Assembly: GCF_000813005.1 (NCBI RefSeq)
Contig: NZ_JSYP01000001.1
Coordinates: forward strand, 434,001-498,000
Length of the DNA: 64,000 nucleotides
Reading direction: 5' to 3'
From: Flavobacterium sp. KMS
Lineage (GTDB): Bacteria; Bacteroidota; Bacteroidia; Flavobacteriales; Flavobacteriaceae
Shown one piece after another: positions 1 through 64,000 of this stretch. Every line of letters starts with the position of its first letter. The stretch's first letter is position 1. The position numbers and the translations under genes were made by a program. The notes beneath the pieces are model-generated. The model had not been told where the DNA came from. It saw only the letters and a program-made list of their open reading frames with translations, and did not search any database.

Positions 1-521
1 GACAACTCACTGATTAATCGGTTTTGTGCATTTGCTTTAAGCGAAGACTTCTCAATTTTCTTAGCTAAACTCGCTTTTACAGATTTATTTATTTTATTAT
101 AATCATCTCCTGTAAACTCGTTTAACTGACTTTGCTCTACATTATAATACTGAATATCTGGATTGATTGTAATTTCTTCTTTTGGAATCGATACAATCTT
201 TATTACTTTGTTTTTTTCGTCGATTTCATATTTCATCTTATGCAAATCGTAGGCAACAGTAACGTTTGCATTTACAATAATCAATGCTTTCTTCTCGAAA
301 GATATCATATCTAATAAATACTTGTTTGAGTTTTTATAGGTTACTACTTCAGAGAAATGCCCTTCGGTAACTACCAGTTTACCAACGTTTACAATTTGTT
401 GTTGTATTAAATTGGTATTATAATCCAAACTTGTCGAATCATCTTTTTTGAATTCACAATACTTGAATGCAAGGACAATTCCGACTATGATTACGATTCC
501 GACTAAAATTCTTCTCAACAT
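1..521 (-). CDS. DUF4230 family protein, C-terminal end outside the window
   Basis: The reading frame opens at an ATG at 521 on the minus strand and runs off the left edge after 173 codons with no stop. Residues 4-18 form one hydrophobic segment (LVGIVIIVGIVLAF), so this is a membrane-anchored or exported protein. The following region, with a strand pattern around VGKLVVTEGHFSEVVTYKNS and later INPDIQYYNVEQSQLNEF, matches my memory of the DUF4230 family, small anchored proteins of unknown function common in Flavobacteria. The gene lies 60 bp downstream of the oxidoreductase on the same strand, so the two may be co-transcribed. The C-terminus cannot be assessed. Confidence 0.75.
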   Translation of the reverse strand, partial: MLRRILVGIVIIVGIVLAFKYCEFKKDDSTSLDYNTNLIQQQIVNVGKLVVTEGHFSEVVTYKNSNKYLLDMISFEKKALIIVNANVTVAYDLHKMKYEIDEKNKVIKIVSIPKEEITINPDIQYYNVEQSQLNEFTGDDYNKINKSVKASLAKKIEKSSLKANAQNRLISEL

Positions 522-581
522 AATTATGTTTTAATGATGGCTATTATGAAGCCAATTTAGTGATTTTTTCAGAAAGCATCA

Positions 582-1589
582 CTATGCTTTATTGATGTTA
601 TCGATAACCTCTTTAAGAATTTTTATACTTTTCATTTTATCCTGATGGTCAAAAATTGGGCTTGTAATCATCAATTCATCTATGCCTGAATAGTCTATAA
701 AATGCTTTAGATCTTTTTCTAATTTCTCTTTGCTTCCCTTAAAGGTACAAGCTGTCATTTGATCTACATGAAATTTTTCTTCTTCGCTCATCAATCCATC
801 TAATGACTCAAGTGGTGGTTGCATTGGTTTTCTATTATTACGAACCAATCCTAAGAACATTTGATATAATGTAGTCGAGAGAATTTCGGCTTCTTCATTT
901 GTATCTGCTCCAATTGCATTTACACAAGCCATTGTTTTAGGACTACTCAAATATTTTGAAGGAATAAAGTTTTTGCGATAAAACTCAAATGCCTGCAACA
1001 TCATCTTTGGCGCAAAATGTCCTGCAAATGCATACGGTAATCCTTTTGCAGCAGCAAGAGCAGCACTATCCATACTAGATCCTAATATCCAAACTGGTAC
1101 ATTTGCCCCTTCTGCAGGAAATGCTCGTACTTTTGCGGAAGCATTATCTGGTGAAAAATAATCATGAATTGCTTGTACATTTTTTGGAAATTTCTGTGAT
1201 TGCTCATAAAAATCCTCTCGGATTGCTTGTGCTGTTAACGAGTCTGTTCCTGGTGCTCTGCCTAGCCCTAAATCTATTCGGTTTGGGTAAAGTGTTTCTA
1301 GCGTTCCAAATTGTTCTGCGATAATAAGTGGCGAATGATTAGGAAGCATTATTCCGCCCGAACCTACACGAATGTTTTTAGTCTGGCTTGCTATGTAACC
1401 AATTAAGACTACGGTTGCAGTACTTGCTACATGTGCCATATTATGATGTTCGGCCAACCAGAATCGGTTATAATCTAAACTATCAGCTAGTTGTGCAAGT
1501 TCTTTGGTTTTCTGAAAAGTTTCTGCTGCATTACTACCTTCAGTAATAAATGCTAATTCTAATAAGGATATAGGTATATTATTGTTCAT
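582..1589 (-). CDS. LLM class flavin-dependent oxidoreductase (luciferase-like monooxygenase)
   Basis: A 335-residue protein of the bacterial luciferase-like TIM-barrel superfamily, expected to use reduced FMN supplied by a separate reductase. Diagnostic stretches are FWLAEHHNM near residue 43, IRVGSGGIMLPNHSPLIIAE (about 73-92) and RIDLGLGRAPGTD (about 104-116). These are typical of the YhbW-like subgroup, which lacks the long insertions of true luciferases. The full length fits that subgroup. The substrate cannot be read from sequence. The start at 1589 lies about 20 bp downstream of a TAATTTTG -7 element, which supports this start. No signal peptide is visible, so it is presumably cytoplasmic. 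Confidence 0.88.
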   Translation of the reverse strand: MNNNIPISLLELAFITEGSNAAETFQKTKELAQLADSLDYNRFWLAEHHNMAHVASTATVVLIGYIASQTKNIRVGSGGIMLPNHSPLIIAEQFGTLETLYPNRIDLGLGRAPGTDSLTAQAIREDFYEQSQKFPKNVQAIHDYFSPDNASAKVRAFPAEGANVPVWILGSSMDSAALAAAKGLPYAFAGHFAPKMMLQAFEFYRKNFIPSKYLSSPKTMACVNAIGADTNEEAEILSTTLYQMFLGLVRNNRKPMQPPLESLDGLMSEEEKFHVDQMTACTFKGSKEKLEKDLKHFIDYSGIDELMITSPIFDHQDKMKSIKILKEVIDNINKA

Positions 1590-1607
1590 GTTTAATTAAT
1601 CTTTTTA

Positions 1608-1615
1608 CAAAATTA
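1608..1615 (-). promoter_or_regulatory. Bacteroidota -7 promoter element of the LLM oxidoreductase gene
   Basis: On the minus strand the sequence reads TAATTTTG, a perfect match to TAnnTTTG, ending 19 bp upstream of the start codon at 1589. No clear -33 TTTG is seen at the usual spacing. Confidence 0.45.
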
Positions 1616-1812
1616 GACATTAATAACCTTTTAATTGTTAATTGAATTGTAAAATTCTAACACTGTTAAATAAATATAACGTCGATAGAAAAAAATCTCT
1701 TATTTTGAATAGTTACATAATAGTTTGAAGTCACAAAATTTCTTAGGATAACTTGATGAATCCAAAAGTTATTTTTTGTAACTTTAGATAACAAATCATA
1801 AACCTCTTAATT

Positions 1813-1983
1813 ATGAAAACTAGCAGAAAAATTAAATATATCACCAAAAGATATATTTACAGAATTATCAGAGATATAAGCGGTAATAAGGATAAATCTA
1901 AAAAATTGCTTTTATCTAATTTATTAAAAACAAACGTCCAATTACTTAAAGGTATAGATGTTAATAGTACGGTGCTTTTTTAA
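1813..1983 (+). CDS. small basic hypothetical protein (56 aa)
   Basis: A short ORF starting MKTSRKIKYITKRYIYRI and ending NSTVLF, in a ~450 bp gap between two genes on the other strand. It is rich in Lys, Arg and Ile, has no membrane segment or signal peptide and matches no family I know. Upstream, TAACTTTA (one mismatch to the -7 consensus) lies at a plausible distance, and an in-frame TAA closes the ORF. The codon choice looks like that of real genes in the window. It could still be a chance ORF, because lysine-rich ORFs arise easily in AT-rich DNA. Confidence 0.4.
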   Translation: MKTSRKIKYITKRYIYRIIRDISGNKDKSKKLLLSNLLKTNVQLLKGIDVNSTVLF

Positions 1984-2038
1984 CTCTTTATGTTAACAAA
2001 ACTACATTTTTAATTACTAAATTGATGTTGGGATATCC

Positions 2039-4333
2039 TTAAAAAGGATACCCAATCGCGATGTTGAGTATTAAATTGTCCTTTCTCCAAGAACCACTTC
2101 CAAAGTTAATATCATCTATTACCCAGCGTTGTCCTTCGGGCAAATAGGGTATTCTTAACGGAAATGCAATATCGGTTCTTAATATCAAGAATGATAAGTC
2201 AAAGCGTAATCCTGCTCCAGCACCAATTGCAAGTTCTTTCATAAAGTTCTTACTGATTTTTGCTCCGGGTTTATTTGGATCATTATTAACCAACCAAACA
2301 TTTCCAGCATCTAGAAAAACGGCTCCTCTTACTATACTAAAAAGTTTTGCTCTATATTCTGTACTAAACTCTAGTTTTAAATCTCCTGATTGATCTGGCA
2401 AAAATGTACTTGTTGTGTCTGGACTTTTAAAACTACCTGGTCCTATTGAGCGTGCTCTAAAGGCACGAATACTATTAGTTCCTCCTACTACAAATTGCTT
2501 GATCGATGGCAAAGAAGAGGAATTACCATAAGGCAAACCAGCTCCTACAATAATCCTACTTGCTAATTGGCTCTCTTTTCCTAGTTTTAAGTAATGTCTA
2601 AAATCGGCTCTTACTTTAACATATTGACTAAAAGGAACATCAAATATTTTTATAGTATCGTTTTTCTTGACATTAGCTCCTGTTACCAAGCCTGTAATAT
2701 TACCTGCAAGATCAATTTCTCCATTAAAATAGAATGTATTCTTTTTTCTTTTTCGCATAGTATTGGTATAAGTATACGAATACGTAGGTCCAAAGATTAA
2801 TTGTTTTTCGAGTACTTTAGATAATGATTCATCTTCTGCAACTTGCTGTAAATAATAAGGCGTTACATGATTTGGACTCACATAATTAACTTCTATAATA
2901 TCCAGTTGGTGTTCTTTACGAATATTTTCTTTCCATAAGTAACCAAATGATCCTCTAAAAGAATTTAAGGCATAAAGATTTATTCTGTTTTGATATTCAT
3001 ATCCCAAAGTCGCTTTTGTTTTAGGAACAAACTCGCTAGAGCCTTGAAAGTTGAAAGGCGTAATTAATCTTGGCCAGGTTAAACTGGCTTCTCCTCCTAC
3101 TTTGTAGATATTATTTCCTTTATTTTGTCCTGAAATCTGAAAATCGGCCCCTCCAAATATGGATACGGTAAACAATTCGGCTCCTCTTAGTAAATTTCTA
3201 TTATTCCAGTTTACATTAATTTCTGAACCTGTATAACTAGCCGAATTGGTTTTTCCTAAAACCTCAACTCGAATGAATTTCTTAGGCAATAAGGTTAAAT
3301 AGTAATATGCATCGAGAGCATTTTTTATACTATCAGATTCTTTAAATTCATTTTTAACAAAATTAAATGTTCCTAAGTTTACAAATCGATTCAGGGAAAG
3401 ATTATGATCTGATCGATTATAAAAATCTCCTTTTTTAAAATACAAAGCTCTGTCAAATACTCTTGGTCTAAATGTATTTGTAGAATCTATAATCGTGAAA
3501 TCTTTGTATTTTAAGATGTCTTCTTTTTTATAAGCTACACTATCTTTTAAAATCGAAAAATTAGGATACACTACTATATCATTAATTTTATAAGCAATTT
3601 TGGCTTTGGCAGGTGTTTCGCCTTTTATTTTTAATTTTATATTTACCTCATAATCTCCTTTGGTACTATCTACTTGTGCCAAGATATAATCTGGATTAAA
3701 ATAATAATATCCCTTTTCTTTTAATCGGGAATCAATACGTTCTCTCTCAGATTTTATAACGTCTAAATCATATGGCTTACCAACTTTTAATAATGATCTA
3801 CGACTAGTTTTTCCTATTTCTTTGGCTATAGCCGAAGAATCATCAGGAAACGTAACACTTTTAATTTTATACTGTCGTTTAGGAAAAACGGTATATTCTG
3901 CTGTTGCTCTTTTATCTTTTGCTGTAGAATCGGCACTAACCCTCACTTTAAAGAAACCTTTATTCTCAATAAAATTTCGCAACACTGCCGAGTTATAATC
4001 TAAATCGACTTTGCTGTAAAGTACAGGTGCTTCTCCAACTTTATTTCTTAACCAATATCTTGTTCCTTTCTTTTTCTTAGGTTCCCCAGCCACATTGTAT
4101 ATCCATAATTTAGGACGCAATCCCAGAAATTGTTTGTTAGGTAAAGGACGTAGTAAACCTTCTAGCTCAGTCTGTAGTTCTTTTTTTTCTTTCTTTGTAA
4201 GAATGGTGTCTTCTACTTTTACCGAAGCTCCTGTATATAACAATTCCCCTTTTGGCAAATACTTGGTATTACTACATCCTAAAGCAAAAAACAAAGAAAG
4301 TAGTATAAAATATTTTATATATTTAATTTTCAT
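2039..4333 (-). CDS. tamL: translocation and assembly module lipoprotein TamL (BamA/TamA family)
   Basis: An outer-membrane Omp85-family protein carrying a lipoprotein signal, the Bacteroidota version of TamA. From the preferred start the signal ends at the lipobox ALGC (Cys20), followed by SNTKYLPKGE. POTRA-like repeats come next, then a 16-strand barrel domain with the conserved motif VVGGTNSIRAFRARSIGPGS near the C-terminus. The protein ends in a beta strand with terminal Phe (IAIGYPF). It is paired with tamB, whose stop lies 5 bp upstream, so the two form an operon. An ATG at 4360 would add nine charged residues before the signal and overlap tamB by 23 bp; I prefer 4333 because it begins directly with the signal peptide. 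Confidence 0.88.
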   Translation of the reverse strand: MKIKYIKYFILLSLFFALGCSNTKYLPKGELLYTGASVKVEDTILTKKEKKELQTELEGLLRPLPNKQFLGLRPKLWIYNVAGEPKKKKGTRYWLRNKVGEAPVLYSKVDLDYNSAVLRNFIENKGFFKVRVSADSTAKDKRATAEYTVFPKRQYKIKSVTFPDDSSAIAKEIGKTSRRSLLKVGKPYDLDVIKSERERIDSRLKEKGYYYFNPDYILAQVDSTKGDYEVNIKLKIKGETPAKAKIAYKINDIVVYPNFSILKDSVAYKKEDILKYKDFTIIDSTNTFRPRVFDRALYFKKGDFYNRSDHNLSLNRFVNLGTFNFVKNEFKESDSIKNALDAYYYLTLLPKKFIRVEVLGKTNSASYTGSEINVNWNNRNLLRGAELFTVSIFGGADFQISGQNKGNNIYKVGGEASLTWPRLITPFNFQGSSEFVPKTKATLGYEYQNRINLYALNSFRGSFGYLWKENIRKEHQLDIIEVNYVSPNHVTPYYLQQVAEDESLSKVLEKQLIFGPTYSYTYTNTMRKRKKNTFYFNGEIDLAGNITGLVTGANVKKNDTIKIFDVPFSQYVKVRADFRHYLKLGKESQLASRIIVGAGLPYGNSSSLPSIKQFVVGGTNSIRAFRARSIGPGSFKSPDTTSTFLPDQSGDLKLEFSTEYRAKLFSIVRGAVFLDAGNVWLVNNDPNKPGAKISKNFMKELAIGAGAGLRFDLSFLILRTDIAFPLRIPYLPEGQRWVIDDINFGSGSWRKDNLILNIAIGYPF

Positions 4334-4337
4334 ATTA

Positions 4338-7300
4338 CTATGTTTTTTGCTCTTGTTCATTATCTAATTCTTCTTTCTTTTTCTCTTCTTTCTCTTTTTG
4401 CTTGTCTTTTTCTTTGCGTATTTTTTCTTTTTTAATCAGTTCTTTTTCTTTCTCACTACGATGAAATAATTCTCTAAACTTATTATAATTCATCGTAATA
4501 ATAAATGCAACTCCAGTTTCTACAACCTGCCCCTCTACAGCAACCTGATATTGGTTTTTACGATATGCTCTAACCATATATCGTCCGTCTTTGGTAAGTT
4601 GGTAATCTATAGCAACATCTCCAGCAATATTAGTATCCTGCTCATTGTTATCTTGTCCTTCTAGTCCAAAACTGCTTCCTATGGTTACTTTTAATCTATC
4701 ATTTAATAGTTTTTTAGAAACTCCTACATTCAAATCTGTTTTGTTTTGCTTGGTTCCCGAAGTATAATCATCTGTAGATTCCAAATCAAATTCCAATTGA
4801 ACTCCACTTATTAAATCTCCTGCCAGATTATTTAATTGATCCGAAAGTATTTTACTCACACTTTGTCTCGCCATAGATTCTGCACTTGTACCACCACTTT
4901 CGCTTGCAAAAGGATTTTCGCCAACAAATCGATTCAAGAGTAAAAGTGCAAAAACCTGTTTATTTAATTCGGATGGTTCTTGACGTAATTGTTGCAATCT
5001 TGCCTGAGACTTTGTTACAATATCCGATGAAACATCGTAATTACCATCTGGAAGAACAATATCAAACGAGATTTCAGGTTTCATCAATTCTCCGTTCATC
5101 TTTAATAAAGTTTGAAACGGAATTTTTTGTTTGTATGTGTTTTTTTCTGCTGCTGGGATAGTTCCTAACTGGTTTCCTAATAAGTCTATCGGCGCAGTAT
5201 TTACTTTATATATAGCTGTTAAATTTAAATTTGCCATTGTAGGCTCTCCAGTCCATAAAATATAACTTCCTTTCTGAATATCAAATTTTCGTCTTATCAT
5301 ATTAAAACTCATCTCATATGCACCTTCACTAAACTCATATTTTCCTGTTAGTGTAGTTTTTCCAGATGGATCAATCCCGCCAATAAGATCTGCTTCTCCA
5401 AGCAATCTCAGGTAATCTCCGTTACCTTTATCTATTACCAATGTAAGTTCTGCTTTTTTATCTATAGAGATAGCAACGCTCACATCCATGCCAATCAGTT
5501 TCGATTGATTGAGTTTACTTTCCATTGCAGCAGTTTGTTTCAGTAGTAAATTATCCTCATTTACAAACTCTACAATTCCTTCTCTATCGGCAATCGAAGG
5601 GTCAGATTGAGGCATAACAACTGTGAATTTTGTATCCTCATTAATTTTTATATTTCCTCCAACAACTGGATTATCTAATGTTCCTTTTATGTTTAGATTT
5701 GCATCTAATGATAAATCCCCATAAAACAAATCATTATCAGCTTCTGTAGAATGAATGGCTCTAAACTGATCTGCTTTTATGGTTAAAGCAAAATCATAAT
5801 TTCTAAAATCTTTGGAGTTGATATTTCCATTTACAAATAATTCATTCTTGTTTTCATCATAAACAGAGAAATTATCAAAGACAATCGCTTCGTTTTCAAA
5901 CCTTATTTTCTCATTGACTATTTTATAAATAGAATTAAACTTCGTCACTTTAAAAGCAGCGTCATTAAAATCCAATTCTCCATTTACTTTAGGTAAATCG
6001 GCATTACCAGTAATTTTAAATTTTCCTGATAAATAACCAGAACCATCGGTAACATTACCCATGCTAAAACCTTGAATACTCTTAATATTTAAATGATTGA
6101 TGGCTATATCAAAATCAAAAGTACTATCATCGATTTTATAATTACCTGTTAGGTTTACGTCATTTCCATTCTCTGTTAATGTAACATTTGCTCCTAATAA
6201 ATTATCGGTTTTATTATCTACTTTTATACCAATATTACCAACTGATTCACCTTTAAAAGCAAAATCAACTATTTTTAGATCGGAAGTAAAAGTTGGTTTT
6301 GTCATCACATTTTCGACCAAAACTGAACCATCAATCAATCCTTGCATTAATAATTCATCTTTTTTAACCATATTTAAAATGGTCTCAATTTTAAAATTGA
6401 CAAAATCGACTTGTAAAGGCGCGTTCTTTCCGCCGTTTTGTGATTGAATTTTTAGTTCATTACCCGAATTGCTCAAAAAGAACTTATTAATGTAAAGTCT
6501 CTTATCTCCAAATTCAATAGAATTTTCCTGATCTAAATTCCATTTATCATAATTCAATACAAAATTATCTGAATCAAATTTTATAGTGTTTTTAGCATTT
6601 TCATGAATCAATTCTCCTTTAATAAAATACTGTTCTTTATCTTCTTTGTCTTTTATTTGTAATGCATACCCTAAGATGTTATTCTCGATTTTTCCTGATA
6701 AACTAACAAAAGGAATTTTAAATTCTCCGCTTTCTACCGGAGCTACCGAAACCTGATATTCTAGCGCATTCTCTTTTGCTTCTATATTTATCTTACCATC
6801 AGAAATTGTATTTGTATCATAAATAATTTTAGGGATAGTTCCTTTAACCTCTAGAGAATCTACTACGTTATTATATTTTCCTGTGATTTTAATAGGTTCT
6901 AAACCTTTAAGCTTTGGAACTAATTGAAAAAGTAATGGATCACTATCTACAGATAAATTAAATGTTAATCGCTGCTCATCTGAATCTCCTTTGGTTTTAG
7001 GAACTTGCAAATCCATGTATTTTGATAGCGATTTTTTTAATGCTGCCGATAATGTTGTGAGTTTATATTTTCCATCAACTTCTGCTTTTAGGAACTGAGA
7101 TATAACCTTGATATTATTTTTTTCTTTATCGGCATAAGCCAAAATTTTAATAGAATCTAATACAATTGGTTGTGCCTCTTTTAAAACCTGAATATTCGAC
7201 AAGAAAACCTTTCCGTTTAAAAAATCAGGATTACTATTGGCAATATCTGCATCAACATTTCCTCTAATTTTCATCGGGCCTGCATGAAGATTTAGTTTCT

Positions 7301-9422
7301 CTAAATCGGCAATATCAAGGTTTAATTTTAATTTTACTGCGGGATATTTATCATCAAATCTTCCGTTGGCAACTAAGCCAAAATTTAAATTTGGGTCTTT
7401 AATTCCTGAATTTATTGCAAAGGCTCCTTTGGCAATCTCTCCCTTTAAAGTTAAATCTCGGTAGGTATATTTATTAAATACTGCTTTTTGTACAATTCCG
7501 TCCAAATGCGCTTGTGCCGTTTTAGGATCTAGTCCCTTTCCTTTTACTTTTGCTTTAAGCGTAATTTTTCCTATTGAATCGTTTTTTATTAGTTTACCTA
7601 AATCAAATTCTGAAAAAGAAATCGTAGCATCATATTTCTCAGATTTTTTAATTCGTTGATCAAACAAAGCATCTACTTTGGCATTTCCGAAACTACTATT
7701 TAGCGCCAAATTAGTTTTAAAATTATTGACTGAACCTTTAAATTTTCCTTTTAAATTAAATTGAGAAGGTAACTGTATACTTTTTGGGATTGTTCCTGCT
7801 GGCACAAACGAAATCACATCTTTAGATGTACTCACAAAGTTTTTTATATCCAAATCATAATATGCCTTTTTTGCATCTGGCATTCCTGTAATTTTTCCTG
7901 AAATAGAAACTTTTGTCGTTCCTATTCCGCTCATTTCAAACTGCGGAATTGCTAAATCCTTTACTTTCCCACTTACTCGTGCATTTATAGATAAAACAGC
8001 ATTGGGATTGCTCTTAAACGGATTGCTATTTTGTAAATCTGGAACAAAAAGCAATATGTCTTTAAATCCAACTTTTGCCTGACTTAAATTGGCGTCTAAA
8101 CTTAGATTATCAATATTTTTAGTTACCGCCGCGATTGATGGATAGGCAACTTTAATATTCTTTTGCAATAAAGTTTGTGGTGTTTTTAAATACAGATTAT
8201 CCAAATATGCATTTTTAGGCCCATAGAAAAAATCTGTTTTAAACGTTTGGATTTTAAGTCCGCTTTTTTCATTTACTGTAAATGATTTTACGCTCCCCGA
8301 AATGGTATCATTTGCATAATACAACTTTTCGGCTTTTAAATTAAAATTATCCAAATCAAGATGCCCATAATCAATCCCTTTCTTAGTAGGTTTTGATTGC
8401 ATGTCATCATATTTAAAAGCGATATTTTGTATATCGGCTGACTTCAGTTTTAACTTCCAGCCTGCTTGAGGAATTGCTGTAGAATCTAAATCGGGCGTTT
8501 TAAGTTGTTTGTCTTTTATGCCTAATTGTAGATTTCCTTTTAGATCTTTTAGTTCGAAAGTATCAAAATCCAACAACTGATTATTTAAATCTAATCTATT
8601 AACCAGTAACTGTAATTTCCCCAGAGTTATTCCTGAAGCGAGTTTAGAATCTTTATTGTCATAAGAAATATCGATTTTAGACAAGTTGATTTTATTTAGT
8701 TTTAAATTAAAATCTGGTCTTTTCGAAATTGTATCTACGGTTTTTACTGATGTTTCGGCTATCTTCTCTACTAAATCCTGGTTTAGAACTAATTTTAATC
8801 CGTTTAAATCTATATTCGGAATATCAAAATCCATTTTATCCAAATCGAATTTTTTAAATTCTGTTTGAAAATTAGCTAGTTTAACACGAACATCATTTTT
8901 GGACAAATCATCTTTAAAATTAAAATTGATTTTATCCAAATTGATTTTAACTACCGATATTTTAAAAGGTTTACTATTGGGATCTGCAAGTTCTGGTTCT
9001 TTGGAAGCAAATGCTGCAATTATATAATCGAAATTAAAAACTCCGTCTTTGTTTCTGGAAATATTTGCAGTTGTATTTTCAAGTGAAATAGAATTTATTT
9101 CTACTTCGCTACTTATGAGTTTAAACAAATCAATGTCTATCTCTAATCGTTTTCCGCTAAGTAAAGTATCTTTCTTTTGATCTTCAAAATAAAAACCTTC
9201 TAATACGATTTCTTTAGGAAAATTAATGGCAATTCTATCTAAAGCTACTTTGGTTCTTATTTTTTTTTGCAAATAAGTAATTGCCTTATCCTTGGCGTAG
9301 TTTTGTACTGCCGGAACCTGAATTAAAATTGTAATTAATAACAATAATGTTACTAATGTAATGACGCACCAAAGTAGCACTCGAAGTATTTTTTTTAGAA
9401 AAGAAATTCGTTTCTTATTCAT
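4338..9422 (-). CDS. tamB: translocation and assembly module protein TamB
   Basis: A very large (1694 aa) AsmA/TamB-type protein. A single N-terminal anchor (about residues 12-33) follows a basic start, with a long repetitive beta-rich body of the kind that forms a hydrophobic groove across the periplasm. The C-terminal TamB/DUF490 domain is recognisable from about residue 1250 to 1620 (for example EGAYEMSFNMIRRKFDIQKG and FALLLLNRFVG). The protein ends in an unusual Lys/Glu-rich tail (EKEKELIKKEKIRKEKDKQ) that may be helical. It pairs with the downstream TamL. By analogy with E. coli TamAB, the pair is inferred to act in outer-membrane protein or lipid transport. Confidence 0.9.
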   Translation of the reverse strand: MNKKRISFLKKILRVLLWCVITLVTLLLLITILIQVPAVQNYAKDKAITYLQKKIRTKVALDRIAINFPKEIVLEGFYFEDQKKDTLLSGKRLEIDIDLFKLISSEVEINSISLENTTANISRNKDGVFNFDYIIAAFASKEPELADPNSKPFKISVVKINLDKINFNFKDDLSKNDVRVKLANFQTEFKKFDLDKMDFDIPNIDLNGLKLVLNQDLVEKIAETSVKTVDTISKRPDFNLKLNKINLSKIDISYDNKDSKLASGITLGKLQLLVNRLDLNNQLLDFDTFELKDLKGNLQLGIKDKQLKTPDLDSTAIPQAGWKLKLKSADIQNIAFKYDDMQSKPTKKGIDYGHLDLDNFNLKAEKLYYANDTISGSVKSFTVNEKSGLKIQTFKTDFFYGPKNAYLDNLYLKTPQTLLQKNIKVAYPSIAAVTKNIDNLSLDANLSQAKVGFKDILLFVPDLQNSNPFKSNPNAVLSINARVSGKVKDLAIPQFEMSGIGTTKVSISGKITGMPDAKKAYYDLDIKNFVSTSKDVISFVPAGTIPKSIQLPSQFNLKGKFKGSVNNFKTNLALNSSFGNAKVDALFDQRIKKSEKYDATISFSEFDLGKLIKNDSIGKITLKAKVKGKGLDPKTAQAHLDGIVQKAVFNKYTYRDLTLKGEIAKGAFAINSGIKDPNLNFGLVANGRFDDKYPAVKLKLNLDIADLEKLNLHAGPMKIRGNVDADIANSNPDFLNGKVFLSNIQVLKEAQPIVLDSIKILAYADKEKNNIKVISQFLKAEVDGKYKLTTLSAALKKSLSKYMDLQVPKTKGDSDEQRLTFNLSVDSDPLLFQLVPKLKGLEPIKITGKYNNVVDSLEVKGTIPKIIYDTNTISDGKINIEAKENALEYQVSVAPVESGEFKIPFVSLSGKIENNILGYALQIKDKEDKEQYFIKGELIHENAKNTIKFDSDNFVLNYDKWNLDQENSIEFGDKRLYINKFFLSNSGNELKIQSQNGGKNAPLQVDFVNFKIETILNMVKKDELLMQGLIDGSVLVENVMTKPTFTSDLKIVDFAFKGESVGNIGIKVDNKTDNLLGANVTLTENGNDVNLTGNYKIDDSTFDFDIAINHLNIKSIQGFSMGNVTDGSGYLSGKFKITGNADLPKVNGELDFNDAAFKVTKFNSIYKIVNEKIRFENEAIVFDNFSVYDENKNELFVNGNINSKDFRNYDFALTIKADQFRAIHSTEADNDLFYGDLSLDANLNIKGTLDNPVVGGNIKINEDTKFTVVMPQSDPSIADREGIVEFVNEDNLLLKQTAAMESKLNQSKLIGMDVSVAISIDKKAELTLVIDKGNGDYLRLLGEADLIGGIDPSGKTTLTGKYEFSEGAYEMSFNMIRRKFDIQKGSYILWTGEPTMANLNLTAIYKVNTAPIDLLGNQLGTIPAAEKNTYKQKIPFQTLLKMNGELMKPEISFDIVLPDGNYDVSSDIVTKSQARLQQLRQEPSELNKQVFALLLLNRFVGENPFASESGGTSAESMARQSVSKILSDQLNNLAGDLISGVQLEFDLESTDDYTSGTKQNKTDLNVGVSKKLLNDRLKVTIGSSFGLEGQDNNEQDTNIAGDVAIDYQLTKDGRYMVRAYRKNQYQVAVEGQVVETGVAFIITMNYNKFRELFHRSEKEKELIKKEKIRKEKDKQKEKEEKKKEELDNEQEQKT

Positions 9423-9610
9423 ATAAAGAAAATAAGGCTAATAACTGGTTTAGATTATCGATATATGGTTACTAAATTTAACTAACCATATCCAATTTAC
9501 AAAATTGTAAAAAATATACCTCAATACTTTACATAATTATCCAAACTTATTTTAAAATTAAGGACTATTGTAAGTATATTTCTACTTTAACTTCAAAACA
9601 AAGAACGGAT

Positions 9611-10567
9611 TTAAAACTTAATATGAGGCCATTTCTGTTCTATCTTTTTTATTTTATCACTTAGTTTTGATAAGAAAGCACGATGCTGTTCAGAATCAGG
9701 ATTGAAGCTTCGATGAGAAAGTCCTTTTTGTATTTCGGATACTTCTTTCATGATAAGAATCCCTTCTTTAGCAATATAGTTTTCACTGAATCGTTCCCAA
9801 ATATAATCGATGGCAACTTGGTTAGGATGCAACATATCTTCAGCATAAAAACGATAATCTCTAAGTTCATCCATCATGATTTCGTACGAAGGAAAATATT
9901 CAGTTTGCAGTTTACAGTATTCAGTATTCAGAGTATTGTGCAGAGAAGAAATCAAGTTGGATTTACTCCATTGATTCTCTACAAAACCATCTTTTATATG
10001 ACGGACTGGTGAAACGGTAAAGATGATTTTTGCTTCTGGATTTAACGAAGTGATTAAATCTATTGTTTTCTGAATACTATCTTTTATTATATCTAGAGAT
10101 AAAAGCTCTTTTATAAATTGCTTTTGTGGCACTTTATGGCAATTAGCCACAATCTCATTACTTTCTATATTTCTATAAATCCAAGAAGTTCCGTAGGTAA
10201 TAATGATGTGTGTAGATTCAGTTAATTGTTGGTACAATTTTTTAATAATCACATTCAGATTATTAATTAAATCTTCTTTATTTGTGTTGCTTAAATCTGA
10301 ATGTACATCAAACGAATGCCAACGTTCGTTATGAAAAAACACATCGCTCTCGGTAAATGTCTTTTGTGAAACTGCAAAGTTTATCAATTTTTCAATCGCC
10401 AACGGATGAAACAAAATTCCAAACGGATTACAACTATTATCGAATTTAAAATAATCCAATTTCTCTGCCATATTTACTGCAAAACAAGAACCAAAGGACA
10501 ATACTCTAGAATTATAATCGATAGGATTGTTACTTTGCGAAATAGGAATTTGGGTTCTGAATTGCAT
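9611..10567 (-). CDS. GSCFA domain-containing protein
   Basis: The motif FGSCFAVNMAEKL near residue 27 gives the family its name. The order of later blocks (NPFGILFHP, ITYGTSWIY, FTVSPVRHIKDGFVENQWSK, DMLHPNQVAIDYIWERF) is that of the SGNH/GDSL-like hydrolase fold, with a probable catalytic Asp-x-x-His in DMLHP. The substrate is unknown. I start at the ATG at 10567 because it gives MQFRTQIPIS, the usual beginning of flavobacterial GSCFA proteins. An upstream ATG at 10630 would add 21 residues that look unrelated. No signal peptide is seen. The preceding gene on this strand ends at 10640. Confidence 0.88.
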   Translation of the reverse strand: MQFRTQIPISQSNNPIDYNSRVLSFGSCFAVNMAEKLDYFKFDNSCNPFGILFHPLAIEKLINFAVSQKTFTESDVFFHNERWHSFDVHSDLSNTNKEDLINNLNVIIKKLYQQLTESTHIIITYGTSWIYRNIESNEIVANCHKVPQKQFIKELLSLDIIKDSIQKTIDLITSLNPEAKIIFTVSPVRHIKDGFVENQWSKSNLISSLHNTLNTEYCKLQTEYFPSYEIMMDELRDYRFYAEDMLHPNQVAIDYIWERFSENYIAKEGILIMKEVSEIQKGLSHRSFNPDSEQHRAFLSKLSDKIKKIEQKWPHIKF

Positions 10568-10639
10568 AATCGTTGTTTCGTGTAAATTTCGTCTATTTTT
10601 TATAAATACGAAAGCACGATGCAATGACATTCCGCTTTT

Positions 10640-11440
10640 TTAATAGGTGTATGATAATCTGTATCCTAACTTTCCATCATTATAAAATGCTTTTGTTAGT
10701 ACATACCCTTCGGAATCGTAAGTGTAAGTAGCTGTATTTGTAGATTTATAAGGCGTTATTGAATTTCGAAAAGAAGTTATATGCATCGCCAAATCCTGTG
10801 AAGATGTGGTATGTGTAGTTTCAATAATATTATTAATAGAATAGTCGACATCTAACAACAAACCAATTCCTATAACATTTTTAAGTGGGCTGTTATTAGT
10901 ATCATACTTAAAAGCTACAATGTCGGCACTGCCATAATCTTTACTCTCTTTATCTACCTGTTTTATAATATTGCCATTCTCTAATGTAAATGTTCCGGTA
11001 GCAATTTCTGTTGTAGTATTCAATTTATCATTATAAAGATGTACGCTATAGCTTACTGTTTTATCCTTATTATAAGTATACTTTTTTAAGAACTTCTGAT
11101 TATTAAATATATGAACAGCTTCTTTTAGCTTATTATTTTCATATTCATACAAAGTACAATAAACCAATAGCTTCTTATTAGAAAAATCTTCTTTTTTCGT
11201 AATTAAATCTCCAGTATAGGTAAAAACTGTTTTTGATCCATTATCATCCAGAATACTTTCGATTTTGTTACCATTATACCTATAAGTGGATTCATAATTA
11301 TCTGAAGGAAAATCAATGTATTTATAATATTTGGCTTTAGGCAATTTTATATTCCCATCTCCTTGTTCAGCATTGTTTTTAGAACACGAAGTCAGTATTA
11401 ACAAAGAAGCAACTAAAAAATAGTGTAATTTTTTTTCCAT
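10640..11440 (-). CDS. YD-like repeat lipoprotein, paralogue A
   Basis: A 266-residue predicted lipoprotein with a signal ending in ILTSC (Cys19). The mature part has short beta repeats: IESILDDNGSKTVFTYTGDL, then YEYENNKLKEA, YTYNKDKTVSYSVH and a final YTYDSEGYV. This rhythm of Tyr-Thr-Tyr-Asp/Asn with Gly resembles YD/RHS-type repeats but is much shorter. Three further paralogues follow at 14232, 15274 and 16251 with the same block order, including the segment PLKNVIGIG. The function is unknown; surface exposure and ligand or glycan binding would be a guess. Confidence 0.8.
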   Translation of the reverse strand: MEKKLHYFLVASLLILTSCSKNNAEQGDGNIKLPKAKYYKYIDFPSDNYESTYRYNGNKIESILDDNGSKTVFTYTGDLITKKEDFSNKKLLVYCTLYEYENNKLKEAVHIFNNQKFLKKYTYNKDKTVSYSVHLYNDKLNTTTEIATGTFTLENGNIIKQVDKESKDYGSADIVAFKYDTNNSPLKNVIGIGLLLDVDYSINNIIETTHTTSSQDLAMHITSFRNSITPYKSTNTATYTYDSEGYVLTKAFYNDGKLGYRLSYTY

Positions 11441-11665
11441 AATGTCGACATGATAATAAGCAACAAAAAGAAAGATTTTAACTGTAATTAGGTCACAAAA
11501 AAAGGTTTAAAAATATCATTTTAAGGTACAACTTATTGATGAGGTTTTATTTTCATTAAAGATCCCCAATACTATTTGTAGTAAGATGCAACAGATAAAA
11601 ACAATTAAGATCTCATCAATAAAATTTATGCTCTGAAAATCATCATTTTTTATCCAGACTAAAAA

Positions 11666-12043
11666 TTAAAGATTACTAACAACTCTTGTAATACCTAATT
11701 TAATAATTGGTACATTAAAATTAATCAGCAATCCTAACTTCATTTTTGTTATTCTGAGGTAAGTTAAAACTTGTTTAGGATGAACATTTGAAATTTGTTC
11801 AATCGATTTTATTTCTAAAATTACCTTATTTTCAACTATTAAATCAGCTCTAAATCCTATATCTAATTTTACTTCATCCCAAATAACGGGTAACGGCTTC
11901 TGTCTTTCTACTTTTAATCCTCTTTTGGTTAATTCAAAATACAAAATAGCCTCATAAACAGACTCTAATAGACCTGGCCCTAACTTTACATGTATCCTAT
12001 AACAAGTATCAACTACAATACTCGAAATTTCATTTTCTGTCAT
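11666..12043 (-). CDS. GxxExxY family protein
   Basis: A 125-residue protein with the family signature GPGLLESVYE near residue 22. Blocks resembling the PD-(D/E)XK nuclease fold follow: FRADLIVENKVILEIKSIE gives an Asp and a Glu-x-Lys arrangement, and VLTYLRITKMKLGLLINFN closes the fold. The family is common in Bacteroidota and often sits alone or near mobile DNA. Its role is not established. The length is normal and the gene looks intact. It separates two members of the lipoprotein family, next to a palindromic repeat at 12102. Confidence 0.85.
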   Translation of the reverse strand: MTENEISSIVVDTCYRIHVKLGPGLLESVYEAILYFELTKRGLKVERQKPLPVIWDEVKLDIGFRADLIVENKVILEIKSIEQISNVHPKQVLTYLRITKMKLGLLINFNVPIIKLGITRVVSNL

Positions 12044-12101
12044 TTTTATTTTTTTACTAAATTAAAGTAAAAACTTACATTTTAAGCATGTCAAACAAAA
12101 A

Positions 12102-12257
12102 TCTCGCAAAGTCGCAGAGTCACAAAGCAATCTTTAAACTTTGATCTACTGATGAAAATTATAATAAGTCTTTGATTTAGCTAATTGCTTTTCAAAAATG
12201 ATAAAAAGACAACAAAAAAGGCAATTTTAAACTTTGCGACTCTGCGACTTTGCGAGA
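12102..12257. repeat. inverted repeat of TCTCGCAAAGTCGCAGAGT type
   Basis: Two 26-bp arms, 12102-12127 and 12232-12257, are inverted copies differing at one position and enclose about 104 bp. The arms contain the motif CTTTGCGACTCTGCGACTTT. This is a recurrent intergenic repeat motif of flavobacteria; a related motif recurs at 26951-26988. The enclosed segment holds no ORF. Confidence 0.75.
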
Positions 12258-12309
12258 TACATTTAAAAACTTAATACAATAATCAGAATTACTAAGCCAA
12301 TCTATTCAC

Positions 12310-12317
12310 TACTTTTG
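12310..12317 (+). promoter_or_regulatory. Bacteroidota -7 element of the ABC transporter gene
   Basis: TACTTTTG matches TAnnTTTG exactly and ends 26 bp upstream of the ATG at 12344. A -33 element is not clear. Confidence 0.5.
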
Positions 12318-12343
12318 CATCTTCTATAAATTAAAATTCTCAG

Positions 12344-14089
12344 ATGAAATTACTATATTCTTATATAATTAAACATAAAATGCTGTTGTTTCTAGCCTTG
12401 ATTATGGCGTCTATAAACATCTGTTTCAGTTTATCCGATTCTGTTATTACTGGTAAATTAATGCAAGATTGCGGTGTTGGATTAGCTAAATACAAAGGAA
12501 ACGAAATCGGTTTTATTAAATCTGTAGCCTTTTGGCTAGGTCTTTCGCTTGGTGCGGCGATGATTTCCAGAATTACCAAAAACTTTCAGGATTATTTCAC
12601 CAATGTAGTCATCCAGCGTACCGGCGCTCAAATGTATACTGATGGTATTAAAAAATCACTCGACTTACCTTTTGCAGAATTTGAAGACCAACGTAGTGGG
12701 GAAACATTAAGTAAATTAACCAAAGTACGTTCTGATTCCGAAAAATTAATCACGTTATCTATTTCTTTAATTTTTCAAACTGTTATCGGGTTTATATTTG
12801 TAATTGTTTATGTTGCTAGAATTGATTACCGTATCTCGTTAATCTTTTTAGTTACTGCTCCAATTATAGCTTTAGTAAGTTCTTATCTAGGTAAGAAGAT
12901 AAAAATTGTTTCTCGTAAAATTGTAAATCAAACCAATGCATTAGCTGGTTCTACTACCGAAAGTTTAAGAAATATCGAACTTGTAAAAAGTCTTGGATTA
13001 ACATATCAAGAAGAAAAACGCTTGAACTTAAATACGTTTAAAATCTTGCAACTGGAATTGCAAAAAATCCGTTTTATAAGAAGTTTAAGTTTTATTCAAG
13101 GTACTACAGTTCACTTTTTAAGAACCTGTGTAGTGTTTACACTATATTATTTCTTGTTTGGACAAAAAATCATTGTGGGTGATTTACTTACTATGGTATT
13201 TTTTACTTTTTTCATTTTTGGCCCTTTACAAGAATTGGGTAATTTTATAATTGCACTTAATGAAACAAAGGTTTCAATGGAAAACTTTAAAACATTATTA
13301 AGCGCTCCAAAAGAATTTCGCCCGAAGAATCCAAAACACGTTGGCGCTATTCGCTCTTTACTTTTTTCGAATGTAAGTTTCCAACATAAAACGGCTAAAT
13401 ATAAAGCTGTAGAGAATATTAACTTTGATATTAAGCAAGGACAAACCGTAGCTTTTGTGGGGCCATCTGGTTCAGGAAAGACAACTTTAGTTAAATTATT
13501 GGTTGGTTTATACACTCCTGCCGAGGGTAAAGTTTTTTATAATGACATCGATTCTACCGAAATTGATTTATTAGATTTAAGAAAGCAATTAGGTTTTGTA
13601 ACCCAAGATGCTCAATTATTCTCAGGAACAATCCGTGAGAATTTACTATTTGTAAGACCATCTGCTACTGATGAGGATTTATACGATGCTTTAAAAAGAG
13701 CCAGTTGCGAGACACTATTACATCGTGCCGAAGATGGTTTAAACACCACAATTGGTGAAGGCGGAATTAAAGTTTCAGGTGGTGAGAAACAACGTTTATC
13801 TATTGCTCGCGCCATCTTGAGAAATCCGAATTTATTGATTTTTGATGAAGCAACTTCTGCATTGGACTCTATTACCGAGGAAGAAATTAATACTACAATT
13901 AGAAATATATCCGACAAGAACAGAATTACGGTTTTAATCGCACACCGATTATCGACAGTAATGCACGCTGATAAAATATTTGTCTTGGAACAAGGAAAAA
14001 TTATCGAACAAGGAAAACACGATGATTTAGTACTCGAAAGAGGATTATACTATGCTATGTGGCGCCAGCAAATTGGTGAACGAAAATAA
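12344..14089 (+). CDS. ABC transporter, fused permease and ATPase
   Basis: A 581-residue half-transporter of the exporter type. An N-terminal six-helix membrane domain spans roughly residues 10-310, and an ATPase domain runs from about 335. Visible ATPase motifs are Walker A GPSGSGKTT (373-381), Q-loop FVTQDAQLFSG, signature VSGGEKQRLS (477-486), Walker B LLIFDEATSALD (497-508) and the switch His in AHRLS (534). It is expected to work as a homodimer or with another half-transporter encoded elsewhere, since no partner lies next to it. The substrate is not evident; lipid, peptide and drug export all fit. It is transcribed alone, from the promoter at 12310 to the hairpin at 14174. Confidence 0.92.
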   Translation: MKLLYSYIIKHKMLLFLALIMASINICFSLSDSVITGKLMQDCGVGLAKYKGNEIGFIKSVAFWLGLSLGAAMISRITKNFQDYFTNVVIQRTGAQMYTDGIKKSLDLPFAEFEDQRSGETLSKLTKVRSDSEKLITLSISLIFQTVIGFIFVIVYVARIDYRISLIFLVTAPIIALVSSYLGKKIKIVSRKIVNQTNALAGSTTESLRNIELVKSLGLTYQEEKRLNLNTFKILQLELQKIRFIRSLSFIQGTTVHFLRTCVVFTLYYFLFGQKIIVGDLLTMVFFTFFIFGPLQELGNFIIALNETKVSMENFKTLLSAPKEFRPKNPKHVGAIRSLLFSNVSFQHKTAKYKAVENINFDIKQGQTVAFVGPSGSGKTTLVKLLVGLYTPAEGKVFYNDIDSTEIDLLDLRKQLGFVTQDAQLFSGTIRENLLFVRPSATDEDLYDALKRASCETLLHRAEDGLNTTIGEGGIKVSGGEKQRLSIARAILRNPNLLIFDEATSALDSITEEEINTTIRNISDKNRITVLIAHRLSTVMHADKIFVLEQGKIIEQGKHDDLVLERGLYYAMWRQQIGERK

Positions 14090-14173
14090 TACACTTACGA
14101 AATAAGTCTTTTAAATTCTGAATTGTATCTATTTTAGTTTTAAACAAATTCTGCATATTTCTTATCAAACAAA

Positions 14174-14203
14174 AAAGCCAGATTCAATATCGAATCTGGC
14201 TTT
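14174..14203. terminator. bidirectional terminator between convergent genes
   Basis: The stem AGCCAGATTC/GAATCTGGCT has a 6-base loop and is flanked by A-rich and T-rich runs. It can serve both the ABC transporter (plus) and the lipoprotein gene ending at 14232 (minus). Confidence 0.75.
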
Positions 14204-14231
14204 GTATTTATAATCAACTCTACTAACTTCA

Positions 14232-15098
14232 TTAATAAGTATAAAAAATATCATCTATAGCTTCATCCGATTTTTTCTCTACAGGATATCCATTTTCATC
14301 ATATTTGTATGTTAATGTCTCTACATACTTCATTGTTTTTTCTTTATCTGACACATAGGTAATTTTCTCAATAACATTATTAATTCCAAAATCATTGATT
14401 CCAAAATCTCCATACGCCATATCATGTCCATTATATATTCCTCCCATATCAAACATTATCAAATCAAGTCCTAAAATATTTTTTAAAGGATTATTTTGAG
14501 TATCATATTTATATTCATAGGTATATTTATAATAGCTATTATCTTCGAGATATTTCGCTGTCCTTTTAACAAGATTGCCATTTTTAAAGCTTAAGATTTG
14601 TTCTCCATCTTCTGGTATTGTTGGATTATCATGACGGTACGTTCTGTAAGAAATTGTTCCATCTGCATTATGGGTGTACACATTTTTTACATAAAAATCA
14701 TTTACGAGATTACTATTTGGTAATAAAAGTGCAGTTTCTTTTAATTTGCCTTTTTCATATACATATGAAACCCTACTAATTAAACTATTATCTACATAAC
14801 CTTCTGTTTTTGTTATCAAACTTCCAGTATAAGTAAAAACTGTTTTCATGGTATGATTATAAACAGAACATTCGGCACTTACAATTTTATTCCCATTATA
14901 AGTAAATGTATTTGTTTGATTATTATAGCCCGTAATAACGCCAGTACCTGTACTATAGTCATAAGAAGCCATTTTATAGGTTAACGTTTTAGGTAATATT
15001 GTTCTGACTGGTACAGTAGGATTACTGTCGATGTCGTTAGAACAAGAACTTAATACCAGTAAAGAACTTACCAGAAAATAAAATAATTTCGTTTTCAT
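14232..15098 (-). CDS. YD-like repeat lipoprotein, paralogue B
   Basis: A 288-residue predicted lipoprotein (lipobox VLSSC, Cys19) of the same family as the genes at 10640, 15274 and 16251. Shared blocks are KTVFTYTGSLITKTEGYVDN, YVYEKGKLKETALL, YTHNADGTISYRTYR and NPLKNILGLDLI, with a closing TYKYDENGYPVEKK. It is the longest of the four because of extra residues around MGGIYNGHDMAYGDFGIN. No enzyme motif is seen. The gene ends at a bidirectional hairpin. It is separated from the next paralogue by about 175 bp, enough room for its own promoter. Confidence 0.8.
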   Translation of the reverse strand: MKTKLFYFLVSSLLVLSSCSNDIDSNPTVPVRTILPKTLTYKMASYDYSTGTGVITGYNNQTNTFTYNGNKIVSAECSVYNHTMKTVFTYTGSLITKTEGYVDNSLISRVSYVYEKGKLKETALLLPNSNLVNDFYVKNVYTHNADGTISYRTYRHDNPTIPEDGEQILSFKNGNLVKRTAKYLEDNSYYKYTYEYKYDTQNNPLKNILGLDLIMFDMGGIYNGHDMAYGDFGINDFGINNVIEKITYVSDKEKTMKYVETLTYKYDENGYPVEKKSDEAIDDIFYTY

Positions 15099-15217
15099 AA
15101 TATTGGTTTTTTAAATGATTAACCACAAAAAGAAACCTTTTTACCAAACTAATCTTCTGTTATACGTCTTATAAATACCATTTTAAGATATATAAACAAC
15201 AAATCATTTTACTCCAT

Positions 15218-15258
15218 AAAAAAGCCCAATATCTATTAAAAAAGATATTGGGCTTTTA
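15218..15258 (-). terminator. terminator-like hairpin near lipoprotein paralogue C
   Basis: The stem AAGCCCAATATCT/AGATATTGGGCTT has an A-rich loop. On the minus strand it is followed by a T run, so it fits as the terminator of the gene ending at 15274. Confidence 0.75.
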
Positions 15259-15273
15259 ATTTTTATAAATCAA

Positions 15274-16047
15274 CTAATAAAAGTACTCCGTAGTAGTTCC
15301 TGCATCTTCAAAATTATCAAAAGATTTCGCTGGATAACCATCTGCATTATACGTTATTTTTGAAGTTTTAGTAACCCCATCCCCAACCTTTTGAGAAATA
15401 ATATTATGTACATTCCCTGAAGCTTCTCCATCTGCAAAAGAGGTTTTATCCAAACCTAGAATGTTTCTATGCGGGTTATATTTGGTATCATATGTATAAA
15501 CAAAACTAGGCGAATAATTTGAATCAATTTTACTAACCTCTCCTCCTATAATAGTTATGACTGAAGTCCCTTGAAAAACAGTTTGGCTTTTATCATCTCC
15601 TGAATATGCTTTAACTGTAATAGTATTATCTGCATTATAAGTATAGACTTCTTTATAACCTTCTTTTAATTCAGGATCAACTCTTAAAAAAATACTTAAT
15701 TTTTTATTAGCATCATATGTATATGTATTTTCCTGAAGTATAGTTTCATCAGCAAGTTTAATTATCATTTTTGTAATTAAATCCTGATTATAAATCCAAT
15801 ATACTCCACCTTCTTCATTTGAATCAATAGCACTAATGATTTTATTTCCGTCATATTTATAGTTCAATATGTCGACAGTACCATCTTCGTGAGTTTGAAT
15901 CATTTTTCTCAACAAAACTTGATCTTCCTTTTTTGGTTCAGTTTTGATATCCTTTATTGGCTCAATATCTCTTCCGTCAGTATCACCAGAACAAGAACTT
16001 AATATAAATAAAGAGGCAATCAAGAAATAAAATATTTTTGTTTTCAT
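15274..16047 (-). CDS. YD-like repeat lipoprotein, paralogue C
   Basis: A 257-residue lipoprotein (lipobox ILSSC, Cys19). It shares the family order: LNYKYDGNKIISAIDSNE, YNQDLITKMI, YTYDANKKLSIFL, YTYNADNTITVKAY and NPHRNILGLDKT, ending with ITYNADGYPAKSF. It is more diverged than paralogues A and B and lacks the TVFTYTG form of the second block. The mature N-terminus is charged (DIEPIKDIKTEPKKEDQ), like a linker to a surface or periplasmic domain. The function is unknown. Confidence 0.78.
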   Translation of the reverse strand: MKTKIFYFLIASLFILSSCSGDTDGRDIEPIKDIKTEPKKEDQVLLRKMIQTHEDGTVDILNYKYDGNKIISAIDSNEEGGVYWIYNQDLITKMIIKLADETILQENTYTYDANKKLSIFLRVDPELKEGYKEVYTYNADNTITVKAYSGDDKSQTVFQGTSVITIIGGEVSKIDSNYSPSFVYTYDTKYNPHRNILGLDKTSFADGEASGNVHNIISQKVGDGVTKTSKITYNADGYPAKSFDNFEDAGTTTEYFY

Positions 16048-16250
16048 AATATATTTTCATTTAGAATAATTAACTGCAAAAAGAATCATTTTCATCAACC
16101 GAAACCCTTGCGACATGCTTTATAAGTAACACTTTAAGACAAATTAACTTGAATGTTTTTCTCATCTAAATACTACTTATTGGATAACAAATTTTTTTAT
16201 GGAGCAAAATATTTAAAGCGTAAAGTTTTTTGCTTATTCTAAAATTATTA

Positions 16251-17021
16251 TTAATAAAAGTATTCCATCATTTTGCGCCCATTATCAGATGTAATCAAGT
16301 AGTTATCACTATTATAAATATTCGAATAAATAAGTGTGTCCTCATTATCTTTTCCGTACCTTAGTATTTCTTTTGTTTTATTATTATTTAAACCTACTTC
16401 CCTACCAAAAGCATCTGAATTGAATATTAAACTAGCTCCAACAATGTTTTTAAAAGGAGTATTTTTAGTATCATATTCCATTAAACTAATATTATAAGGA
16501 CTAGTAAACATTTCAGCTTTGACTATGTTCTTATTAGAATCTAAAGTTAGGGCACTAAGCGTCATTAGTTTCTGTTTTTGTGTTAAAGGATCAATGTCAA
16601 TATAAGTTGCTGAAATTTTGCCTTCCACATCATAAGAGAAGATACCTTGCATGGTATTTATTCTATTTTCCGAATAAACCTTTAAAGAAGATCTTAATTT
16701 ATTACCCTCATATGCAAAAGTTGTTGTGTTTGAATATGCTTTACCATTATGGATTTCTGTTTGAACTGTTTTTGTTATTAAATCCCCAGTATATGTAAAC
16801 ACAGTTGTTGCTCCATCATCATAGGTTATTTTGTCTATTTTATTTCCTTCATAGGTATAAATTGCGGTTCTAACAATCCCATTTCCATTTGTTTCGATAG
16901 ATTTCTTTAACAGATTCTGGCTTTTTGGTGTAATAACAACGTCATCTTCCTTAGTTTCATCATTAGAGCAAGAGGTTAGCACTAATAAAGCACTAAATAA
17001 GTAAAGTAATTTTTTTTTCAT
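16251..17021 (-). CDS. YD-like repeat lipoprotein, paralogue D
   Basis: A 256-residue lipoprotein (lipobox VLTSC, Cys18). Family blocks are IYTYEGNKIDKITYDDGATT, VFTYTGDLITKTVQTEI, FAYEGNKLRSSLKVY and TPFKNIVGASLIF. It is the least typical at its C-terminus, which lacks the NADGYP element seen in the others and ends NGRKMMEYFY, similar to the FEDAGTTTEYFY end of paralogue C. It is the first gene of the paralogue run in transcription order. The four genes probably arose by tandem duplication, with later separation of A by the ABC transporter and GxxExxY gene. Confidence 0.78.
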   Translation of the reverse strand: MKKKLLYLFSALLVLTSCSNDETKEDDVVITPKSQNLLKKSIETNGNGIVRTAIYTYEGNKIDKITYDDGATTVFTYTGDLITKTVQTEIHNGKAYSNTTTFAYEGNKLRSSLKVYSENRINTMQGIFSYDVEGKISATYIDIDPLTQKQKLMTLSALTLDSNKNIVKAEMFTSPYNISLMEYDTKNTPFKNIVGASLIFNSDAFGREVGLNNNKTKEILRYGKDNEDTLIYSNIYNSDNYLITSDNGRKMMEYFY

Positions 17022-17110
17022 TTTTTTAACAGGTTATAGATTAACAATTAGCGTGTAAATATAAAAGACTCAGCTCTTAAAAACCTAATAAAATTCATTT
17101 TTTTGTAATA

Positions 17111-17155
17111 AAAAACCCAAATAAAACAATATAAATTGCTATTTGGGTCTTTATT
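17111..17155 (-). terminator. terminator of alaS
   Basis: On the minus strand the stem GACCCAAATA/TATTTGGGTT, with a 16-base loop, is followed by a T-rich run. It lies about 60 bp beyond the alaS stop codon. Confidence 0.65.
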
Positions 17156-17217
17156 TTAATTCATTATTCTTAAATTTTTAGATACTTAGTATCTAAGAAC
17201 CTTAGTAACTTAAAACC

Positions 17218-19857
17218 TTACTTCACATAATCAATAGCTTTCGCTAAAGCTTCTGGAATTCCATCTGCATTTTTTCCTCCAGCAGTTGCGAAGAAAGGTT
17301 GCCCTCCTCCTCCACCTTGGATATATTTCCCTAACTCACGAACTACTTGTCCTGCGTTTAGTTTTTTATCAGCTACTAATTCTTTAGAGATATAACACGT
17401 TAACATAGGTTTTCCTTCTTCGGCTGTAGCCAATACTACAAATAAATTTGTGTAAAAATTACCTAGTTCATAAACCAAATCTTTAGCTCCTTCTGGAGAT
17501 AAATCGACTTGTTTTGCTAAGAATTGCACACCATTTATTTCTTGTAATTCCTTAGCCAAATCTCCTTTCATGTTTTTGGCTTTATCTTTTAATAAAACTT
17601 CTAACTGTTTTTTAAGTTTAGCATTTTCATCTTGCAATGAAACAACAGCTTTTATAGGATCTTGTGCATTTTTTAAAACTGCATTAATCTCTTTTAGTTT
17701 CTCTGCTTGATTTGCAAAATATTCTTTTACAGCTCCCGAAGTTATTGCTTCGATACGACGAATTCCTGATGCAACTGCACCTTCGCTCACTATCTTGAAA
17801 TACCAAATATCAGCTGTATTGTTTACGTGAATTCCTCCACATAATTCCATACTATCTCCAAATTTAATGGCACGTACATGATCTCCATATTTTTCACCAA
17901 ACAAAGCCATTGCTCCTTCCTGAACTGCTTGCTCAAATGGCACACTTCTTCTTTCTATTAAAGGCAACTGTTCTTGAATTCTTGCATTTACAAAATCCTC
18001 AACTTGTTGCAATTCTTCATCGGTTACTTTTGAGAAATGAGAAAAGTCAAATCTTAAATGTTTCGGACTTACCAATGATCCTTTTTGCTCTACGTGCGTT
18101 CCTAAAATAGAACGTAATGCCTGATGCATTAAGTGCGTAGCAGAGTGGTTTGAAGCAGAGCTTTTTCTTGTGCTTACATCTACAAAAGCTTTAAAAGTCT
18201 CCGTTAGATTATTCGGAAGTTCTTTGGCAAAATGTATAATTACATTACTCTCTTTCTTTGTATCGATTATGTAAATTACATCTCCGTTACTAGCCTCAAA
18301 ATATCCTTTATCCCCTACTTGTCCTCCACCTTCTGGATAAAAAGGTGTCATATTAAATACGATTTGATAGATTTCTCCATCTTTAGCACTTTCGACTTTA
18401 CGGTAACGAGTAATTTTTACCATTGCTTCGGTACGGTCGTATCCTATGAATTCTTCATCTTCATCATCAATCAAAATTTGCCAATCTCCCGCTTTTACTT
18501 TCGAAGCTGCACGAGAACGCTCTTTTTGTTTTTGTAATTCTGATTCGAAACCTGCTTCGTCTAATTTTAATCCTTTTTCTGAAAGTATCAAAGCTGTTAA
18601 ATCGATTGGGAAACCATACGTATCATATAATTCGAATGCTTTTTTACCCGAAACAACTTTATCAGTGTTATTTGCAATAATATTATCTAGTAATACCAAT
18701 CCCTGATCCAGTGTACGTAAGAATGAATTTTCTTCTTCACGAATTACATTTGCACAAAGTTCTTTTTGCAATTTAATTTCTGGAAACGGAACTCCCATTT
18801 GTGTGCTTAGTGTATCTACCAGCTTATAAATAAAAGGCTCTTTGGTATCTAAAAATGTAAATCCATAACGAATAGCACGACGCAATATTCTACGTATTAC
18901 ATATCCTGCTCCTGTGTTAGATGGCAATTGTCCATCGGCAATTGCAAATGCAACAGCACGAACGTGATCTACTACTACACGGATAGCAATATTAGTTTTG
19001 TTTTGTTCTTCACTTATATTTTTAACTTCATCAGAAGTATATTTAAAACCTGTAATTTGTTCTACTTTTTCAATAAGCGGTGTAAAAACATCAGTATCAT
19101 AATTAGATGTTTTTCCTTGTAATGCCATACATAAACGCTCAAATCCCATTCCGGTATCAACGTGCTGTGCAGGAAGTTTCTCAAGAGATCCATCGGCTTT
19201 ACGGTTGAATTCCATAAATACATTATTCCAGATTTCTACCACTTGTGGATGGTCATTATTTACTTCTTCTCTTCCAGGCTTCAATGCTTTTTCTTCCTCT
19301 GTACGTAAATCAACATGAATTTCCGAACATGGCCCACAAGGTCCCTGATCACCCATTTCCCAAAAATTATCCTTTTTATTTCCAAGAATAATTCGGTCTT
19401 CAGCAACAAGAGTTTTCCAGATATCCCAAGCTTCCTGATCAAAAGGAACATTATCTTCTTTGCTTCCTTCAAAAACAGAAACATACAGATTTTCCTTTGG
19501 AATTTTATAAACTTCAGTCAATAATTCCCATGCCCAGTTAATTGCTTCTTTTTTGAAATAATCTCCAAAAGACCAGTTTCCAAGCATTTCAAACATCGTA
19601 TGGTGATACGTATCAAAACCTACATCTTCTAAATCATTGTGTTTTCCTGAAACACGAAGACATTTTTGCGTGTCGGCTATTCTAGGACTTTTTGGCATTC
19701 CATTCCCTAAAAAATATTCTTTAAACTGGGCCATTCCCGAGTTATTGAACATAAGGGTTGGGTCGTCTTTAAGAACAATTGGAGCAGATGGAACAATTAA
19801 ATGCCCTTTGCTCTGAAAAAAGTCTAAAAATTGCTTGCGTACGTCTTGTGATTTCAT
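17218..19857 (-). CDS. alaS: alanine--tRNA ligase
   Basis: Charges tRNA-Ala with alanine. From the chosen start ([19 protein letters not shown]) the protein has 879 residues, the normal length. The class II catalytic core shows [14 protein letters not shown] and [19 protein letters not shown]. The editing domain shows the zinc-binding HSATHLMH and the later CGGIH. The C-terminal DHHA1 domain ends with the glycine-rich [14 protein letters not shown]. The reading frame stays open to 19932, but the 25 extra residues are not conserved-looking and lie beyond the usual start, so I place the start at 19857. Confidence 0.97.
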
Positions 19858-19951
19858 TTTTGTTAGTTTAATCGATAATTTGTTGAATCGTTGAATTGTT
19901 CTTAGTTCATTATCGAATAACCGATTAAACAATTAACCAAATCAACTTTTT

Positions 19952-20092
19952 GCCCCGGATAGTAGTGAAAAGCTTCGAAGTTTATAAATCTATTTTTTGT
20001 TGAGATAGCTGAGCGACCAGAGGAAGCTCCTGCTGACTCATTATAAAAAAAGTTTTATAAACGAGAACTTGAAACAAATAGCCGGATTGGGC
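19952..20092. repeat. dispersed intergenic element, copy 1
   Basis: The element begins GCCCCGGATAGTAGTGAAAA and ends near GAAACAAATAGCCGG followed by GGGC. It shares its conserved ends with the element at 32581-32713 (GATAGTAGTGAAAA and GAAGCGGGTAGCAGG), while the middle differs. The GCCC and GGGC termini could pair. It fills much of the 342-bp gap between alaS and the peptidase gene. I see no ORF in the gap; it may be a repeat or a structured RNA. Confidence 0.6.
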
Positions 20093-20199
20093 ACATTATT
20101 ATTTTTTTATTATTGAAAAAAGGGCGGAACAACTGAAACATTTATTAAATTTGTTCCACTAACATTTTTACAGTGTGCAAAAATAGGGTATTTTAAAAT

Positions 20200-21177
20200 A
20201 TGGCGAAAGTAAAATATTATTACGATTCGGAAAATTTGGCCTACCGAAAAATAAAAACTAAAAAAAGAACTAAATTTGGCTTTATTGTCTTGTTTTTAGT
20301 TGCTTCGACGTTGTTTGGTTTTTTAGGTTTTGTTATTTTATTGAACACTCCTTACTTTGAAACTCCAAAAGACCGCTTACAAACTCGTGAAATTGAGAAT
20401 TTGAAGTTGAATTATTCGATTTTAAATAAAAAAATGGATCAGATTGATGCTGTTGTTGAGAGTCTTGAGGAACGTGACAATAATTTATACCGAGTTTATT
20501 TTAACAAAAAAGAAATTCCAGATTCAATACGAAAAGCAGGGTTTTCGAGAATAGAAAGATATAAAGCTTTAGAAGGCTACAATAATTCGCAATTGGTAAT
20601 TAAAACCACCAAAAGAATCGATGTACTTTCTAAACAATTGGCTATACAATCAAGATCATTAGACGAAATTTTGAAACTGGCTAGTGCCAAAGAAGATTTA
20701 TTATCGGCAATTCCTGCCATTCAGCCAGTACAGAACGAAAATTTAAAACGTATGGTTTCTGGTTTTGGTTATAGAACAGATCCATTTACCAAAGTACGTA
20801 AGATGCATGAGGGTATGGATTTTACGGCCAAAACAGGAACTCCTGTTTATGCCACTGGTGATGGTGTTATAGATAGAGCCGACAGTAATGCCTCTGGTTT
20901 TGGAAATCATGTCGTAATTAGGCACGGTTTTGGTTATGAAACTTTGTATGCCCATTTAAGCAAATACAACTGCCGACCTGGTCAAAAAGTAAAACGTGGT
21001 GACGTTATAGGTTATGTAGGTAGCACCGGAAGATCAGAAGGACCTCACTGCCATTACGAAGTTCATAAAGATGGAAAAGTAGTAAACCCTCTTAATTTTT
21101 ATTACGGAAATATTTCGGCGGTGGAATATGTTGCCATTTCGCAATTAGCAAACCAAGAAAATCAATCATTAGATTAA
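20200..21177 (+). CDS. M23 family metallopeptidase (LytM type)
   Basis: A membrane-anchored peptidoglycan endopeptidase. A short basic N-terminus is followed by one membrane helix (about 26-48), a coiled-coil segment (about 55-165) and the M23 domain (about 185-305). Zinc ligands are visible: His203 and Asp207 in HEGMD, and the H-x-H pair His283/His285 in GPHCHYEV. All are present, so it should be active rather than an EnvC-like activator. The MerR gene starts only one base after its stop codon, which suggests one transcript. It probably acts on the periplasmic face of the inner membrane on cell-wall crosslinks. Confidence 0.92.
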   Translation: MAKVKYYYDSENLAYRKIKTKKRTKFGFIVLFLVASTLFGFLGFVILLNTPYFETPKDRLQTREIENLKLNYSILNKKMDQIDAVVESLEERDNNLYRVYFNKKEIPDSIRKAGFSRIERYKALEGYNNSQLVIKTTKRIDVLSKQLAIQSRSLDEILKLASAKEDLLSAIPAIQPVQNENLKRMVSGFGYRTDPFTKVRKMHEGMDFTAKTGTPVYATGDGVIDRADSNASGFGNHVVIRHGFGYETLYAHLSKYNCRPGQKVKRGDVIGYVGSTGRSEGPHCHYEVHKDGKVVNPLNFYYGNISAVEYVAISQLANQENQSLD

Positions 21178-21178
21178 A

Positions 21179-21511
21179 ATGCATATAGAATTACAACCTG
21201 ATAAACGATATTATAGTATTGGCGAAATCGCCAAAGCATTTCATGTGAATGCTTCTTTGATACGCTTTTGGGATGGAGAATTTGATATTCTTAAACCAAA
21301 AAAAAACGCTAAGGGTAATAGAATGTTTACACCTGAGGATGTGAAAAATTTACAATTAATTTTCCATTTAGTTAAAGAACGCGGTTTTACGCTGGAAGGT
21401 GCCAAAATTCACCTGAAGGAAGGCCAAAAGAAAACATTAGATAAATTCGAAATAATACGTAAATTAGAGACGATAAAAACACAATTGACTGAAATTAAAA
21501 ACGAATTGTAA
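21179..21511 (+). CDS. MerR family transcriptional regulator
   Basis: A 110-residue protein with an N-terminal winged-helix of MerR type: YYSIGEIAKAFHVNASLIRFW (about 11-31), then MFTPEDVKNLQLIFHLVKER. A short C-terminal helix (about 80-110) would form the dimer coil. No cysteine-rich metal site or ligand-binding domain follows, so the signal sensed is unknown. It sits between a peptidoglycan peptidase and lemA in a same-strand run. Flavobacterial genomes often keep this peptidase-MerR-LemA order, which suggests a link to the cell envelope. Confidence 0.9.
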   Translation: MHIELQPDKRYYSIGEIAKAFHVNASLIRFWDGEFDILKPKKNAKGNRMFTPEDVKNLQLIFHLVKERGFTLEGAKIHLKEGQKKTLDKFEIIRKLETIKTQLTEIKNEL

Positions 21512-21543
21512 AAACAAATCAATAAACTTAAATTAAAGCAAAT

Positions 21544-22125
21544 ATGAAAAAATGGTTAATCCCTGTAGGAATTATTGTTGCACTAATCGCTATTATAGCT
21601 TTTTGGTCAATTGGAATTAAAAATACTGGTTTAAAATATAACCAGGCAGTAAACAAAGAATGGGGAAATGTAAACACAGCTTACCAACGTCGTAACGACC
21701 TTATCGGAAACTTAGTGAATACGGTAAAAGGTGCTGCTGATTTTGAAAAATCTACATTGACTGCTGTTATCGAGGCTCGTGCAAAAGCAACTGCGGTAAC
21801 AATAGACCCAAGTAATGTTACTCCAGAACAATTGGCTCAATTTAACCAAGCACAAAGCGGTGTATCTTCATCTTTATCTAGATTATTAGTTTCGGTTGAA
21901 CAATACCCAACTCTAAAAGCAAATGAAAATTTCTTAAAGTTACAAGACGAATTAGCTAGTACAGAAAATCAAATTCTTACTGCAAGAACTCGTTTTAATG
22001 AAGCTGTTCAGGAATACAATGGTTACATATTATCAATTCCTAACAAATGGTTCTTAGATTATAAAGAAAAACCATATTTTGAAGCTGTTGCTGGAGCTGA
22101 TAAACCTGTAGAAGTAAAATTCTAA
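21544..22125 (+). CDS. lemA: LemA family protein
   Basis: A 193-residue membrane protein. An N-terminal helix (about 4-25, LIPVGIIVALIAIIAFWSIG) is followed by the LemA four-helix domain, with the family motif VNKEWGNVNTAYQRRNDLIG at about 38-57 and RFNEAVQEYNGYILSIP near the end. LemA proteins have a short N-terminus outside and a helical domain of unknown function. In Bacteroidota they commonly precede TPM-domain genes, as here, which points to a shared envelope role. Confidence 0.93.
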   Translation: MKKWLIPVGIIVALIAIIAFWSIGIKNTGLKYNQAVNKEWGNVNTAYQRRNDLIGNLVNTVKGAADFEKSTLTAVIEARAKATAVTIDPSNVTPEQLAQFNQAQSGVSSSLSRLLVSVEQYPTLKANENFLKLQDELASTENQILTARTRFNEAVQEYNGYILSIPNKWFLDYKEKPYFEAVAGADKPVEVKF

Positions 22126-22201
22126 AAAATTGATAAACGATTTTTGATTGTAGAAATACTAAATTTAAAAATCATTATTATTCATCTAAAAACTAATTTC
22201 A

Positions 22202-22639
22202 ATGTCAAAAGTAGAAGATTTTTTAACCAAGGAAGAAGAAGAAGCAATTGTTGAAGCTATTCGTGTGGCCGAAAAAAATACTTCTGGCGAGATTAGAGTT
22301 CATATAGAAAAATCAACTTCTAAAGCCCATTTTGATAGGGCTTTGGAAGTTTTTCATGAATTAAAAATGGACGAAACACACCTTCAAAACGGTGTTTTAG
22401 TTTATGTTGCCGTAGACGATCATAAGTTTGTTATTTGCGGAGACAAAGGAATAAATGACGTTGTGCATCCTGATTTTTGGGATTCTACCAAAGAAGCAAT
22501 GGCAGCACAATTCAAACAAAACAATTTTAAACAAGGACTTATTGACGGTATCTTGGTAGCGGGTGAACAATTAAAAAAATATTTTCCATGGTCTGCTGAC
22601 AATACTAACGAATTATCAAACGAAATATCTAAAGGATAA
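22202..22639 (+). CDS. TPM domain-containing protein, soluble form
   Basis: A 145-residue protein consisting almost entirely of a TPM (TLP18.3/Psb32/MOLO-1) domain: VEAIRVAEKNTSGEIRVHIE at the start, LQNGVLVYVAVDDHKFVICG and GDKGINDVV in the core. It has no signal peptide or membrane helix, unlike its downstream neighbour, so it would be cytosolic. Its stop codon TAA shares its last A with the ATG of the next gene, which indicates translational coupling. The biochemical activity is uncertain; some TPM domains have phosphatase activity. Confidence 0.88.
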   Translation: MSKVEDFLTKEEEEAIVEAIRVAEKNTSGEIRVHIEKSTSKAHFDRALEVFHELKMDETHLQNGVLVYVAVDDHKFVICGDKGINDVVHPDFWDSTKEAMAAQFKQNNFKQGLIDGILVAGEQLKKYFPWSADNTNELSNEISKG

Positions 22640-23442
22640 TGATTACACCCAAACTAAATACCTCGATTTTCCTAAAATTAATCGTTTGTCTGTTCTTTAC
22701 CCAAATAGGTTTTGCTCAATTTACAATTCCTGAAAAACCAAAATTTCAGACTTCTGTTTACGATTATGCAAATGTTTTAAGCCCTACAGAAAAAGCACAG
22801 TTAGAAGAAAAACTAATTCGTTACTCAGATTCTACTACTACTCAAATTGTTGTAATTACCATTGAAAGCCTTAAAGGTGAAGATATTGGAATATTAACTC
22901 CAAAATGGGGGCAAGAATGGGGAATTGGCGGAACTGCAAAAAATGATAACGGAGTTCTTATTTTATTGGCTAAAGCCGAAAGAAAAATATGGATATCACC
23001 TGGTTATGGTCTTGAAGACAAATTAACTGCTGGTATTGGTGGTGAAATTACCCGAAATATTATTATCCCTGAATTTAAAGCAGGAAGTTACTACAAAGGT
23101 CTTGACAAAGGCGCCGATGCTCTTTTTGACGTTTTTAAAGGAAAATATAAAGGAAGCCGTAAACAAGACGAAGGACAAAATTTCCCTTTCATCATGTTCA
23201 TTATTATTGTAGGTGTTATCATATTTCTTATGTCAAGAAATAAAGGTGGTGGCGGAAACTCCGGAAATAGTGGCGGTGGAGGGCCTAGCCTACTCGACGT
23301 AATCATTTTAAGCAATCTTGGCCGAAGTGGCGGTGGTGGTTTTGGCGGTTTTGGTGGTGGATCATCTGGCGGAGGCGGGGGTTTTGGTGGAGGCTTTGGC
23401 GGAGGAGGATTCTCTGGTGGAGGTTCTGGCGGAAGCTGGTAG
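22639..23442 (+). CDS. TPM domain protein with membrane helix and glycine-rich tail (YgcG-like)
   Basis: A 267-residue protein with an N-terminal signal (cleavage expected after GFAQ), a TPM domain at about 35-165 (VYDYANVLSPTEKAQLEEKL, GNDNGVLILLAKAERKIWIS-like core), a membrane helix at about 180-200 (FIMFIIIVGVIIFLM) and a strongly glycine-rich tail with repeated GGGGFGG units. This layout is standard for YgcG-type TPM proteins. It is coupled to the preceding TPM gene by a one-base overlap and ends the M23-MerR-LemA-TPM-TPM run. Confidence 0.9.
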   Translation: MITPKLNTSIFLKLIVCLFFTQIGFAQFTIPEKPKFQTSVYDYANVLSPTEKAQLEEKLIRYSDSTTTQIVVITIESLKGEDIGILTPKWGQEWGIGGTAKNDNGVLILLAKAERKIWISPGYGLEDKLTAGIGGEITRNIIIPEFKAGSYYKGLDKGADALFDVFKGKYKGSRKQDEGQNFPFIMFIIIVGVIIFLMSRNKGGGGNSGNSGGGGPSLLDVIILSNLGRSGGGGFGGFGGGSSGGGGGFGGGFGGGGFSGGGSGGSW

Positions 23443-23490
23443 TTTTCGTTTTTCAGTCCCAATTACCTATCACAGTTTAAAAACTTATAA

Positions 23491-23498
23491 TATATTTG
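23491..23498 (+). promoter_or_regulatory. Bacteroidota -7 element of the Rrf2 gene
   Basis: TATATTTG matches TAnnTTTG exactly, ending 19 bp before the ATG at 23518. The -33 region is poor. Confidence 0.5.
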
Positions 23499-23517
23499 CA
23501 AATCATAATTTATAATA

Positions 23518-23931
23518 ATGTTATCACATAAAGCCAAATATGCTCTTAAAGCATTACTTTATTTAGCGGAGCAAGACGAAAATCACATTTCTAAAACTAT
23601 AGAAATTGCTGAAGGCGCCAATATTCCTAAAAAGTTTTTAGAACAAATTTTACTTGATCTAAAAAGAGGGCATTTTGTGAGTAGTAAACAAGGAAAATAC
23701 GGTGGTTATTATCTTATAAAATCCAAAAACGATATTACATTAGCCGAAATTCATCGTCTTTTTGATGGAGCAATTGCGCTTTTGCCGTGTGCTTCATTAA
23801 ATTTTTACGAACCTTGTTCTGATTGTAAAACGGAGTCAGAATGCCACTTAAGACACGGCTTAATGCTTATTAGAGACAAAACTTTACAAGCGATGCAGGG
23901 GATTACAATAGCCTCATTAGTAGAAAAATAA
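23518..23931 (+). CDS. Rrf2 family transcriptional regulator
   Basis: A 137-residue winged-helix regulator starting MLSHKAKYALKALLYLAEQD, the standard Rrf2 opening. A recognition region follows at about 40-62 (IPKKFLEQILLDLKRGHFVSSK), then GKYGGYYL. Three cysteines occur in the C-terminal half: CASLNFYEPCSDC, with another in CHLR. That is the position where IscR and NsrR hold an iron-sulfur cluster, so cluster binding is possible; CymR-type cysteine sensors are the other option. It stands directly upstream of the cysteine-ending short ORF and the TonB receptor, which suggests it regulates them, perhaps in response to sulfur or iron status. Confidence 0.9.
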   Translation: MLSHKAKYALKALLYLAEQDENHISKTIEIAEGANIPKKFLEQILLDLKRGHFVSSKQGKYGGYYLIKSKNDITLAEIHRLFDGAIALLPCASLNFYEPCSDCKTESECHLRHGLMLIRDKTLQAMQGITIASLVEK

Positions 23932-23972
23932 AAAAATATATTCTAAAGTCTAGCAATTATGTAGAATTTATA

Positions 23973-23980
23973 TATATTTG
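23973..23980 (+). promoter_or_regulatory. Bacteroidota -7 element upstream of the short Cys ORF and TonB receptor
   Basis: TATATTTG is a perfect TAnnTTTG match, 35 bp before the ATG of the short ORF at 24016 and about 200 bp before the receptor gene. It is probably the promoter of both. Confidence 0.5.
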
Positions 23981-24015
23981 CCAAAAATAAACACACACTA
24001 ATTAAAACCAACCTT

Positions 24016-24129
24016 ATGAAACCACTTAAAAGAATCCTTGTCAAAAAGACAAGTCGGCTGCAGAGTAGCATTTCAAAATTAATTGCAAAAAACAATACCA
24101 GTTCTATTTTATGTATGTGTATGTGCTAG
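24016..24129 (+). CDS. short ORF ending Cys-Met-Cys-Met-Cys, candidate leader peptide
   Basis: A 37-codon ORF, starting MKPLKRILVKKTSRLQSSIS and ending SSILCMCMC then TAG. It lies between a consensus promoter element and the TonB receptor start 49 bp further on. Three Cys codons among the last five sense codons, interleaved with Met, are very unlikely by chance and are the type of arrangement expected for ribosome stalling when charged tRNA-Cys is low. Cys-rich leader ORFs acting as cysteine-responsive attenuators are known in mycobacteria. No GC-rich terminator hairpin follows, only AAATTTAATTTAAATT, so any attenuation would be of a different kind. Alternatively it is a small metal-binding peptide. 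Confidence 0.55.
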   Translation: MKPLKRILVKKTSRLQSSISKLIAKNNTSSILCMCMC

Positions 24130-24178
24130 TAAAAAAAATTTAATTTAAATTCTACTAATTACATATACTTAATATAAA

Positions 24179-26728
24179 ATGAAACAATCTATAAAAAATA
24201 CACTTACAATACTATTCTTTTTAACCTTCTCTATATCATTTGCACAAAACATTGAAGGCGTTGTTACAAATAGCGAAAATATTCCCTTAGAAGCCGCTAA
24301 TGTTATCATAAAAGGAACAACCTCTAATACAACTACAGATCAAAGCGGAAAATTTAGCATTGACTCCAAAGGAAAACTCCCACTAACACTCTTAGTTCAA
24401 TATATTGGCTACAAAACTGCAGAGATAGAAATTACAGCTTTACCAATAACCACTCCATTACAAGTTACTCTTAACGAAGAAAATGCTCTAATAGAAGTGG
24501 TTGTTTCTTCGAGACGAAGAATAGAAAAAGTTCAAGATGTGCCTATCGCCATATCAGTTATAACTGGTAAACAAGCAGAACAAACAGGAGCATTTAATGT
24601 AAACCGTATAAAAGAACTTGTTCCATCAGTACAACTATATTCATCAAACCCAAGAAATACAGGAATCAACATTCGTAGTTTAGGTTCTCCTTTTGGTCTT
24701 ACTAATGACGGAATCGATCCTGGTGTTGGTTTTTATGTAGATGGTGTATATTATGCCCGTCCTGCAGCAACAACATTAGATTTTATCGATGTAGAACAAA
24801 TTGAAGTGCTACGTGGACCACAAGGATCTTTGTTTGGTAAAAACACAACTTCGGGTGCATTTAATATCACTACTCGTAAACCAAGTTTTACTTCGGGCGC
24901 TGACTTTGAAGTGAGCTACGGAAATTTTGCTTTCTTACAAGCCAAAGCTTCGGTTACTGGTGCTTTAGGAAAAAAAGTAGCAGGTCGTTTATCTTTTTCT
25001 GGTACACAACGTGATGGTCTAGTTGATAACATCGTTACCGGAAGAGCTACAAATACACTAAACAATCAAGGAATTAGAGGACAACTACTTTATACTCCAT
25101 CAGAAAATACAAACATTATATTAGCAGCAGATATTACAACGCAACGCCCTGATGGATATGCTCAAGTTGTAGCTGGTGTTGCTCCTACTCAAAGAGCAGG
25201 TTATCGCCAGTTTGATGCCATTATTAAAGATTTAAACTATCAATTACCAAGTTTAAATGCATTTGACCGCAAAATAGATCAAGATACTCCATGGCGTTCT
25301 GGACAAGATTTAGGAGGTATATCGCTTAATGTTGATACAAAAATTGGAGGCGGTACTCTTACCTCGACCACTGCATGGAGATTCTGGAATTGGGATCCAT
25401 CAAATGATAGAGATTTTACAGGATTACAAGTATTAGCAAAATCGCAAAACCCTACAAGACAAACACAAATAACACAAGAAGTTCGTTATGCGGGACAACT
25501 TTCATCTAAAATAAGTGGTGTTGTTGGTGTGTTTTTTATCGACCAAACATCTAAAACAAACGGTACCGAAGAATCTGGTAATGCACAATGGAGATTTTCA
25601 CAAAGCACCACTAGCCCATTATGGAAAACTCCAGGTCTTTTTGAAGGATACGGAATAAAAACCGATGCAAGAATCAGATCATCTAGTGCTGCCGTATTTG
25701 GACAATTAGACTGGGCAGTAACCGAACGTTTACATATATTACCTGGTTTACGTTATAACTTTGATAAAAAAGAAGCCGATTACACTCGTACTACATACGG
25801 AGGTTTACAAACCACTGATCCAGCATTACTTGCTTTGAAAAAATCTGTTTATAGTGATCAAGCTTTTACATCAGATACTGACAACACAGACTTTTCTGGA
25901 AATATAACAGTTACTTACAAAGCTTCAGATAAAATTAATGCTTACGCTACTTATGCAAAAAGTTACAAACCAGTTGGGGTAAACGTAGCTGGTCTTCCAA
26001 CAGATGCCAAAGGACAGCCATTACTTGATCTTGCGGTAATTAAACCAGAGAAAGTAAATCATTACGAAATAGGAATAAAAACATCTCCTTTTAAAAACTC
26101 CATATTCAACTTAGCATTCTTTAATACAGATATTAAAGATTTCCAAACAAATGTACAAGCAGCTGAATTGGGCGTTAACCGTGGATATCTTGCCAATGCA
26201 GATAAAGTACGTGTAAGAGGTGTAGAACTAGATGCTAGCTTTGTATTTAGTCAACATTTTACTGTAAATGCAGCTGCAACTTATACAGATGGTAAGTATG
26301 TAAAATTTACAAACGCACCACTTCCATTAGAAGAAACAGGAGCTCCAGTAGCATTTAAAGATGTTTCGGGAACTGATTTACCAGGTGCATCAAAATGGGC
26401 TGGATCTTTAGGAGGCGAGCTTTCTGATAAAGCAAAATTCTTCGGAAATGCTGGTAAAGTTTTCGTAGCGATAGATTCTTATGCTCGTTCTGAGTTCTCA
26501 TCAAGCCCTTCTGCTTCAAAATATTTAGTAGTTCAAGGCTATGCTATTTTTAATGCTCGTTTTGGTTTCCGTGCAGCCGAAGGTTTATCTGTTCACTTCT
26601 GGGGACGTAACCTTTTAAACAAGGATTACTATGAACAATTATTGCCTGCAGGAGGAAACACAGGACAATATGCAGGAGTACTAGGCGACCAAAGAACTTA
26701 CGGAGTTACTTTAAAGTATTCTTTATAG
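24179..26728 (+). CDS. TonB-dependent receptor
   Basis: An 849-residue outer-membrane active transporter. A signal peptide ends at SFAQ, followed by a carboxypeptidase-regulatory-like domain (about 22-105), a plug domain (about 115-235, with VEQIEVLRGPQGSLFGKNTT) and a 22-strand barrel ending YGVTLKYSL. The plug opening RRRIEKVQDVPIAISVITG is closer to receptors of the proteobacterial siderophore/catecholate-like class than to SusC. No SusD-like gene follows, so glycan uptake is unlikely. The Rrf2 regulator and Cys-ending ORF upstream suggest control by sulfur or iron; the ligand is unknown. Confidence 0.9.
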   Translation: MKQSIKNTLTILFFLTFSISFAQNIEGVVTNSENIPLEAANVIIKGTTSNTTTDQSGKFSIDSKGKLPLTLLVQYIGYKTAEIEITALPITTPLQVTLNEENALIEVVVSSRRRIEKVQDVPIAISVITGKQAEQTGAFNVNRIKELVPSVQLYSSNPRNTGINIRSLGSPFGLTNDGIDPGVGFYVDGVYYARPAATTLDFIDVEQIEVLRGPQGSLFGKNTTSGAFNITTRKPSFTSGADFEVSYGNFAFLQAKASVTGALGKKVAGRLSFSGTQRDGLVDNIVTGRATNTLNNQGIRGQLLYTPSENTNIILAADITTQRPDGYAQVVAGVAPTQRAGYRQFDAIIKDLNYQLPSLNAFDRKIDQDTPWRSGQDLGGISLNVDTKIGGGTLTSTTAWRFWNWDPSNDRDFTGLQVLAKSQNPTRQTQITQEVRYAGQLSSKISGVVGVFFIDQTSKTNGTEESGNAQWRFSQSTTSPLWKTPGLFEGYGIKTDARIRSSSAAVFGQLDWAVTERLHILPGLRYNFDKKEADYTRTTYGGLQTTDPALLALKKSVYSDQAFTSDTDNTDFSGNITVTYKASDKINAYATYAKSYKPVGVNVAGLPTDAKGQPLLDLAVIKPEKVNHYEIGIKTSPFKNSIFNLAFFNTDIKDFQTNVQAAELGVNRGYLANADKVRVRGVELDASFVFSQHFTVNAAATYTDGKYVKFTNAPLPLEETGAPVAFKDVSGTDLPGASKWAGSLGGELSDKAKFFGNAGKVFVAIDSYARSEFSSSPSASKYLVVQGYAIFNARFGFRAAEGLSVHFWGRNLLNKDYYEQLLPAGGNTGQYAGVLGDQRTYGVTLKYSL

Positions 26729-26837
26729 ATTTTTATCAAACATAAATCAAACAACTATTAACTGGGATAAGTTTTAAATAACTTGTTCCAGTTTTTTATT
26801 TAGAGTTCTATTGAAACGCGAAGATTGTCTCAAAAAA

Positions 26838-27103
26838 GGAACGCGGATGACGCAGATTTACTAAAGTAAAGACGCGGATAAAAACGGATTTTCTATTTAT
26901 ACTTACTCTCTTTTTCTATCATAAATAATACAGATAAAGAGATTAAAAAACTTTGCGAACTTTGCGTAAATCTTTGCAAACTTTGCGGTTAATTTTTCTT
27001 GCCACAGATTAAAAGAATTAAAAGAATTTCTCCAAAATTATAAATTTAAAAAATCAGTTTTTATCTGCGTTTTCGCCTAGCGAATCCGTATAATCCGCGT
27101 ACC
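26838..27103. repeat. composite intergenic repeat with long imperfect inverted arms
   Basis: The left arm (about 26838-26892) and right arm (about 27051-27103) are imperfect inverted copies, both carrying ACGCGGAT, then a GATAAAAACGGATTTT-like end. Between them lies a set of direct repeats at 26951-26988 built on CTTTGCGAACTTTGCG. There is no ORF. The 462-bp gap between the TonB receptor and the DUF2490 gene consists mostly of this element. Confidence 0.65.
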
Positions 27104-27190
27104 ATTTATTTACAAATCACAAAATCAAACCAAAAGCCGATTTAATTATCAATATCAATTGTATATATTCGCAGCCTGAATAACAGCTGA

Positions 27191-27928
27191 ATGAAATCTT
27201 GCAGATTACTTTTTTTTCTCGTACTAACAAGTCAATTATTGGCAGGGCAAACCAAAAAAAATATCGACCAGCAAACTCTTACCTGGATAAGATATTACAA
27301 TATATTGCCGTTAAGCCAAAAGTGGTCCTTACATTCTGAAATTGATAATCGCAGTTTTCTCAATCCTATTCACGAAAACCTATGGGTTTTAAGAGTTCAG
27401 GGAAGATACCGAGCAAATAAACTTATTGATCTTGGTGGAGGTTTCGCTTATTTTAATGTCAATACCCAGAGTACCGAAATTGATCCCGATTTTTCGATTC
27501 CAGAATACAGAGCACAACAAGATATTACACTTATAAACGACATTGCAAAAATCACTTTCCACAATCGTTTTCAGCTAGAAGAACGTTTTATTCACAAAGC
27601 CAATCAAGAAGAATTACTCGATGGTTACTCTTTTTCCTTTCGATTTCGGTACCGTTTACAATCTACATTTACCCTTTGGGAGAAAGAAAAACGAAGCTTA
27701 AAAGGAACCATTTCTAATGAAGTCTTATTAAATTTCGGAAAAGAAATCAAGAGAAATACCTTCGACCAAAATAGAATTTATGTTGCATTACGTTATCATT
27801 TTAATCCAAATGTAGGTCTAGAATTAGGCTACTTAAAAAACTTTCAGCGAAGAGCGAGCGGAGTCGATTTTTACGACAGAGATATTATCAGACTTACACT
27901 TTACCACAGAATTAATCGGAAAATGTGA
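27191..27928 (+). CDS. DUF2490 domain-containing outer-membrane protein
   Basis: A 245-residue protein with a signal peptide (cleavage near LLAGQT) and a beta-barrel body with aromatic, alternating strands. The block QTLTWIRYYNILPLSQKWSL followed by HSEIDNRSF and VQGRYRANKLIDLGGGFAYF is characteristic of DUF2490. The C-terminus is RLTLYHRINRKM, not the usual terminal aromatic. The function is unknown. TATATTCG (one mismatch to the -7 consensus) lies 20 bp upstream, suggesting its own promoter after the repeat region. Confidence 0.85.
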   Translation: MKSCRLLFFLVLTSQLLAGQTKKNIDQQTLTWIRYYNILPLSQKWSLHSEIDNRSFLNPIHENLWVLRVQGRYRANKLIDLGGGFAYFNVNTQSTEIDPDFSIPEYRAQQDITLINDIAKITFHNRFQLEERFIHKANQEELLDGYSFSFRFRYRLQSTFTLWEKEKRSLKGTISNEVLLNFGKEIKRNTFDQNRIYVALRYHFNPNVGLELGYLKNFQRRASGVDFYDRDIIRLTLYHRINRKM

Positions 27929-28143
27929 GAGCGTGAAGACTTGAGAATGTGAGATAAAAAGGTGCAACATGCAAGACGAAAAGATTTGGCTAAAGCCCTT
28001 TTCCTCTTAATCATTAATATCTCCAGCCAAAGCTGGAGCCAATTCAAACTTTAAGTTTTCCTAACTTTGTTTCTTTTGAACCTATAAAACCTTAGTATCT
28101 CAGAACCTCTGTAACTTTGAACCTTTGAACCTATAAAAAAACC

Positions 28144-30900
28144 TTAGTCCCTTCCACCCTTTTTCTTAGATCCTTTTTTATCAGATGCAAAATTTCCAAT
28201 TTTATACGATAGCGAAAACATTACATATCGTCTTAAAACAGTATTTTCTTCATCACGAATAGATGTCGCCGAAATTGTCCTTGTGGCGCTTTGGTTTTGG
28301 TTTAAAAGATCATAAACTTTTACTTTTATAAACATTTTCTTGTCCAATATTCCATAAGACAAACTCGTATTCCATAGAAAGAAATCTTTCTTAAAATCAC
28401 TCGAAATATTAGAATTGTAAGTGTATCCGAAATCATTACCAAAAACTAAATTTTCAGGCCAATAAGTTGTTGCCTGCAAATTAATTTTATGAATCACGTT
28501 AGAGGTCGCATCTCTAGAATAGTTCTCATACGTTGTTTCGTTATAAGAAAAACTATATGATGGAGCAATAGTAAGCAACTCGCCATAATCGTATGATAAA
28601 TATACTTTTGGCGTAATTGCTGTAGATTTTGCATTGTACAAAACCGCATTTGTATATCCTTTATCAAAAGAATAACCACCATTTAATCCTAGACCATATC
28701 TTAAAACATGAGCATCTTTTTTTATAGACTGGTTCCAGTTACCTCCTGCATTAATAGCATAAGTTCCCGAAATATTAGTATAAGTAGTCGTTCTTTTTCC
28801 GCTATCATCATAAATTGAGGTCGAAACAACATCGTTTTTATAATAATCTCCCCTTACAAACAAACTATAACCGGATCGTGTTCGGAAATCAAAATTCCTA
28901 AAATTAAAATTAGCACTATTTTTCTCAACAGGATTTAAATCTGGATTCCCTATTATAGTATTCAATGGATTACTCAGATTCAAGACAGGTAATAACTGAG
29001 TCGAAGTAGGAAGCGCATTAGAATAATCATACTTAAACGATATGTTTTTTGACTTACTAAACTTGTATCTAATTTGGAAATCACCATAAGGCAAAGCATA
29101 TTTTTTATTCAAATCAGTTTCTTTATTCAAGTACAAAGAGTGATTATCATAATCGACAATTGCTGTTCTAGAATTCACGTTTATGGTAAACTTATCTTTC
29201 TGCCAAGTAATACCAACTTTAGGACTAATCGAATTTTGTTTGGAGGTTATATAATTCGTCAATGATAAATTTAAATCCGAATACGATTCTGTAGTTGGAT
29301 CAAAGTTGAATGTTTTTTCATCATTTATAGTATTTGCCAAATCAAAATTTGATCCAAATCTTACTCTCAACGAATCAGTTATAGGCTCTGTATATTCCAG
29401 ATCTAACGAGTAAGTATCACTAATAGTATTCTTTTTAGTATTTTGATTTCTCTTATCACTAGGTTTACTGTCTTGATAAAAAATAGTTTCCGAAAGATTT
29501 AACGCGTCCGAATCATTACTTGTATTATTATTAATAAATACCAAACTTAGGTTACGATGCTTTCTCTCAAAATTTTTATTGAAGTTAATAACATTACTAA
29601 AGTTAGTATTGGTACTTTCTGAATAGGATTTCGAATTACTTTCGTTTAAAGATTGCCCGTTTCCATCTTCAGAAAAACTAGATGAATCTGAATTATTATT
29701 AGAACGAGACTGACCCAATTTTGGCGAAACAAAAATTTGAGTAGTCGGATTAATTTTATACTCTAACTCAAGGTTTACATTATTACCTGTATTTTCATTT
29801 CTTGTATTCGAGTCTGAACTTGTTACAATATTTCCTGTAGGCAAAAAACTAGTTTGATCAGACTTACTTGCGTTTTTGTTAACCGTATTAGAGAAATCAT
29901 AACTCGCCGTAGCTTCCAAATCTTTAGACCATTCATCAGAGTAATTAAAGCCCAGCAAGTTCGATTGTGTGATTCCTTTACCACCACCAGAAGAGTTATT
30001 ACTTAATCCTTTACTATTTCTTCCTCCTCCCATATTATCAAACACATCATCCATAGAGAATCCCGTAGAATTAATATTATTAGAAGAAGCTAAAACACTA
30101 ATCTTTTGTTTATTATTAAAAAAATTCATGATAAGGCTACTCTCATATCTATCGTCAGAGCCATAACCGCCAAGAATCTTCCCAAAGAAACCTTTATTTT
30201 TCTTTTCGTCTATAGTTAAGTTTATACTCGAATAATCCGAAGTTGATTCTTGTTTAGATAATTCTTCTTTTTTGGTTTTAAAATCAGAAACCTGAACTTT
30301 TTTTATAATATCAGCAGGCAAATTTTTCAAAGCAATCGCCCCATCTTTATCAAAAAAAGCTTTCCCATTTACCAAAAACTGAGTTACTTGTTTTCCGTTT
30401 ACAGTCACCTTACCATCATTATCTACATCTACGCCTGGCAATTGCTTCAATAAAGCTTCTACATTCGAGTCTGGGCGCACTTTATACGAAGCTGCATTAA
30501 ACTCTAGCGTATCTTTTTTCATTGTAATTGGCGCAGCTTCACTTTTTATAACCACATTATCTAAGGCATTTACGTTCTCGAGTAAATATAATTTTCCATA
30601 ATCCTTACTTGCCAGTAATCCTTTTTCCTCCTCATAATACGGCTGATATCCCATGTAATTTATCTTCATAAAAACAGGTTTATCATATTTCTTAGTATTT
30701 ATGCTAAAAAAACCATTCTTATCCGTCGTTGCATATTCAATTATAGTCGAATCTTTAACTGTAGTAAAATAAACTGTAGCCAGTTCCAGTGGTAATTGCG
30801 TATTAATATCGATGACAGTTCCCTTTATAACAATGTCATTTTGAGCACTAGCAGTAAAACCTAAAATAAAAAGCAATAAGAAAGCGTATAATCTAATCAT
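28144..30900 (-). CDS. outer membrane beta-barrel family protein with carboxypeptidase-like and plug domains
   Basis: A TonB-receptor-like protein of about 918 residues. The signal peptide ends at TASAQ, then a carboxypeptidase-regulatory-like domain (about 20-110), a plug-like region starting NVVIKSEAAPITMKKDTLEF and LLKQLPGVDVDNDGKVTVNG, and a long barrel rich in Asn and Ser of the OMP_b-brl_3 type. The C-terminus is basic (GSKKKGGRD) instead of ending in a barrel strand. I use the ATG at 30900 because MIRLYAFLLLFILGF is a direct signal peptide. The ATG at 30930 would add ten residues. No TonB box was identified, so active transport is uncertain. Confidence 0.88.
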   Translation of the reverse strand: MIRLYAFLLLFILGFTASAQNDIVIKGTVIDINTQLPLELATVYFTTVKDSTIIEYATTDKNGFFSINTKKYDKPVFMKINYMGYQPYYEEEKGLLASKDYGKLYLLENVNALDNVVIKSEAAPITMKKDTLEFNAASYKVRPDSNVEALLKQLPGVDVDNDGKVTVNGKQVTQFLVNGKAFFDKDGAIALKNLPADIIKKVQVSDFKTKKEELSKQESTSDYSSINLTIDEKKNKGFFGKILGGYGSDDRYESSLIMNFFNNKQKISVLASSNNINSTGFSMDDVFDNMGGGRNSKGLSNNSSGGGKGITQSNLLGFNYSDEWSKDLEATASYDFSNTVNKNASKSDQTSFLPTGNIVTSSDSNTRNENTGNNVNLELEYKINPTTQIFVSPKLGQSRSNNNSDSSSFSEDGNGQSLNESNSKSYSESTNTNFSNVINFNKNFERKHRNLSLVFINNNTSNDSDALNLSETIFYQDSKPSDKRNQNTKKNTISDTYSLDLEYTEPITDSLRVRFGSNFDLANTINDEKTFNFDPTTESYSDLNLSLTNYITSKQNSISPKVGITWQKDKFTINVNSRTAIVDYDNHSLYLNKETDLNKKYALPYGDFQIRYKFSKSKNISFKYDYSNALPTSTQLLPVLNLSNPLNTIIGNPDLNPVEKNSANFNFRNFDFRTRSGYSLFVRGDYYKNDVVSTSIYDDSGKRTTTYTNISGTYAINAGGNWNQSIKKDAHVLRYGLGLNGGYSFDKGYTNAVLYNAKSTAITPKVYLSYDYGELLTIAPSYSFSYNETTYENYSRDATSNVIHKINLQATTYWPENLVFGNDFGYTYNSNISSDFKKDFFLWNTSLSYGILDKKMFIKVKVYDLLNQNQSATRTISATSIRDEENTVLRRYVMFSLSYKIGNFASDKKGSKKKGGRD

Positions 30901-31043
30901 GAAAGGATTTTTTAATACTATAAGACCCAAAAAAAGGGCAAAGGTTTAACTATTTATCATCTATTTTCTTGGCTTTACAAACTAACCTTGCTAACAAAGA
31001 TAATTCACCAAAATAAAACGCTGTAAACATACATTAATTGCAT

Positions 31044-31068
31044 AAAAAAATCCCGATTTCTCGGGATT
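31044..31068 (-). terminator. terminator of der
   Basis: On the minus strand AAATCCCGAGAAATCGGGA is followed by a run of T, only 9 bp after the der stop codon. A 7-bp GC-rich stem with a short loop. Confidence 0.85.
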
Positions 31069-31076
31069 TCTGTTTA

Positions 31077-32387
31077 TTATTTCTCTCTGATATAAATATC
31101 GATTGGCACTCCTGAAAAGTCCCAGTTTTCTCTAATCTTATTTTCAAGATATCTTTTATATGGTTCCTTAACATATTGTGGCATGTTAGCAAAAAACACA
31201 AACTGAGGCGTAGGTGTTGGCAACTGCATACAATATTTAATTTTCACATATTTTCCTTTAGTCGCTGGTGGCGGGTAAGCTTCGATCACCTTCAACATAA
31301 ATTCATTAAATTTAGATGTAGGTATTCTTTGTTGTCTATTTTCATAAACCTGAACCGTAGCTTCTAATGCTTTCAATAAACGTTGTTTCGTTAAAGCCGA
31401 AACGAACAAAATTGGCACATCAGTAAAAGGCATTAATTCTTTTTTGATCTTCTCTTCGTAATCACGAGTCGACATCGTATCTTTTTCAACCAAATCCCAT
31501 TTGTTCACAAGGATTACAACACCTTTACGGTTTTTCTCAGCCAACCAGAAAATACTTTGATCCTGACCTTCAAATCCACGAGTTGCATCTATAACCAAGA
31601 TACAAATATCAGCATGCTCAATTGCACGAACTGAGCGCATTACTGAGTAAAACTCTAAATCTTCCTTCACTTTAGCCTTACGACGGATTCCCGCAGTATC
31701 AACCAAGTTAAATTCAAAACCAAAACGGTCAAATTTAGTATCAATTGCATCACGAGTAGTTCCCGCAATATCAGTTACCATAAAACGTTCTTTACCAATA
31801 AGTGCATTGATAAAACTAGATTTCCCAGCATTCGGACGTCCTACAACAGCAAAACGTGGTAAAACCACTTCTTCCTGAACAGGTTCTGGTTTTACAGGGA
31901 AAGATTCGATTAAAGCATCCAATAAATCTCCTGTTCCGCTTCCCGAAATACTAGCAAACGTATAATATTCACCTAAACCTAGGTTATAAAACTCAATCGC
32001 ATCTTTCTCACGCATTGCGTTATCTACCTTATTTACAGCAAGTAAAACCGGTTTTGTAACTTTACGCAACAAACGAGCAACAATGTCATCCATTGGTGTA
32101 ATCCCCTCTTCTACATCTACCACAAAAATAATAACATCGGCCTCATCAATAGCCAATTCTACTTGTTTGCGGATTTCTCCTTCAAAAACGTCATCAGAAC
32201 CACGAACGTATCCGCCGGTATCAATAACCGAAAATTCTTTTCCGTTCCACTCGCTTTTACCATAGTTTCTATCACGGGTAACCCCAGATACTGAATCTAC
32301 AATAGCTTCTCTTCTTTGTATCAGCCTATTAAAAAGGGTTGATTTCCCTACATTAGGTCTTCCTACTATCGCAACAATGTTATTCAT
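31077..32387 (-). CDS. der: ribosome biogenesis GTPase Der
   Basis: A 436-residue double-GTPase needed for 50S ribosome assembly. The first G domain has GRPNVGKST (about 8-16), DTGGY and NKVD. The second has GRPNAGKSS (about 182), DTAGI and NKWD. A C-terminal KH-like domain follows, with [20 protein letters not shown]. All nucleotide-binding motifs are intact and the length is normal. A hairpin terminator stands immediately after the stop. The -7 element TACCTTTG at 32485 suggests a ~95-base leader. Confidence 0.97.
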
Positions 32388-32484
32388 TTTTTTGAATTTT
32401 AGATCCTGGATTCTAGATTTCAGCTTTTTAGTTACCCAAAAACCTAATCACTTGTAATCCAAAATGCTTTATTTTAATTTTTTG

Positions 32485-32492
32485 CAAAGGTA
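32485..32492 (-). promoter_or_regulatory. Bacteroidota -7 element, probable der promoter
   Basis: The minus strand reads TACCTTTG, an exact TAnnTTTG match, 97 bp upstream of the der start. No clear -33 element. Confidence 0.4.
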
Positions 32493-32580
32493 GTCTTTTT
32501 TAGTTTGCAGTTATCAGTTTTAAGTATTCAGTAAAAAAACTGCTAAAACTGTGACTCTAAACTAAAAACTGACTACTTTT

Positions 32581-32713
32581 TTCAGGAGCTGTTTCCTGCT
32601 ACCCGCTTCAAACGAAGTTCACTGAACTCCGCTTTTAAATATACATAAAGTGAAGTAATCTTTTGTTCCGCTAAAGGAGCGTCACAAAAGGATTTTCACT
32701 ACTATCAGGGCTA
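32581..32713 (-). repeat. dispersed intergenic element, copy 2
   Basis: On the minus strand it begins TAGCCCTGATAGTAGTGAAA and ends near GCGGGTAGCAGGAAACAGCT followed by CCTG. Internal stems are visible: ATCCTTTTGT pairs with ACAAAAGAT around TTTAGC, and CAGGA pairs with TCCTG at the end. It shares its conserved ends with 19952-20092. It lies in the ~375-bp gap between der and the DinB gene, which holds no ORF. Confidence 0.6.
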
Positions 32714-32762
32714 GACTTTCGATTAAACAATTAACCGATTCAACGATTAACCTTTTTTACAA

Positions 32763-33287
32763 TTAACCAATCAGTGGTAAATATTTTTCTTCAATAAAAT
32801 CCAAATGATGAATTTGATGACCAATTATATTAAACCCCATTGCCAATACAGACATTCTATATTTCCAATTAATTCCTGTTTTCTGCAAATCTTCAGCATC
32901 AAAACTTTTAAATAATGATACTGTGGCTCGTCTTACGGCAATTAACTCATCAATGATTTCAGTTATCGATTTAGAATTTGCTTTAGATTTTCTTGCCATT
33001 TCATCTTCATCAAAACTTATAACAAAATCCTTTTCATCTCTGGCAAATCTCAAAGTCCCTGAACATAATAATCTTTCGATATCAGTAATATGCTGGATAA
33101 TTTCATTAACTGTCCATTTACCTTCCAGATATGTTTTTCCTTTTAATGCTATAAAAGTCGAAATATCCAACAATTGTAATTGTTCTATACTTTTCTCAAA
33201 AGCTTCTTCTAGTTCTATATCTTCAACAAGATTAATATACCTGTCAAAGTATTCTGGCATAGGATTAATATCCGATTTTATCATCAA
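32763..33287 (-). CDS. DinB family protein
   Basis: A 174-residue protein of the DinB/YfiT four-helix-bundle superfamily. Histidines at the expected metal-binding places are visible: EIIQHITDIE in the first half and NIIGHQIHHLDFI near the C-terminus, a typical three-His arrangement. Members are thiol-dependent transferases or have unknown activity. Two adjacent Met codons open the ORF (MMIKSDINPMPEYFDRYINL); either could start it. It lies between era and der on the same strand and may follow era in one transcript, the gap being 63 bp. Confidence 0.87.
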   Translation of the reverse strand: MMIKSDINPMPEYFDRYINLVEDIELEEAFEKSIEQLQLLDISTFIALKGKTYLEGKWTVNEIIQHITDIERLLCSGTLRFARDEKDFVISFDEDEMARKSKANSKSITEIIDELIAVRRATVSLFKSFDAEDLQKTGINWKYRMSVLAMGFNIIGHQIHHLDFIEEKYLPLIG

Positions 33288-33350
33288 CTTTAGATTATAC
33301 GTTTAAAACGACTCCCGATTAAATAGTTAAACGATTAACCAAATCAACAT

Positions 33351-34232
33351 TTATTGGTTATACCCAAAACGTTTTAGCATATTAGCATTACTTCTCCAGT
33401 TTTTATTCACTTTTACGTATAGTTCAATATGAATTTGTTTTCCGAAGAACTTCTCTAAATCCGCACGAGCTTCCATACCCACTTTTTTCAAAGCAGCACC
33501 TTTATGTCCAATGATAATTCCTTTTTGCGTATCGCGTTCTACCATAATCAAAGAACGAATACGGATGATATTCTCATCTTCAAAAAATTCTTCGGTTACA
33601 ATTTCTACTGCGTATGGGATTTCTTTACTATAATTCAATAAGATTTTTTCACGGATAGTTTCGTTTACAAAGAAACGTTCCGGCTTATCTGTCAATTGAT
33701 CTTTTGGGTAATATGCTGGCGATTCAGGTAATAATTCGATGATTCTACCAAAAACCTCAGGCACATTAAAGTTTTGCAAAGCCGAAATTGGGAAAATCTC
33801 AGCATTAGGAACTTTAGCAGTCCAGAATGCAACTTGCTCTTCTAATTGTTCCTGATTCGAATTATCGATTTTATTCAATAACAATAGAACTGGAATTTTG
33901 GCATGTATGATTTTATTAAAGAAAGCTTCGTCTTTTAGCTCCTGCTCCCCTATCTCTACCATATAAACTAGGATATCAGCATCTTCAAAAGCCGATTTTA
34001 CAAAGTTCATCATCGATTCCTGCATTTCGTATGCTGGTTTGATAATTCCCGGAGTATCAGATAAGATCAACTGAAAATCTTCTCCATTTACGATTCCTAG
34101 GATTCTATGACGTGTAGTTTGTGCTTTAGATGTTATTATAGACAATCGTTCTCCAACGAAGGCATTCATTAGTGTTGATTTTCCAACGTTTGGATTTCCG
34201 ATAATGTTTACGAAACCTGCTTTATGTGACAT
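33351..34232 (-). CDS. era: GTPase Era
   Basis: A 293-residue GTPase that binds 16S rRNA during 30S maturation. The G domain shows GNPNVGKST (about 12-20), SDTPGI and NKID. The C-terminal KH domain carries GIIIGHKGAALKKVGMEARA and ends KVNKNWRSNANMLKRFGY. The length is standard and all motifs are complete. A -7 element on the minus strand (TACCTTTG at 34252-34259) lies 20 bp upstream of the ATG, back to back with the promoter of the initiator tRNA. Confidence 0.97.
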   Translation of the reverse strand: MSHKAGFVNIIGNPNVGKSTLMNAFVGERLSIITSKAQTTRHRILGIVNGEDFQLILSDTPGIIKPAYEMQESMMNFVKSAFEDADILVYMVEIGEQELKDEAFFNKIIHAKIPVLLLLNKIDNSNQEQLEEQVAFWTAKVPNAEIFPISALQNFNVPEVFGRIIELLPESPAYYPKDQLTDKPERFFVNETIREKILLNYSKEIPYAVEIVTEEFFEDENIIRIRSLIMVERDTQKGIIIGHKGAALKKVGMEARADLEKFFGKQIHIELYVKVNKNWRSNANMLKRFGYNQ

Positions 34233-34251
34233 TTGTGTACTATTTATTCTG

Positions 34252-34259
34252 CAAAGGTA
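34252..34259 (-). promoter_or_regulatory. Bacteroidota -7 element of era
   Basis: The minus strand reads TACCTTTG, matching TAnnTTTG exactly, 19 bp before the era start at 34232. Confidence 0.5.
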
Positions 34260-34329
34260 GTCATATCAAGTCAATACAGAAAATAAAACATTTTTTAAAG
34301 TTTTTGTTGAAATATCCAATAATTGGTTA

Positions 34330-34337
34330 TACCTTTG
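34330..34337 (+). promoter_or_regulatory. promoter of the initiator tRNA gene
   Basis: TACCTTTG is a perfect -7 match, with TTG at 34307-34309 as a -33 element, 20 bp apart. It ends 12 bp before the mature tRNA 5' end. Confidence 0.6.
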
Positions 34338-34349
34338 CACCCGAAACAA

Positions 34350-34422
34350 CGCGGGATAGAGCAGTAGGCAGCTCGTCGGGCTCATAACCCGAAGGTCACA
34401 GGTTCGAGTCCTGTTCCCGCTA
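34350..34422 (+). tRNA. tRNA-fMet (CAT), initiator
   Basis: A full cloverleaf of 73 bases. Acceptor CGCGGGA pairs with TCCCGCT except for a 1-72 mismatch. The D stem is GAGC/GCTC, the anticodon stem-loop TCGGG-CTCATAA-CCCGA and the T arm ACAGG-TTCGAGT-CCTGT. The unpaired 1-72 position and the three consecutive G-C pairs at the base of the anticodon stem are the known marks of initiator tRNA. No CCA is encoded. Its 3' part recurs in degraded form at 34475, 41614 and 47543, indicating use as an integration site. Confidence 0.95.
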
Positions 34423-34430
34423 CTAAAACA

Positions 34431-34461
34431 AAAGCTTCAGAGAAATCTGGAGCTTTTTTTT
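34431..34461 (+). terminator. terminator of the initiator tRNA
   Basis: AAGCTTCAGAGAAATCTGGAGC forms a stem with one G-A mismatch, followed by eight T. Confidence 0.8.
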
Positions 34462-34474
34462 ATTACAAAATCTA

Positions 34475-34530
34475 AGCTATCAGGCTCATATCCGCCGCGT
34501 CGGACACAGATTCGAGTCCTGCTCACGCTA
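34475..34530 (+). pseudogene. degraded copy of the 3' two-thirds of tRNA-fMet
   Basis: The stretch aligns with the tRNA from the D stem to base 73: AGCT, then GGCTCATA of the anticodon loop, ATTCGAGTCCTG of the T arm and CGCTA of the acceptor end, followed by CTAAGACA and another AAGCTTCAG terminator. The anticodon stem and T stem no longer pair properly and the 5' acceptor strand is missing, so it cannot make a tRNA. It is best explained as a decayed junction from an earlier integration or duplication at the tRNA 3' end. Confidence 0.7.
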
Positions 34531-34538
34531 CTAAGACA

Positions 34539-34568
34539 AAAGCTTCAGATTTCTCTGAAGCTTTTTTT
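34539..34568 (+). terminator. terminator copy after the tRNA remnant
   Basis: AAGCTTCAGATTTCTCTGAAGCTT forms a near-perfect stem followed by T7. It is a duplicate of the tRNA terminator. Confidence 0.75.
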
Positions 34569-34640
34569 ATTTTCCCCCTCTTTGTCAACATCTCGTTGCG
34601 TTCACGAACGGGATGCTCACGCCAGCAGGGGATTTAACTT

Positions 34641-34715
34641 TTATTTAATCAAAGGTTCATAATCATATTTTTTTATTTTACTTGATATATATGATAATCT
34701 TTCTTCAGTAGTATC
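34641..34715 (-). pseudogene. fragment of a third candidate immunity lipoprotein
   Basis: About 24 codons on the minus strand read TTEERLSYISSKIKKYDYEP, then a stop. This matches the N-terminal mature region of the two intact paralogues upstream (TEQRISFIADKIKKYDYEPL in the gene at 34726). It has no signal peptide or start codon of its own. It is a truncated remnant of a third copy, only 10 bp beyond the stop of the second. Confidence 0.6.
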
Positions 34716-34725
34716 TTATTTTCAT

Positions 34726-35706
34726 TTAACGTATAATTTCTAATTCTTTTGAGCCTTTGGGAATGTGTAAAAATAAATTATTCCATTCAACAACTTTTGC
34801 TCCAGAATTATTTACAAACTGATATGAAAACATTGAATTTCCTTTATTGTGTCCTGATAAACTTTCTAAAGCTATTACTGTATTATTACAGTAATAAGAT
34901 AATTTATAATTTTTCAATGGAAGCATCTCTAAACTATTAAAGCTGTTTTGATATAATGCTTTTTGAAATTTAGTTCTAACACTTTCAGAAAAATATTGTG
35001 ATTGATACCATTCTGTATCAGCCTTAAGATAAAGAGTATTAAAATAATCAAAATCCTTATCTCTAAAAGCATCAATAGTTTTATGGTAATACTGTAATAC
35101 ATTTTGCAGTAAAACTTCTTTGTCTATTTTGCTTAGGTCTTCACTTTCTGACCATCCTTTTAATTCATAAGGTACTTTCGCTGTAAATGTAAATTCTTTA
35201 ATGAATTGATTTTGTTTACTGTAATCGATAGGTTGTTCGTAATTAGGTTCATCATTATTATTTGTTTTATATTTTGGCAGTTCGTATTTTAAAATCGTTT
35301 CGGGTTTTTCTAAATTGCCATTTTTACTCCAAGATGTTTGCTCTATTTCCAAAGAAAAGAAATCTTTATTTGTTAGATATTCATTTTGAATGTTTTGAGA
35401 ATTGTAAGTGGGATATATTTTCATTTTTAAAGTTTGAATACCACTTTTTAGAATAGCGGAATTAATACTAAAGCCTATTTTACCTCTCATTTTATCAAAA
35501 TAAGTATATACAGGAAAATCATTTACTAGTATCTGATAGCAATTTTGTGTTTTAACTTTTATTTGATACAAGGGTTCATAATCATATTTTTTTATTTTAT
35601 CTGCTATAAAAGATATTCTTTGTTCTGTATTCATAGTATTCTCTTTTTTTTCTTGTGAATTACAATTCACAAGAAAAAAAAGAAATATCCATCTTAGATT
35701 TATCAT
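34726..35706 (-). CDS. candidate immunity lipoprotein 2 of the DUF4280 module
   Basis: A 326-residue predicted lipoprotein: signal MINLRWIFLFFLVNC, lipidated Cys15, then NSQEKKEN. It is a paralogue of the gene immediately upstream, sharing KKYDYEPLYQIKVKTQ, ILKSGIQTLKMKIYP, EQTSWSKNGNLEKPETILKY and a C-terminal HIPKGSKELEIIR. Its ATG overlaps the preceding TGA stop (ATGA), so translation is coupled. The position after a large secreted-type protein and the tandem duplication suggest immunity to a toxin, but this is inference; no known immunity domain is recognised. Confidence 0.75.
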   Translation of the reverse strand: MINLRWIFLFFLVNCNSQEKKENTMNTEQRISFIADKIKKYDYEPLYQIKVKTQNCYQILVNDFPVYTYFDKMRGKIGFSINSAILKSGIQTLKMKIYPTYNSQNIQNEYLTNKDFFSLEIEQTSWSKNGNLEKPETILKYELPKYKTNNNDEPNYEQPIDYSKQNQFIKEFTFTAKVPYELKGWSESEDLSKIDKEVLLQNVLQYYHKTIDAFRDKDFDYFNTLYLKADTEWYQSQYFSESVRTKFQKALYQNSFNSLEMLPLKNYKLSYYCNNTVIALESLSGHNKGNSMFSYQFVNNSGAKVVEWNNLFLHIPKGSKELEIIR

Positions 35707-36719
35707 TTTGCTTCTCCCTTTAAGAAGTTTTTATCGATCATACTATATCGGATTATTTCAAAATCTTTTGCGCCTTTAGGTCTATGTAAAAAAATGTCAA
35801 AAACTAGTACATAATTAAAAGCCCCTTTTTTATAACGATATCTTAAAATTCCCTCATTTTTATCCCATGTTTTAACTCCTCTAATACTTACAATTTTACC
35901 ATTACCGTAAAATTCAAGCTTACCGCTATCTATAGGTTCAAAAGTTTTTCCTTTCGCAACGAAATCAATCCATTTATTACTTTTTGATTTTGCACTTTCA
36001 ATAGTGAAGTAATTACTTTGAAAATAATTAAATTCAGCTTTTTTGATACTATTGAGGTAAAAATCACTATTTCCGTCTTCAATACTGCTTCTAAATTCAT
36101 TATAAAAAGCTAATACTTTCTTTTTTAGATCCAGAGTATCTGTTTTTGTTAAATCTTCGCTATCTTCCCAACTATATAAACTATAAGGCACCTTAGCTAT
36201 AAAATCTAATTCTGTCGTAAATTCTTTTAATTTACTATAATCGATAGGCTTACTGTAATCTTCCTCATTATTCACATCACGTTGATATTGTGGTAGTTCA
36301 TAATTCATAATAAGTTTAGGCTCTTCCAAACTTCCATTTTCCCAGGCTGTTTGTTCTACTTTTAATTTAAATTTGATTCCATTCTTTAGATATTCATTTG
36401 GCGTAACTTGCCCTTCGCCAAAAGGAATTGGAGGATAAATTTTTACTTTTAGTTTTTGTGAACCACTTTTAAGTATAAATGAATTATCAAAAGTTCCAAA
36501 AACATTCATAACATTATTGTGTTTTGTTAGAACCAAAACATCATTAGCCCAAATGTCATAATTATATAAAGTTTCTACTTGTAACTGATAAATGGGTTCA
36601 TAATCATACTTTTTTATATTTGCTAATAAAGGATTTTCTTTCATCGTATTCTTTTTTTCTTGTGAGTTGCAACTCATTAAGCAAATGCTTAGTGCGAAAG
36701 TTAAAATTATTTGTTTCAT
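35703..36719 (-). CDS. candidate immunity lipoprotein 1 of the DUF4280 module
   Basis: From the preferred ATG at 36719 the protein has 338 residues, beginning MKQIILTFALSICLMSCNSQ with lipidated Cys17. An upstream ATG at 36773 would add 18 residues and run into the end of the 988-residue gene, so I reject it. Mature features shared with the next gene are KKYDYEPIYQLQVET, ILKSGSQKLKVKIYPP, EQTAWENGSLEEPKLIMNYE and HRPKGAKDFEIIRYSM. The paired lipoproteins would face the periplasm, where a type VI effector is usually met by its immunity protein. The family is unknown to me. Confidence 0.75.
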   Translation of the reverse strand: MKQIILTFALSICLMSCNSQEKKNTMKENPLLANIKKYDYEPIYQLQVETLYNYDIWANDVLVLTKHNNVMNVFGTFDNSFILKSGSQKLKVKIYPPIPFGEGQVTPNEYLKNGIKFKLKVEQTAWENGSLEEPKLIMNYELPQYQRDVNNEEDYSKPIDYSKLKEFTTELDFIAKVPYSLYSWEDSEDLTKTDTLDLKKKVLAFYNEFRSSIEDGNSDFYLNSIKKAEFNYFQSNYFTIESAKSKSNKWIDFVAKGKTFEPIDSGKLEFYGNGKIVSIRGVKTWDKNEGILRYRYKKGAFNYVLVFDIFLHRPKGAKDFEIIRYSMIDKNFLKGEAK

Positions 36720-36733
36720 ATTATTGTTGTTTA

Positions 36734-39700
36734 TTATAGAGAAATTATTGGTAGTTTCCATCCAGTACTCCATTCATAAGGGTCAAGAACTACTATTCTA
36801 CCTTCAGCAGTGTAGTGTATTCCGTCTGATTCAGTTAGTTCAGTATCATCTACTGGTGGATCAACAATACCAGCTTCAAACTTGGCACCTATTACAAATC
36901 CTTCAAATTTCATTTCTGGTTCGATATAAATACTATCTTTATCAGCTTTGGTAACGCATTCTACAGATATCCCACTAGTCATTTCCACTTCAAGACCAGC
37001 GTATAATTTTCTTTTAACAAAACCTAAATATGCAACAGTTCCGTTACCTTTTATTTTTCCGGAAAGTGTCATCATTACTTTACCACCAACTTTACAAGGA
37101 GAATCATCGTCGTCTTTCATTAATCGCTCACTATATTTACTGCCCTCAGCGGTATTTATAGTTCCTTTCAGTGCACCACTAATTTCTGACGTTATAATTA
37201 GATCAAGATCAATGTCAAAATTGTCTCCAAGTGCTTCGTCTAAAATGTCTAACGTTGCTACTACAGCTAGAACAACAGGATGATTTATTTTGTATAACAA
37301 TTGATAAACATCATACTTGATTTCAAATCCAAAAAGAGGGTCAAAATCTATAGCGCCTTCTATCATTGTGCCCATTACTGGAGTATATAAATCTTTTGGA
37401 GGGTCAGCATACCAACTTACCGATACTCCCACACTTGGTGGGATAAACTCAAAACTCCAATTACTCTTTTTTGTTGCTTTACTTTTTTCTAATTTTTCTT
37501 TTAATCTATTTGATCTAGCACTTGTTTTACTGTTTCCTTTAGGAGAATTTTGAGTAGTTTTGTCGTTTGTACCATTAAAGATACTTTCAATCAAATCTTT
37601 AATATTGCCTATTTTTTTTAAGAAATCGGTTATTTCGGGCATGCCTGATGATAGCTCTAAAGCTTGGTGAGGACGATCAAACTCACATATGAGCGAAAAC
37701 TCACAATCAATTAGCCCTAAGTTTGTAGTGTTGCTAATCATGTGCGAAGCCTGGCTTTTATAGGACTGTTTTCTTTTTGCTTTAGCTTTAGCTTTTTTTG
37801 CTTTAAGTTTTGCTTCTTTTAGTTTTTTGCGTTTCTTTTTTTCATCAGAATCAAGGTTCTCAGATTTTGCCTTTAATTTTTTTAGATCATCTTTTGCTTC
37901 CAGTTCTTTAAGTTTCCATTTATCGTGATAGATATCTCGCAACTTATTAAATTCTTCACCATCATAGTTAAACGCTAATTGCAATGTCCACTTAGTATCA
38001 GGATAAACCATAATATCTAAAGGTATATCAGGACAGCATGTATGTAAGTTAACAGTGTATTTTTGTGCTAAACTTTCAGTATTCGGCCATAAAGTTTGCA
38101 GTAATCCACGTAATGCGCTGACTTTTTTTCCATTTGTAAAGTCATAACCTACCTGTAATTCTAATTTTTCATCTGTTGGGGGCTGCAAAACAAAAGGCTT
38201 ATGCTCTTCTAAAACTTTAAAAGAGGCTTGCGATTTTAGAGATGAAATACCATTTATAAATTTAAAACTGTTTGTAATAATACTTTCATCAGAACCATGA
38301 TTTTCAGCTTCTACATTAGGGTTTTCTTTTGAAACACTGTTGCTTTTATACTCTGCTAATCTCCATTTTTCGCTTTTTTTGCCTTTACCGTTTTCAATTA
38401 ATTTTTCAATTTTAGAAATATCAATTACATGACCAGTATGTGTTTTAACGGGATCGTCAGCATAAATACATTCACTGGTTTGTAAACCCTCTAATTCTAC
38501 TGTAAAATCTTTTCGAGCTTCTTTTATACCAGCTGTCAGAGGGAAAACTAATTTGGTTAAGTTTAGATTATTTTGAATATTATAGATTTCGATTTCAACC
38601 GTCTCTTCTCCTCTTGCATATTTACCAACAGCTCTGTTAAAGCGACATGGCAAAAAATTAGCAATTGAAGTTTCTATTGTACCCGCAACTAAAACTTTAT
38701 TTCCTTCGGGCTCTAAAGCAGTTTTTTCAGATGTCCTGCCTAATACTCTTACAAGAGGCTGGTTGTCAGAATTATTTATCTTTAAATATTGGTTGTTAAC
38801 CGCCGTGAATATATAGGCTTTTATCTCAACAGAATTGTCGGTACCTTGAGGATTGTTTGTTTCTTTATTAACAAAAAAAGCCCAAATAGGATCTACATAA
38901 ATATTTACAATGCACTTTTGAACTGATTTTTTTGTCGTTTCATTCTTGCTTTCATCAATTATCTTTAGAGTGTATAATTCACATTTAATAACTCGATCTT
39001 GTAAATCATTATGTACTTTTACTTCTCTCGTTAATGTTTTGTGAGATATAGGGGCATTTTTTTTATTAATTTCCTCTTTAGGTCTGGGTACTTTTTGATA
39101 TACGCCGTTATCTTTTTCAAATAAAGGTAAATCTTCATCTTCAAATTGTACATCATGAAGATTAATTAGTATTTCATCTCCATATAACCCTTCCGTATAG
39201 ATATGAAGTTGTATTGTTTCTCCATATTTGACATCTCCCTTTATGATGGCTCCATCATTGTTCGATGAATACTTTCTCCATTCATAACCAATCACTTTTG
39301 GAGTTGCTTTTCCTGACACAAAAAGCCCTTTTTTAGGATTACCTGTTGGAGAGCTAACTCCATATATGTAGGGCTCTAACCAAGCAACTGCATTACCACT
39401 GTAAATTGCTGGAAGGCTGAAATTTCCACCAGAGTATCCTTTACCAATAAATTTATTATAGTCGTTATCTTTAAATGCTAACTTGTTCTCTAGTAAACTC
39501 CATATCCAAACAGTATCATTTTTTTCAGTCTCTGATAATTCATTCCAATTTTCTATTACAGCATGAACAATAGGATTATTATTTCCGAGTTCATTTTTAC
39601 TATTTGGCTTAGAATTGGAATTTCCAATTTTAATAAATGAATTATTAGGATTGTAAATATCATTAATTCCAGGATTAACTTTTAATTTAAGTTTTGACAT
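36734..39700 (-). CDS. 988-residue putative T6SSiii effector
   Basis: A large protein without a signal peptide. It starts 4 bp after the DUF4280 PAAR-like gene and precedes two lipoproteins. Residues 1-570 are mainly beta-rich, with YEWRKYSSNNDGAIIKGDVK near 139-158, suggesting Ig-like or adhesive modules. Residues about 585-650 form an extreme Lys/Ala/Glu coiled coil (EAKLKAKKAKAKAKRKQS). Residues about 750-988 are a separate beta-rich region starting FEFIPPSVGVSVSWYADPPK. A Cys-Cys pair occurs near 555. No catalytic motif is recognised. Delivery on a PAAR-like tip is inferred from gene order; it could also be a structural extension of the tip. Confidence 0.65.
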   Translation of the reverse strand: MSKLKLKVNPGINDIYNPNNSFIKIGNSNSKPNSKNELGNNNPIVHAVIENWNELSETEKNDTVWIWSLLENKLAFKDNDYNKFIGKGYSGGNFSLPAIYSGNAVAWLEPYIYGVSSPTGNPKKGLFVSGKATPKVIGYEWRKYSSNNDGAIIKGDVKYGETIQLHIYTEGLYGDEILINLHDVQFEDEDLPLFEKDNGVYQKVPRPKEEINKKNAPISHKTLTREVKVHNDLQDRVIKCELYTLKIIDESKNETTKKSVQKCIVNIYVDPIWAFFVNKETNNPQGTDNSVEIKAYIFTAVNNQYLKINNSDNQPLVRVLGRTSEKTALEPEGNKVLVAGTIETSIANFLPCRFNRAVGKYARGEETVEIEIYNIQNNLNLTKLVFPLTAGIKEARKDFTVELEGLQTSECIYADDPVKTHTGHVIDISKIEKLIENGKGKKSEKWRLAEYKSNSVSKENPNVEAENHGSDESIITNSFKFINGISSLKSQASFKVLEEHKPFVLQPPTDEKLELQVGYDFTNGKKVSALRGLLQTLWPNTESLAQKYTVNLHTCCPDIPLDIMVYPDTKWTLQLAFNYDGEEFNKLRDIYHDKWKLKELEAKDDLKKLKAKSENLDSDEKKKRKKLKEAKLKAKKAKAKAKRKQSYKSQASHMISNTTNLGLIDCEFSLICEFDRPHQALELSSGMPEITDFLKKIGNIKDLIESIFNGTNDKTTQNSPKGNSKTSARSNRLKEKLEKSKATKKSNWSFEFIPPSVGVSVSWYADPPKDLYTPVMGTMIEGAIDFDPLFGFEIKYDVYQLLYKINHPVVLAVVATLDILDEALGDNFDIDLDLIITSEISGALKGTINTAEGSKYSERLMKDDDDSPCKVGGKVMMTLSGKIKGNGTVAYLGFVKRKLYAGLEVEMTSGISVECVTKADKDSIYIEPEMKFEGFVIGAKFEAGIVDPPVDDTELTESDGIHYTAEGRIVVLDPYEWSTGWKLPIISL

Positions 39701-39704
39701 AATA

Positions 39705-40196
39705 CTAATCTTTAATTGGCAGTTGTATATTTTTTGTTTCTAAATTACTCAGGTCTATTCCTGGGAATATTTGTGCATTTATTTCATTATCACTGTTTTT
39801 TACATTTTGTTTAGAAACTTCAGCAACTTGTCCATGATTTTTTATTGTGATGCAGTCAGCCCCTCCTATCGGACAAGTAGCTTTGCTATCTTCAAGTAAT
39901 ATTTTGCCTTTATTAGATAAAATTACTTTTTCATAAAAACCACTCCATTTTGTAATTACCGCCTGACAAGGCAGATAATCTCCGCTTCCGTTGGGCTGCA
40001 TTTTACATTTACCAAAAGTATTTTTTTCTAATGTCTGCCCAATTTCTTTGTCAGTGGCAATAAGTTTATCCTTTCCGTCTTTATCATTTGCATAATGCTT
40101 CGAATGTGTTTTAACTTTTAACTTATCAATTTTGGGTTCAACACTAAATTTACATTCACAGGTTGCTCCTTGAACAACAAAATGTTTTTCAGCCAT
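39705..40196 (-). CDS. DUF4280 PAAR-like protein
   Basis: A 163-residue protein of the DUF4280 family, the PAAR-like spike tip linked to the Bacteroidota type VI secretion system (T6SSiii). Recognised blocks are MAEKHFVVQGATCECKFS at the start, then KTHSKHYANDKDGKDKLIAT, FGKCKMQPNGSGDYLPCQAV and LLEDSKATCPIGGADCITIK. Repeated cysteines are consistent with metal binding at the tip. No T6SS sheath, tube or baseplate genes lie in the window, so this is an orphan module that would rely on an apparatus encoded elsewhere. Confidence 0.88.
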   Translation of the reverse strand: MAEKHFVVQGATCECKFSVEPKIDKLKVKTHSKHYANDKDGKDKLIATDKEIGQTLEKNTFGKCKMQPNGSGDYLPCQAVITKWSGFYEKVILSNKGKILLEDSKATCPIGGADCITIKNHGQVAEVSKQNVKNSDNEINAQIFPGIDLSNLETKNIQLPIKD

Positions 40197-40218
40197 AATA
40201 ATCTGGGATTAAATTATC

Positions 40219-41322
40219 TTATTTTTTAAACATCTTTAAGAATCTCTCTAATGAGCTTTTTCTTTGGAGAGTTGGGATTTCTTCTACAAATAGACTTATT
40301 TTTTCATGAGGCTCTTTTGAACTGGGAGTATATTTAAAATCTTTCAATCTTTTACTTATATCTATAATATCTTCGTCTCCTGCAGTTTGAAAGCTTTTAA
40401 ATTGTTCCTGTGCCCTACGTGCTCCAAGATCAGACTCAGGCCTAAAAAATTTATCATCTACCAAATGGTATAATGATATTTTTTGTGTTTTGTTTTTAGT
40501 ATCATTTATTTTAGTTTCATAAGTCGAAATAATCGAAAATATTGATCTGTCCTCTGCATAGAGTTTATATTTTACTTCCATTTCTGATTCTAAAGTTTTA
40601 TAGGCTATACCTTGTAATTTTGCCTTTGGATAATCAATTCCCTGTAAAACTTCTTCAATGGAACGCTCATCACTACTTTTGCCTTTAGCATTAATAATTA
40701 TTTTGTCTGTAGCAGTGTAATATTCCTCGATAGTATGATTTACATTATAACCAATAGACTGATTACCAAAAACAGGCGATTTCCATTTATATATTTGTGA
40801 TGTTTCCAGAGGATAGTCAATATAGAGAGGAGAAAAATATAGATGAAAAAACCAATCTTGATTTAACGACTTTTCAAGTTCTTGTTTGTTTAAAATTAGT
40901 TTATGGACTTTATTTAATATTTTATAAGCAACGTCACTATAATAATAAGAACCAAGATGTTCTTTTAATGAGCGCCATCTTTGTAGAATTTCATCATGAT
41001 TGTCGATCTCAGATAGTGTACCATCCTCAGCAGGTATAATTCTTATCGGAAAAATTGCTTTAGCACATTTTTCCAGCATTTGCTCTACTAATAGATCTGG
41101 TTCCTTATTGTCAACATAGACTTGTTTTCGGTTTATTTCAAAAATAAAATCATTATAACTATGGCGGGTTTTACAGTTTATGTCGACTTCGTAATGCACT
41201 TCTTTAATAAGTTTTTCATTTTCAAAATCTTGATACCTGTATCCGAATTTTCTTGTTTCATTAAAATTACTATGTTTTAACTCACGGTCTTTATAAAAAT
41301 TTATTTTTTCTAAACTGGGCAT
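40219..41322 (-). CDS. hypothetical protein, first gene of the DUF4280 module (putative adaptor)
   Basis: A 367-residue soluble protein without signal or membrane segments. It begins MPSLEKINFYKDRELKHSNF, has a middle region YNVNHTIEEYYTATDKIIIN and ends LQRKSSLERFLKMFKK. I do not recognise a family. It lies 22 bp upstream of the PAAR-like gene in the same operon, the place often held by adaptor or chaperone proteins that load effectors, which is the basis of the putative role. Upstream on the minus strand TACATTTA, one mismatch to the -7 element, lies in the AT-rich leader around 41350. Confidence 0.7.
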   Translation of the reverse strand: MPSLEKINFYKDRELKHSNFNETRKFGYRYQDFENEKLIKEVHYEVDINCKTRHSYNDFIFEINRKQVYVDNKEPDLLVEQMLEKCAKAIFPIRIIPAEDGTLSEIDNHDEILQRWRSLKEHLGSYYYSDVAYKILNKVHKLILNKQELEKSLNQDWFFHLYFSPLYIDYPLETSQIYKWKSPVFGNQSIGYNVNHTIEEYYTATDKIIINAKGKSSDERSIEEVLQGIDYPKAKLQGIAYKTLESEMEVKYKLYAEDRSIFSIISTYETKINDTKNKTQKISLYHLVDDKFFRPESDLGARRAQEQFKSFQTAGDEDIIDISKRLKDFKYTPSSKEPHEKISLFVEEIPTLQRKSSLERFLKMFKK

Positions 41323-41613
41323 ATATTAAGAAAAGGTTTGTTATTTTTTTTATGTAAATGTAAGTTTTAGTTTTAAAAAAAAAGTATTTTAAATTAATTT
41401 TTTAACAGCAAATTTCGCATTTAAAAAACAGAGGCTTGATGTATTGATCTGCCTTCCCAATAAATAATTTTACATATTTAAAGAAACAATAGGGACACAA
41501 TATATTTGGTAGGCTTCTTTTTATTCTTCAAAAAGGTTATAGCAGAATTTAAAAATTAAATTTATGATGCACATTCAATAAGATTATAATAATCTGGTTA
41601 GAAATTTGAATGC

Positions 41614-41661
41614 TTCCCGCTACTAAGACAAAAAGCTTCAGATTTCTCTGAAGCTTTTTTT
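41614..41661 (+). other. remnant of the tRNA-fMet 3' end plus terminator (putative attachment scar)
   Basis: TTCCCGCTACTAAGACA at 41614-41630 repeats the last acceptor bases of the initiator tRNA and its downstream flank, and AAGCTTCAGATTTCTCTGAAGC then T7 repeats its terminator. It sits between the DUF4280 module and the cassette array, as a junction between two integrated segments would. The rest of the 290 bp upstream (41323-41613) shows no gene. Confidence 0.6.
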
Positions 41662-41750
41662 GTTTATTTAGATTTACAACATTAATAGTTGCATAACTTT
41701 TCACAAACGGGCCTACAAAAATTTTGTGTATAAAACAATCGTAAACGTAT

Positions 41751-41806
41751 CATCCTGAGGAACGAAAACACGAGTGATAGCGAACTGACGAAGCAATCTC
41801 CGCAAG
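41751..41806. repeat. REP-like repeat of CATCCTGAGGAACGAA type
   Basis: CATCCTGAGGAACGAA followed by GATAGCGAACTGACGAAGCAATCTC resembles the common Bacteroidota intergenic repeat containing CGAGGAACGAAGCAATCT. A related stretch is inserted in attC4 at about 43298-43323. The gap 41662-41955 has no other recognisable feature. Confidence 0.55.
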
Positions 41807-41955
41807 AAACTAACATAAAATATTTTTAGATTATCTAATCTATTTGCCCGATTTCTAAAAATCATATCCCTTTTTCTTCTTGAATCAGATTACGGGTGCG
41901 AAGTCAGGAGACATTCGCACAGCTTTTCATAAGAACACTTCGAAGATCACTTTTT

Positions 41956-42732
41956 TTATTCTTCCAAGTATTCACAGTATTTTAAAAACAGATAATTATT
42001 ACTTTTAATTATTTCAAAGAATTTGTCGAATGCTGTTTCGTTAGTGTTGTATAATTTTGATAAATCTGAAATTAATTCTTTTGCTTTATTCTCTTCCAAT
42101 TTTTCATTTCTAAAAAAGCCTAAAAGTGAAGCACCTATTCCAAAAAGTTCAAAATTGTATTTTTCAAATAAGTGTTTTGCTAAAGCGTAATTTTCAAAAG
42201 GATTTAGGTCGCTTTCAAAATAACCATTCGGGAAACCGCAAATTCCTTCATATGGCTTTTCTACAGGAACAATTTTAAGAATTACCTGTTCATCTAAGTA
42301 ATCAAGTGGCGTTCGATTAACTTTCTCTAAAATTAAAATTTCGGCTTCGTCAATTGTTAATTTTCTTTCACAAACAGATGCGAAGTCAATACCTTTTGCT
42401 TGTTTCAATAAGTTCTCCTTTCTAATGAAAAACTCAGATGGTGTTGAAAGATAGCCCAAATGTTCGCCATCTTCAAAACACGATTTATCAAGCCCTGATA
42501 AGTCATATCCTTCTGTTTCGTCAAGATCATTTGAATTTATCGAATGTCCACTTGTATATTCAGCTTGCCCTAAATCATCAAGTGTCAAAATTATTGTCTT
42601 ATCAGAATTATTTTGTTTATAAGTCTGATAAATTTCAATTAGCTCATCGAAAGATTTTAGATTTTCGATTACAAAACTGTCAAATAAATTTTCCTCACTT
42701 GACTGATTCGATGTTAATGGTTGTATTTGCAT
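41956..42732 (-). CDS. hypothetical protein in cassette 6
   Basis: A 258-residue acidic soluble protein, not recognised. It begins MQIQPLTSNQSSEENLFDSF. The best-looking conserved block is PYEGICGFPNGYFESDLNPF followed by ENYALAKHLFEKYNFELFGI. It has no signal or membrane segment. The start lies 26 bp after a GTTACCT cassette-start heptamer, but no matching AGGTAAC is found after its stop codon, so the 3' end of this cassette has been lost. It is the last gene of the array. Confidence 0.65.
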   Translation of the reverse strand: MQIQPLTSNQSSEENLFDSFVIENLKSFDELIEIYQTYKQNNSDKTIILTLDDLGQAEYTSGHSINSNDLDETEGYDLSGLDKSCFEDGEHLGYLSTPSEFFIRKENLLKQAKGIDFASVCERKLTIDEAEILILEKVNRTPLDYLDEQVILKIVPVEKPYEGICGFPNGYFESDLNPFENYALAKHLFEKYNFELFGIGASLLGFFRNEKLEENKAKELISDLSKLYNTNETAFDKFFEIIKSNNYLFLKYCEYLEE

Positions 42733-42750
42733 AGTGTTTGTTTAAAATAG

Positions 42751-42769
42751 CAGGTAACCCCTTTTGGTT
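42751..42769 (-). repeat. collapsed cassette recombination site (attC5 remnant)
   Basis: On the minus strand TAACCAAAAGGGGTTACCTGC joins the stop of the cassette 5 gene to the GTTACCT start heptamer (42758-42752) of cassette 6. The ~130-bp palindrome seen at the other four junctions is missing. The position and the surviving heptamer indicate an internal deletion. Confidence 0.5.
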
Positions 42770-43211
42770 ATTTTTTTGAAGTCAAACCTACAGGAATCAT
42801 TAAACTGTCTTTATCGTACATATTTATGTAAATTCGTAGAGTATCATCCGTCATATCTTCCCAATATACTTTATAAGTATCAAGTGAACCTTTCATTCCT
42901 TTTTCTACATTAGGAGTTTCAAAAAGACAACAACTTCCTTCTCTGTAAAATCTAACTGTTTCTCCATTTGGACCTTTTAACGCACTTAAAAATCTTCGCT
43001 CATTTTTTGGCCCCATACTTTCGGAACTTCCTCCAACTTTAATTGGATTAGATTCTGAAAAGCCATAACTCTTATCAGAACTTTGATCAAGCAAGTGAAA
43101 GTAATCCAGTTCAACCTGTCCTTCTTTTTTTAAAAGCGCTTCTTCCAGTTGCTTTTGTTTATTATTACAAGACAGAAAGAATAATAAAATTAAGGAGAAA
43201 TATGTCTTCAT
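42768..43211 (-). CDS. hypothetical lipoprotein in cassette 5
   Basis: A 147-residue predicted lipoprotein from the chosen ATG: MKTYFSLILLFFLSCNNKQK with Cys15 at the lipobox. An upstream in-frame ATG at 43244 would add 11 residues encoded by the cassette-start sequence itself, so I reject it. The mature protein has blocks NPIKVGGSSESMGPKNERRF, FYREGSCCLFETPN and DTLRIYINMYDKDSLMIPVG. The Cys-Cys pair is notable. The function is unknown. The cassette start heptamer GTTAGCC lies 31 bp upstream. Confidence 0.72.
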   Translation of the reverse strand: MKTYFSLILLFFLSCNNKQKQLEEALLKKEGQVELDYFHLLDQSSDKSYGFSESNPIKVGGSSESMGPKNERRFLSALKGPNGETVRFYREGSCCLFETPNVEKGMKGSLDTYKVYWEDMTDDTLRIYINMYDKDSLMIPVGLTSKK

Positions 43212-43235
43212 AGAAAATCTTTTTTTTACAATGTT

Positions 43236-43394
43236 GGCTAACATTCTGGTACTACAGCAGGTTTGGGACTAAATTAAGCCATTATTCGAATTTGCCACCC
43301 GACCGATAGCGAACAGACCAAGCAAATCATCCCATATACAAAACAATTTTTCCACCAAGGCTATTGCCCAAATCCGTTGTAGTAGCTGTTACCT
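43236..43394 (-). repeat. attC-like site 4
   Basis: An imperfect palindrome of 159 bp. Outer heptamers are AGGTAAC (43394-43388, containing the stop codon of the cassette 4 gene) and GTTAGCC (43242-43236, opening cassette 5). Inner arms ACTACAGCAGGTTTGGG and CCCAAATCCGTTGTAGT pair. Sites 1, 3 and 4 are clearly related in sequence. This copy is longer because it holds a ~26-bp insert near 43298-43323 that resembles the REP-like repeat at 41751. Confidence 0.65.
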
Positions 43395-44243
43395 GCTGGC
43401 TTTTGTTATTGCTTCTTCAATACTTTTTAGAGCGTTTATTTCTGATTTCATCCATATTTCGCTATCATAACCATTAGCTATCAACCAGTCTTTTAACGTT
43501 TCCAAATCTCGTAAGTTATTTAAGTCGGATTGAGCGATAAAAAAAGAACAATATGCTATTTCATTTCTATCCCCAATATTTAACATAAATAAGTCTAAAA
43601 GAAACTTACCAGCTCTTGAAACAATCTCATTTTTAATATAAGGTGTCAACATTTTGTCAAATCCAAATGCGACAGACTTAATTAGTATATCTCGGTCGTC
43701 TTCATTCCAATTTATAATATCTTCTTTTAAATCTTCCCAATCTTTTTCAGAAAAACTATTAAGTTTATTTTGTATTTCGTGACTTCCACCACCCCAAGAC
43801 CAATAATCACTATCTACATATTCATTTTTTAATAAATAGTCATAAACTCCTAAAACTCTACAGTTTTGACTTTTAGTTTTTGAGTGTACTTTAAAATTCT
43901 TCTTCCATTTTTTTATTTCTGGGTGACAAAATCCGTTCTGCATTTTTGAATATAATTCTTGGGCTAATAGTCTTTTTTCATTATCGTACTTGACTTCAAA
44001 TTTTCCATCAATTCCGTAGGCAACACAATCAGATACAATATTTTGTTCCAATTCACTCCAATTAGAAAAATCATCAATAAGAGAATTCCAATCATTCTCA
44101 GAAAGTTCAATCAAAATTCTATGCAATTCTAAGTTCTCTTTTGATTCCCAAGTTTTAGATTCTATGTTATTTTTTACAAAAGAATATATCTTCAGAATAT
44201 TCTGATTTGAACTTTTAGAATTTGAAATTAGTTTTTCCGTCAT
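43389..44243 (-). CDS. hypothetical protein with two internal repeats, cassette 4
   Basis: A 284-residue acidic, Trp-rich soluble protein. Two homologous halves are visible: LSENDWNSLIDDFSNWSELE, then CVAYGIDGK in the first, and FSEKDWEDLKEDIINWNEDD, then SVAFGFDKM in the second. I do not know the family; such duplicated acidic proteins often act as immunity or inhibitor proteins, but that is speculation. The TAA stop lies inside the AGGTAAC heptamer of attC4, showing how tightly the gene fills its cassette. The start lies 22 bp after the GTTACCT heptamer. Confidence 0.7.
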   Translation of the reverse strand: MTEKLISNSKSSNQNILKIYSFVKNNIESKTWESKENLELHRILIELSENDWNSLIDDFSNWSELEQNIVSDCVAYGIDGKFEVKYDNEKRLLAQELYSKMQNGFCHPEIKKWKKNFKVHSKTKSQNCRVLGVYDYLLKNEYVDSDYWSWGGGSHEIQNKLNSFSEKDWEDLKEDIINWNEDDRDILIKSVAFGFDKMLTPYIKNEIVSRAGKFLLDLFMLNIGDRNEIAYCSFFIAQSDLNNLRDLETLKDWLIANGYDSEIWMKSEINALKSIEEAITKASR

Positions 44244-44258
44244 TTTGTTTAAGCTTGC

Positions 44259-44391
44259 AGGTAACGTTCTGGTACTACAGCGGGTTTGGGATTAAATTAA
44301 GCCCATTCTTCGGATTTGCCAAATCATTCCAAATACAAAACCATCTTTCCATTAAGCCAATTGCCCAAATCCGTTGTAGTGGCTGTTATGC
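44259..44391 (-). repeat. attC-like site 3
   Basis: 133 bp. Outer heptamers are GCATAAC (44391-44385, after the stop of cassette 3) and GTTACCT (44265-44259, opening cassette 4). Inner arms ACTACAGCGGGTTTGGG and CCCAAATCCGTTGTAGT pair at 15 of 17 positions. The body is very similar to site 1. Confidence 0.7.
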
Positions 44392-44401
44392 GTTCGGTTT
44401 T

Positions 44402-45007
44402 TTAATTACACCCAATTTTCGGAATACATAATTCTGGTGCAAGTCCACCAAAAAATGAAATTCCGATTTTAGTTTCTTCATTATCAAAATATAGAATGTT
44501 TTTTTCAATACATTTTGGCAAATCATAAGGCATCGCTAAATCATAAATTATAATTTGATTATTTTTTTTGTTAATAAAAGCAACTTCACTTCTTCCTCGT
44601 GGTGATAACATTTGACCAATTCCAAAAACATGAAAATTTGTTATTACGTGATAAGAGTCTTCTTTATTTAAGTCGCTTATTATTCCTAAATATTTTATTT
44701 CAGTTTTGGTTTGTTTTTCAGTTATCGTTTTAAGGATATTAATCTTTTTTGGATTTATAAATTTCTTGTAAAATTTAAGTTTGATTTCAGCAGATTTAAA
44801 CTTTTCATTTAGTAATTCACCTTTCATATTTTTATTAAAAACTAAAGTGTCATAAATAATTGCAAGAGATTTTTCTGCTACAATATTTTTAGATGATTTA
44901 ATTTCTGTTTTCGGTGATTTTTTTACAATCTCAATTTTCGGCTTATTGTTTTTTGAATTACAACTCAAAACTAAAATGGAAACAATTATGATTATAAAAT
45001 TATTCAC
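44402..45007 (-). CDS. hypothetical lipoprotein in cassette 3
   Basis: A 201-residue predicted lipoprotein: MNNFIIIIVSILVLSCNSKN, lipidated Cys16. A Lys-rich linker (KPKIEIVKKSPKTEIKSSKN) is followed by a compact domain with YHVITNFHVFGIGQMLSPRG and NQIIIYDLAMPYDLPKCIEK. The C-terminal GGLAPELCIPKIGCN holds two cysteines that might form a disulfide. The family is unknown. The stop lies 11 bp before the GCATAAC heptamer and the start 55 bp after a degenerate TTTATAC heptamer. Confidence 0.7.
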   Translation of the reverse strand: MNNFIIIIVSILVLSCNSKNNKPKIEIVKKSPKTEIKSSKNIVAEKSLAIIYDTLVFNKNMKGELLNEKFKSAEIKLKFYKKFINPKKINILKTITEKQTKTEIKYLGIISDLNKEDSYHVITNFHVFGIGQMLSPRGRSEVAFINKKNNQIIIYDLAMPYDLPKCIEKNILYFDNEETKIGISFFGGLAPELCIPKIGCN

Positions 45008-45061
45008 ATTGGCTTTAGTATTTTTTGTCTATTTTTTTCTGTAAGGTTCTGGCAAACTGAC

Positions 45062-45194
45062 GTATAAAGTTCTGGCGCTTGGCGTGGTTAGGGACTAAAG
45101 AGGCGGGATTTTTCGGTTAAACACAAATTTCCCAAACACAAAACCTATTTTAAATTAAGCTCAAAACCCCAATCTTGCCAAACGCCTGTTACCA
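45062..45194 (-). repeat. attC-like site 2, diverged
   Basis: 133 bp. Outer heptamers are TGGTAAC (45194-45188) and TTTATAC (45068-45062, with the usual G replaced by T). Inner arms GGCGCTTGGCGTGGTTAGGG and CCCCAATCTTGCCAAACGCC pair well. The arm sequence differs strongly from sites 1, 3 and 4, but the length and architecture are the same. Confidence 0.6.
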
Positions 45195-45202
45195 GTAGTT
45201 TT

Positions 45203-45874
45203 TTATTTTGCTAAACTTCGGATATAGTCATAAAAAAGTTGCCTGACTCCGCCTGGCAGTCTTAATTCGAGTAAAGAGTTTTGATTTAAATCGTCAGCTT
45301 TTTGTATGCACTTATAAACTAAATCCCTAAATTTCTCAACATTAATATGAGTAGTGTATTTATCACGGCTGCCATCAAGAGTTTCATAATTACCATCCCA
45401 TTTCTCTTCTGCTTTTTGGTAAACATTCTCAATTTCCTTGTTATAGCGAAATATGTAATGATTGTCTTTAAATTTGTCAATTGATGTCAAACTTACATTG
45501 TGTAAAAGCCCATTTCTTAATGCATAAAGAGTATTTATAAGTTCATCATCTTCGTCTATTTCGCCAAAATAGACTAAACACCTTTTTATACCGTTCTCAA
45601 ATTTTGGTTCAGCCTTGTCTTTTCTGTTATAACATATGCCTAATTGGTCTAGTATTGCACACAACGATAAATATGGCATTAACTGTTTGCTGTATTCAAA
45701 AGACAACGAGTGTTGAATATTCTGACATATAAAAGATAAAGTAGACCTTAGAATTACGTTTTTTACTGGAATAGGAGAATAGCTTGTAGATAAATGTATG
45801 AAAGCCATCTCTTCAAATGAGAGTTCATCTGTTTTTTTGCCGTATAATTTGTGTGGAGTAATGTTATATTCCAT
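45203..45874 (-). CDS. hypothetical protein with HEPN-like RxxxxH motif, cassette 2
   Basis: A 223-residue mostly helical soluble protein, beginning MEYNITPHKLYGKKTDELSF. The segment INTLYALRNGLLHNVSL contains Arg-x4-His within a helix, the signature spacing of HEPN nucleases, whose Arg and His form the active site. HEPN proteins act as toxins or in phage defence, or as inactive RNA-binding modules. The rest shows no named domain to me. The gene fills a cassette between GTTACCA (45936) and TGGTAAC (45194), an 8-base complementary pair. No antitoxin gene is adjacent within the cassette. Confidence 0.65.
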   Translation of the reverse strand: MEYNITPHKLYGKKTDELSFEEMAFIHLSTSYSPIPVKNVILRSTLSFICQNIQHSLSFEYSKQLMPYLSLCAILDQLGICYNRKDKAEPKFENGIKRCLVYFGEIDEDDELINTLYALRNGLLHNVSLTSIDKFKDNHYIFRYNKEIENVYQKAEEKWDGNYETLDGSRDKYTTHINVEKFRDLVYKCIQKADDLNQNSLLELRLPGGVRQLFYDYIRSLAK

Positions 45875-45929
45875 TTTTCATATAAAATAGTTTGTTCTTA
45901 ATTGTTCGATGTGTCCTTTTTAAAATTGC

Positions 45930-46063
45930 TGGTAACGTCCTGGTACTTCAGCGGGTTTGGTACTAAATTAAGCCCATTATTCGGATTTGCCAAATCATCC
46001 CAAATACAAAACCAACTTTCCCTTAAGCCTTATGCCTAAATCTGCTGTAGTAGCTGTTGTGCG
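45930..46063 (-). repeat. attC-like site 1
   Basis: 134 bp. Outer heptamers are GCACAAC (46063-46057, after the stop of cassette 1) and GTTACCA (45936-45930, opening cassette 2). Inner arms TACTTCAGCGGGTTTGG and CTAAATCTGCTGTAGTA pair imperfectly. By eye it is about 85-90% identical to site 3. Confidence 0.7.
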
Positions 46064-46072
46064 TTCGGTGTT

Positions 46073-46717
46073 TTAACAAGGAAACCACCAATGCATAAAG
46101 TATAATTTATCATTTTTAATAAATATTTTTATATGTCCGCTAGAGGCATTGTTTTCATCCTCTCTTAACTGAATTACTTCTAGTTTACCCTCTCCATAAA
46201 CATCCATCTTTCCAATATCTTTAGTTGCATTTGGAAAGAGCTTTTGAAGATCACTTATTGATGTAGTTGATTTTAATTTTATTCCTTTAAATAAAATAAA
46301 ATTACTTTTTGTAAATCTAAATTCATCCACGGCTACTTTGTCTTTTGAGTTTTCAAATCGTGAACCATCTTTATAAAGATATTTGTCTTCCGGATCAACA
46401 CTTCCATCTTCATTTTCAAAAATTGAATAGCAAGGTCCCTCTTCTAAGACTAATTTAATGCTGTCATTTTCTCCAAATACTTTTTCGAATTCGCTTAGAG
46501 TGAAATATCTTTTTAGTCTTCCATTAAAAAGAATATCTTTTTCATTCATTACTTCATTTTGGTAATCTTTAATATCAGTAGTGTCAGATTTATTTTTATT
46601 CTCAGAAATTGTCTTTTCTATTTTCTTTGAATTATCTATTTTTTTAACTGGTTTTATTTCCTTGTTTTTGCAGGAAATACTGAATAATAAAATTGATATA
46701 ATTACTAATATTTTCAT
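46073..46717 (-). CDS. hypothetical lipoprotein in cassette 1
   Basis: A 214-residue predicted lipoprotein: MKILVIISILLFSISCKNKE, lipidated Cys16, followed by a Lys-rich linker. The domain contains LKRYFTLSEFEKVFGENDSI, FRFTKSNFILFKGIKLKSTT and a C-terminal KLYFMHWWFPC. It is not a family I can name. It is the first gene of the array, 60-90 bp downstream of the truncated recombinase. Its cassette starts GTTGTGCGTT (46744) and ends with the complementary AACGCACAAC (46066-46057), the longest match of the array. Confidence 0.7.
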   Translation of the reverse strand: MKILVIISILLFSISCKNKEIKPVKKIDNSKKIEKTISENKNKSDTTDIKDYQNEVMNEKDILFNGRLKRYFTLSEFEKVFGENDSIKLVLEEGPCYSIFENEDGSVDPEDKYLYKDGSRFENSKDKVAVDEFRFTKSNFILFKGIKLKSTTSISDLQKLFPNATKDIGKMDVYGEGKLEVIQLREDENNASSGHIKIFIKNDKLYFMHWWFPC

Positions 46718-46737
46718 CTCTTTCTTTTTACACTAAC

Positions 46738-46790
46738 GCACAACTTGTGTATATCCCTGACAAATGTCAGTGCTTATTTATTTTCAAAAA
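46738..46790 (-). other. candidate attI-like recombination site
   Basis: Between the truncated recombinase and the first cassette lies GTTGTGC (46744-46738), preceded on the minus strand by CACTGACATTTGTCAGGGAT, which contains the palindrome CTGACATTTGTCAG. The location next to the recombinase stop, about 60 bp away, and at the boundary of the first cassette is where an integron primary site would lie. Confidence 0.45.
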
Positions 46791-46803
46791 TAGGATTTTT
46801 ATT

Positions 46804-47079
46804 TCATGAATCATCAAATGAGCTTTTTATTTGTAGAATACTTTTCGTACTAACATGAGTGTAAATTTTGGTGGTCTTGCTGCTTTGATGACCTAAAAAT
46901 TCTTGAATATATCTTAAATCAGTTCCGCTTTCAAGTAAATGAGTAGCAAAGCTATGGCGCAACCAATGCAAACTTATAGGTTTTGTTATGCTAACTTTTT
47001 TAAGTACTTGTTTTAATACACTTTGTAAACTTTTTTCAAGATAACTCAATTGAAATTTACAAAACAATACCTGATTCAC
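46804..47079 (-). pseudogene. truncated tyrosine recombinase/integrase (C-terminal catalytic part)
   Basis: The 91-codon frame carries the C-terminal half of a tyrosine recombinase: [20 protein letters not shown] (the His-x-x-Arg box), then [20 protein letters not shown] with the second His and the nucleophilic Tyr, ending [11 protein letters not shown] as in XerC/IntI-type enzymes. The N-terminal DNA-binding domain and first catalytic Arg are missing; the first ~16 residues look unrelated. No further recombinase sequence is found upstream, so it is a remnant. It lies directly upstream of the first cassette and in the same orientation. Confidence 0.8.
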
Positions 47080-47106
47080 TTTGTGTGTACAGATTACAAC
47101 CCCACA

Positions 47107-47412
47107 TTACCTTTTATCTATTTCACGTATCTTATCCAGCAACTCCATTTCATCCTCAGGAAGAAGCTGTAAAGCAATTTCGAGTAAGATTATTAAATCA
47201 ATTGCGATTCCAGAATAAATATCATTTTTAAGTAAATTAATACTTGTTTTAAGCAAAGAAGAAACCATTAGATTTAATTCATAATAAGAAGATAATTTTA
47301 TTGGTACGCTAAGCGAATTATTATCAGCATCGGGGTTTAGTTTTGTAAAAAATTCCATGTTACTCATTATTTTTTTAAGATTCTCTAATTTTTTAGTTTC
47401 AGCTATTTCCAT
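47107..47412 (-). CDS. small helical hypothetical protein
   Basis: A 101-residue protein, predicted helical: MEIAETKKLENLKKIMSNME, then SYYELNLMVSSLLKTSINLL and IAIDLIILLEIALQLLPEDE, ending MELLDKIREIDKR. It has no signal peptide; the hydrophobic stretches look like bundle helices. It is not recognised. It lies 27 bp upstream of the recombinase remnant on the same strand and may have been part of the same mobile element. An 11-bp inverted repeat at 47464-47495 lies just upstream. Confidence 0.6.
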   Translation of the reverse strand: MEIAETKKLENLKKIMSNMEFFTKLNPDADNNSLSVPIKLSSYYELNLMVSSLLKTSINLLKNDIYSGIAIDLIILLEIALQLLPEDEMELLDKIREIDKR

Positions 47413-47463
47413 GATATTTTATTATTTTTATTTGCATAGTTCAGGAAGTTTTTACAATAAAAT

Positions 47464-47495
47464 AGGAACGTATATGACTAGACTTATACGTTCCT
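47464..47495. repeat. perfect inverted repeat upstream of the 101-aa gene
   Basis: AGGAACGTATA and TATACGTTCCT are exact inverted copies of 11 bp with a 10-bp spacer. No T run follows, so an operator or a recombination site is as likely as a terminator. Confidence 0.55.
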
Positions 47496-47542
47496 CCATT
47501 TATGACTGTCTATTTACAAATGCTAATAATTAAAGCAACAAA

Positions 47543-47606
47543 CACAGGTTCGAGTCCTGTTCCTGTAAAATCAAAAAGCTACAGATTTCTCTGAAGCTTT
47601 TTTCGT
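47543..47606 (+). other. tRNA-fMet T-arm remnant plus terminator (putative distal attachment scar)
   Basis: CACAGGTTCGAGTCCTGTTC, at 47543, reproduces the complete T arm of the initiator tRNA at 34350 without any change. A decayed terminator copy (AGCTACAGATTTCTCTGAAGC then T6) follows. The acceptor end is altered to CTGTAAAAT. With the intact tRNA, it frames the 13-kb accessory region. Confidence 0.65.
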
Positions 47607-47651
47607 TTCTAAACTTTCGTTGAAACTTTTATATTCGTTACGTTCACGGGA

Positions 47652-48527
47652 TTATCTCAGCACAAACTTATCTTTATTTGTTAGTTTTCCTTTATCAAAT
47701 ACATTAACAAAATGAATTCCTTTTTTAAACTCTTTCATTCTAATTTCATGTTCAAATTTCAATGAATCATTTGGATATTTTACATTAGAAATATAACTGT
47801 AATTCAAAACAGAATTTCCAAATTTGATTTCCTTATTTTCACCCAATATATTATTTTCACTATCAATAACCTGAACATAATATTTTTTTTTCAAAGAAAG
47901 CCCCGAATTTAAAAACCCCACTATTGTAAAAGAAATTTTTAAGATATTTACTTTTTTTGCTTTATCAGTAACTGTAAATTTCCCTCTCTCTTCTTTAAAA
48001 GACTGTACCTCAAGGTTAGTCAATACAATTTCGTTACTGTTTTTTTGTATTTCCTTCAAATAATTATTCCAAGCAATGAGAGTGTCATTTTTTTTCTTTA
48101 CACTACCTAAAATCATTTTTGTACTGTCTCTTTGCATTTTATACAATTTCGCAATTTTTGATAATTTTATTTTTTCTTTTTGCATAAGAGAAACAATTCT
48201 TTTCAATCGAAGTACTTCTTTTTTATATTTTATTATAACTACAGCATCAACATTAGTATTCTTTATTTCATATAATAAATTTTCCACTTTTTGCTTTTCG
48301 TTAATCAATTCATCTTTATAATAAATATTTTCGGAAATAGCAGTTTCAAGTTCTTTTTTTGATTCTATTAAATTCTTTACCAGTTCTATTTTTTCTACTT
48401 TTAAATCATTAGCTACTGTTTGAGTATATACATATTGATTGTAAGAATACCCCAATATCCCAAATAATACAAATAATACAATTATAGTAGAAATTTTTAA
48501 TGCCTTTCCAGAAAGATTTTTCATCAT
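47652..48527 (-). CDS. membrane-anchored coiled-coil protein, unknown function
   Basis: A 291-residue protein with an N-terminal membrane anchor (about 13-30, IVLFVLFGILGYSY). A long coiled coil follows (about 40-165, for example EKIELVKNLIESKKELETAI), then a beta-rich C-terminal domain (about 170-291, with KAKKVNILKISFTIVGFLNS). I recall similar layouts in flavobacterial proteins without known function. It is complete, with a normal stop. It sits just outside the tRNA-derived boundary at 47606, so it may belong to the original chromosome. Confidence 0.75.
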   Translation of the reverse strand: MMKNLSGKALKISTIIVLFVLFGILGYSYNQYVYTQTVANDLKVEKIELVKNLIESKKELETAISENIYYKDELINEKQKVENLLYEIKNTNVDAVVIIKYKKEVLRLKRIVSLMQKEKIKLSKIAKLYKMQRDSTKMILGSVKKKNDTLIAWNNYLKEIQKNSNEIVLTNLEVQSFKEERGKFTVTDKAKKVNILKISFTIVGFLNSGLSLKKKYYVQVIDSENNILGENKEIKFGNSVLNYSYISNVKYPNDSLKFEHEIRMKEFKKGIHFVNVFDKGKLTNKDKFVLR

Positions 48528-49289
48528 AAATTTTTAACAGCAAAAGAACATTTTTTTTTAAATTCATAATTATATTATATTATCCATAAATAAATCTATT
48601 TTAATCTAATTCTAGAAACACTAGCTATTTGATGTTTATAAAAAAAGCCTAAAATACACAGTAGATTTATTTGAGATGCAGTCGCATCTGTTAGTTTACC
48701 TCTAAAATATTGGAACATTCTAAATTTACGCTACCAACTTATAGAATGATTTGAACATAGTTTGTCGAGGATTAATCATCTAATCGTTACTTAACATGCG
48801 TATAACTTCAATTCTGAGTATGAATATCAGTAAGTGTATAATTCTATAGCATAAATTAAATTCCGACAAAGACAGTCTATTACAAGTATTGCCATTTGCA
48901 TTTGCATTTACATTATCCATCACTGCTTTATTGCTTAAACAAAACCAGGATATCTTATCGCAATCATCATTCACAATAACAAAAAAATGTGCAAAGTCAG
49001 TAATATTCGCATTATATCTCATTAGAATACTTCCAACAACAGGCATTTTTTCAAAAAATCAACAGAAAAACTATAAGAATAATCTCTCAAAAGTAAATAT
49101 TTATCATTCTTAATAAAATTTAACATTTTAATATAAAGAAGAAAAAAAACCTCTTCATCCATTTTTAAAACAAAACAACCAATTATTAATCAAATAAATA
49201 CATTTTAATTAACTCAATTCTGTTTATGATTGATGATTTTTAACAATGCTCTTTTCAGTGTAACCAAAAAAAGTTTTTCGAAAAAACTA
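48528..49289. other. AT-rich intergenic region without a convincing gene
   Basis: About 760 bp with no recognisable coding sequence. Two short opposing frames (48780-49046 minus and 48889-49113 plus) overlap and show no family features or good starts. The region could include decayed sequence beside tRNA-Glu. Confidence 0.5.
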
Positions 49290-49311
49290 TTGTGTATTTT
49301 AAAATTGATTG

Positions 49312-49319
49312 TATTTTTG
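49312..49319 (+). promoter_or_regulatory. promoter of tRNA-Glu
   Basis: TATTTTTG matches TAnnTTTG; TTG at 49290-49292 gives a 19-bp spacer. It ends 19 bp before the tRNA. Confidence 0.6.
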
Positions 49320-49338
49320 CACCCGCAATAGCAAAGTA

Positions 49339-49410
49339 GGCCCGTTCGTCTATCGGTTAGGACGCATGGTTTTCATCCATGTAAGAGCGGTTCGATTCCG
49401 CTACGGGCTA
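49339..49410 (+). tRNA. tRNA-Glu (TTC)
   Basis: A complete cloverleaf. Acceptor GGCCCGT pairs with ACGGGCT, the anticodon stem-loop is CATGG-TTTTCAT-CCATG with anticodon TTC, and the T arm is AGCGG-TTCGATT-CCGCT. The discriminator is A and CCA is not encoded. Confidence 0.95.
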
Positions 49411-49418
49411 CTAAGAAA

Positions 49419-49446
49419 AAGCTTCAGAGAGATCTGAAGCTTTTTT
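49419..49446 (+). terminator. terminator of tRNA-Glu
   Basis: AAGCTTCAGAGAGATCTGAAGC forms a 9-bp stem followed by T6. It belongs to the same terminator family as the initiator tRNA. Confidence 0.85.
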
Positions 49447-49595
49447 CGTTTATATTTACTTTAAAGAAATAAAAACTACACTCTTTAGAGAATAGATAAC
49501 ACAAAGGTTTACAAAATTTAATCAATAGCTTTATAAATCTTTGCAGTTAAATCAACACAAAAAAAAGGACTGCATTAATAATAAATAATAGTAAA

Positions 49596-50009
49596 ATGGA
49601 GCAGATTTTAGAAAAGCTAAACTTTTTTATTGAGAACAATTTACCTCTTGTACTGTCGAATTATACTGAAGATGATTTTGACATGATTTTAGATGAAAGA
49701 GACGAAGACTATTTTTCTGAAAAATGGATGGAAATATTTGATATCATCAAAGTGAAAGTTAGTGAAAGTAAAATAGACAAAACTAGTAGCCACAGCTTAA
49801 GAGAAAAAGTTTTTAAACTCGTATATTCTATAACAAATCATCCTGATTTATCTTCCTACGTATCTGATGATTTTGGCTTAATATTACAGTCATTAGAAAT
49901 TAAACATAATGATTACTGGTTAAATTCGCTGTGGTTAGAATATAAAAAAGGCAATTTACCACATGGCCAATTAGCGGAAACTAAAGGTGAATTAATTGAT
50001 TTAATCTAA
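49596..50009 (+). CDS. small acidic hypothetical protein
   Basis: A 137-residue acidic, helical protein: MEQILEKLNFFIENNLPLVL, then DDFDMILDERDEDYF and VFKLVYSITNHPDLSSYVSD, ending NLPHGQLAETKGELIDLI. There is no signal peptide. I do not recognise a family; the size and acidity are like those of contact-dependent immunity proteins, which is only a hint. It is transcribed alone from upstream of 49596 to the strong hairpin at 50011. Confidence 0.7.
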   Translation: MEQILEKLNFFIENNLPLVLSNYTEDDFDMILDERDEDYFSEKWMEIFDIIKVKVSESKIDKTSSHSLREKVFKLVYSITNHPDLSSYVSDDFGLILQSLEIKHNDYWLNSLWLEYKKGNLPHGQLAETKGELIDLI

Positions 50010-50010
50010 A

Positions 50011-50045
50011 GAAAGCTTCAGATCTCTCTGAAGCTTTCTTTTTTT
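50011..50045. terminator. hairpin terminator between convergent genes
   Basis: GAAAGCTTCAGATCTCTCTGAAGC forms a long stem (continuing TTTC) followed by T-rich sequence. It can serve both the gene ending at 50009 and the minus-strand gene ending at 50072. Confidence 0.8.
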
Positions 50046-50071
50046 AGAACTTTTGATATTACTAGTGATAT

Positions 50072-50665
50072 TTACAATTCTTCCTTCACTCTGACTCCAT
50101 CCCTTCTAATAATATATGCAGGAACACCAATTACGGTACAATTCTCAGGAACATTTTTTACAACTACAGCGTTTGCTCCAGCCTTAGAGTTATTTCCCAT
50201 TTTTACTTTTCCAATTATTTTAGCACCTGCATTAATTGTTACATTATCTCCTAATTCAGGACTATCTGTAGCATTTGAAAACCCAATAGTTACTTGCTGA
50301 TTAATCCAACAATCGCGACCAATAGATTTAGCAGATATTATTGTTGCAAAACCATGCTGAATAAATAACCCTGGCCCAATATTTTTTGTCAAAATAAATA
50401 GTGTATTCATCTTTGGGCACAACCAATTTATTAAAAAAGAAATCTTTCCTACTCTTACATAAAAAACGTTTCTATATTCTGGGTAAAATGTCATAAGTGT
50501 TAGGAAACCAAATTGAGTATTGCTTCCTGAATTAGTTATCTTCAGCCAACGTTCGACATCATAATGTATTACTTTCTTATTCCCATGAAAATTAAACAAA
50601 AGAATATGAGGTAAAAGTCGTATCGCACTTAATATTACAACGATTTTTTTTATATTATTTTTCAT
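50072..50665 (-). CDS. serine acetyltransferase-like left-handed beta-helix acyltransferase
   Basis: A 197-residue protein. The C-terminal two-thirds are hexapeptide repeats of a left-handed beta-helix: GPGLFIQHGFATIISAKSIG, CWINQQVTIGF, LGDNVTINAGAKIIGKVKMG, NNSKAGANAVVVKNVPENC and TVIGVPAYIIRRDG. The catalytic His of the CysE/WcaB type is probably the one in FIQHG. The N-terminus is basic and partly hydrophobic. Close homologues mostly O-acetylate polysaccharide precursors rather than serine. The remnant at 50847-51082 next to it may be from a glycan gene, supporting a former polysaccharide context. Confidence 0.85.
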   Translation of the reverse strand: MKNNIKKIVVILSAIRLLPHILLFNFHGNKKVIHYDVERWLKITNSGSNTQFGFLTLMTFYPEYRNVFYVRVGKISFLINWLCPKMNTLFILTKNIGPGLFIQHGFATIISAKSIGRDCWINQQVTIGFSNATDSPELGDNVTINAGAKIIGKVKMGNNSKAGANAVVVKNVPENCTVIGVPAYIIRRDGVRVKEEL

Positions 50666-50846
50666 CTTATTTCTTGTAAATGCAAAATTTGCCTTTGCTT
50701 AATTGATATTACTTAATAATGGCGCAGTAAACTTAATGCTTACCTCTAAATTAAGATAGATTTACAAAGGTTTGCATTATTTTTTTGCCAAATATATAAT
50801 ATTTATCCTACTAATCGTTAAGCCTTATATATATTTTAAGGAAACA

Positions 50847-51082
50847 TTAGACATTACGTTTTTTATAGTAGATATTAATGCCAGGTAAAAAATCAAAATT
50901 ATAATCTCGCATTCCTAAACTTATCTCTTTTTTGTAATTTCTAAGAACTATAACAAAGGTTATGAGATTTTTATAGATTTCATAAAATACGAAAAGTTGT
51001 ACAGATACAGGAATCCTAATGCAATTTTATATAGAAACACTTCCCTAAATGAGTCATTATTCCACTTTTCTAAATAAATCAC
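50847..51082 (-). pseudogene. frameshifted gene remnant, possibly of a glycosyltransferase
   Basis: Two overlapping minus-strand frames read like one protein split by a frameshift near 50970. First WNNDSFREVFLYKIALGFLY, then, after the shift, EIYKNLITFVIVLRNYKKEI and SLGMRDYNFDFLPGINIYYK before a stop at 50847. No start codon or intact upstream frame is found, and further stops lie above 51082. The aromatic/basic pattern is reminiscent of glycosyltransferase C-termini, but the family is uncertain. Confidence 0.4.
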
Positions 51083-51484
51083 ATTTGCTTATTACTCTTT
51101 TTCAACACATTAGAAATATAAAATAATATGCGAGTGTCTTAACAATTTAATAATATATTTTCCTAATAACTGAGTTTGTTCTAATAAATGTTTTTATAAA
51201 TTTGTGGCCTTGTATTTAATAGTTTTTACTTCACAGCATTTAAGACTTGGTAACCAAATACTCTATCATTTTGTCACTTATATATAAGCAACTAATCATG
51301 AGATCCTTTTACTTTATTGTTAATATAAAAGATATATTAACCTTGAGAAGTCCACTTCTGTAGTCTTTAAATTATTTACACTAAAAAAATATTACCCACA
51401 ATTCAAATATCTAATTTACAAACAAAACAACAAACAATTCCCTCACAATCTTTATTCATTAAATTATAACAGTAATTAAATCCA
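51083..51484. other. AT-rich intergenic region
   Basis: About 400 bp with no ORF worth reporting. It probably contains the promoter of the exported actin-fold gene and further decayed sequence of the remnant at 50847. Confidence 0.4.
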
Positions 51485-52579
51485 ATGCTTAAAAAACACA
51501 CAACCCAAATTCTAATTTTTACCCTTTTAAGTTTATTTTTTTCCATCAATTCATTTTCTCAAAAAAACATTTACGCAGGAATTGAAATCGGACGTAGAGC
51601 AATAAAAACTTCTGTTGTAGAGATAAATAATATTAAGAAAGCAGACTATACAATTCTCCACTTCTCGAATGAGAGAATTAACCTTGCCGAACATATTTCT
51701 ACTTACGGAGAGCTTCCTCAGGACGACATTAATAAAACTAGCAATATAGTTCTTAGTCAACTGAGAGAAATAAGAGCCAAATTTAAAATTCCCGAAGAAA
51801 ATATTTTTATAGTTGCTGCTCCTGCTTTTTCATCTGCTCGCAACATTGACGTTTTAAGAAATAGAATTTCTACTTTAACTAGCAAAAGTTTTGATATAAT
51901 TAATGTTGACGAAGAGGCTAAAATACTAGTTAAAGGTGCTATACCACCTGTTGATTATTCAAACGCTCTGCTCCTTGATATTGGTGCCCAAACTACTAAA
52001 GGCGGATACATTGATGAGATTGGAGATAACAGATTAGAGTTTATTCCTTTGGAACTTGATTTCGGTACAATGACACTTACTGATGCAGTAAAAAAAACGG
52101 TTGTAAATCAAAGTCAAGCTAATGATATGTCAACCTATCAGGAAAAGGCTTTTGATTTTAACCCAATTCTGCGTAAGAAGATAAAACAATTGCTTGATGC
52201 AAATCCTCTTTTATTAAAAAAGGAAAAGATTTATTTATCTGGAGGAGCTGTTTGGGCGTTTTCAGCTCTTTATTATGATGAAAACACTAAAGATCATTAT
52301 ATTTCTTTTACGTTGGAGGACGTTATGAATTATGATGCAATCCTGAAAAATAATTTCGGTAAGTTTACTACCTATGCTAAAACGAATAAAGAAGCTGCTA
52401 GAGTTTTGACTACATACGATCAACGATACCTTATTTCAGCAAACAACATACTAGTAACTTGCCTGGAAAGTATTCCAAATTTAGAGAAAAAGAAAATATA
52501 CTTTGTAAAAGACGGACAAGTAACTTGGCTTATGTCATACATTGCAGATCGCTCTAAAAAAGTAAATACTAATTTTTAA
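51485..52579 (+). CDS. exported Ppx/GppA-like actin-fold (ASKHA) protein
   Basis: A 364-residue protein with a clear signal peptide (LIFTLLSLFFSINSFSQ). The rest has the layout of the sugar kinase/Hsp70/actin superfamily, nearest to exopolyphosphatases: phosphate-1 motif YAGIEIGRRAIKTSVVEI (about 31-48), a VDEEAKILVKGA segment, phosphate-2 motif LLLDIGAQTTKGGYI (about 162-176) and adenosine motif IYLSGGAVWAFSA (about 250-262). Actin-fold ATPases normally work in the cytoplasm, where ATP is present, so export is odd. It might hydrolyse periplasmic polyphosphate or nucleotides, or have lost activity. It is followed by a hairpin terminator. Confidence 0.72.
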   Translation: MLKKHTTQILIFTLLSLFFSINSFSQKNIYAGIEIGRRAIKTSVVEINNIKKADYTILHFSNERINLAEHISTYGELPQDDINKTSNIVLSQLREIRAKFKIPEENIFIVAAPAFSSARNIDVLRNRISTLTSKSFDIINVDEEAKILVKGAIPPVDYSNALLLDIGAQTTKGGYIDEIGDNRLEFIPLELDFGTMTLTDAVKKTVVNQSQANDMSTYQEKAFDFNPILRKKIKQLLDANPLLLKKEKIYLSGGAVWAFSALYYDENTKDHYISFTLEDVMNYDAILKNNFGKFTTYAKTNKEAARVLTTYDQRYLISANNILVTCLESIPNLEKKKIYFVKDGQVTWLMSYIADRSKKVNTNF

Positions 52580-52649
52580 GTATCTTTTTTTACACTCTTA
52601 CAAAGTCTATTCTGTTTTGTCATTATAGAACTTACATATAACATTAAGT

Positions 52650-52680
52650 AAAGCTTCAGAGAAATCTGGAGCTTTTTTTT
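52650..52680 (+). terminator. terminator of the actin-fold gene
   Basis: AAGCTTCAGAGAAATCTGGAGC then T8, of the same form as the initiator tRNA terminator. Confidence 0.8.
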
Positions 52681-52786
52681 ATAGAATAGTATTTTATGCC
52701 TGATCAAAAGATCATGTTGCTAAATCGTTGCTGAAAAATTTATTACTTGTAGTAAATTAGCTTTATATTAGCTTTTAAAAGACATC

Positions 52787-53368
52787 GTGAACATAGACAT
52801 ACTCATATCGCATTTTGATAATTATCTTCCTCTTGACAGCAAGGAAAAGGAAGAATTGAGTAATCGTGTGATTGAAAGAAACATCAAGCGAAGACAATTT
52901 ATACTTCAGGAAAATGATGTTTGCAGGCATTATACTTTTGTTATTTCTGGACTTTTTAAAATGTATGCTGTTGATAAAAACGGAACGGAACATAACATTC
53001 AATTTGCTTCAGAAAATGAATGGATTACTGACATTGGTAGTTTTCATTCTGAACAACCAAGCCGACTTTATATCGAAGCTATGGAACCAGCTGTTATTTT
53101 GCAAATAGAAAAATCGAACCTTTTATATCTCTATACTCATTTTCCGAAATTTGATCGAAATTTTAGAGTTATTATCGAAAACAAATTTATTGAACTCGAA
53201 AATAGGGTTCTACAAAATATTAGTTCTACTGCCGAAGAAAGATATCAGACTTTTCTAGGTCAATATCCGAAACTTTCTAACCGAATTCCTAATACTCAAA
53301 TAGCTTCTTATCTTGGTATAACGCCTGAATTCCTGAGTAAAATCCGCAATAATATTACTAAAAAGTAA
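52787..53368 (+). CDS. Crp/Fnr family transcriptional regulator
   Basis: A 193-residue regulator starting with GTG. A cyclic-nucleotide-binding-type sensor domain covers about 10-120 (RQFILQENDVCRHYTFVISG, then FKMYAVDKNGTEHNIQFA). A helix-turn-helix lies near the C-terminus (about 160-190, RIPNTQIASYLGITPEFLSK). The usual cAMP-contacting Arg and Ser are not evident and no Cys cluster is present, so the ligand is unknown. Regulators of this form are numerous in Bacteroidota and often control the adjacent gene; here that is the NTF2-like lipoprotein 98 bp downstream. Confidence 0.92.
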   Translation: MNIDILISHFDNYLPLDSKEKEELSNRVIERNIKRRQFILQENDVCRHYTFVISGLFKMYAVDKNGTEHNIQFASENEWITDIGSFHSEQPSRLYIEAMEPAVILQIEKSNLLYLYTHFPKFDRNFRVIIENKFIELENRVLQNISSTAEERYQTFLGQYPKLSNRIPNTQIASYLGITPEFLSKIRNNITKK

Positions 53369-53466
53369 TTTACCCTTAATATAGTTTAAGGGTATTTCTT
53401 AAACTTGTTTATAAGTGTTACTCTTCTGTTTACCTCAACTTTGTAATGTAATTAAAGCATTATAAA

Positions 53467-53958
53467 ATGAAAAAAATACTAATCCCGATTTCTTTGCTCT
53501 TGCTAATGGCAAGTTGTCAAAAACAAACAGAAAACAAATCCGTAACAAATAATTTAAAACAAGTAGAAATGAATACAACAGCAGAAAAAACAGCCATAGA
53601 AAAATTATTTTTCTCTTATCGTGATGCCTTAAACACATCAGATGTATCTAAAGTTTTGTCATTATACACTCAAGATGGTGTATTTATGCCAACCTCTGCC
53701 CCAACTGCAAAAGGCCAACAACAACTAAAAGATTCCTATGAATTTGTATTTAAATCAATTCAATTAAACATTGAGTTTTTTATTGAAGAAATAAACATTA
53801 GTGGAGATATTGCTTATGCAGTAACAAACTCAAAAGGCACAACATTAATTCACGCTAATGGACAAACTGTTCCAGAAGAAAACAGGGAGTTATTTGTATT
53901 GGCAAAAGAAAATGGAGAATGGAAAATTGCCCGTTATATGTTTAATAAAACAAAATAA
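53467..53958 (+). CDS. NTF2-like (SnoaL/DUF4440 type) lipoprotein
   Basis: A 163-residue lipoprotein (MKKILIPISLLLLMASC, Cys17). The mature part is an NTF2-like cone fold: AIEKLFFSYRDALNTSDVSK, VLSLYTQDGVFMPTSAPTAK, FEVFKSI-like helix and INISGDIAYAVTNSKGTTLI, ending REL-FVLAKENGEWKIARYMF. Members are annotated SgcJ/EcaC-like; the function varies from ketosteroid-isomerase-like to ligand binding. It is probably controlled by the Crp/Fnr regulator directly upstream. A GC-rich hairpin follows the stop. Confidence 0.87.
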   Translation: MKKILIPISLLLLMASCQKQTENKSVTNNLKQVEMNTTAEKTAIEKLFFSYRDALNTSDVSKVLSLYTQDGVFMPTSAPTAKGQQQLKDSYEFVFKSIQLNIEFFIEEINISGDIAYAVTNSKGTTLIHANGQTVPEENRELFVLAKENGEWKIARYMFNKTK

Positions 53959-53997
53959 TCAATAAAACAATTCCAGAATTGTCCTGTGAGGGGTGCA

Positions 53998-54035
53998 GTA
54001 AAGCTTCAGCGAAATCTGAGGCTTTACTATTTTAT
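53998..54035 (+). terminator. terminator of the NTF2-like gene
   Basis: GTAAAGCTTCAG and CTGAGGCTTTAC pair around CGAAAT, followed by a T-rich stretch. Confidence 0.75.
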
Positions 54036-54123
54036 AACCCTTTTATTATAGTTTAATAAAGTTCCGAATAAGACAAAAAAAGCAAATCTAACAATTGCTA
54101 AAAATTATAATAATTAAATAGTA

Positions 54124-54270
54124 CTACACTATTTTAGAAATCATCATAATAGCAATAAAGGAAACCACAGCAAACACTATTGAGTTAATAATTCTGCCTT
54201 TTCTCTTCATCGATTTTTCTGATATGTCTAGCTCTGTCAAATCTTTTTTTCTTGTTTTATTTGCTTTCAT
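54124..54270 (-). CDS. small single-helix membrane protein (48 aa)
   Basis: The ORF starts MKANKTRKKDLTELDISEKS and ends with a membrane helix, INSIVFAVVSFIAIMMISKI, before TAG. The amphipathic, strongly basic N-terminus and single C-terminal helix are a convincing small membrane protein pattern. It lies between convergent genes, about 250 bp from the next minus-strand gene start. The function is unknown. Confidence 0.55.
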   Translation of the reverse strand: MKANKTRKKDLTELDISEKSMKRKGRIINSIVFAVVSFIAIMMISKIV

Positions 54271-54524
54271 GTTTTTTAATTTTAATTCATAATATTAGGA
54301 ATCAAAGTGTGCAAACTGTATGCCAAAGCAATCAAAAATAAATTAAAGCACTAAATACCAATAAATTAAATAATTAATATTGCCATTTAATTTATAATAC
54401 CTATCAAAATGATAAGGTTAAGCATTCAAAATGAAAGGGATAGGGAGTTTTATCAAACAAAAACAATATTAGAACTTAAATTTGTACAAAATCTCCCTTT
54501 CATACATATTTAAGTTTTAATTAT

Positions 54525-55499
54525 TTATTCTTCTATTACGTAATCAAAATTTCCATCAGCTGGAATCGTTAAAACTTCTTTTTTATGCATTTCATCCGTT
54601 GCTTGTGTATAAATGAAATGATACCACCAGATAAAAAATTCCTCGAAAGATATTTCCTTATCGTAGCCTAATTTAGTATAGATTTTTTTACTGTATTCTC
54701 TTTCGCTTTCCAGAATCTTTAATAAGTCTGGCAAATAGTTTTTAGCTATTTCTTCAAACAAAATATTGTCTGATTTAGAAACTAAATTTCCGAATGAATT
54801 TGTTTGTACATGAAGTCTGTTATTTCCGTAAACACAAACGTCTTTGCCATCTATTTGTTCGGATTGATTTCCGTAAATCCCAAAAGATTCTGTTTTTGCA
54901 TTTGTATTTTCACTAATTCTGTAATAGTAATGATTTCCGTGTCTTAAAGGTCTGTCTTCTTGCTTTAGAAATCCTTTTTCGACATCATTAATTTGCCAGG
55001 AATCTAATAGCACATTACTTAAAATAAAGAATGACCATTTTTGGAAATCTTGTGTTTTTGATATCTCTGTTTTTCCAAATTGCAGCTTAATATCGGCTAA
55101 GTTTTTAATTATCGATTTGGTTATTTTTCCCGAAATGGGTTTTGCATATTTATAAAGCAGTTCTCCATCTTTTGCATCGGTAATAAAAACTGTTGGTTTA
55201 TATTGATTATTGATTTTATGAAGCCAATTTTTAGATTCTAACAAGGTAATTAAACTCGTCATTTTTTCATCACTAAACTTTGTGAATTTCTGAAAATCTG
55301 CTGGCGAAAACCCTTTATGGAGTGCAAATAAAAATATATCTAAACTGTCTTTATTTGTTCTGAAATTAGGAAAATTATCTCCTCGTGAAATTAACGCTTG
55401 TTCTATTTTCAATTTAAAAATACCATCGATTTTGTTTTGAGCATTTATGTTTTTTCCAAATAATAGAAAGATAATAGCCAGTAATTTCAATTTTTTCAT
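54525..55499 (-). CDS. exported hypothetical protein
   Basis: A 324-residue protein with a signal peptide (LLAIIFLLFGKNINAQ). The mature part is mixed helix and strand, with PLRHGNHYYYRISENTNAKT and EEFFIWWYHFIYTQATDEMH as distinct blocks. I do not recognise the family. It has no lipobox and no beta-barrel pattern, so it is probably periplasmic or secreted. It is transcribed alone, with about 165 bp separating it from the upstream peroxidase gene. Confidence 0.72.
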   Translation of the reverse strand: MKKLKLLAIIFLLFGKNINAQNKIDGIFKLKIEQALISRGDNFPNFRTNKDSLDIFLFALHKGFSPADFQKFTKFSDEKMTSLITLLESKNWLHKINNQYKPTVFITDAKDGELLYKYAKPISGKITKSIIKNLADIKLQFGKTEISKTQDFQKWSFFILSNVLLDSWQINDVEKGFLKQEDRPLRHGNHYYYRISENTNAKTESFGIYGNQSEQIDGKDVCVYGNNRLHVQTNSFGNLVSKSDNILFEEIAKNYLPDLLKILESEREYSKKIYTKLGYDKEISFEEFFIWWYHFIYTQATDEMHKKEVLTIPADGNFDYVIEE

Positions 55500-55665
55500 T
55501 GTTTTCTTTAGATAGTATTGCTACTTAATTTAGTTAGTTAATGATAAAAAAAAGCAAATTATAAATGATTTTACACCACATAACTTGCTTTTTTACCAAC
55601 GCTAATATATAAGTATTTATACTACAAACAATAAACTACATAATTTTAATTTTATGCAATTATAT

Positions 55666-56808
55666 TTACCTCGGTATCTGTGGACGCTCCATTTTGTATT
55701 GTCTTCCCGATAAGGTTTTAATAAAAGAAACCAAGGCTATAATCTCATCATCATCTAGATTTAGAGGTTGCAACAATACATCTGTCTGTGGAAATAAAGG
55801 ATCCGCAGCTTTTTCGCTTTCATCTGGATCTATCATGTGCATTCCGCTATTGTATATATTAACAATACCTGTCATATTATCAAACAAACCATTATGCATC
55901 CATGGCCCTGTGTGCATGACATCGCGAAGTGAAGGCGTTCTGAATTTTCCAACATCTTCTGCCTTTTTAGTAATATGATAAAGCCCTAAATCTTCATAAT
56001 CTCTCTTATAATAGGTAAGTCCTATATTGTGGAATGATTCATCGGTAAAATATTTCCCCGAATGGCAATTCATACAACGCGCTTTAGTACGGAAAAGATG
56101 CAACCCTTGTATTTCCTGGTCAGATAATTGACTATAATCTCCATCGATAAAAGCGTCAAACCGGCTTCTTTTACTCAGTATTGTCTTTTGAAAGGTTGCC
56201 AATGATTGCAAGATTTTATCATAAGTAACATCAGCGTTTCCGTAGGCATTTTGAAATAAAACGACGTAGCCTTTAATATTTTTTATCTTTTTAGCCAGAC
56301 TTTTAGCATCCATATTCATTTCATGATGTGCCGTAATTGGTCCTTGCGCTTGCTCTTCTAACGTTGTTGCACGACCATCCCAAAAGAATGATTTTCGCGC
56401 GTTAATATTATATAAAGACGGGGTATTGCGCTTGCCTTGTAAATGGTCATTACCCAAAGATACTTCTCTCCCATCTCCCCAAGCCAGTTCAGGATCATGG
56501 CAGCTACTACAGGAAACCTGATTAGAACCTGAAAGTTTTGGATCAAAGAAAAGCATCTGTCCTAGTATAACTTTGGGATCATCCATCCTTTCGTAATAAC
56601 TTGTATCTACATCCAAAGGTTCAAATTCTTGCCAAGTAACACCTTTGTCGATAGTTGGTTTTGGCCATTGATTTGTTGGCTTACTATAAAGTTCTCTCCA
56701 ATTGGTATTTGCTATTTTTTCGCTTAGCGTAACGCTAAAACTCAATAATGAATGTACAATACCAACGGACAGAATAAGAAAAAAGGTTTTTAATAAAATA
56801 GACTTCAT
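55666..56808 (-). CDS. di-haem cytochrome c peroxidase (CcpA/MauG family)
   Basis: A periplasmic protein of about 380 residues. Two haem-attachment motifs are present, CSSCH and CMNCH (about residues 100-104 and 245-249 from the chosen start). The usual family block FFWDGRATTLEEQAQGPI lies between them and RTPSLRDVMHTGPWMHNGLF after the second. It reduces hydrogen peroxide with electrons from a small carrier, or performs a MauG-like oxidation. The signal peptide begins at the ATG at 56808; an ATG at 56832 adds eight residues. It is the last gene of an operon with an outer-membrane barrel, a DUF4876 lipoprotein and a TonB receptor, and may process or detoxify something linked to metal uptake. 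Confidence 0.92.
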   Translation of the reverse strand: MKSILLKTFFLILSVGIVHSLLSFSVTLSEKIANTNWRELYSKPTNQWPKPTIDKGVTWQEFEPLDVDTSYYERMDDPKVILGQMLFFDPKLSGSNQVSCSSCHDPELAWGDGREVSLGNDHLQGKRNTPSLYNINARKSFFWDGRATTLEEQAQGPITAHHEMNMDAKSLAKKIKNIKGYVVLFQNAYGNADVTYDKILQSLATFQKTILSKRSRFDAFIDGDYSQLSDQEIQGLHLFRTKARCMNCHSGKYFTDESFHNIGLTYYKRDYEDLGLYHITKKAEDVGKFRTPSLRDVMHTGPWMHNGLFDNMTGIVNIYNSGMHMIDPDESEKAADPLFPQTDVLLQPLNLDDDEIIALVSFIKTLSGRQYKMERPQIPR

Positions 56809-56838
56809 TATAAAGTAATAGATATTTTGCAATGCCTA

Positions 56839-58350
56839 TTAAAACGTCATTCCTAGTGACATTTGAAAATAAGTATTGTTTTTGTTTTTAGAATAATTGT
56901 AGTAATCCAAACCTGTTTTGATGAAAAAATTAAGGTCTGTTTCATATTTGTAATCCCAACGTGCTGTTAGATTTACTTTGGTATAAGCAGATGATAAGTA
57001 AGCAAAATTATAATCTAACATTTCAAAAATTTGATTTGTATTTATGCGATCACTAAGTTTCATCTTTGAATCTAGAGCCCAGCTATGCTCTAATGATGTC
57101 GAGACTTTAATTAATGATTCCGATATAAGTTTTGATACAGAAAGATCTAATCGGCCAATACCTTGCTGGATATCGATAGTTCTTAAGGGATCTATATATT
57201 TTGTTGCAGTATTTTTTAAATTAAAACTTGGCGCAATAGACCATGATAATTCTGGATTAGGAATACTGTATAAACCTGAAAATATAACCGATGTAACCTG
57301 ATTTGTATATTTGGTAGCTTCGGATATTTTTACGTAAGATGATGAAGTCTGATTGTCGAATATATTCTCGGTTCCTGCCCGATCAATATAATAAAATCCG
57401 ATTTTTGTACCCCAAGCCTTTTCTTCTGATTTTTTTAAATAAGAAAGTTCTCCATCATAACGTTTCTCTAGAATACTAGATGCGATAAGGTCTTGAAATT
57501 CGGTCATTATTTTTTCATAATCAAAATGGTTATATCCAATAGATAAAGCAAACCCATTCCTGTCTTTTGGAAATAATTGCACGTTTGCGCCATATCCTTT
57601 CCCATCATAATAAGAGCTCAGTTTGTTTCCTGTAAGTAGGTTGTTATAGACTCCAAGTCCTGTCATATGATACACAGCGGGTGCGCCTAACTCACTGAAG
57701 AATTTCAAATTATTTGACTGTGTGTATTTTTGCAAATTAATAGCTGATCCAATCGCATAATGATTTCCTATATTTCGTGATATTCCGAGTGCTACTTTAA
57801 GATCCGAAACTGTATTTTTAGGTCTGGGATCTATATCTCGGTATTCCATTAAAGCACGGTATTCGGCAACGATTCCCAAGGTCATTTTTTGATATCCTTT
57901 AGAATATCCTCCCTTAAAAGAATATTCTTCAAAGGAGAGATCTCCTCCTATAGAGTCGGCGGTTACATAAGGATATATTACCTGATAATCTGAGCTTTCG
58001 TTCCATTGTACATTTTTACGTTGACCATTTTTATAGTTTGCATTTCCCCAAACCGTATTTTTAGAATCAATCTTATAATAGGATTGTGCGTTAATAAGAA
58101 ACTCACGAATGCCGTTTCCTAATTGTTGAATATTGGCTTGCTGCGATGTAGTATTATATCCGGCGCTAAACTCTGATAAGGAATAGCGGCGTGCATATTG
58201 CATATTTGCAGGGTTTGTATAAAATGCACCAGAAAAATTATTTTCGAGAGCTAAATCCTCATGAATCCGGATAAGAACCGAGGTACTATCCTGTGCATGT
58301 AGCATAGCTGAACTAAAAATAATAAATAGAAAGATGGAACGAAAACTCAT
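56839..58350 (-). CDS. outer-membrane beta-barrel protein (DUF6850-like)
   Basis: A 503-residue protein with a signal peptide (cleavage near AMLHAQ) and a body of alternating aromatic strands, ending in Phe (TYFQMSLGMTF), as outer-membrane barrels do. The opening FSGAFYTNPANMQYARRYSL and the operon context match what I remember of DUF6850 proteins. It lies 10 bp downstream of the DUF4876 gene. It may act as a channel or partner of the TonB receptor three genes earlier. The family name is from memory and less certain than the barrel call. Confidence 0.75.
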   Translation of the reverse strand: MSFRSIFLFIIFSSAMLHAQDSTSVLIRIHEDLALENNFSGAFYTNPANMQYARRYSLSEFSAGYNTTSQQANIQQLGNGIREFLINAQSYYKIDSKNTVWGNANYKNGQRKNVQWNESSDYQVIYPYVTADSIGGDLSFEEYSFKGGYSKGYQKMTLGIVAEYRALMEYRDIDPRPKNTVSDLKVALGISRNIGNHYAIGSAINLQKYTQSNNLKFFSELGAPAVYHMTGLGVYNNLLTGNKLSSYYDGKGYGANVQLFPKDRNGFALSIGYNHFDYEKIMTEFQDLIASSILEKRYDGELSYLKKSEEKAWGTKIGFYYIDRAGTENIFDNQTSSSYVKISEATKYTNQVTSVIFSGLYSIPNPELSWSIAPSFNLKNTATKYIDPLRTIDIQQGIGRLDLSVSKLISESLIKVSTSLEHSWALDSKMKLSDRINTNQIFEMLDYNFAYLSSAYTKVNLTARWDYKYETDLNFFIKTGLDYYNYSKNKNNTYFQMSLGMTF

Positions 58351-58360
58351 GATTAAATTA

Positions 58361-59569
58361 TTAATTCATTAAAGATGGTTTAACCTCTGGGCTAAAATCT
58401 AATGTAGAGTTATTAGTGTCTTTCAATTCTTTTTTACCTTTTGAGTCAGTTGAAAGCACTTTACGACGAACACTTTTTCCGTAACGACTTTGGTCTGCAT
58501 CTACTTTTCCGCAGTATGTCCATCCCATATCCAATGATGGATCGGTAACAATCCATTGAAATTCTGACGCAACACTTAAATTAACTGCATCTACAATCCA
58601 TGAATTAGGAATAGAGTAAACACTCTCTCCCATAGGATAACTTTCTCCTCCTACTACCAAATTATATTCATAGTCGTACGTGTAATCTGCCAAGTAAGCA
58701 TCTTTATTTATTGGCAAACGAGCAATAACAAAGCTCTTGAATCCTCTGTTATGTACAATCATCGATGAGAATAAATTCTCCATATTAGGAACTGCAGGAT
58801 TATCTACGTCATCTGCATCTTCTGTATAAAATTCGAAATTGGCTGTTCTTAAATCAATCGAACCCGGGTTGTATTCTTTATGATTAATTGCATCTTCGGC
58901 AATAATAAAAAATCCTCCCGGAGCAATAGGATATGTAGTTCCTGTTCCGGGAACAATAGCAATTGCCGATGCTGCAAAAGATTTCGCCATGATATTTGGC
59001 GTATAAGCCTGTTTCTCTACCGTCATAAATTCCGATTGAGCAATCATTAATCCATCTGCGTATAATACTTCATCTGTATTGTTGTAAATTTTAAAGTATT
59101 TGTCTCCTAGATATTGTTTTCCTTCGGCAGTTCGGGTTCCTGTAAAAAACACTTCTTCGATAATAAAATCTGATTGGCTTGTTTTTAGAAAAAGGTTTAA
59201 AGAAACCAGCGCTGTTTTTCCTGTAATAACAACCGATTCTTTGTAACCGCTTACTGCTGCCTCAACAGTACTTTCTCCCGCAGAATATTGGATTTTTCCG
59301 TTGATAGCAATTTCGTAAGATCCCTCACTTAATTCGATAGAAAGATCATTATTTACAAATGACTTACTCTCTGTTATTTTACCTGTATTAAGTTCTTTAA
59401 AAGATACCGAAAGATTAGAAAGTGCAACATTATTTAAATCTTCCGGGTTAACAAGTTTTAAGGTTATAGCGGTTTGTTTGCTACTATAATTATCGTCATC
59501 TTTTGAGCAAGATTGTAGTAAAGCCATTATGGCTATTGTGAGATAAATGGGTAATAGTTTAATTTTCAT
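58361..59569 (-). CDS. DUF4876 domain-containing lipoprotein
   Basis: A 402-residue lipoprotein (lipobox LLQSC, Cys21). An N-terminal region of about 90 residues resembles a carboxypeptidase-like or Ig-like domain (LSVSFKELNTGKITESKSFV). The DUF4876 part follows: FIIEEVFFTGTRTAEGKQYL, then GDKYFKIYNNTDEVLYADGL, resembling a lamin-tail-like fold. It lies 28 bp after the TonB receptor, the position SusD has in glycan loci, but it has no SusD features. It probably sits at the outer membrane and captures the substrate of the receptor. Confidence 0.82.
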   Translation of the reverse strand: MKIKLLPIYLTIAIMALLQSCSKDDDNYSSKQTAITLKLVNPEDLNNVALSNLSVSFKELNTGKITESKSFVNNDLSIELSEGSYEIAINGKIQYSAGESTVEAAVSGYKESVVITGKTALVSLNLFLKTSQSDFIIEEVFFTGTRTAEGKQYLGDKYFKIYNNTDEVLYADGLMIAQSEFMTVEKQAYTPNIMAKSFAASAIAIVPGTGTTYPIAPGGFFIIAEDAINHKEYNPGSIDLRTANFEFYTEDADDVDNPAVPNMENLFSSMIVHNRGFKSFVIARLPINKDAYLADYTYDYEYNLVVGGESYPMGESVYSIPNSWIVDAVNLSVASEFQWIVTDPSLDMGWTYCGKVDADQSRYGKSVRRKVLSTDSKGKKELKDTNNSTLDFSPEVKPSLMN

Positions 59570-59597
59570 AATTGAGGTATTTATTTAATATTAAAGG

Positions 59598-62414
59598 TTA
59601 TAAATTCAAGTTTAATTCCATCCCGAAATAAGGAGAAGTTAGCCCTCTTTGTTCTATCTTCTGTCCATTGATTTCGTAGTTTTGATAGTAACTAAAGAGT
59701 CGGTTAACGAACATTGATATTCTGATTTTTTTATAAAAATCTTTAGAGATTTTCAAATTCATATTCATTGACATTGGGATTGTTCTTTTCTCAAATAAAT
59801 CGTCGTTGTATTTTATATCCAACCATTGCAAAATAGGATCTGATTTATCTTCTTCGAGATAAGGATATTGTTCTCCAGAAGGGTTTATATAAGCAATTGG
59901 TGTTCCGTTCATAGGTGTAGATTGATTGCTTCTAAACCACATAAATTGAAAGGAACTAGAAAATTCTAAACCAAGTGAGGGGATATAAGTATCGACAATT
60001 AAGTTTGTATTTAATTGCTGTTTTATAGAACCATCATCCCACTGGTAAAGACCTAAATACGGAAGTCGTTTGCCATTAATAATTATATCTTTTTGTCCAC
60101 TTTTATACACAGGATTACTATTAGTATAAGTCGTTTTAAACCAAGCACCATTTAATGTAAATCGCGTATTTATAGACTTAAAACGTTTAGACGATAACTG
60201 AAATTCAACACCGCTTTTTAGTAGTTTACTTCCGTTGTTTGTAATGTTGTAAGTGGTTAATAAAGTATCCATTACAAAACTCATTTGGGCAAGATCGGGT
60301 TGCGATGTTAGTACTGAAGGATCTATAGAACTACTATCATATTTTTTATAAGAAAGCGCATGATATCGTGACCCACTTCGGAATCCGGAATCTAAACGTT
60401 CATTAAAAAAAGTAACAGAGAATCGGTTATTATCATAAGAGAAATCTGTGCGAACCTCCCATTTTTTATTTATTGCCGGCTTTAAATCATAATTTATTGC
60501 AGACGTTTTATAGGTCATTAAATTAATTCTTCGGTATTCGGGAGTATTATGATAATAGTTAAGCTGCACCAAATCATTATATACATAATCGGGATAAAGC
60601 TGTGCCAATGTTGGGAACTTAGTATATTGCCCTGCTCCTACTGTAAGTTCCGTTTTTAATGCATGTTTCCCTATCTGGAAAGACGGAAGTACCCATTGTG
60701 CATTAATTCGGGGATCAAAATAATATTTTCCGTGAATAGCATAAGCTGATGGTACATTTAATAATGACATGGCTCGAATACCACCCGCAAGGTTTAATTG
60801 ATGTTTTCCTAAAGGAATTGTAATAGCATCTTCGGCAAAAAAAGCAATATCTGTACTAGCAGGAATATCTTTATATGATCTGGGGCGTGTTGTCATTTCT
60901 GGAGATGGCGGATGTGTGGTATCGTAAACCTGACCTTTTCCGTTATTTTTAGAATATGTCCACTCCGAACCTGCTTTTAAAGCATGTGTTATTCCAAATA
61001 AACGAACCTCAAAATCTCCCATTGCTTTTAAGAAAGCATCAAATGGTTTACCATCAACCAGAAGATCTGAAGCGTATTGGGGCGTTAAAAAAATACCGTC
61101 GGATTCTCCTTGTTCTGTATTATTAGGTATCGCTGTAGCATTTGATACTTGTACCCATTTGGTTTGTTCGATTTTATCATATTGCTGACTAAGTGATGTA
61201 GCTACATGAATCGATTTTAAAAATCGTGATGTTTTAAAGTCTAAATCGAATGAGTTAGCTATAGAAAATCGATTATAATCAGAACTATATCTATCAATTT
61301 TTGCGTAACCAACATTAGGATCTGCTCTCTCATTATCCATCGAACCGCTATAATCTAAACTAGAATCCCATTGAAGCAGATAAGAATCATCCTCCCATAT
61401 TTTTTGCGCTCGTATAGATGCAGTGATTCTTTTGTAGTTTTCGAAACTATTACGAGGATCTGATTTTGCATCCAGATAATCAAGTCCAACATTCAATACA
61501 AATCGTTTCTCTTTAGATTCAAATCCTTTCCCTACATAATACAGCTTACTAAATTCATCTGCTTTAAAACGAGATTCCCAATTACTGCGTCCTCTTTTTC
61601 GTTTAATTTTAATAAGTCCGCTGGTTAAATCACCATATTCTACAGATGGAATACCTCTTATAATTTCGACTTTCTCAATTTGATCTGTAGAGATAGAACG
61701 CATATCTACTCCTTTTGATGTTGTATTCCTGCGTGTATTTGCATATCCGGAACCCGGAGTAATAGTCATTCTTGGTCCAGTCGAATATTGTAAGTTAGCA
61801 TCGGTATTAAGAGGAATTCCGTCGATTACAAAAGCAGTTCCAAGAGAGGAAATATCATAATTAGAATCGGCTATACCTACTTCTCTTAATTTAATGTGAT
61901 TTGATGCATTAAACACAGGATCTTTGGAGCGTCCGCCTGGTAATAGTTCTAATAAATCGGTAAAGCTCGAAGGTTGCAAATGCTGCATGGCTCTTTTATC
62001 AATAATAGAGGTACTTGTCATTCCTCGAGACTCTGTAGCTGTTATAACTACTTCGTTTAACTCAATACTTGCAGGTTTTAACTCTAAAGACAAATTTTGA
62101 TTGGTTGTAAACTCTAGCTTTTTTTCGATGGTTTCGTAACCTGAATATGATAGCTTTATTTTGTAACTACCGCTTACAATAGCATTCAGAACAATGCTTC
62201 CAAAATCGTCTGATTGTCCTTTATATTTCTGAGACGATCCTTCTACAGTTAGCAAAGCCCCTTTTATAGGTAGTTTACTTTCGGCATCTTTAACGGTAAT
62301 CTGAATATTTAACTTATTTATATTTTGTGTAAAACCAAGGTTAGAAAATAAGATGAATACTAACAGAATAATGCTTTTAGAAAATATTGGCGGGAGACTA
62401 TTACAATAAGTCAT
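59598..62414 (-). CDS. TonB-dependent receptor of the DUF4876/peroxidase operon
   Basis: A 938-residue outer-membrane receptor. A signal peptide ends near LGFTQ, followed by a carboxypeptidase-regulatory-like domain (about 32-115, with LTVEGSSQKYKGQSDDFGSI), a plug (about 120-260, with VEIIRGIPSVEYGDLTSGLI) and a barrel ending FGMELNLNL. It is the first gene of an operon of four with short gaps (28, 10 and 30 bp). The absence of SusD and the presence of a haem peroxidase suggest a metal or small redox compound as substrate rather than a glycan. Confidence 0.9.
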   Translation of the reverse strand: MTYCNSLPPIFSKSIILLVFILFSNLGFTQNINKLNIQITVKDAESKLPIKGALLTVEGSSQKYKGQSDDFGSIVLNAIVSGSYKIKLSYSGYETIEKKLEFTTNQNLSLELKPASIELNEVVITATESRGMTSTSIIDKRAMQHLQPSSFTDLLELLPGGRSKDPVFNASNHIKLREVGIADSNYDISSLGTAFVIDGIPLNTDANLQYSTGPRMTITPGSGYANTRRNTTSKGVDMRSISTDQIEKVEIIRGIPSVEYGDLTSGLIKIKRKRGRSNWESRFKADEFSKLYYVGKGFESKEKRFVLNVGLDYLDAKSDPRNSFENYKRITASIRAQKIWEDDSYLLQWDSSLDYSGSMDNERADPNVGYAKIDRYSSDYNRFSIANSFDLDFKTSRFLKSIHVATSLSQQYDKIEQTKWVQVSNATAIPNNTEQGESDGIFLTPQYASDLLVDGKPFDAFLKAMGDFEVRLFGITHALKAGSEWTYSKNNGKGQVYDTTHPPSPEMTTRPRSYKDIPASTDIAFFAEDAITIPLGKHQLNLAGGIRAMSLLNVPSAYAIHGKYYFDPRINAQWVLPSFQIGKHALKTELTVGAGQYTKFPTLAQLYPDYVYNDLVQLNYYHNTPEYRRINLMTYKTSAINYDLKPAINKKWEVRTDFSYDNNRFSVTFFNERLDSGFRSGSRYHALSYKKYDSSSIDPSVLTSQPDLAQMSFVMDTLLTTYNITNNGSKLLKSGVEFQLSSKRFKSINTRFTLNGAWFKTTYTNSNPVYKSGQKDIIINGKRLPYLGLYQWDDGSIKQQLNTNLIVDTYIPSLGLEFSSSFQFMWFRSNQSTPMNGTPIAYINPSGEQYPYLEEDKSDPILQWLDIKYNDDLFEKRTIPMSMNMNLKISKDFYKKIRISMFVNRLFSYYQNYEINGQKIEQRGLTSPYFGMELNLNL

Positions 62415-62861
62415 TGTAGTTAATTTGTAATGCAGTTATATGATATATAACAGAAAGGTGATTAAAAGTTGCAAATATAACTTAATTTAGACTAGATAAA
62501 AATAGTAAGTCTTAAAAAATGTAATCTCCCATATTTAAAGGGCTCAATCTCCTAGTTATCTAAAAAAAACAAAACACTAACTATCAATCAATTAAAGACT
62601 TCTTTTTCCAGATTTAGTTTCTAAAATAAATTTCTCCCTTAATCATAAAGGTGTCTGAAAAAGAATACAAAGCAAATGTGTCTCAACTTTTGTATTGTTT
62701 ATAATAAAGGTTATCCGAAAAGTTAAAAATGATAAATCAGATTACCTAGTTATCGGTATTTAATTAGAATTCTAAAAGACATAAAAAATGTGAAAAATGA
62801 AAACATTTTTTCGGTTTATAATTAACAAACACTTTTGGAAAAAAGAAAATTTAAAAAGAGC
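62415..62861. other. intergenic region between divergent genes
   Basis: About 450 bp without an ORF of interest. It should contain the promoter of the TonB receptor operon (minus strand), but no exact -7 match close to 62414 was found. Confidence 0.4.
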
Positions 62862-62869
62862 TACTTTTG
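62862..62869 (+). promoter_or_regulatory. -7 element upstream of the broken PKD lipoprotein gene
   Basis: TACTTTTG matches TAnnTTTG exactly; TTTTG at 62833-62837 could be the -33 element, with a long spacer of 24. A second near match, TATACTTG, lies at 62884. Confidence 0.45.
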
Positions 62870-62914
62870 TATGACACGCTATTTATACTTGCAACTAACA
62901 GATTAAAAAAAGGT

Positions 62915-63279
62915 ATAAAAAATAAAATCTCCATTCTACTTATTACCTCTTCAATACTTCTACTTTTTCTTGTAGCAAATCTGATATCGAGAAAGGGATT
63001 GATTGTATTTCAGAATCTATATATGTTAAATTAAAACACAATTCAGACGAAACTAATCCGAAAAAAGTTAATTACGAAATTGAATATACAGGACAGTACA
63101 CTCTCGATGCTGTAACATGGACTTTGGGAGATGGTACTAGTGAAACTGTAAGTAGCAATACGATTTCACATGTCTATAGTACTTCTGGTACTTTTGAAGT
63201 AAAAGCTGATGTAACAGTTAAAAAAGGTTCAGAATCATCTTGTACTTCCTCGCATAAAAGAAGCATAACCATCGATTAA
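62915..63279 (+). pseudogene. PKD-domain lipoprotein, start codon lost and frameshifted
   Basis: One frame encodes a signal peptide-like segment KNKISILLITSSILLLF with ATA where ATG would be expected. The next frame continues SCSKSDIEKGIDCISESIYV and a PKD domain: YEIEYTGQYTLDAVTWTLGD, GTSETVSSNTISHVYSTSGT and FEVKADVTV, to a stop at 63279. One extra T in the run at about 62963 would join signal, lipobox and domain exactly. As written the gene cannot make the full protein. A sequencing error or reversible slippage are the alternatives to true decay. Confidence 0.6.
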
Positions 63280-63362
63280 ATAAGCATTATATAAATACAT
63301 AAAAATTAAAAGAATCCTTTATTATTCTATTAATTTTTATGTATTTATATAATTATAAACCT

Positions 63363-63839
63363 TTAACCAATAACACAACGCATTGTTGTAGTTAGATTTT
63401 TAAAGCCCGCTTTTTCATATGCTTTAACTGCCGATTCATTTTCGTAATATACTTCGAGTCTTACCTCTGTTATTCCTTTAGATAAAACCCATTTTTTAAG
63501 GTCGTTAAGTATTAGATTACTAACACCTTTTCCTCTAAATTCCGGGCTCACAAACATGAAACCTATATACCCGAATAATTCATGTTTCTGAAAATCTTTT
63601 GCCGATCTTATTTGCGCATATCCGCATCCAATAATTTGATTATCGCTTTCGACAACCAGAACTTCTGTCACCTCATCTAGTATAAGTTCCTGTATATCAT
63701 AATAGAATATTTCGCCCTCTTTTAATGTTGGGTCAAACGGGCGTTCTGCATTAACAAGATGTTGCAAAAATTCTGAAAGTTTAGGCAAATCAGTATTTGT
63801 GGCTCGCCTTGTAGCTATGTTTTTATTATTTATATTCAT
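63363..63839 (-). CDS. GNAT family N-acetyltransferase
   Basis: A 158-residue protein with a full GNAT fold: TRRATNTDLPKLSEFLQHLV (strand 1 and helix 1), VLVVESDNQIIGCGYAQIRS, GYIGFMFVSPEFRGKGVSNL (about 98-117, with the acetyl-CoA-binding Arg-Gly-Lys-Gly) and LEVYYENESAVKAYEKAGFK. The substrate is unknown. An exact -7 element (TATATTTG on the minus strand, 63851-63844) ends only 4 bp before the ATG, so the mRNA may be nearly leaderless. Confidence 0.92.
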   Translation of the reverse strand: MNINNKNIATRRATNTDLPKLSEFLQHLVNAERPFDPTLKEGEIFYYDIQELILDEVTEVLVVESDNQIIGCGYAQIRSAKDFQKHELFGYIGFMFVSPEFRGKGVSNLILNDLKKWVLSKGITEVRLEVYYENESAVKAYEKAGFKNLTTTMRCVIG

Positions 63840-63843
63840 ATTT

Positions 63844-63851
63844 CAAATATA
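63844..63851 (-). promoter_or_regulatory. -7 element immediately upstream of the GNAT gene
   Basis: The minus strand reads TATATTTG, an exact TAnnTTTG match, 4 bp before the start codon. Transcription would begin at or very near the ATG if it is used. Confidence 0.35.
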
Positions 63852-64000
63852 TGCAAAATACTTTTTTGAATGAATTAAAAAACACGCAACCTGAATAGAA
63901 TATCATTAAGTTAAGAAGAACATCTTTACACTGATATAAATTAAATTTAACCCATTGTGTGCAATTCGTAAAAAAATTATTTAACACATAGAAACATAGA

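What the first reader, a model, noticed from the sequence alone, without database searches (positions are those of the whole stretch)
41956..46744. Integron-like gene cassette array in a Bacteroidota chromosome
Six consecutive single-gene units on one strand are separated by palindromic sites. Each unit starts with a GTT-type heptamer, and the four with intact 3' ends finish with the complementary AAC-type heptamer just after their own stop codon. Cassette 1: GTTGTGC at 46744 with GCACAAC at 46063 (10-base match). Cassette 2: GTTACCA at 45936 with TGGTAAC at 45194. Cassette 3: degenerate TTTATAC at 45068 with GCATAAC at 44391. Cassette 4: GTTACCT at 44265 with AGGTAAC at 43394. That each start matches the end of its own unit, not of the neighbouring site, is what circular integron cassettes predict. 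Genes fill the units tightly (starts 22-62 bp after the first heptamer, stops 0-11 bp before the second). Integron architecture is established in other phyla; its presence here, with unrecognised cargo, is inference and I know of no description of it for this lineage.
Basis: partly seen in the sequence, partly recalled or inferred. Interest (0 to 1): 0.92.

Follow-up and report, generated by a model that had tools for sequence, protein, structure and literature searches.

The report
Integron-like gene-capture array in Flavobacterium
The stretch is a decayed copy of a gene-capture platform that works like an integron but uses a different integrase, and fuller copies of it sit in many Bacteroidota, including one that carries a tigecycline-resistance gene as a cassette.

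Summary
Four palindromic sites (43236-46062, minus strand) separate single-gene units; 191 of 200 shuffles of that 8-kb segment held no site. The window copy is a fossil. Fuller copies occur in many Flavobacterium and other Bacteroidota: a ~347-aa integrase, promoter box, attI ~95 bp after its stop codon, then same-strand cassettes with attC-like sites. Over 80 loci, sites lie downstream on the gene strand 108 times, opposite strand 1, upstream 7. In 68 of 93 cassettes the start repeats at least 6 nt past GTT of its own end, against 7 of 93 for the neighbouring end. The integrase lacks the IntI-specific insertion and misses the IntI cut-off, so this is not an IntI integron, but it works like one. 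tet(X) occurs as such a cassette, and homology with Acinetobacter tet(X3) starts at the GTT behind a truncated integrase of this family. Recombination itself is inferred.

The parts
46804..47079 (-). 3' remnant of the array's integrase gene (tyrosine recombinase; aligns to residues 269-346 of the 347-aa relative L120; conserved Arg204 and everything before it lost)
   Evidence: Pfam Phage_integrase 69.5 bits; best relative 86% identical; no convincing N-terminal remnant in the next 5 kb
46785..46792 (-). TAnnTTTG promoter-like box 12 bp after the integrase stop, candidate cassette promoter
   Evidence: read; such a box within 65 bp of the stop in 53 of 79 relatives against 2.9 expected
46742..46753 (-). 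attI-like core TATACACAAGTT; cassette 1 begins at its GTT (46744)
   Evidence: relaxed motif TATAnRNNNGTT in 71 of 74 relatives, 0.66 expected from shuffles
46056..46744 (-). cassette 1, gene 46073-46717 (214 aa, lipoprotein-like start, no family)
45930..46062 (-). attC-like site A (tail belongs to cassette 2)
45188..45936 (-). cassette 2, gene 45203-45874 (223 aa, no family)
45062..45194 (-). attC-like site B (different stem sequence, same layout; degenerate right end)
44385..45068 (-). cassette 3, gene 44402-45007 (201 aa, lipoprotein-like start, no family over cut-off)
44259..44391 (-). attC-like site C
43388..44265 (-). cassette 4, gene 43389-44243 (284 aa, no family)
43236..43394 (-). attC-like site D, 26 nt longer than A-C in its loop
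42752..43242 (-). cassette 5, gene 42768-43211 (start chosen by eye); its site is reduced to AACC-AAAAG-GGGTTACC (42752-42770)
41956..42758 (-). cassette 6, gene 41956-42732 (258 aa); starts with GTTACCTGC, no 3' site

Best explanation
The window holds a fossil of a Bacteroidota gene-capture platform that works like an integron. A tyrosine recombinase of its own family acts on attI, a site about 95 bp behind the integrase stop codon, and on the folded bottom strand of attC-like sites, and inserts circular single-gene cassettes at the GTT of attI. Each cassette brings one half of its site (GTT plus about 7 nt) to its front and keeps the other half behind its stop codon. A Bacteroidota-type promoter box between integrase and attI would transcribe the cassettes, because integrase and cassettes point the same way. 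Shown from sequence: the anatomy, the coupling of integrase, attI and attC, strand bias, own-end matching, stem covariation, same cassettes in new contexts, homology that stops at the attI GTT. Inferred: circular intermediates, single-strand recombination, promoter activity. In this genome the integrase has lost its first three quarters, so the array can no longer move by its own integrase.
For: Coupling: over 80 integrase loci, sites downstream on the gene strand 108, downstream opposite 1, upstream 3 and 4 (233 kb downstream, 524 kb upstream); 38 of 45 loci with at least 1.5 kb downstream have a site. Signal: 125 hits against 2 in one set of shuffles for 27 regions; with the key mismatch unscored and strand-symmetric scoring, 216 distinct sites against 8 in shuffles over 107 regions. 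Own-end match: 68 of 93 cassettes share at least 6 nt after GTT with their own end, 7 of 93 with the same-site end; 0 of 10,000 permutations as good; with sites scoring 15 or more, 61 and 7 of 83. Covariation: 19 of 20 stem pairs change on both sides, 80.3% of cells paired against 30-39% when slid. attI motif in 71 of 74 loci, 0.66 expected; promoter box in 53 of 79, 2.9 expected. 136 cassettes, median 721 bp, longest ORF forward in 120. Two Chryseobacterium plasmids are homologous up to the last base of the attI GTT and not beyond it. Homology between Acinetobacter tet(X3) and a Bacteroidia tet(X) cassette begins at the GTT. Bottom strand folds better in 166 of 216 sites.
Against: No recombination, circle or expression was measured. 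Single sites do not fold better than shuffles. The integrase lacks the insertion described as what solves single-strand attC recombination in IntI (PMC7790495 passages). 7 of 45 loci with enough downstream sequence showed no site; no site was found in the Chryseobacterium oryzae plasmid stretch. The one homolog of window cassette 2 elsewhere in the genus is not flanked by sites. The window's own integrase is broken. Only two cassette families account for the 12 shared pairs.
Confidence: 0.88

Rival explanations
1. An ordinary IntI integron (or a CALIN left by one) whose integrase was missed or lost.
For: GTTRRRY/RYYYAAC-type ends, attI, attC and cassettes match the integron plan. IntI genes over the TIGR02249 cut-off exist in the phylum: 70 of 247 genomes.
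Against: The 58 integrases that could be measured (of 61) have 58-59 residues between two catalytic motifs where IntI1, VchIntIA and the phylum IntI L232 have 100-101; L240 also 101. TIGR02249 211.7 and 200.3 bits, cut-off 265. The linked integrases form a clade (99/94) beside IntI (100/99). No site of this type in 10 loci of 2.6-3.9 kb around IntI genes of the phylum.
Confidence: 0.06
2. Dispersed palindromic repeats (REP or MITE-like) that happen to lie between genes.
For: Sites are imperfect palindromes, repeated in the genome, and no single site is unusually stable.
Against: 108 to 1 strand bias and confinement downstream of the integrase; own-end matching; stems of unrelated sequence with the same structure; homology breaks at GTT.
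Confidence: 0.02
3. A gene-capture system that once worked in the lineage but is now inherited passively, so the arrays are mostly fossils.
For: In this genome the linked integrase is a remnant and many sites are degenerate; some congeners have short or broken integrase frames.
Against: 22 of 29 congeneric loci read keep a 344-347-aa frame; 9-10 nt end matches are common in long arrays; different cassettes behind homologous plasmid attI sites.
Confidence: 0.04

Closest known systems
Chromosomal (sedentary) integrons with IntI, e.g. the Vibrio type
   Same: attI beside the integrase gene, tandem single-gene cassettes mostly on one strand, imperfect palindromic sites with GTT/AAC ends, cassette start matching its own end, varied cargo (integron side recalled, partly from passages of PMC9668308 and PMC8618304)
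   Different: Integrase lacks the IntI-specific insertion and has an extra N-terminal part of about 65 residues; integrase and cassettes point the same way and attI follows the integrase stop codon (in most integrons, as I recall, the integrase points away); matching ends run to about 10 nt; ungapped 20-bp stem with a near-invariant A.C mismatch (197 of 216 sites)
XerA-type tyrosine recombinases (NCBIfam NF040815, named 'site-specific tyrosine recombinase/integron integrase')
   Same: Best NCBIfam score, 220.5 and 223.1 bits with cut-off 220; top structural matches 4a8e and 5hxy
   Different: Those solved proteins are Xer recombinases (4a8e archaeal by its title); here the gene is coupled to attI and cassette arrays
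Homology-free integration of aph(3')-IVb in Riemerella anatipestifer (PMC13148043, section 11 read)
   Same: A resistance gene entered the chromosome with its 27-bp 5' and 140-bp 3' flanks; the authors found that the 3' flank folds like attC
   Different: No integrase, attI or array is named in that section and the mechanism is left open; whether it is this system was not tested here
Integron surveys: IntegronFinder 2.0 (PMC9024848), PMC2426708, PMC8618304, passages read
   Same: They report integrons or intI genes in Bacteroidetes or Bacteroidota
   Different: IntegronFinder 2.0 reports, for Bacteroidetes, In0 elements earlier and now one complete integron in Salinibacter ruber; PMC2426708 selected proteins with the additional domain; the word Flavobac occurs in none of the three texts

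Membership tests
Integron (IntI-defined) | IntI integrase with the additional domain (I2 helix, patch III region) | tested here: not met
   58-59 residues in 58 of 61 (3 not measured) against 100-101 in IntI1, VchIntIA and L232; split alignment to 2a3v where IntI1 aligns through; TIGR02249 below cut-off in two proteins
Integron (IntI-defined) | attC sites at cassette ends with complementary outer boxes | tested here: met
Integron (IntI-defined) | attI next to the integrase gene, insertion at GTT | tested here: met
   motif in 71 of 74 loci, 0.66 expected; homology breaks at GTT
Integron (IntI-defined) | Single-gene cassettes, mostly one orientation, varied cargo | tested here: met
   136 cassettes, 120 with the longest ORF forward; 82 Pfam families matched among 107 cassette proteins
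Integron (IntI-defined) | Extrahelical bases in the folded bottom strand of attC | tested here: inconclusive
   Stem pairs in register and carries A.C mismatches, but the scanner only looks for ungapped stems
Integron (IntI-defined) | Integrase-dependent excision and insertion | not testable with these tools
   needs experiment
XerA-type recombinase (NF040815) | Score at or above the curated cut-off | tested here: met
   220.5 and 223.1 bits, cut-off 220, two proteins tested
REP/MITE-type dispersed repeat | No fixed relation to gene ends, strand or a recombinase | tested here: not met

The most novel reading that the evidence does not exclude
A second lineage of integrons, sister to the IntI integrons and without the I2 insertion, is widespread in Bacteroidota and was overlooked because surveys select on IntI. 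It shows a gene-cassette economy without the domain thought to make it possible, perhaps with an added N-terminal domain and a G.T-wobble stem in its place, and it is the original home of tet(X) and perhaps of other resistance genes that later reached Acinetobacter and Enterobacteriaceae.
Probability: 0.65. Interest if true: 0.95.

Novelty: new variant of a known kind. Interest (0 to 1): 0.9.

Why it matters
Integrons are identified by IntI, and IntI's extra helix is described as the innovation that allowed single-strand cassette recombination (PMC7790495, abstract and passages). A sister family that runs cassette arrays without it would make the origin of integrons testable by experiment. 85 of 395 genomes drawn from the class carry the integrase at E<=1e-100, so a large pool of exchangeable genes in Bacteroidota may have been read as ordinary chromosome. 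Cargo includes candidate phage-defence and drug-modifying families. It also gives a concrete route for tet(X): a cassette of this system, caught at an attI, then carried with a truncated integrase (called xerD in the papers seen) in an ISCR2 unit.

Tried and rejected
Single-strand folding of single sites gave no support: z 1.19, 0.29, 0.62 (gene strand of A, B, C), 0.66, 0.21, -0.99 (other strand), -0.33 for site D. The first structure guess by RNAalifold gave a different set of pairs; I replaced it by a hand-read 20-bp stem, and the scanner was tuned on sites I had already seen. The first scanner rewarded the A.C mismatch, so its strand-energy result (94 of 123 sites, 3 ties) is partly circular; one search repeats it with that position unscored. 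The own-end count was made without removing doubtful sites (some are in L094, L097, L098); a stricter cut gives the same picture. A clade test held 18 rows that left out class members of the same family, so its p value answers no useful question and I do not use it. Nine of the ten IntI loci did not enter that tree because my pattern missed them, and the spacing could be read in only two of the ten (L232, L240; that call counts one residue more than for them). The tree has long branches among the Xer rows. Looking for the window's cassette genes elsewhere gave almost nothing: cassette 4 a 30% partial match in one genome, cassette 2 a 54% homolog without sites; the other four were only compared with loci already held. 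A translation on the wrong strand gave nothing. A second plasmid search with IntI1 returned only near-identical IntI1 copies. Rfam: nothing at the gathering score in L093, L104, L108, two weak unrelated rows in the window. The N-terminal domain: DUF5710 in 17 of 61 members, best E 2.6e-4, and HARP in 1 of 61 at E 0.082; Foldseek's best row is the SMARCAL1 HARP domain at E 0.3, and HARP is not among the 50 rows that VIA-align lists (best Z 5.0, rmsd 3.1, 62 aligned, a human 40S-eIF2D entry), so a HARP-like structure-reading domain is only an idea. The profile hit at E 0.0005 (a-iTHR-201) covers 20 residues and is not used. The tet(X3) 3' half-site matches the sites of L102, L104 and L172 over 16 nt but with the distance to the AAC box differing by one base, so an ungapped comparison of 22 nt gave at best 12 identical. 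Print: ten searches, PubMed Central open-licence papers only, no preprints; I saw listings, and passages or one section of eight papers; none seen describes this system. PMC13148043 comes closest.
Full report
What is in the window. On the minus strand between 46744 and 41956 lie six single-gene units. Four are closed by palindromic sites of 133-159 bp: A 45930-46062, B 45062-45194, C 44259-44391, D 43236-43394. Unit 5 has only a short remnant of a site, unit 6 none. Site B has a stem of unrelated sequence but the same layout. None of the six proteins matches a Pfam or NCBIfam family over its cut-off; three begin like lipoproteins (read by eye). 60 bp before the first unit, on the same strand, is the last quarter of a tyrosine recombinase gene (46804-47079). 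It aligns to residues 269-346 of the 347-residue relative L120, and no convincing part of the rest remains within 5 kb. Between it and unit 1 lie a TAnnTTTG box and TATACACAAGTT. The genus is Flavobacterium, an inference: a contig of congeneric genome G029 has the length of a named F. taihuense contig, and their integrases are identical.

The same genome has more. A covariance model from the four sites finds 20 places at E<=1 in G000, the window's four included: on C1, on C19 (minus), C15 (plus), C11 and C3. No hit to the IntI model over its cut-off exists in the genome; the strongest, below it, is the window remnant. The search with the family alignment also gave no hit at E<=1e-100 in G000. 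So this genome keeps several decaying arrays and, as far as searched, no intact integrase of the family.

Fuller versions in relatives. In 249 congeneric genomes the remnant hits 140 at E<=1e-20; the best is 86% identical, and a more distant group of ~590-aa proteins is included in that count. Of 29 loci read, 22 carry a frame of 344-347 aa from an ATG; the other 7 are cut by contig ends, broken, or start elsewhere. A site scanner written for this purpose found 125 sites in 27 regions against 2 in shuffles. In 80 named loci fetched by the integrase, the best 80 of 574 (Flavobacterium species, Pedobacter, Paenimyroides, Kaistella, Pelobium and MAGs labelled Chitinophaga, Saprospiraceae, Lutibacter, Cytophagales and others), sites are downstream on the integrase strand in 108 cases, downstream on the other strand in 1, upstream in 7, although more than twice as much upstream sequence was scanned; 38 of 45 loci with at least 1.5 kb downstream have a site. 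A motif TATAnRNNNGTT stands 50-130 bp after the stop codon in 71 of 74 loci, with 0.66 expected from shuffles, and TAnnTTTG, mostly 12-16 bp after the stop, in 53 of 79, with 2.9 expected. In 43 of 73 loci the 5-mer before the attI core is repeated, direct or inverted, between stop and core, with 9.5 expected, as integrase-binding repeats would be. That TAnnTTTG is the Bacteroidota -7 promoter box is recalled knowledge.

The cassette signature. In integrons a linear cassette begins with the right outer box of the site that it formed as a circle, so start and own end should match (recalled). Across 93 cassettes the start shares at least 6 nt after GTT with its own end in 68, and with the end in the same site in 7; 10,000 permutations never reached the observed identity. 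In 49 of 93 the match ends after GTT plus 7 nt. Among 136 distinct cassettes the median length is 721 bp and the longest ORF is forward in 120, reverse in 16. Twelve cassette pairs (67-88% identical DNA) lie in different loci; in the 10 pairs where a neighbour could be compared none matched. They come from two families of mostly short cassettes, so this is a small sample.

The site. Left box RYYYAAC, one spacer base, a 20-bp stem, a loop, five spacer bases, right box GTTRRRY-like. On 39 aligned sites 19 of 20 stem pairs change on both sides, 80.3% of cells pair against 30-39% when slid; the alignment was fitted to a related model, which leans towards a stem. One position is different: A opposite C in 34 of 39 and, in a scan that ignored this position, in 197 of 216 sites. 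On the other strand this is a T.G wobble. The bottom strand folds better in 166 of 216 sites, with 3 ties. I infer that the wobble helps choose the bottom strand. In IntI sites extrahelical bases are docked by the I2 helix (PMC7790495, passages).

The integrase. R204, H294, R297 and Y329 are invariant in 61 aligned proteins, and there is an N-terminal extension of about 65 residues. Against the solved integron integrase 2a3v the alignment breaks at the IntI insertion; IntI1 aligns through it. Between two catalytic motifs 57 of 61 proteins have 59 residues and one 58, three were not measured; IntI1, VchIntIA and L232 have 100-101 and three Xer chains 60-66. Two proteins score 220.5 and 223.1 on XerA (cut-off 220) and 211.7 and 200.3 on IntI (cut-off 265). 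In a tree of 48 rows IntI (3 rows, 100/99) and this family (40 rows, 99/94, the tet(X3) and blaVEB-3 neighbours included) are sister groups, 100/89 together, with long Xer branches; the first tree of 28 rows agrees, 91/94. The predicted structure (mean pLDDT 82.4, pTM 0.52) is nearest to XerA chains: 4a8e Z 24.2, rmsd 9.2, 251 aligned; 2a3v Z 17.5, rmsd 9.6, 252 aligned. One survey states that it selected proteins with the additional domain or patch (PMC2426708, methods passage), which would exclude this family.

Spread. 85 of 395 genomes drawn from the class, 52 of 196 genera, have the integrase at E<=1e-100, and 30 of 247 drawn from the phylum; I did not check every one for sites. IntI over its cut-off is in 70 of 247 phylum genomes; of the 71 with a match at E<=1e-60, one is labelled same class and 70 same phylum; how many of the 247 are of the class was not shown. 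Some genomes have both, for example G639, G643 and G759.

Evidence of capture. Two Chryseobacterium plasmids are 86-90% identical over most of the backbone read and the integrase; homology ends at the last T of the attI GTT in both (13151 of L113 and 11151 of L116), and none follows. L113 has two sites behind it; in L116 the scanner found none. In Acinetobacter indicus plasmid p80-1-2-tetX3 a 221-aa recombinase of this family (53.5% identical) stands before tet(X3). In a Bacteroidia genome (G476) a gene 86% identical to Tet(X3) lies among sites of this kind; its start GTTATGTGCC matches its own end over 10 nt, though the scanner itself missed that one end site and I read it by eye. Homology between the two (86%, 1260 bp) begins at the GTT behind the Acinetobacter recombinase. 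After tet(X3) comes an AAC box and a 16-mer that otherwise occurs, in all loci held then, only in sites of L102, L104 and L172. G476 also carries a full-length integrase of the family on another contig. Five other genomes of 345 have Tet(X) relatives of 44-64% identity (own genome 57%), with no site in the loci fetched with them, one of them not scanned. blaVEB-3 in a Klebsiella plasmid also stands behind a shorter recombinase of the family (48.6%) and a GTTAGCGGTAA start; no site follows it, so this is only suggestive. Papers describe the gene before tet(X3) as xerD in an ISCR2 or ISVsa3 unit (PMC8635130 passages; PMC7494873 passage).

Cargo. Among 107 cassette proteins scanned, 82 Pfam families match, most in one protein: MORN, HEAT, short-chain dehydrogenase, beta-lactamase fold, EcoRI-type methylase, SLATT and 4TM effectors, GmrSD, MFS transporter, kinase and APH-like. 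PADLOC models match several. Window cassettes have no family.

Position. It works like an integron and is not an IntI integron. I call it a new variant of a known kind. Known prior hints are the NCBI name 'site-specific tyrosine recombinase/integron integrase' and the attC-like folding behind aph(3')-IVb in Riemerella (PMC13148043, section 11). My ten literature searches cover open-licence PubMed Central only.

Noticed in passing
L115 (NZ_CP041297, locus 5986-8100) and L249 (G476:C2:33001-53000): tet(X) as a cassette of this system; Acinetobacter tet(X3) has the same cassette start at the GTT behind a truncated recombinase of this family.
   Followed up: partly
L117 (NZ_CP084417, locus 4142-5763): blaVEB-3 lies directly behind a shorter recombinase of this family and a GTTAGCGGTAA start; no attC-like site follows.
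   Followed up: partly
window 34505-34549, 41614-41642, 47543-47563: Copies of the 3' end of tRNA-Met (34350-34423), one of them 21 nt exact, and a shared terminator palindrome bracket the array, as if the region lies in an island inserted at that tRNA gene.
   Followed up: partly
window 43297-43325 and 41768-41796: The extra stretch in site D resembles a sequence beyond cassette 6 (83% over 29 nt), perhaps a short repeat that broke the site.
   Followed up: no
G081:C13, G126:C3, G181:C9 and others: A more distant group of recombinases with open frames of about 590 aa (50-61% identical in the C-terminus) occurs in the genus; its role is unknown.
   Followed up: no
G639, G643, G759 and others: Some genomes of other classes carry both an IntI over the cut-off and this integrase family.
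   Followed up: no
window 36734-41322: Three genes in a row beside the array (988, 163 and 367 aa) look to me like an effector or secretion cluster, from memory only; the 367-aa protein was scanned and matched no Pfam family.
   Followed up: no
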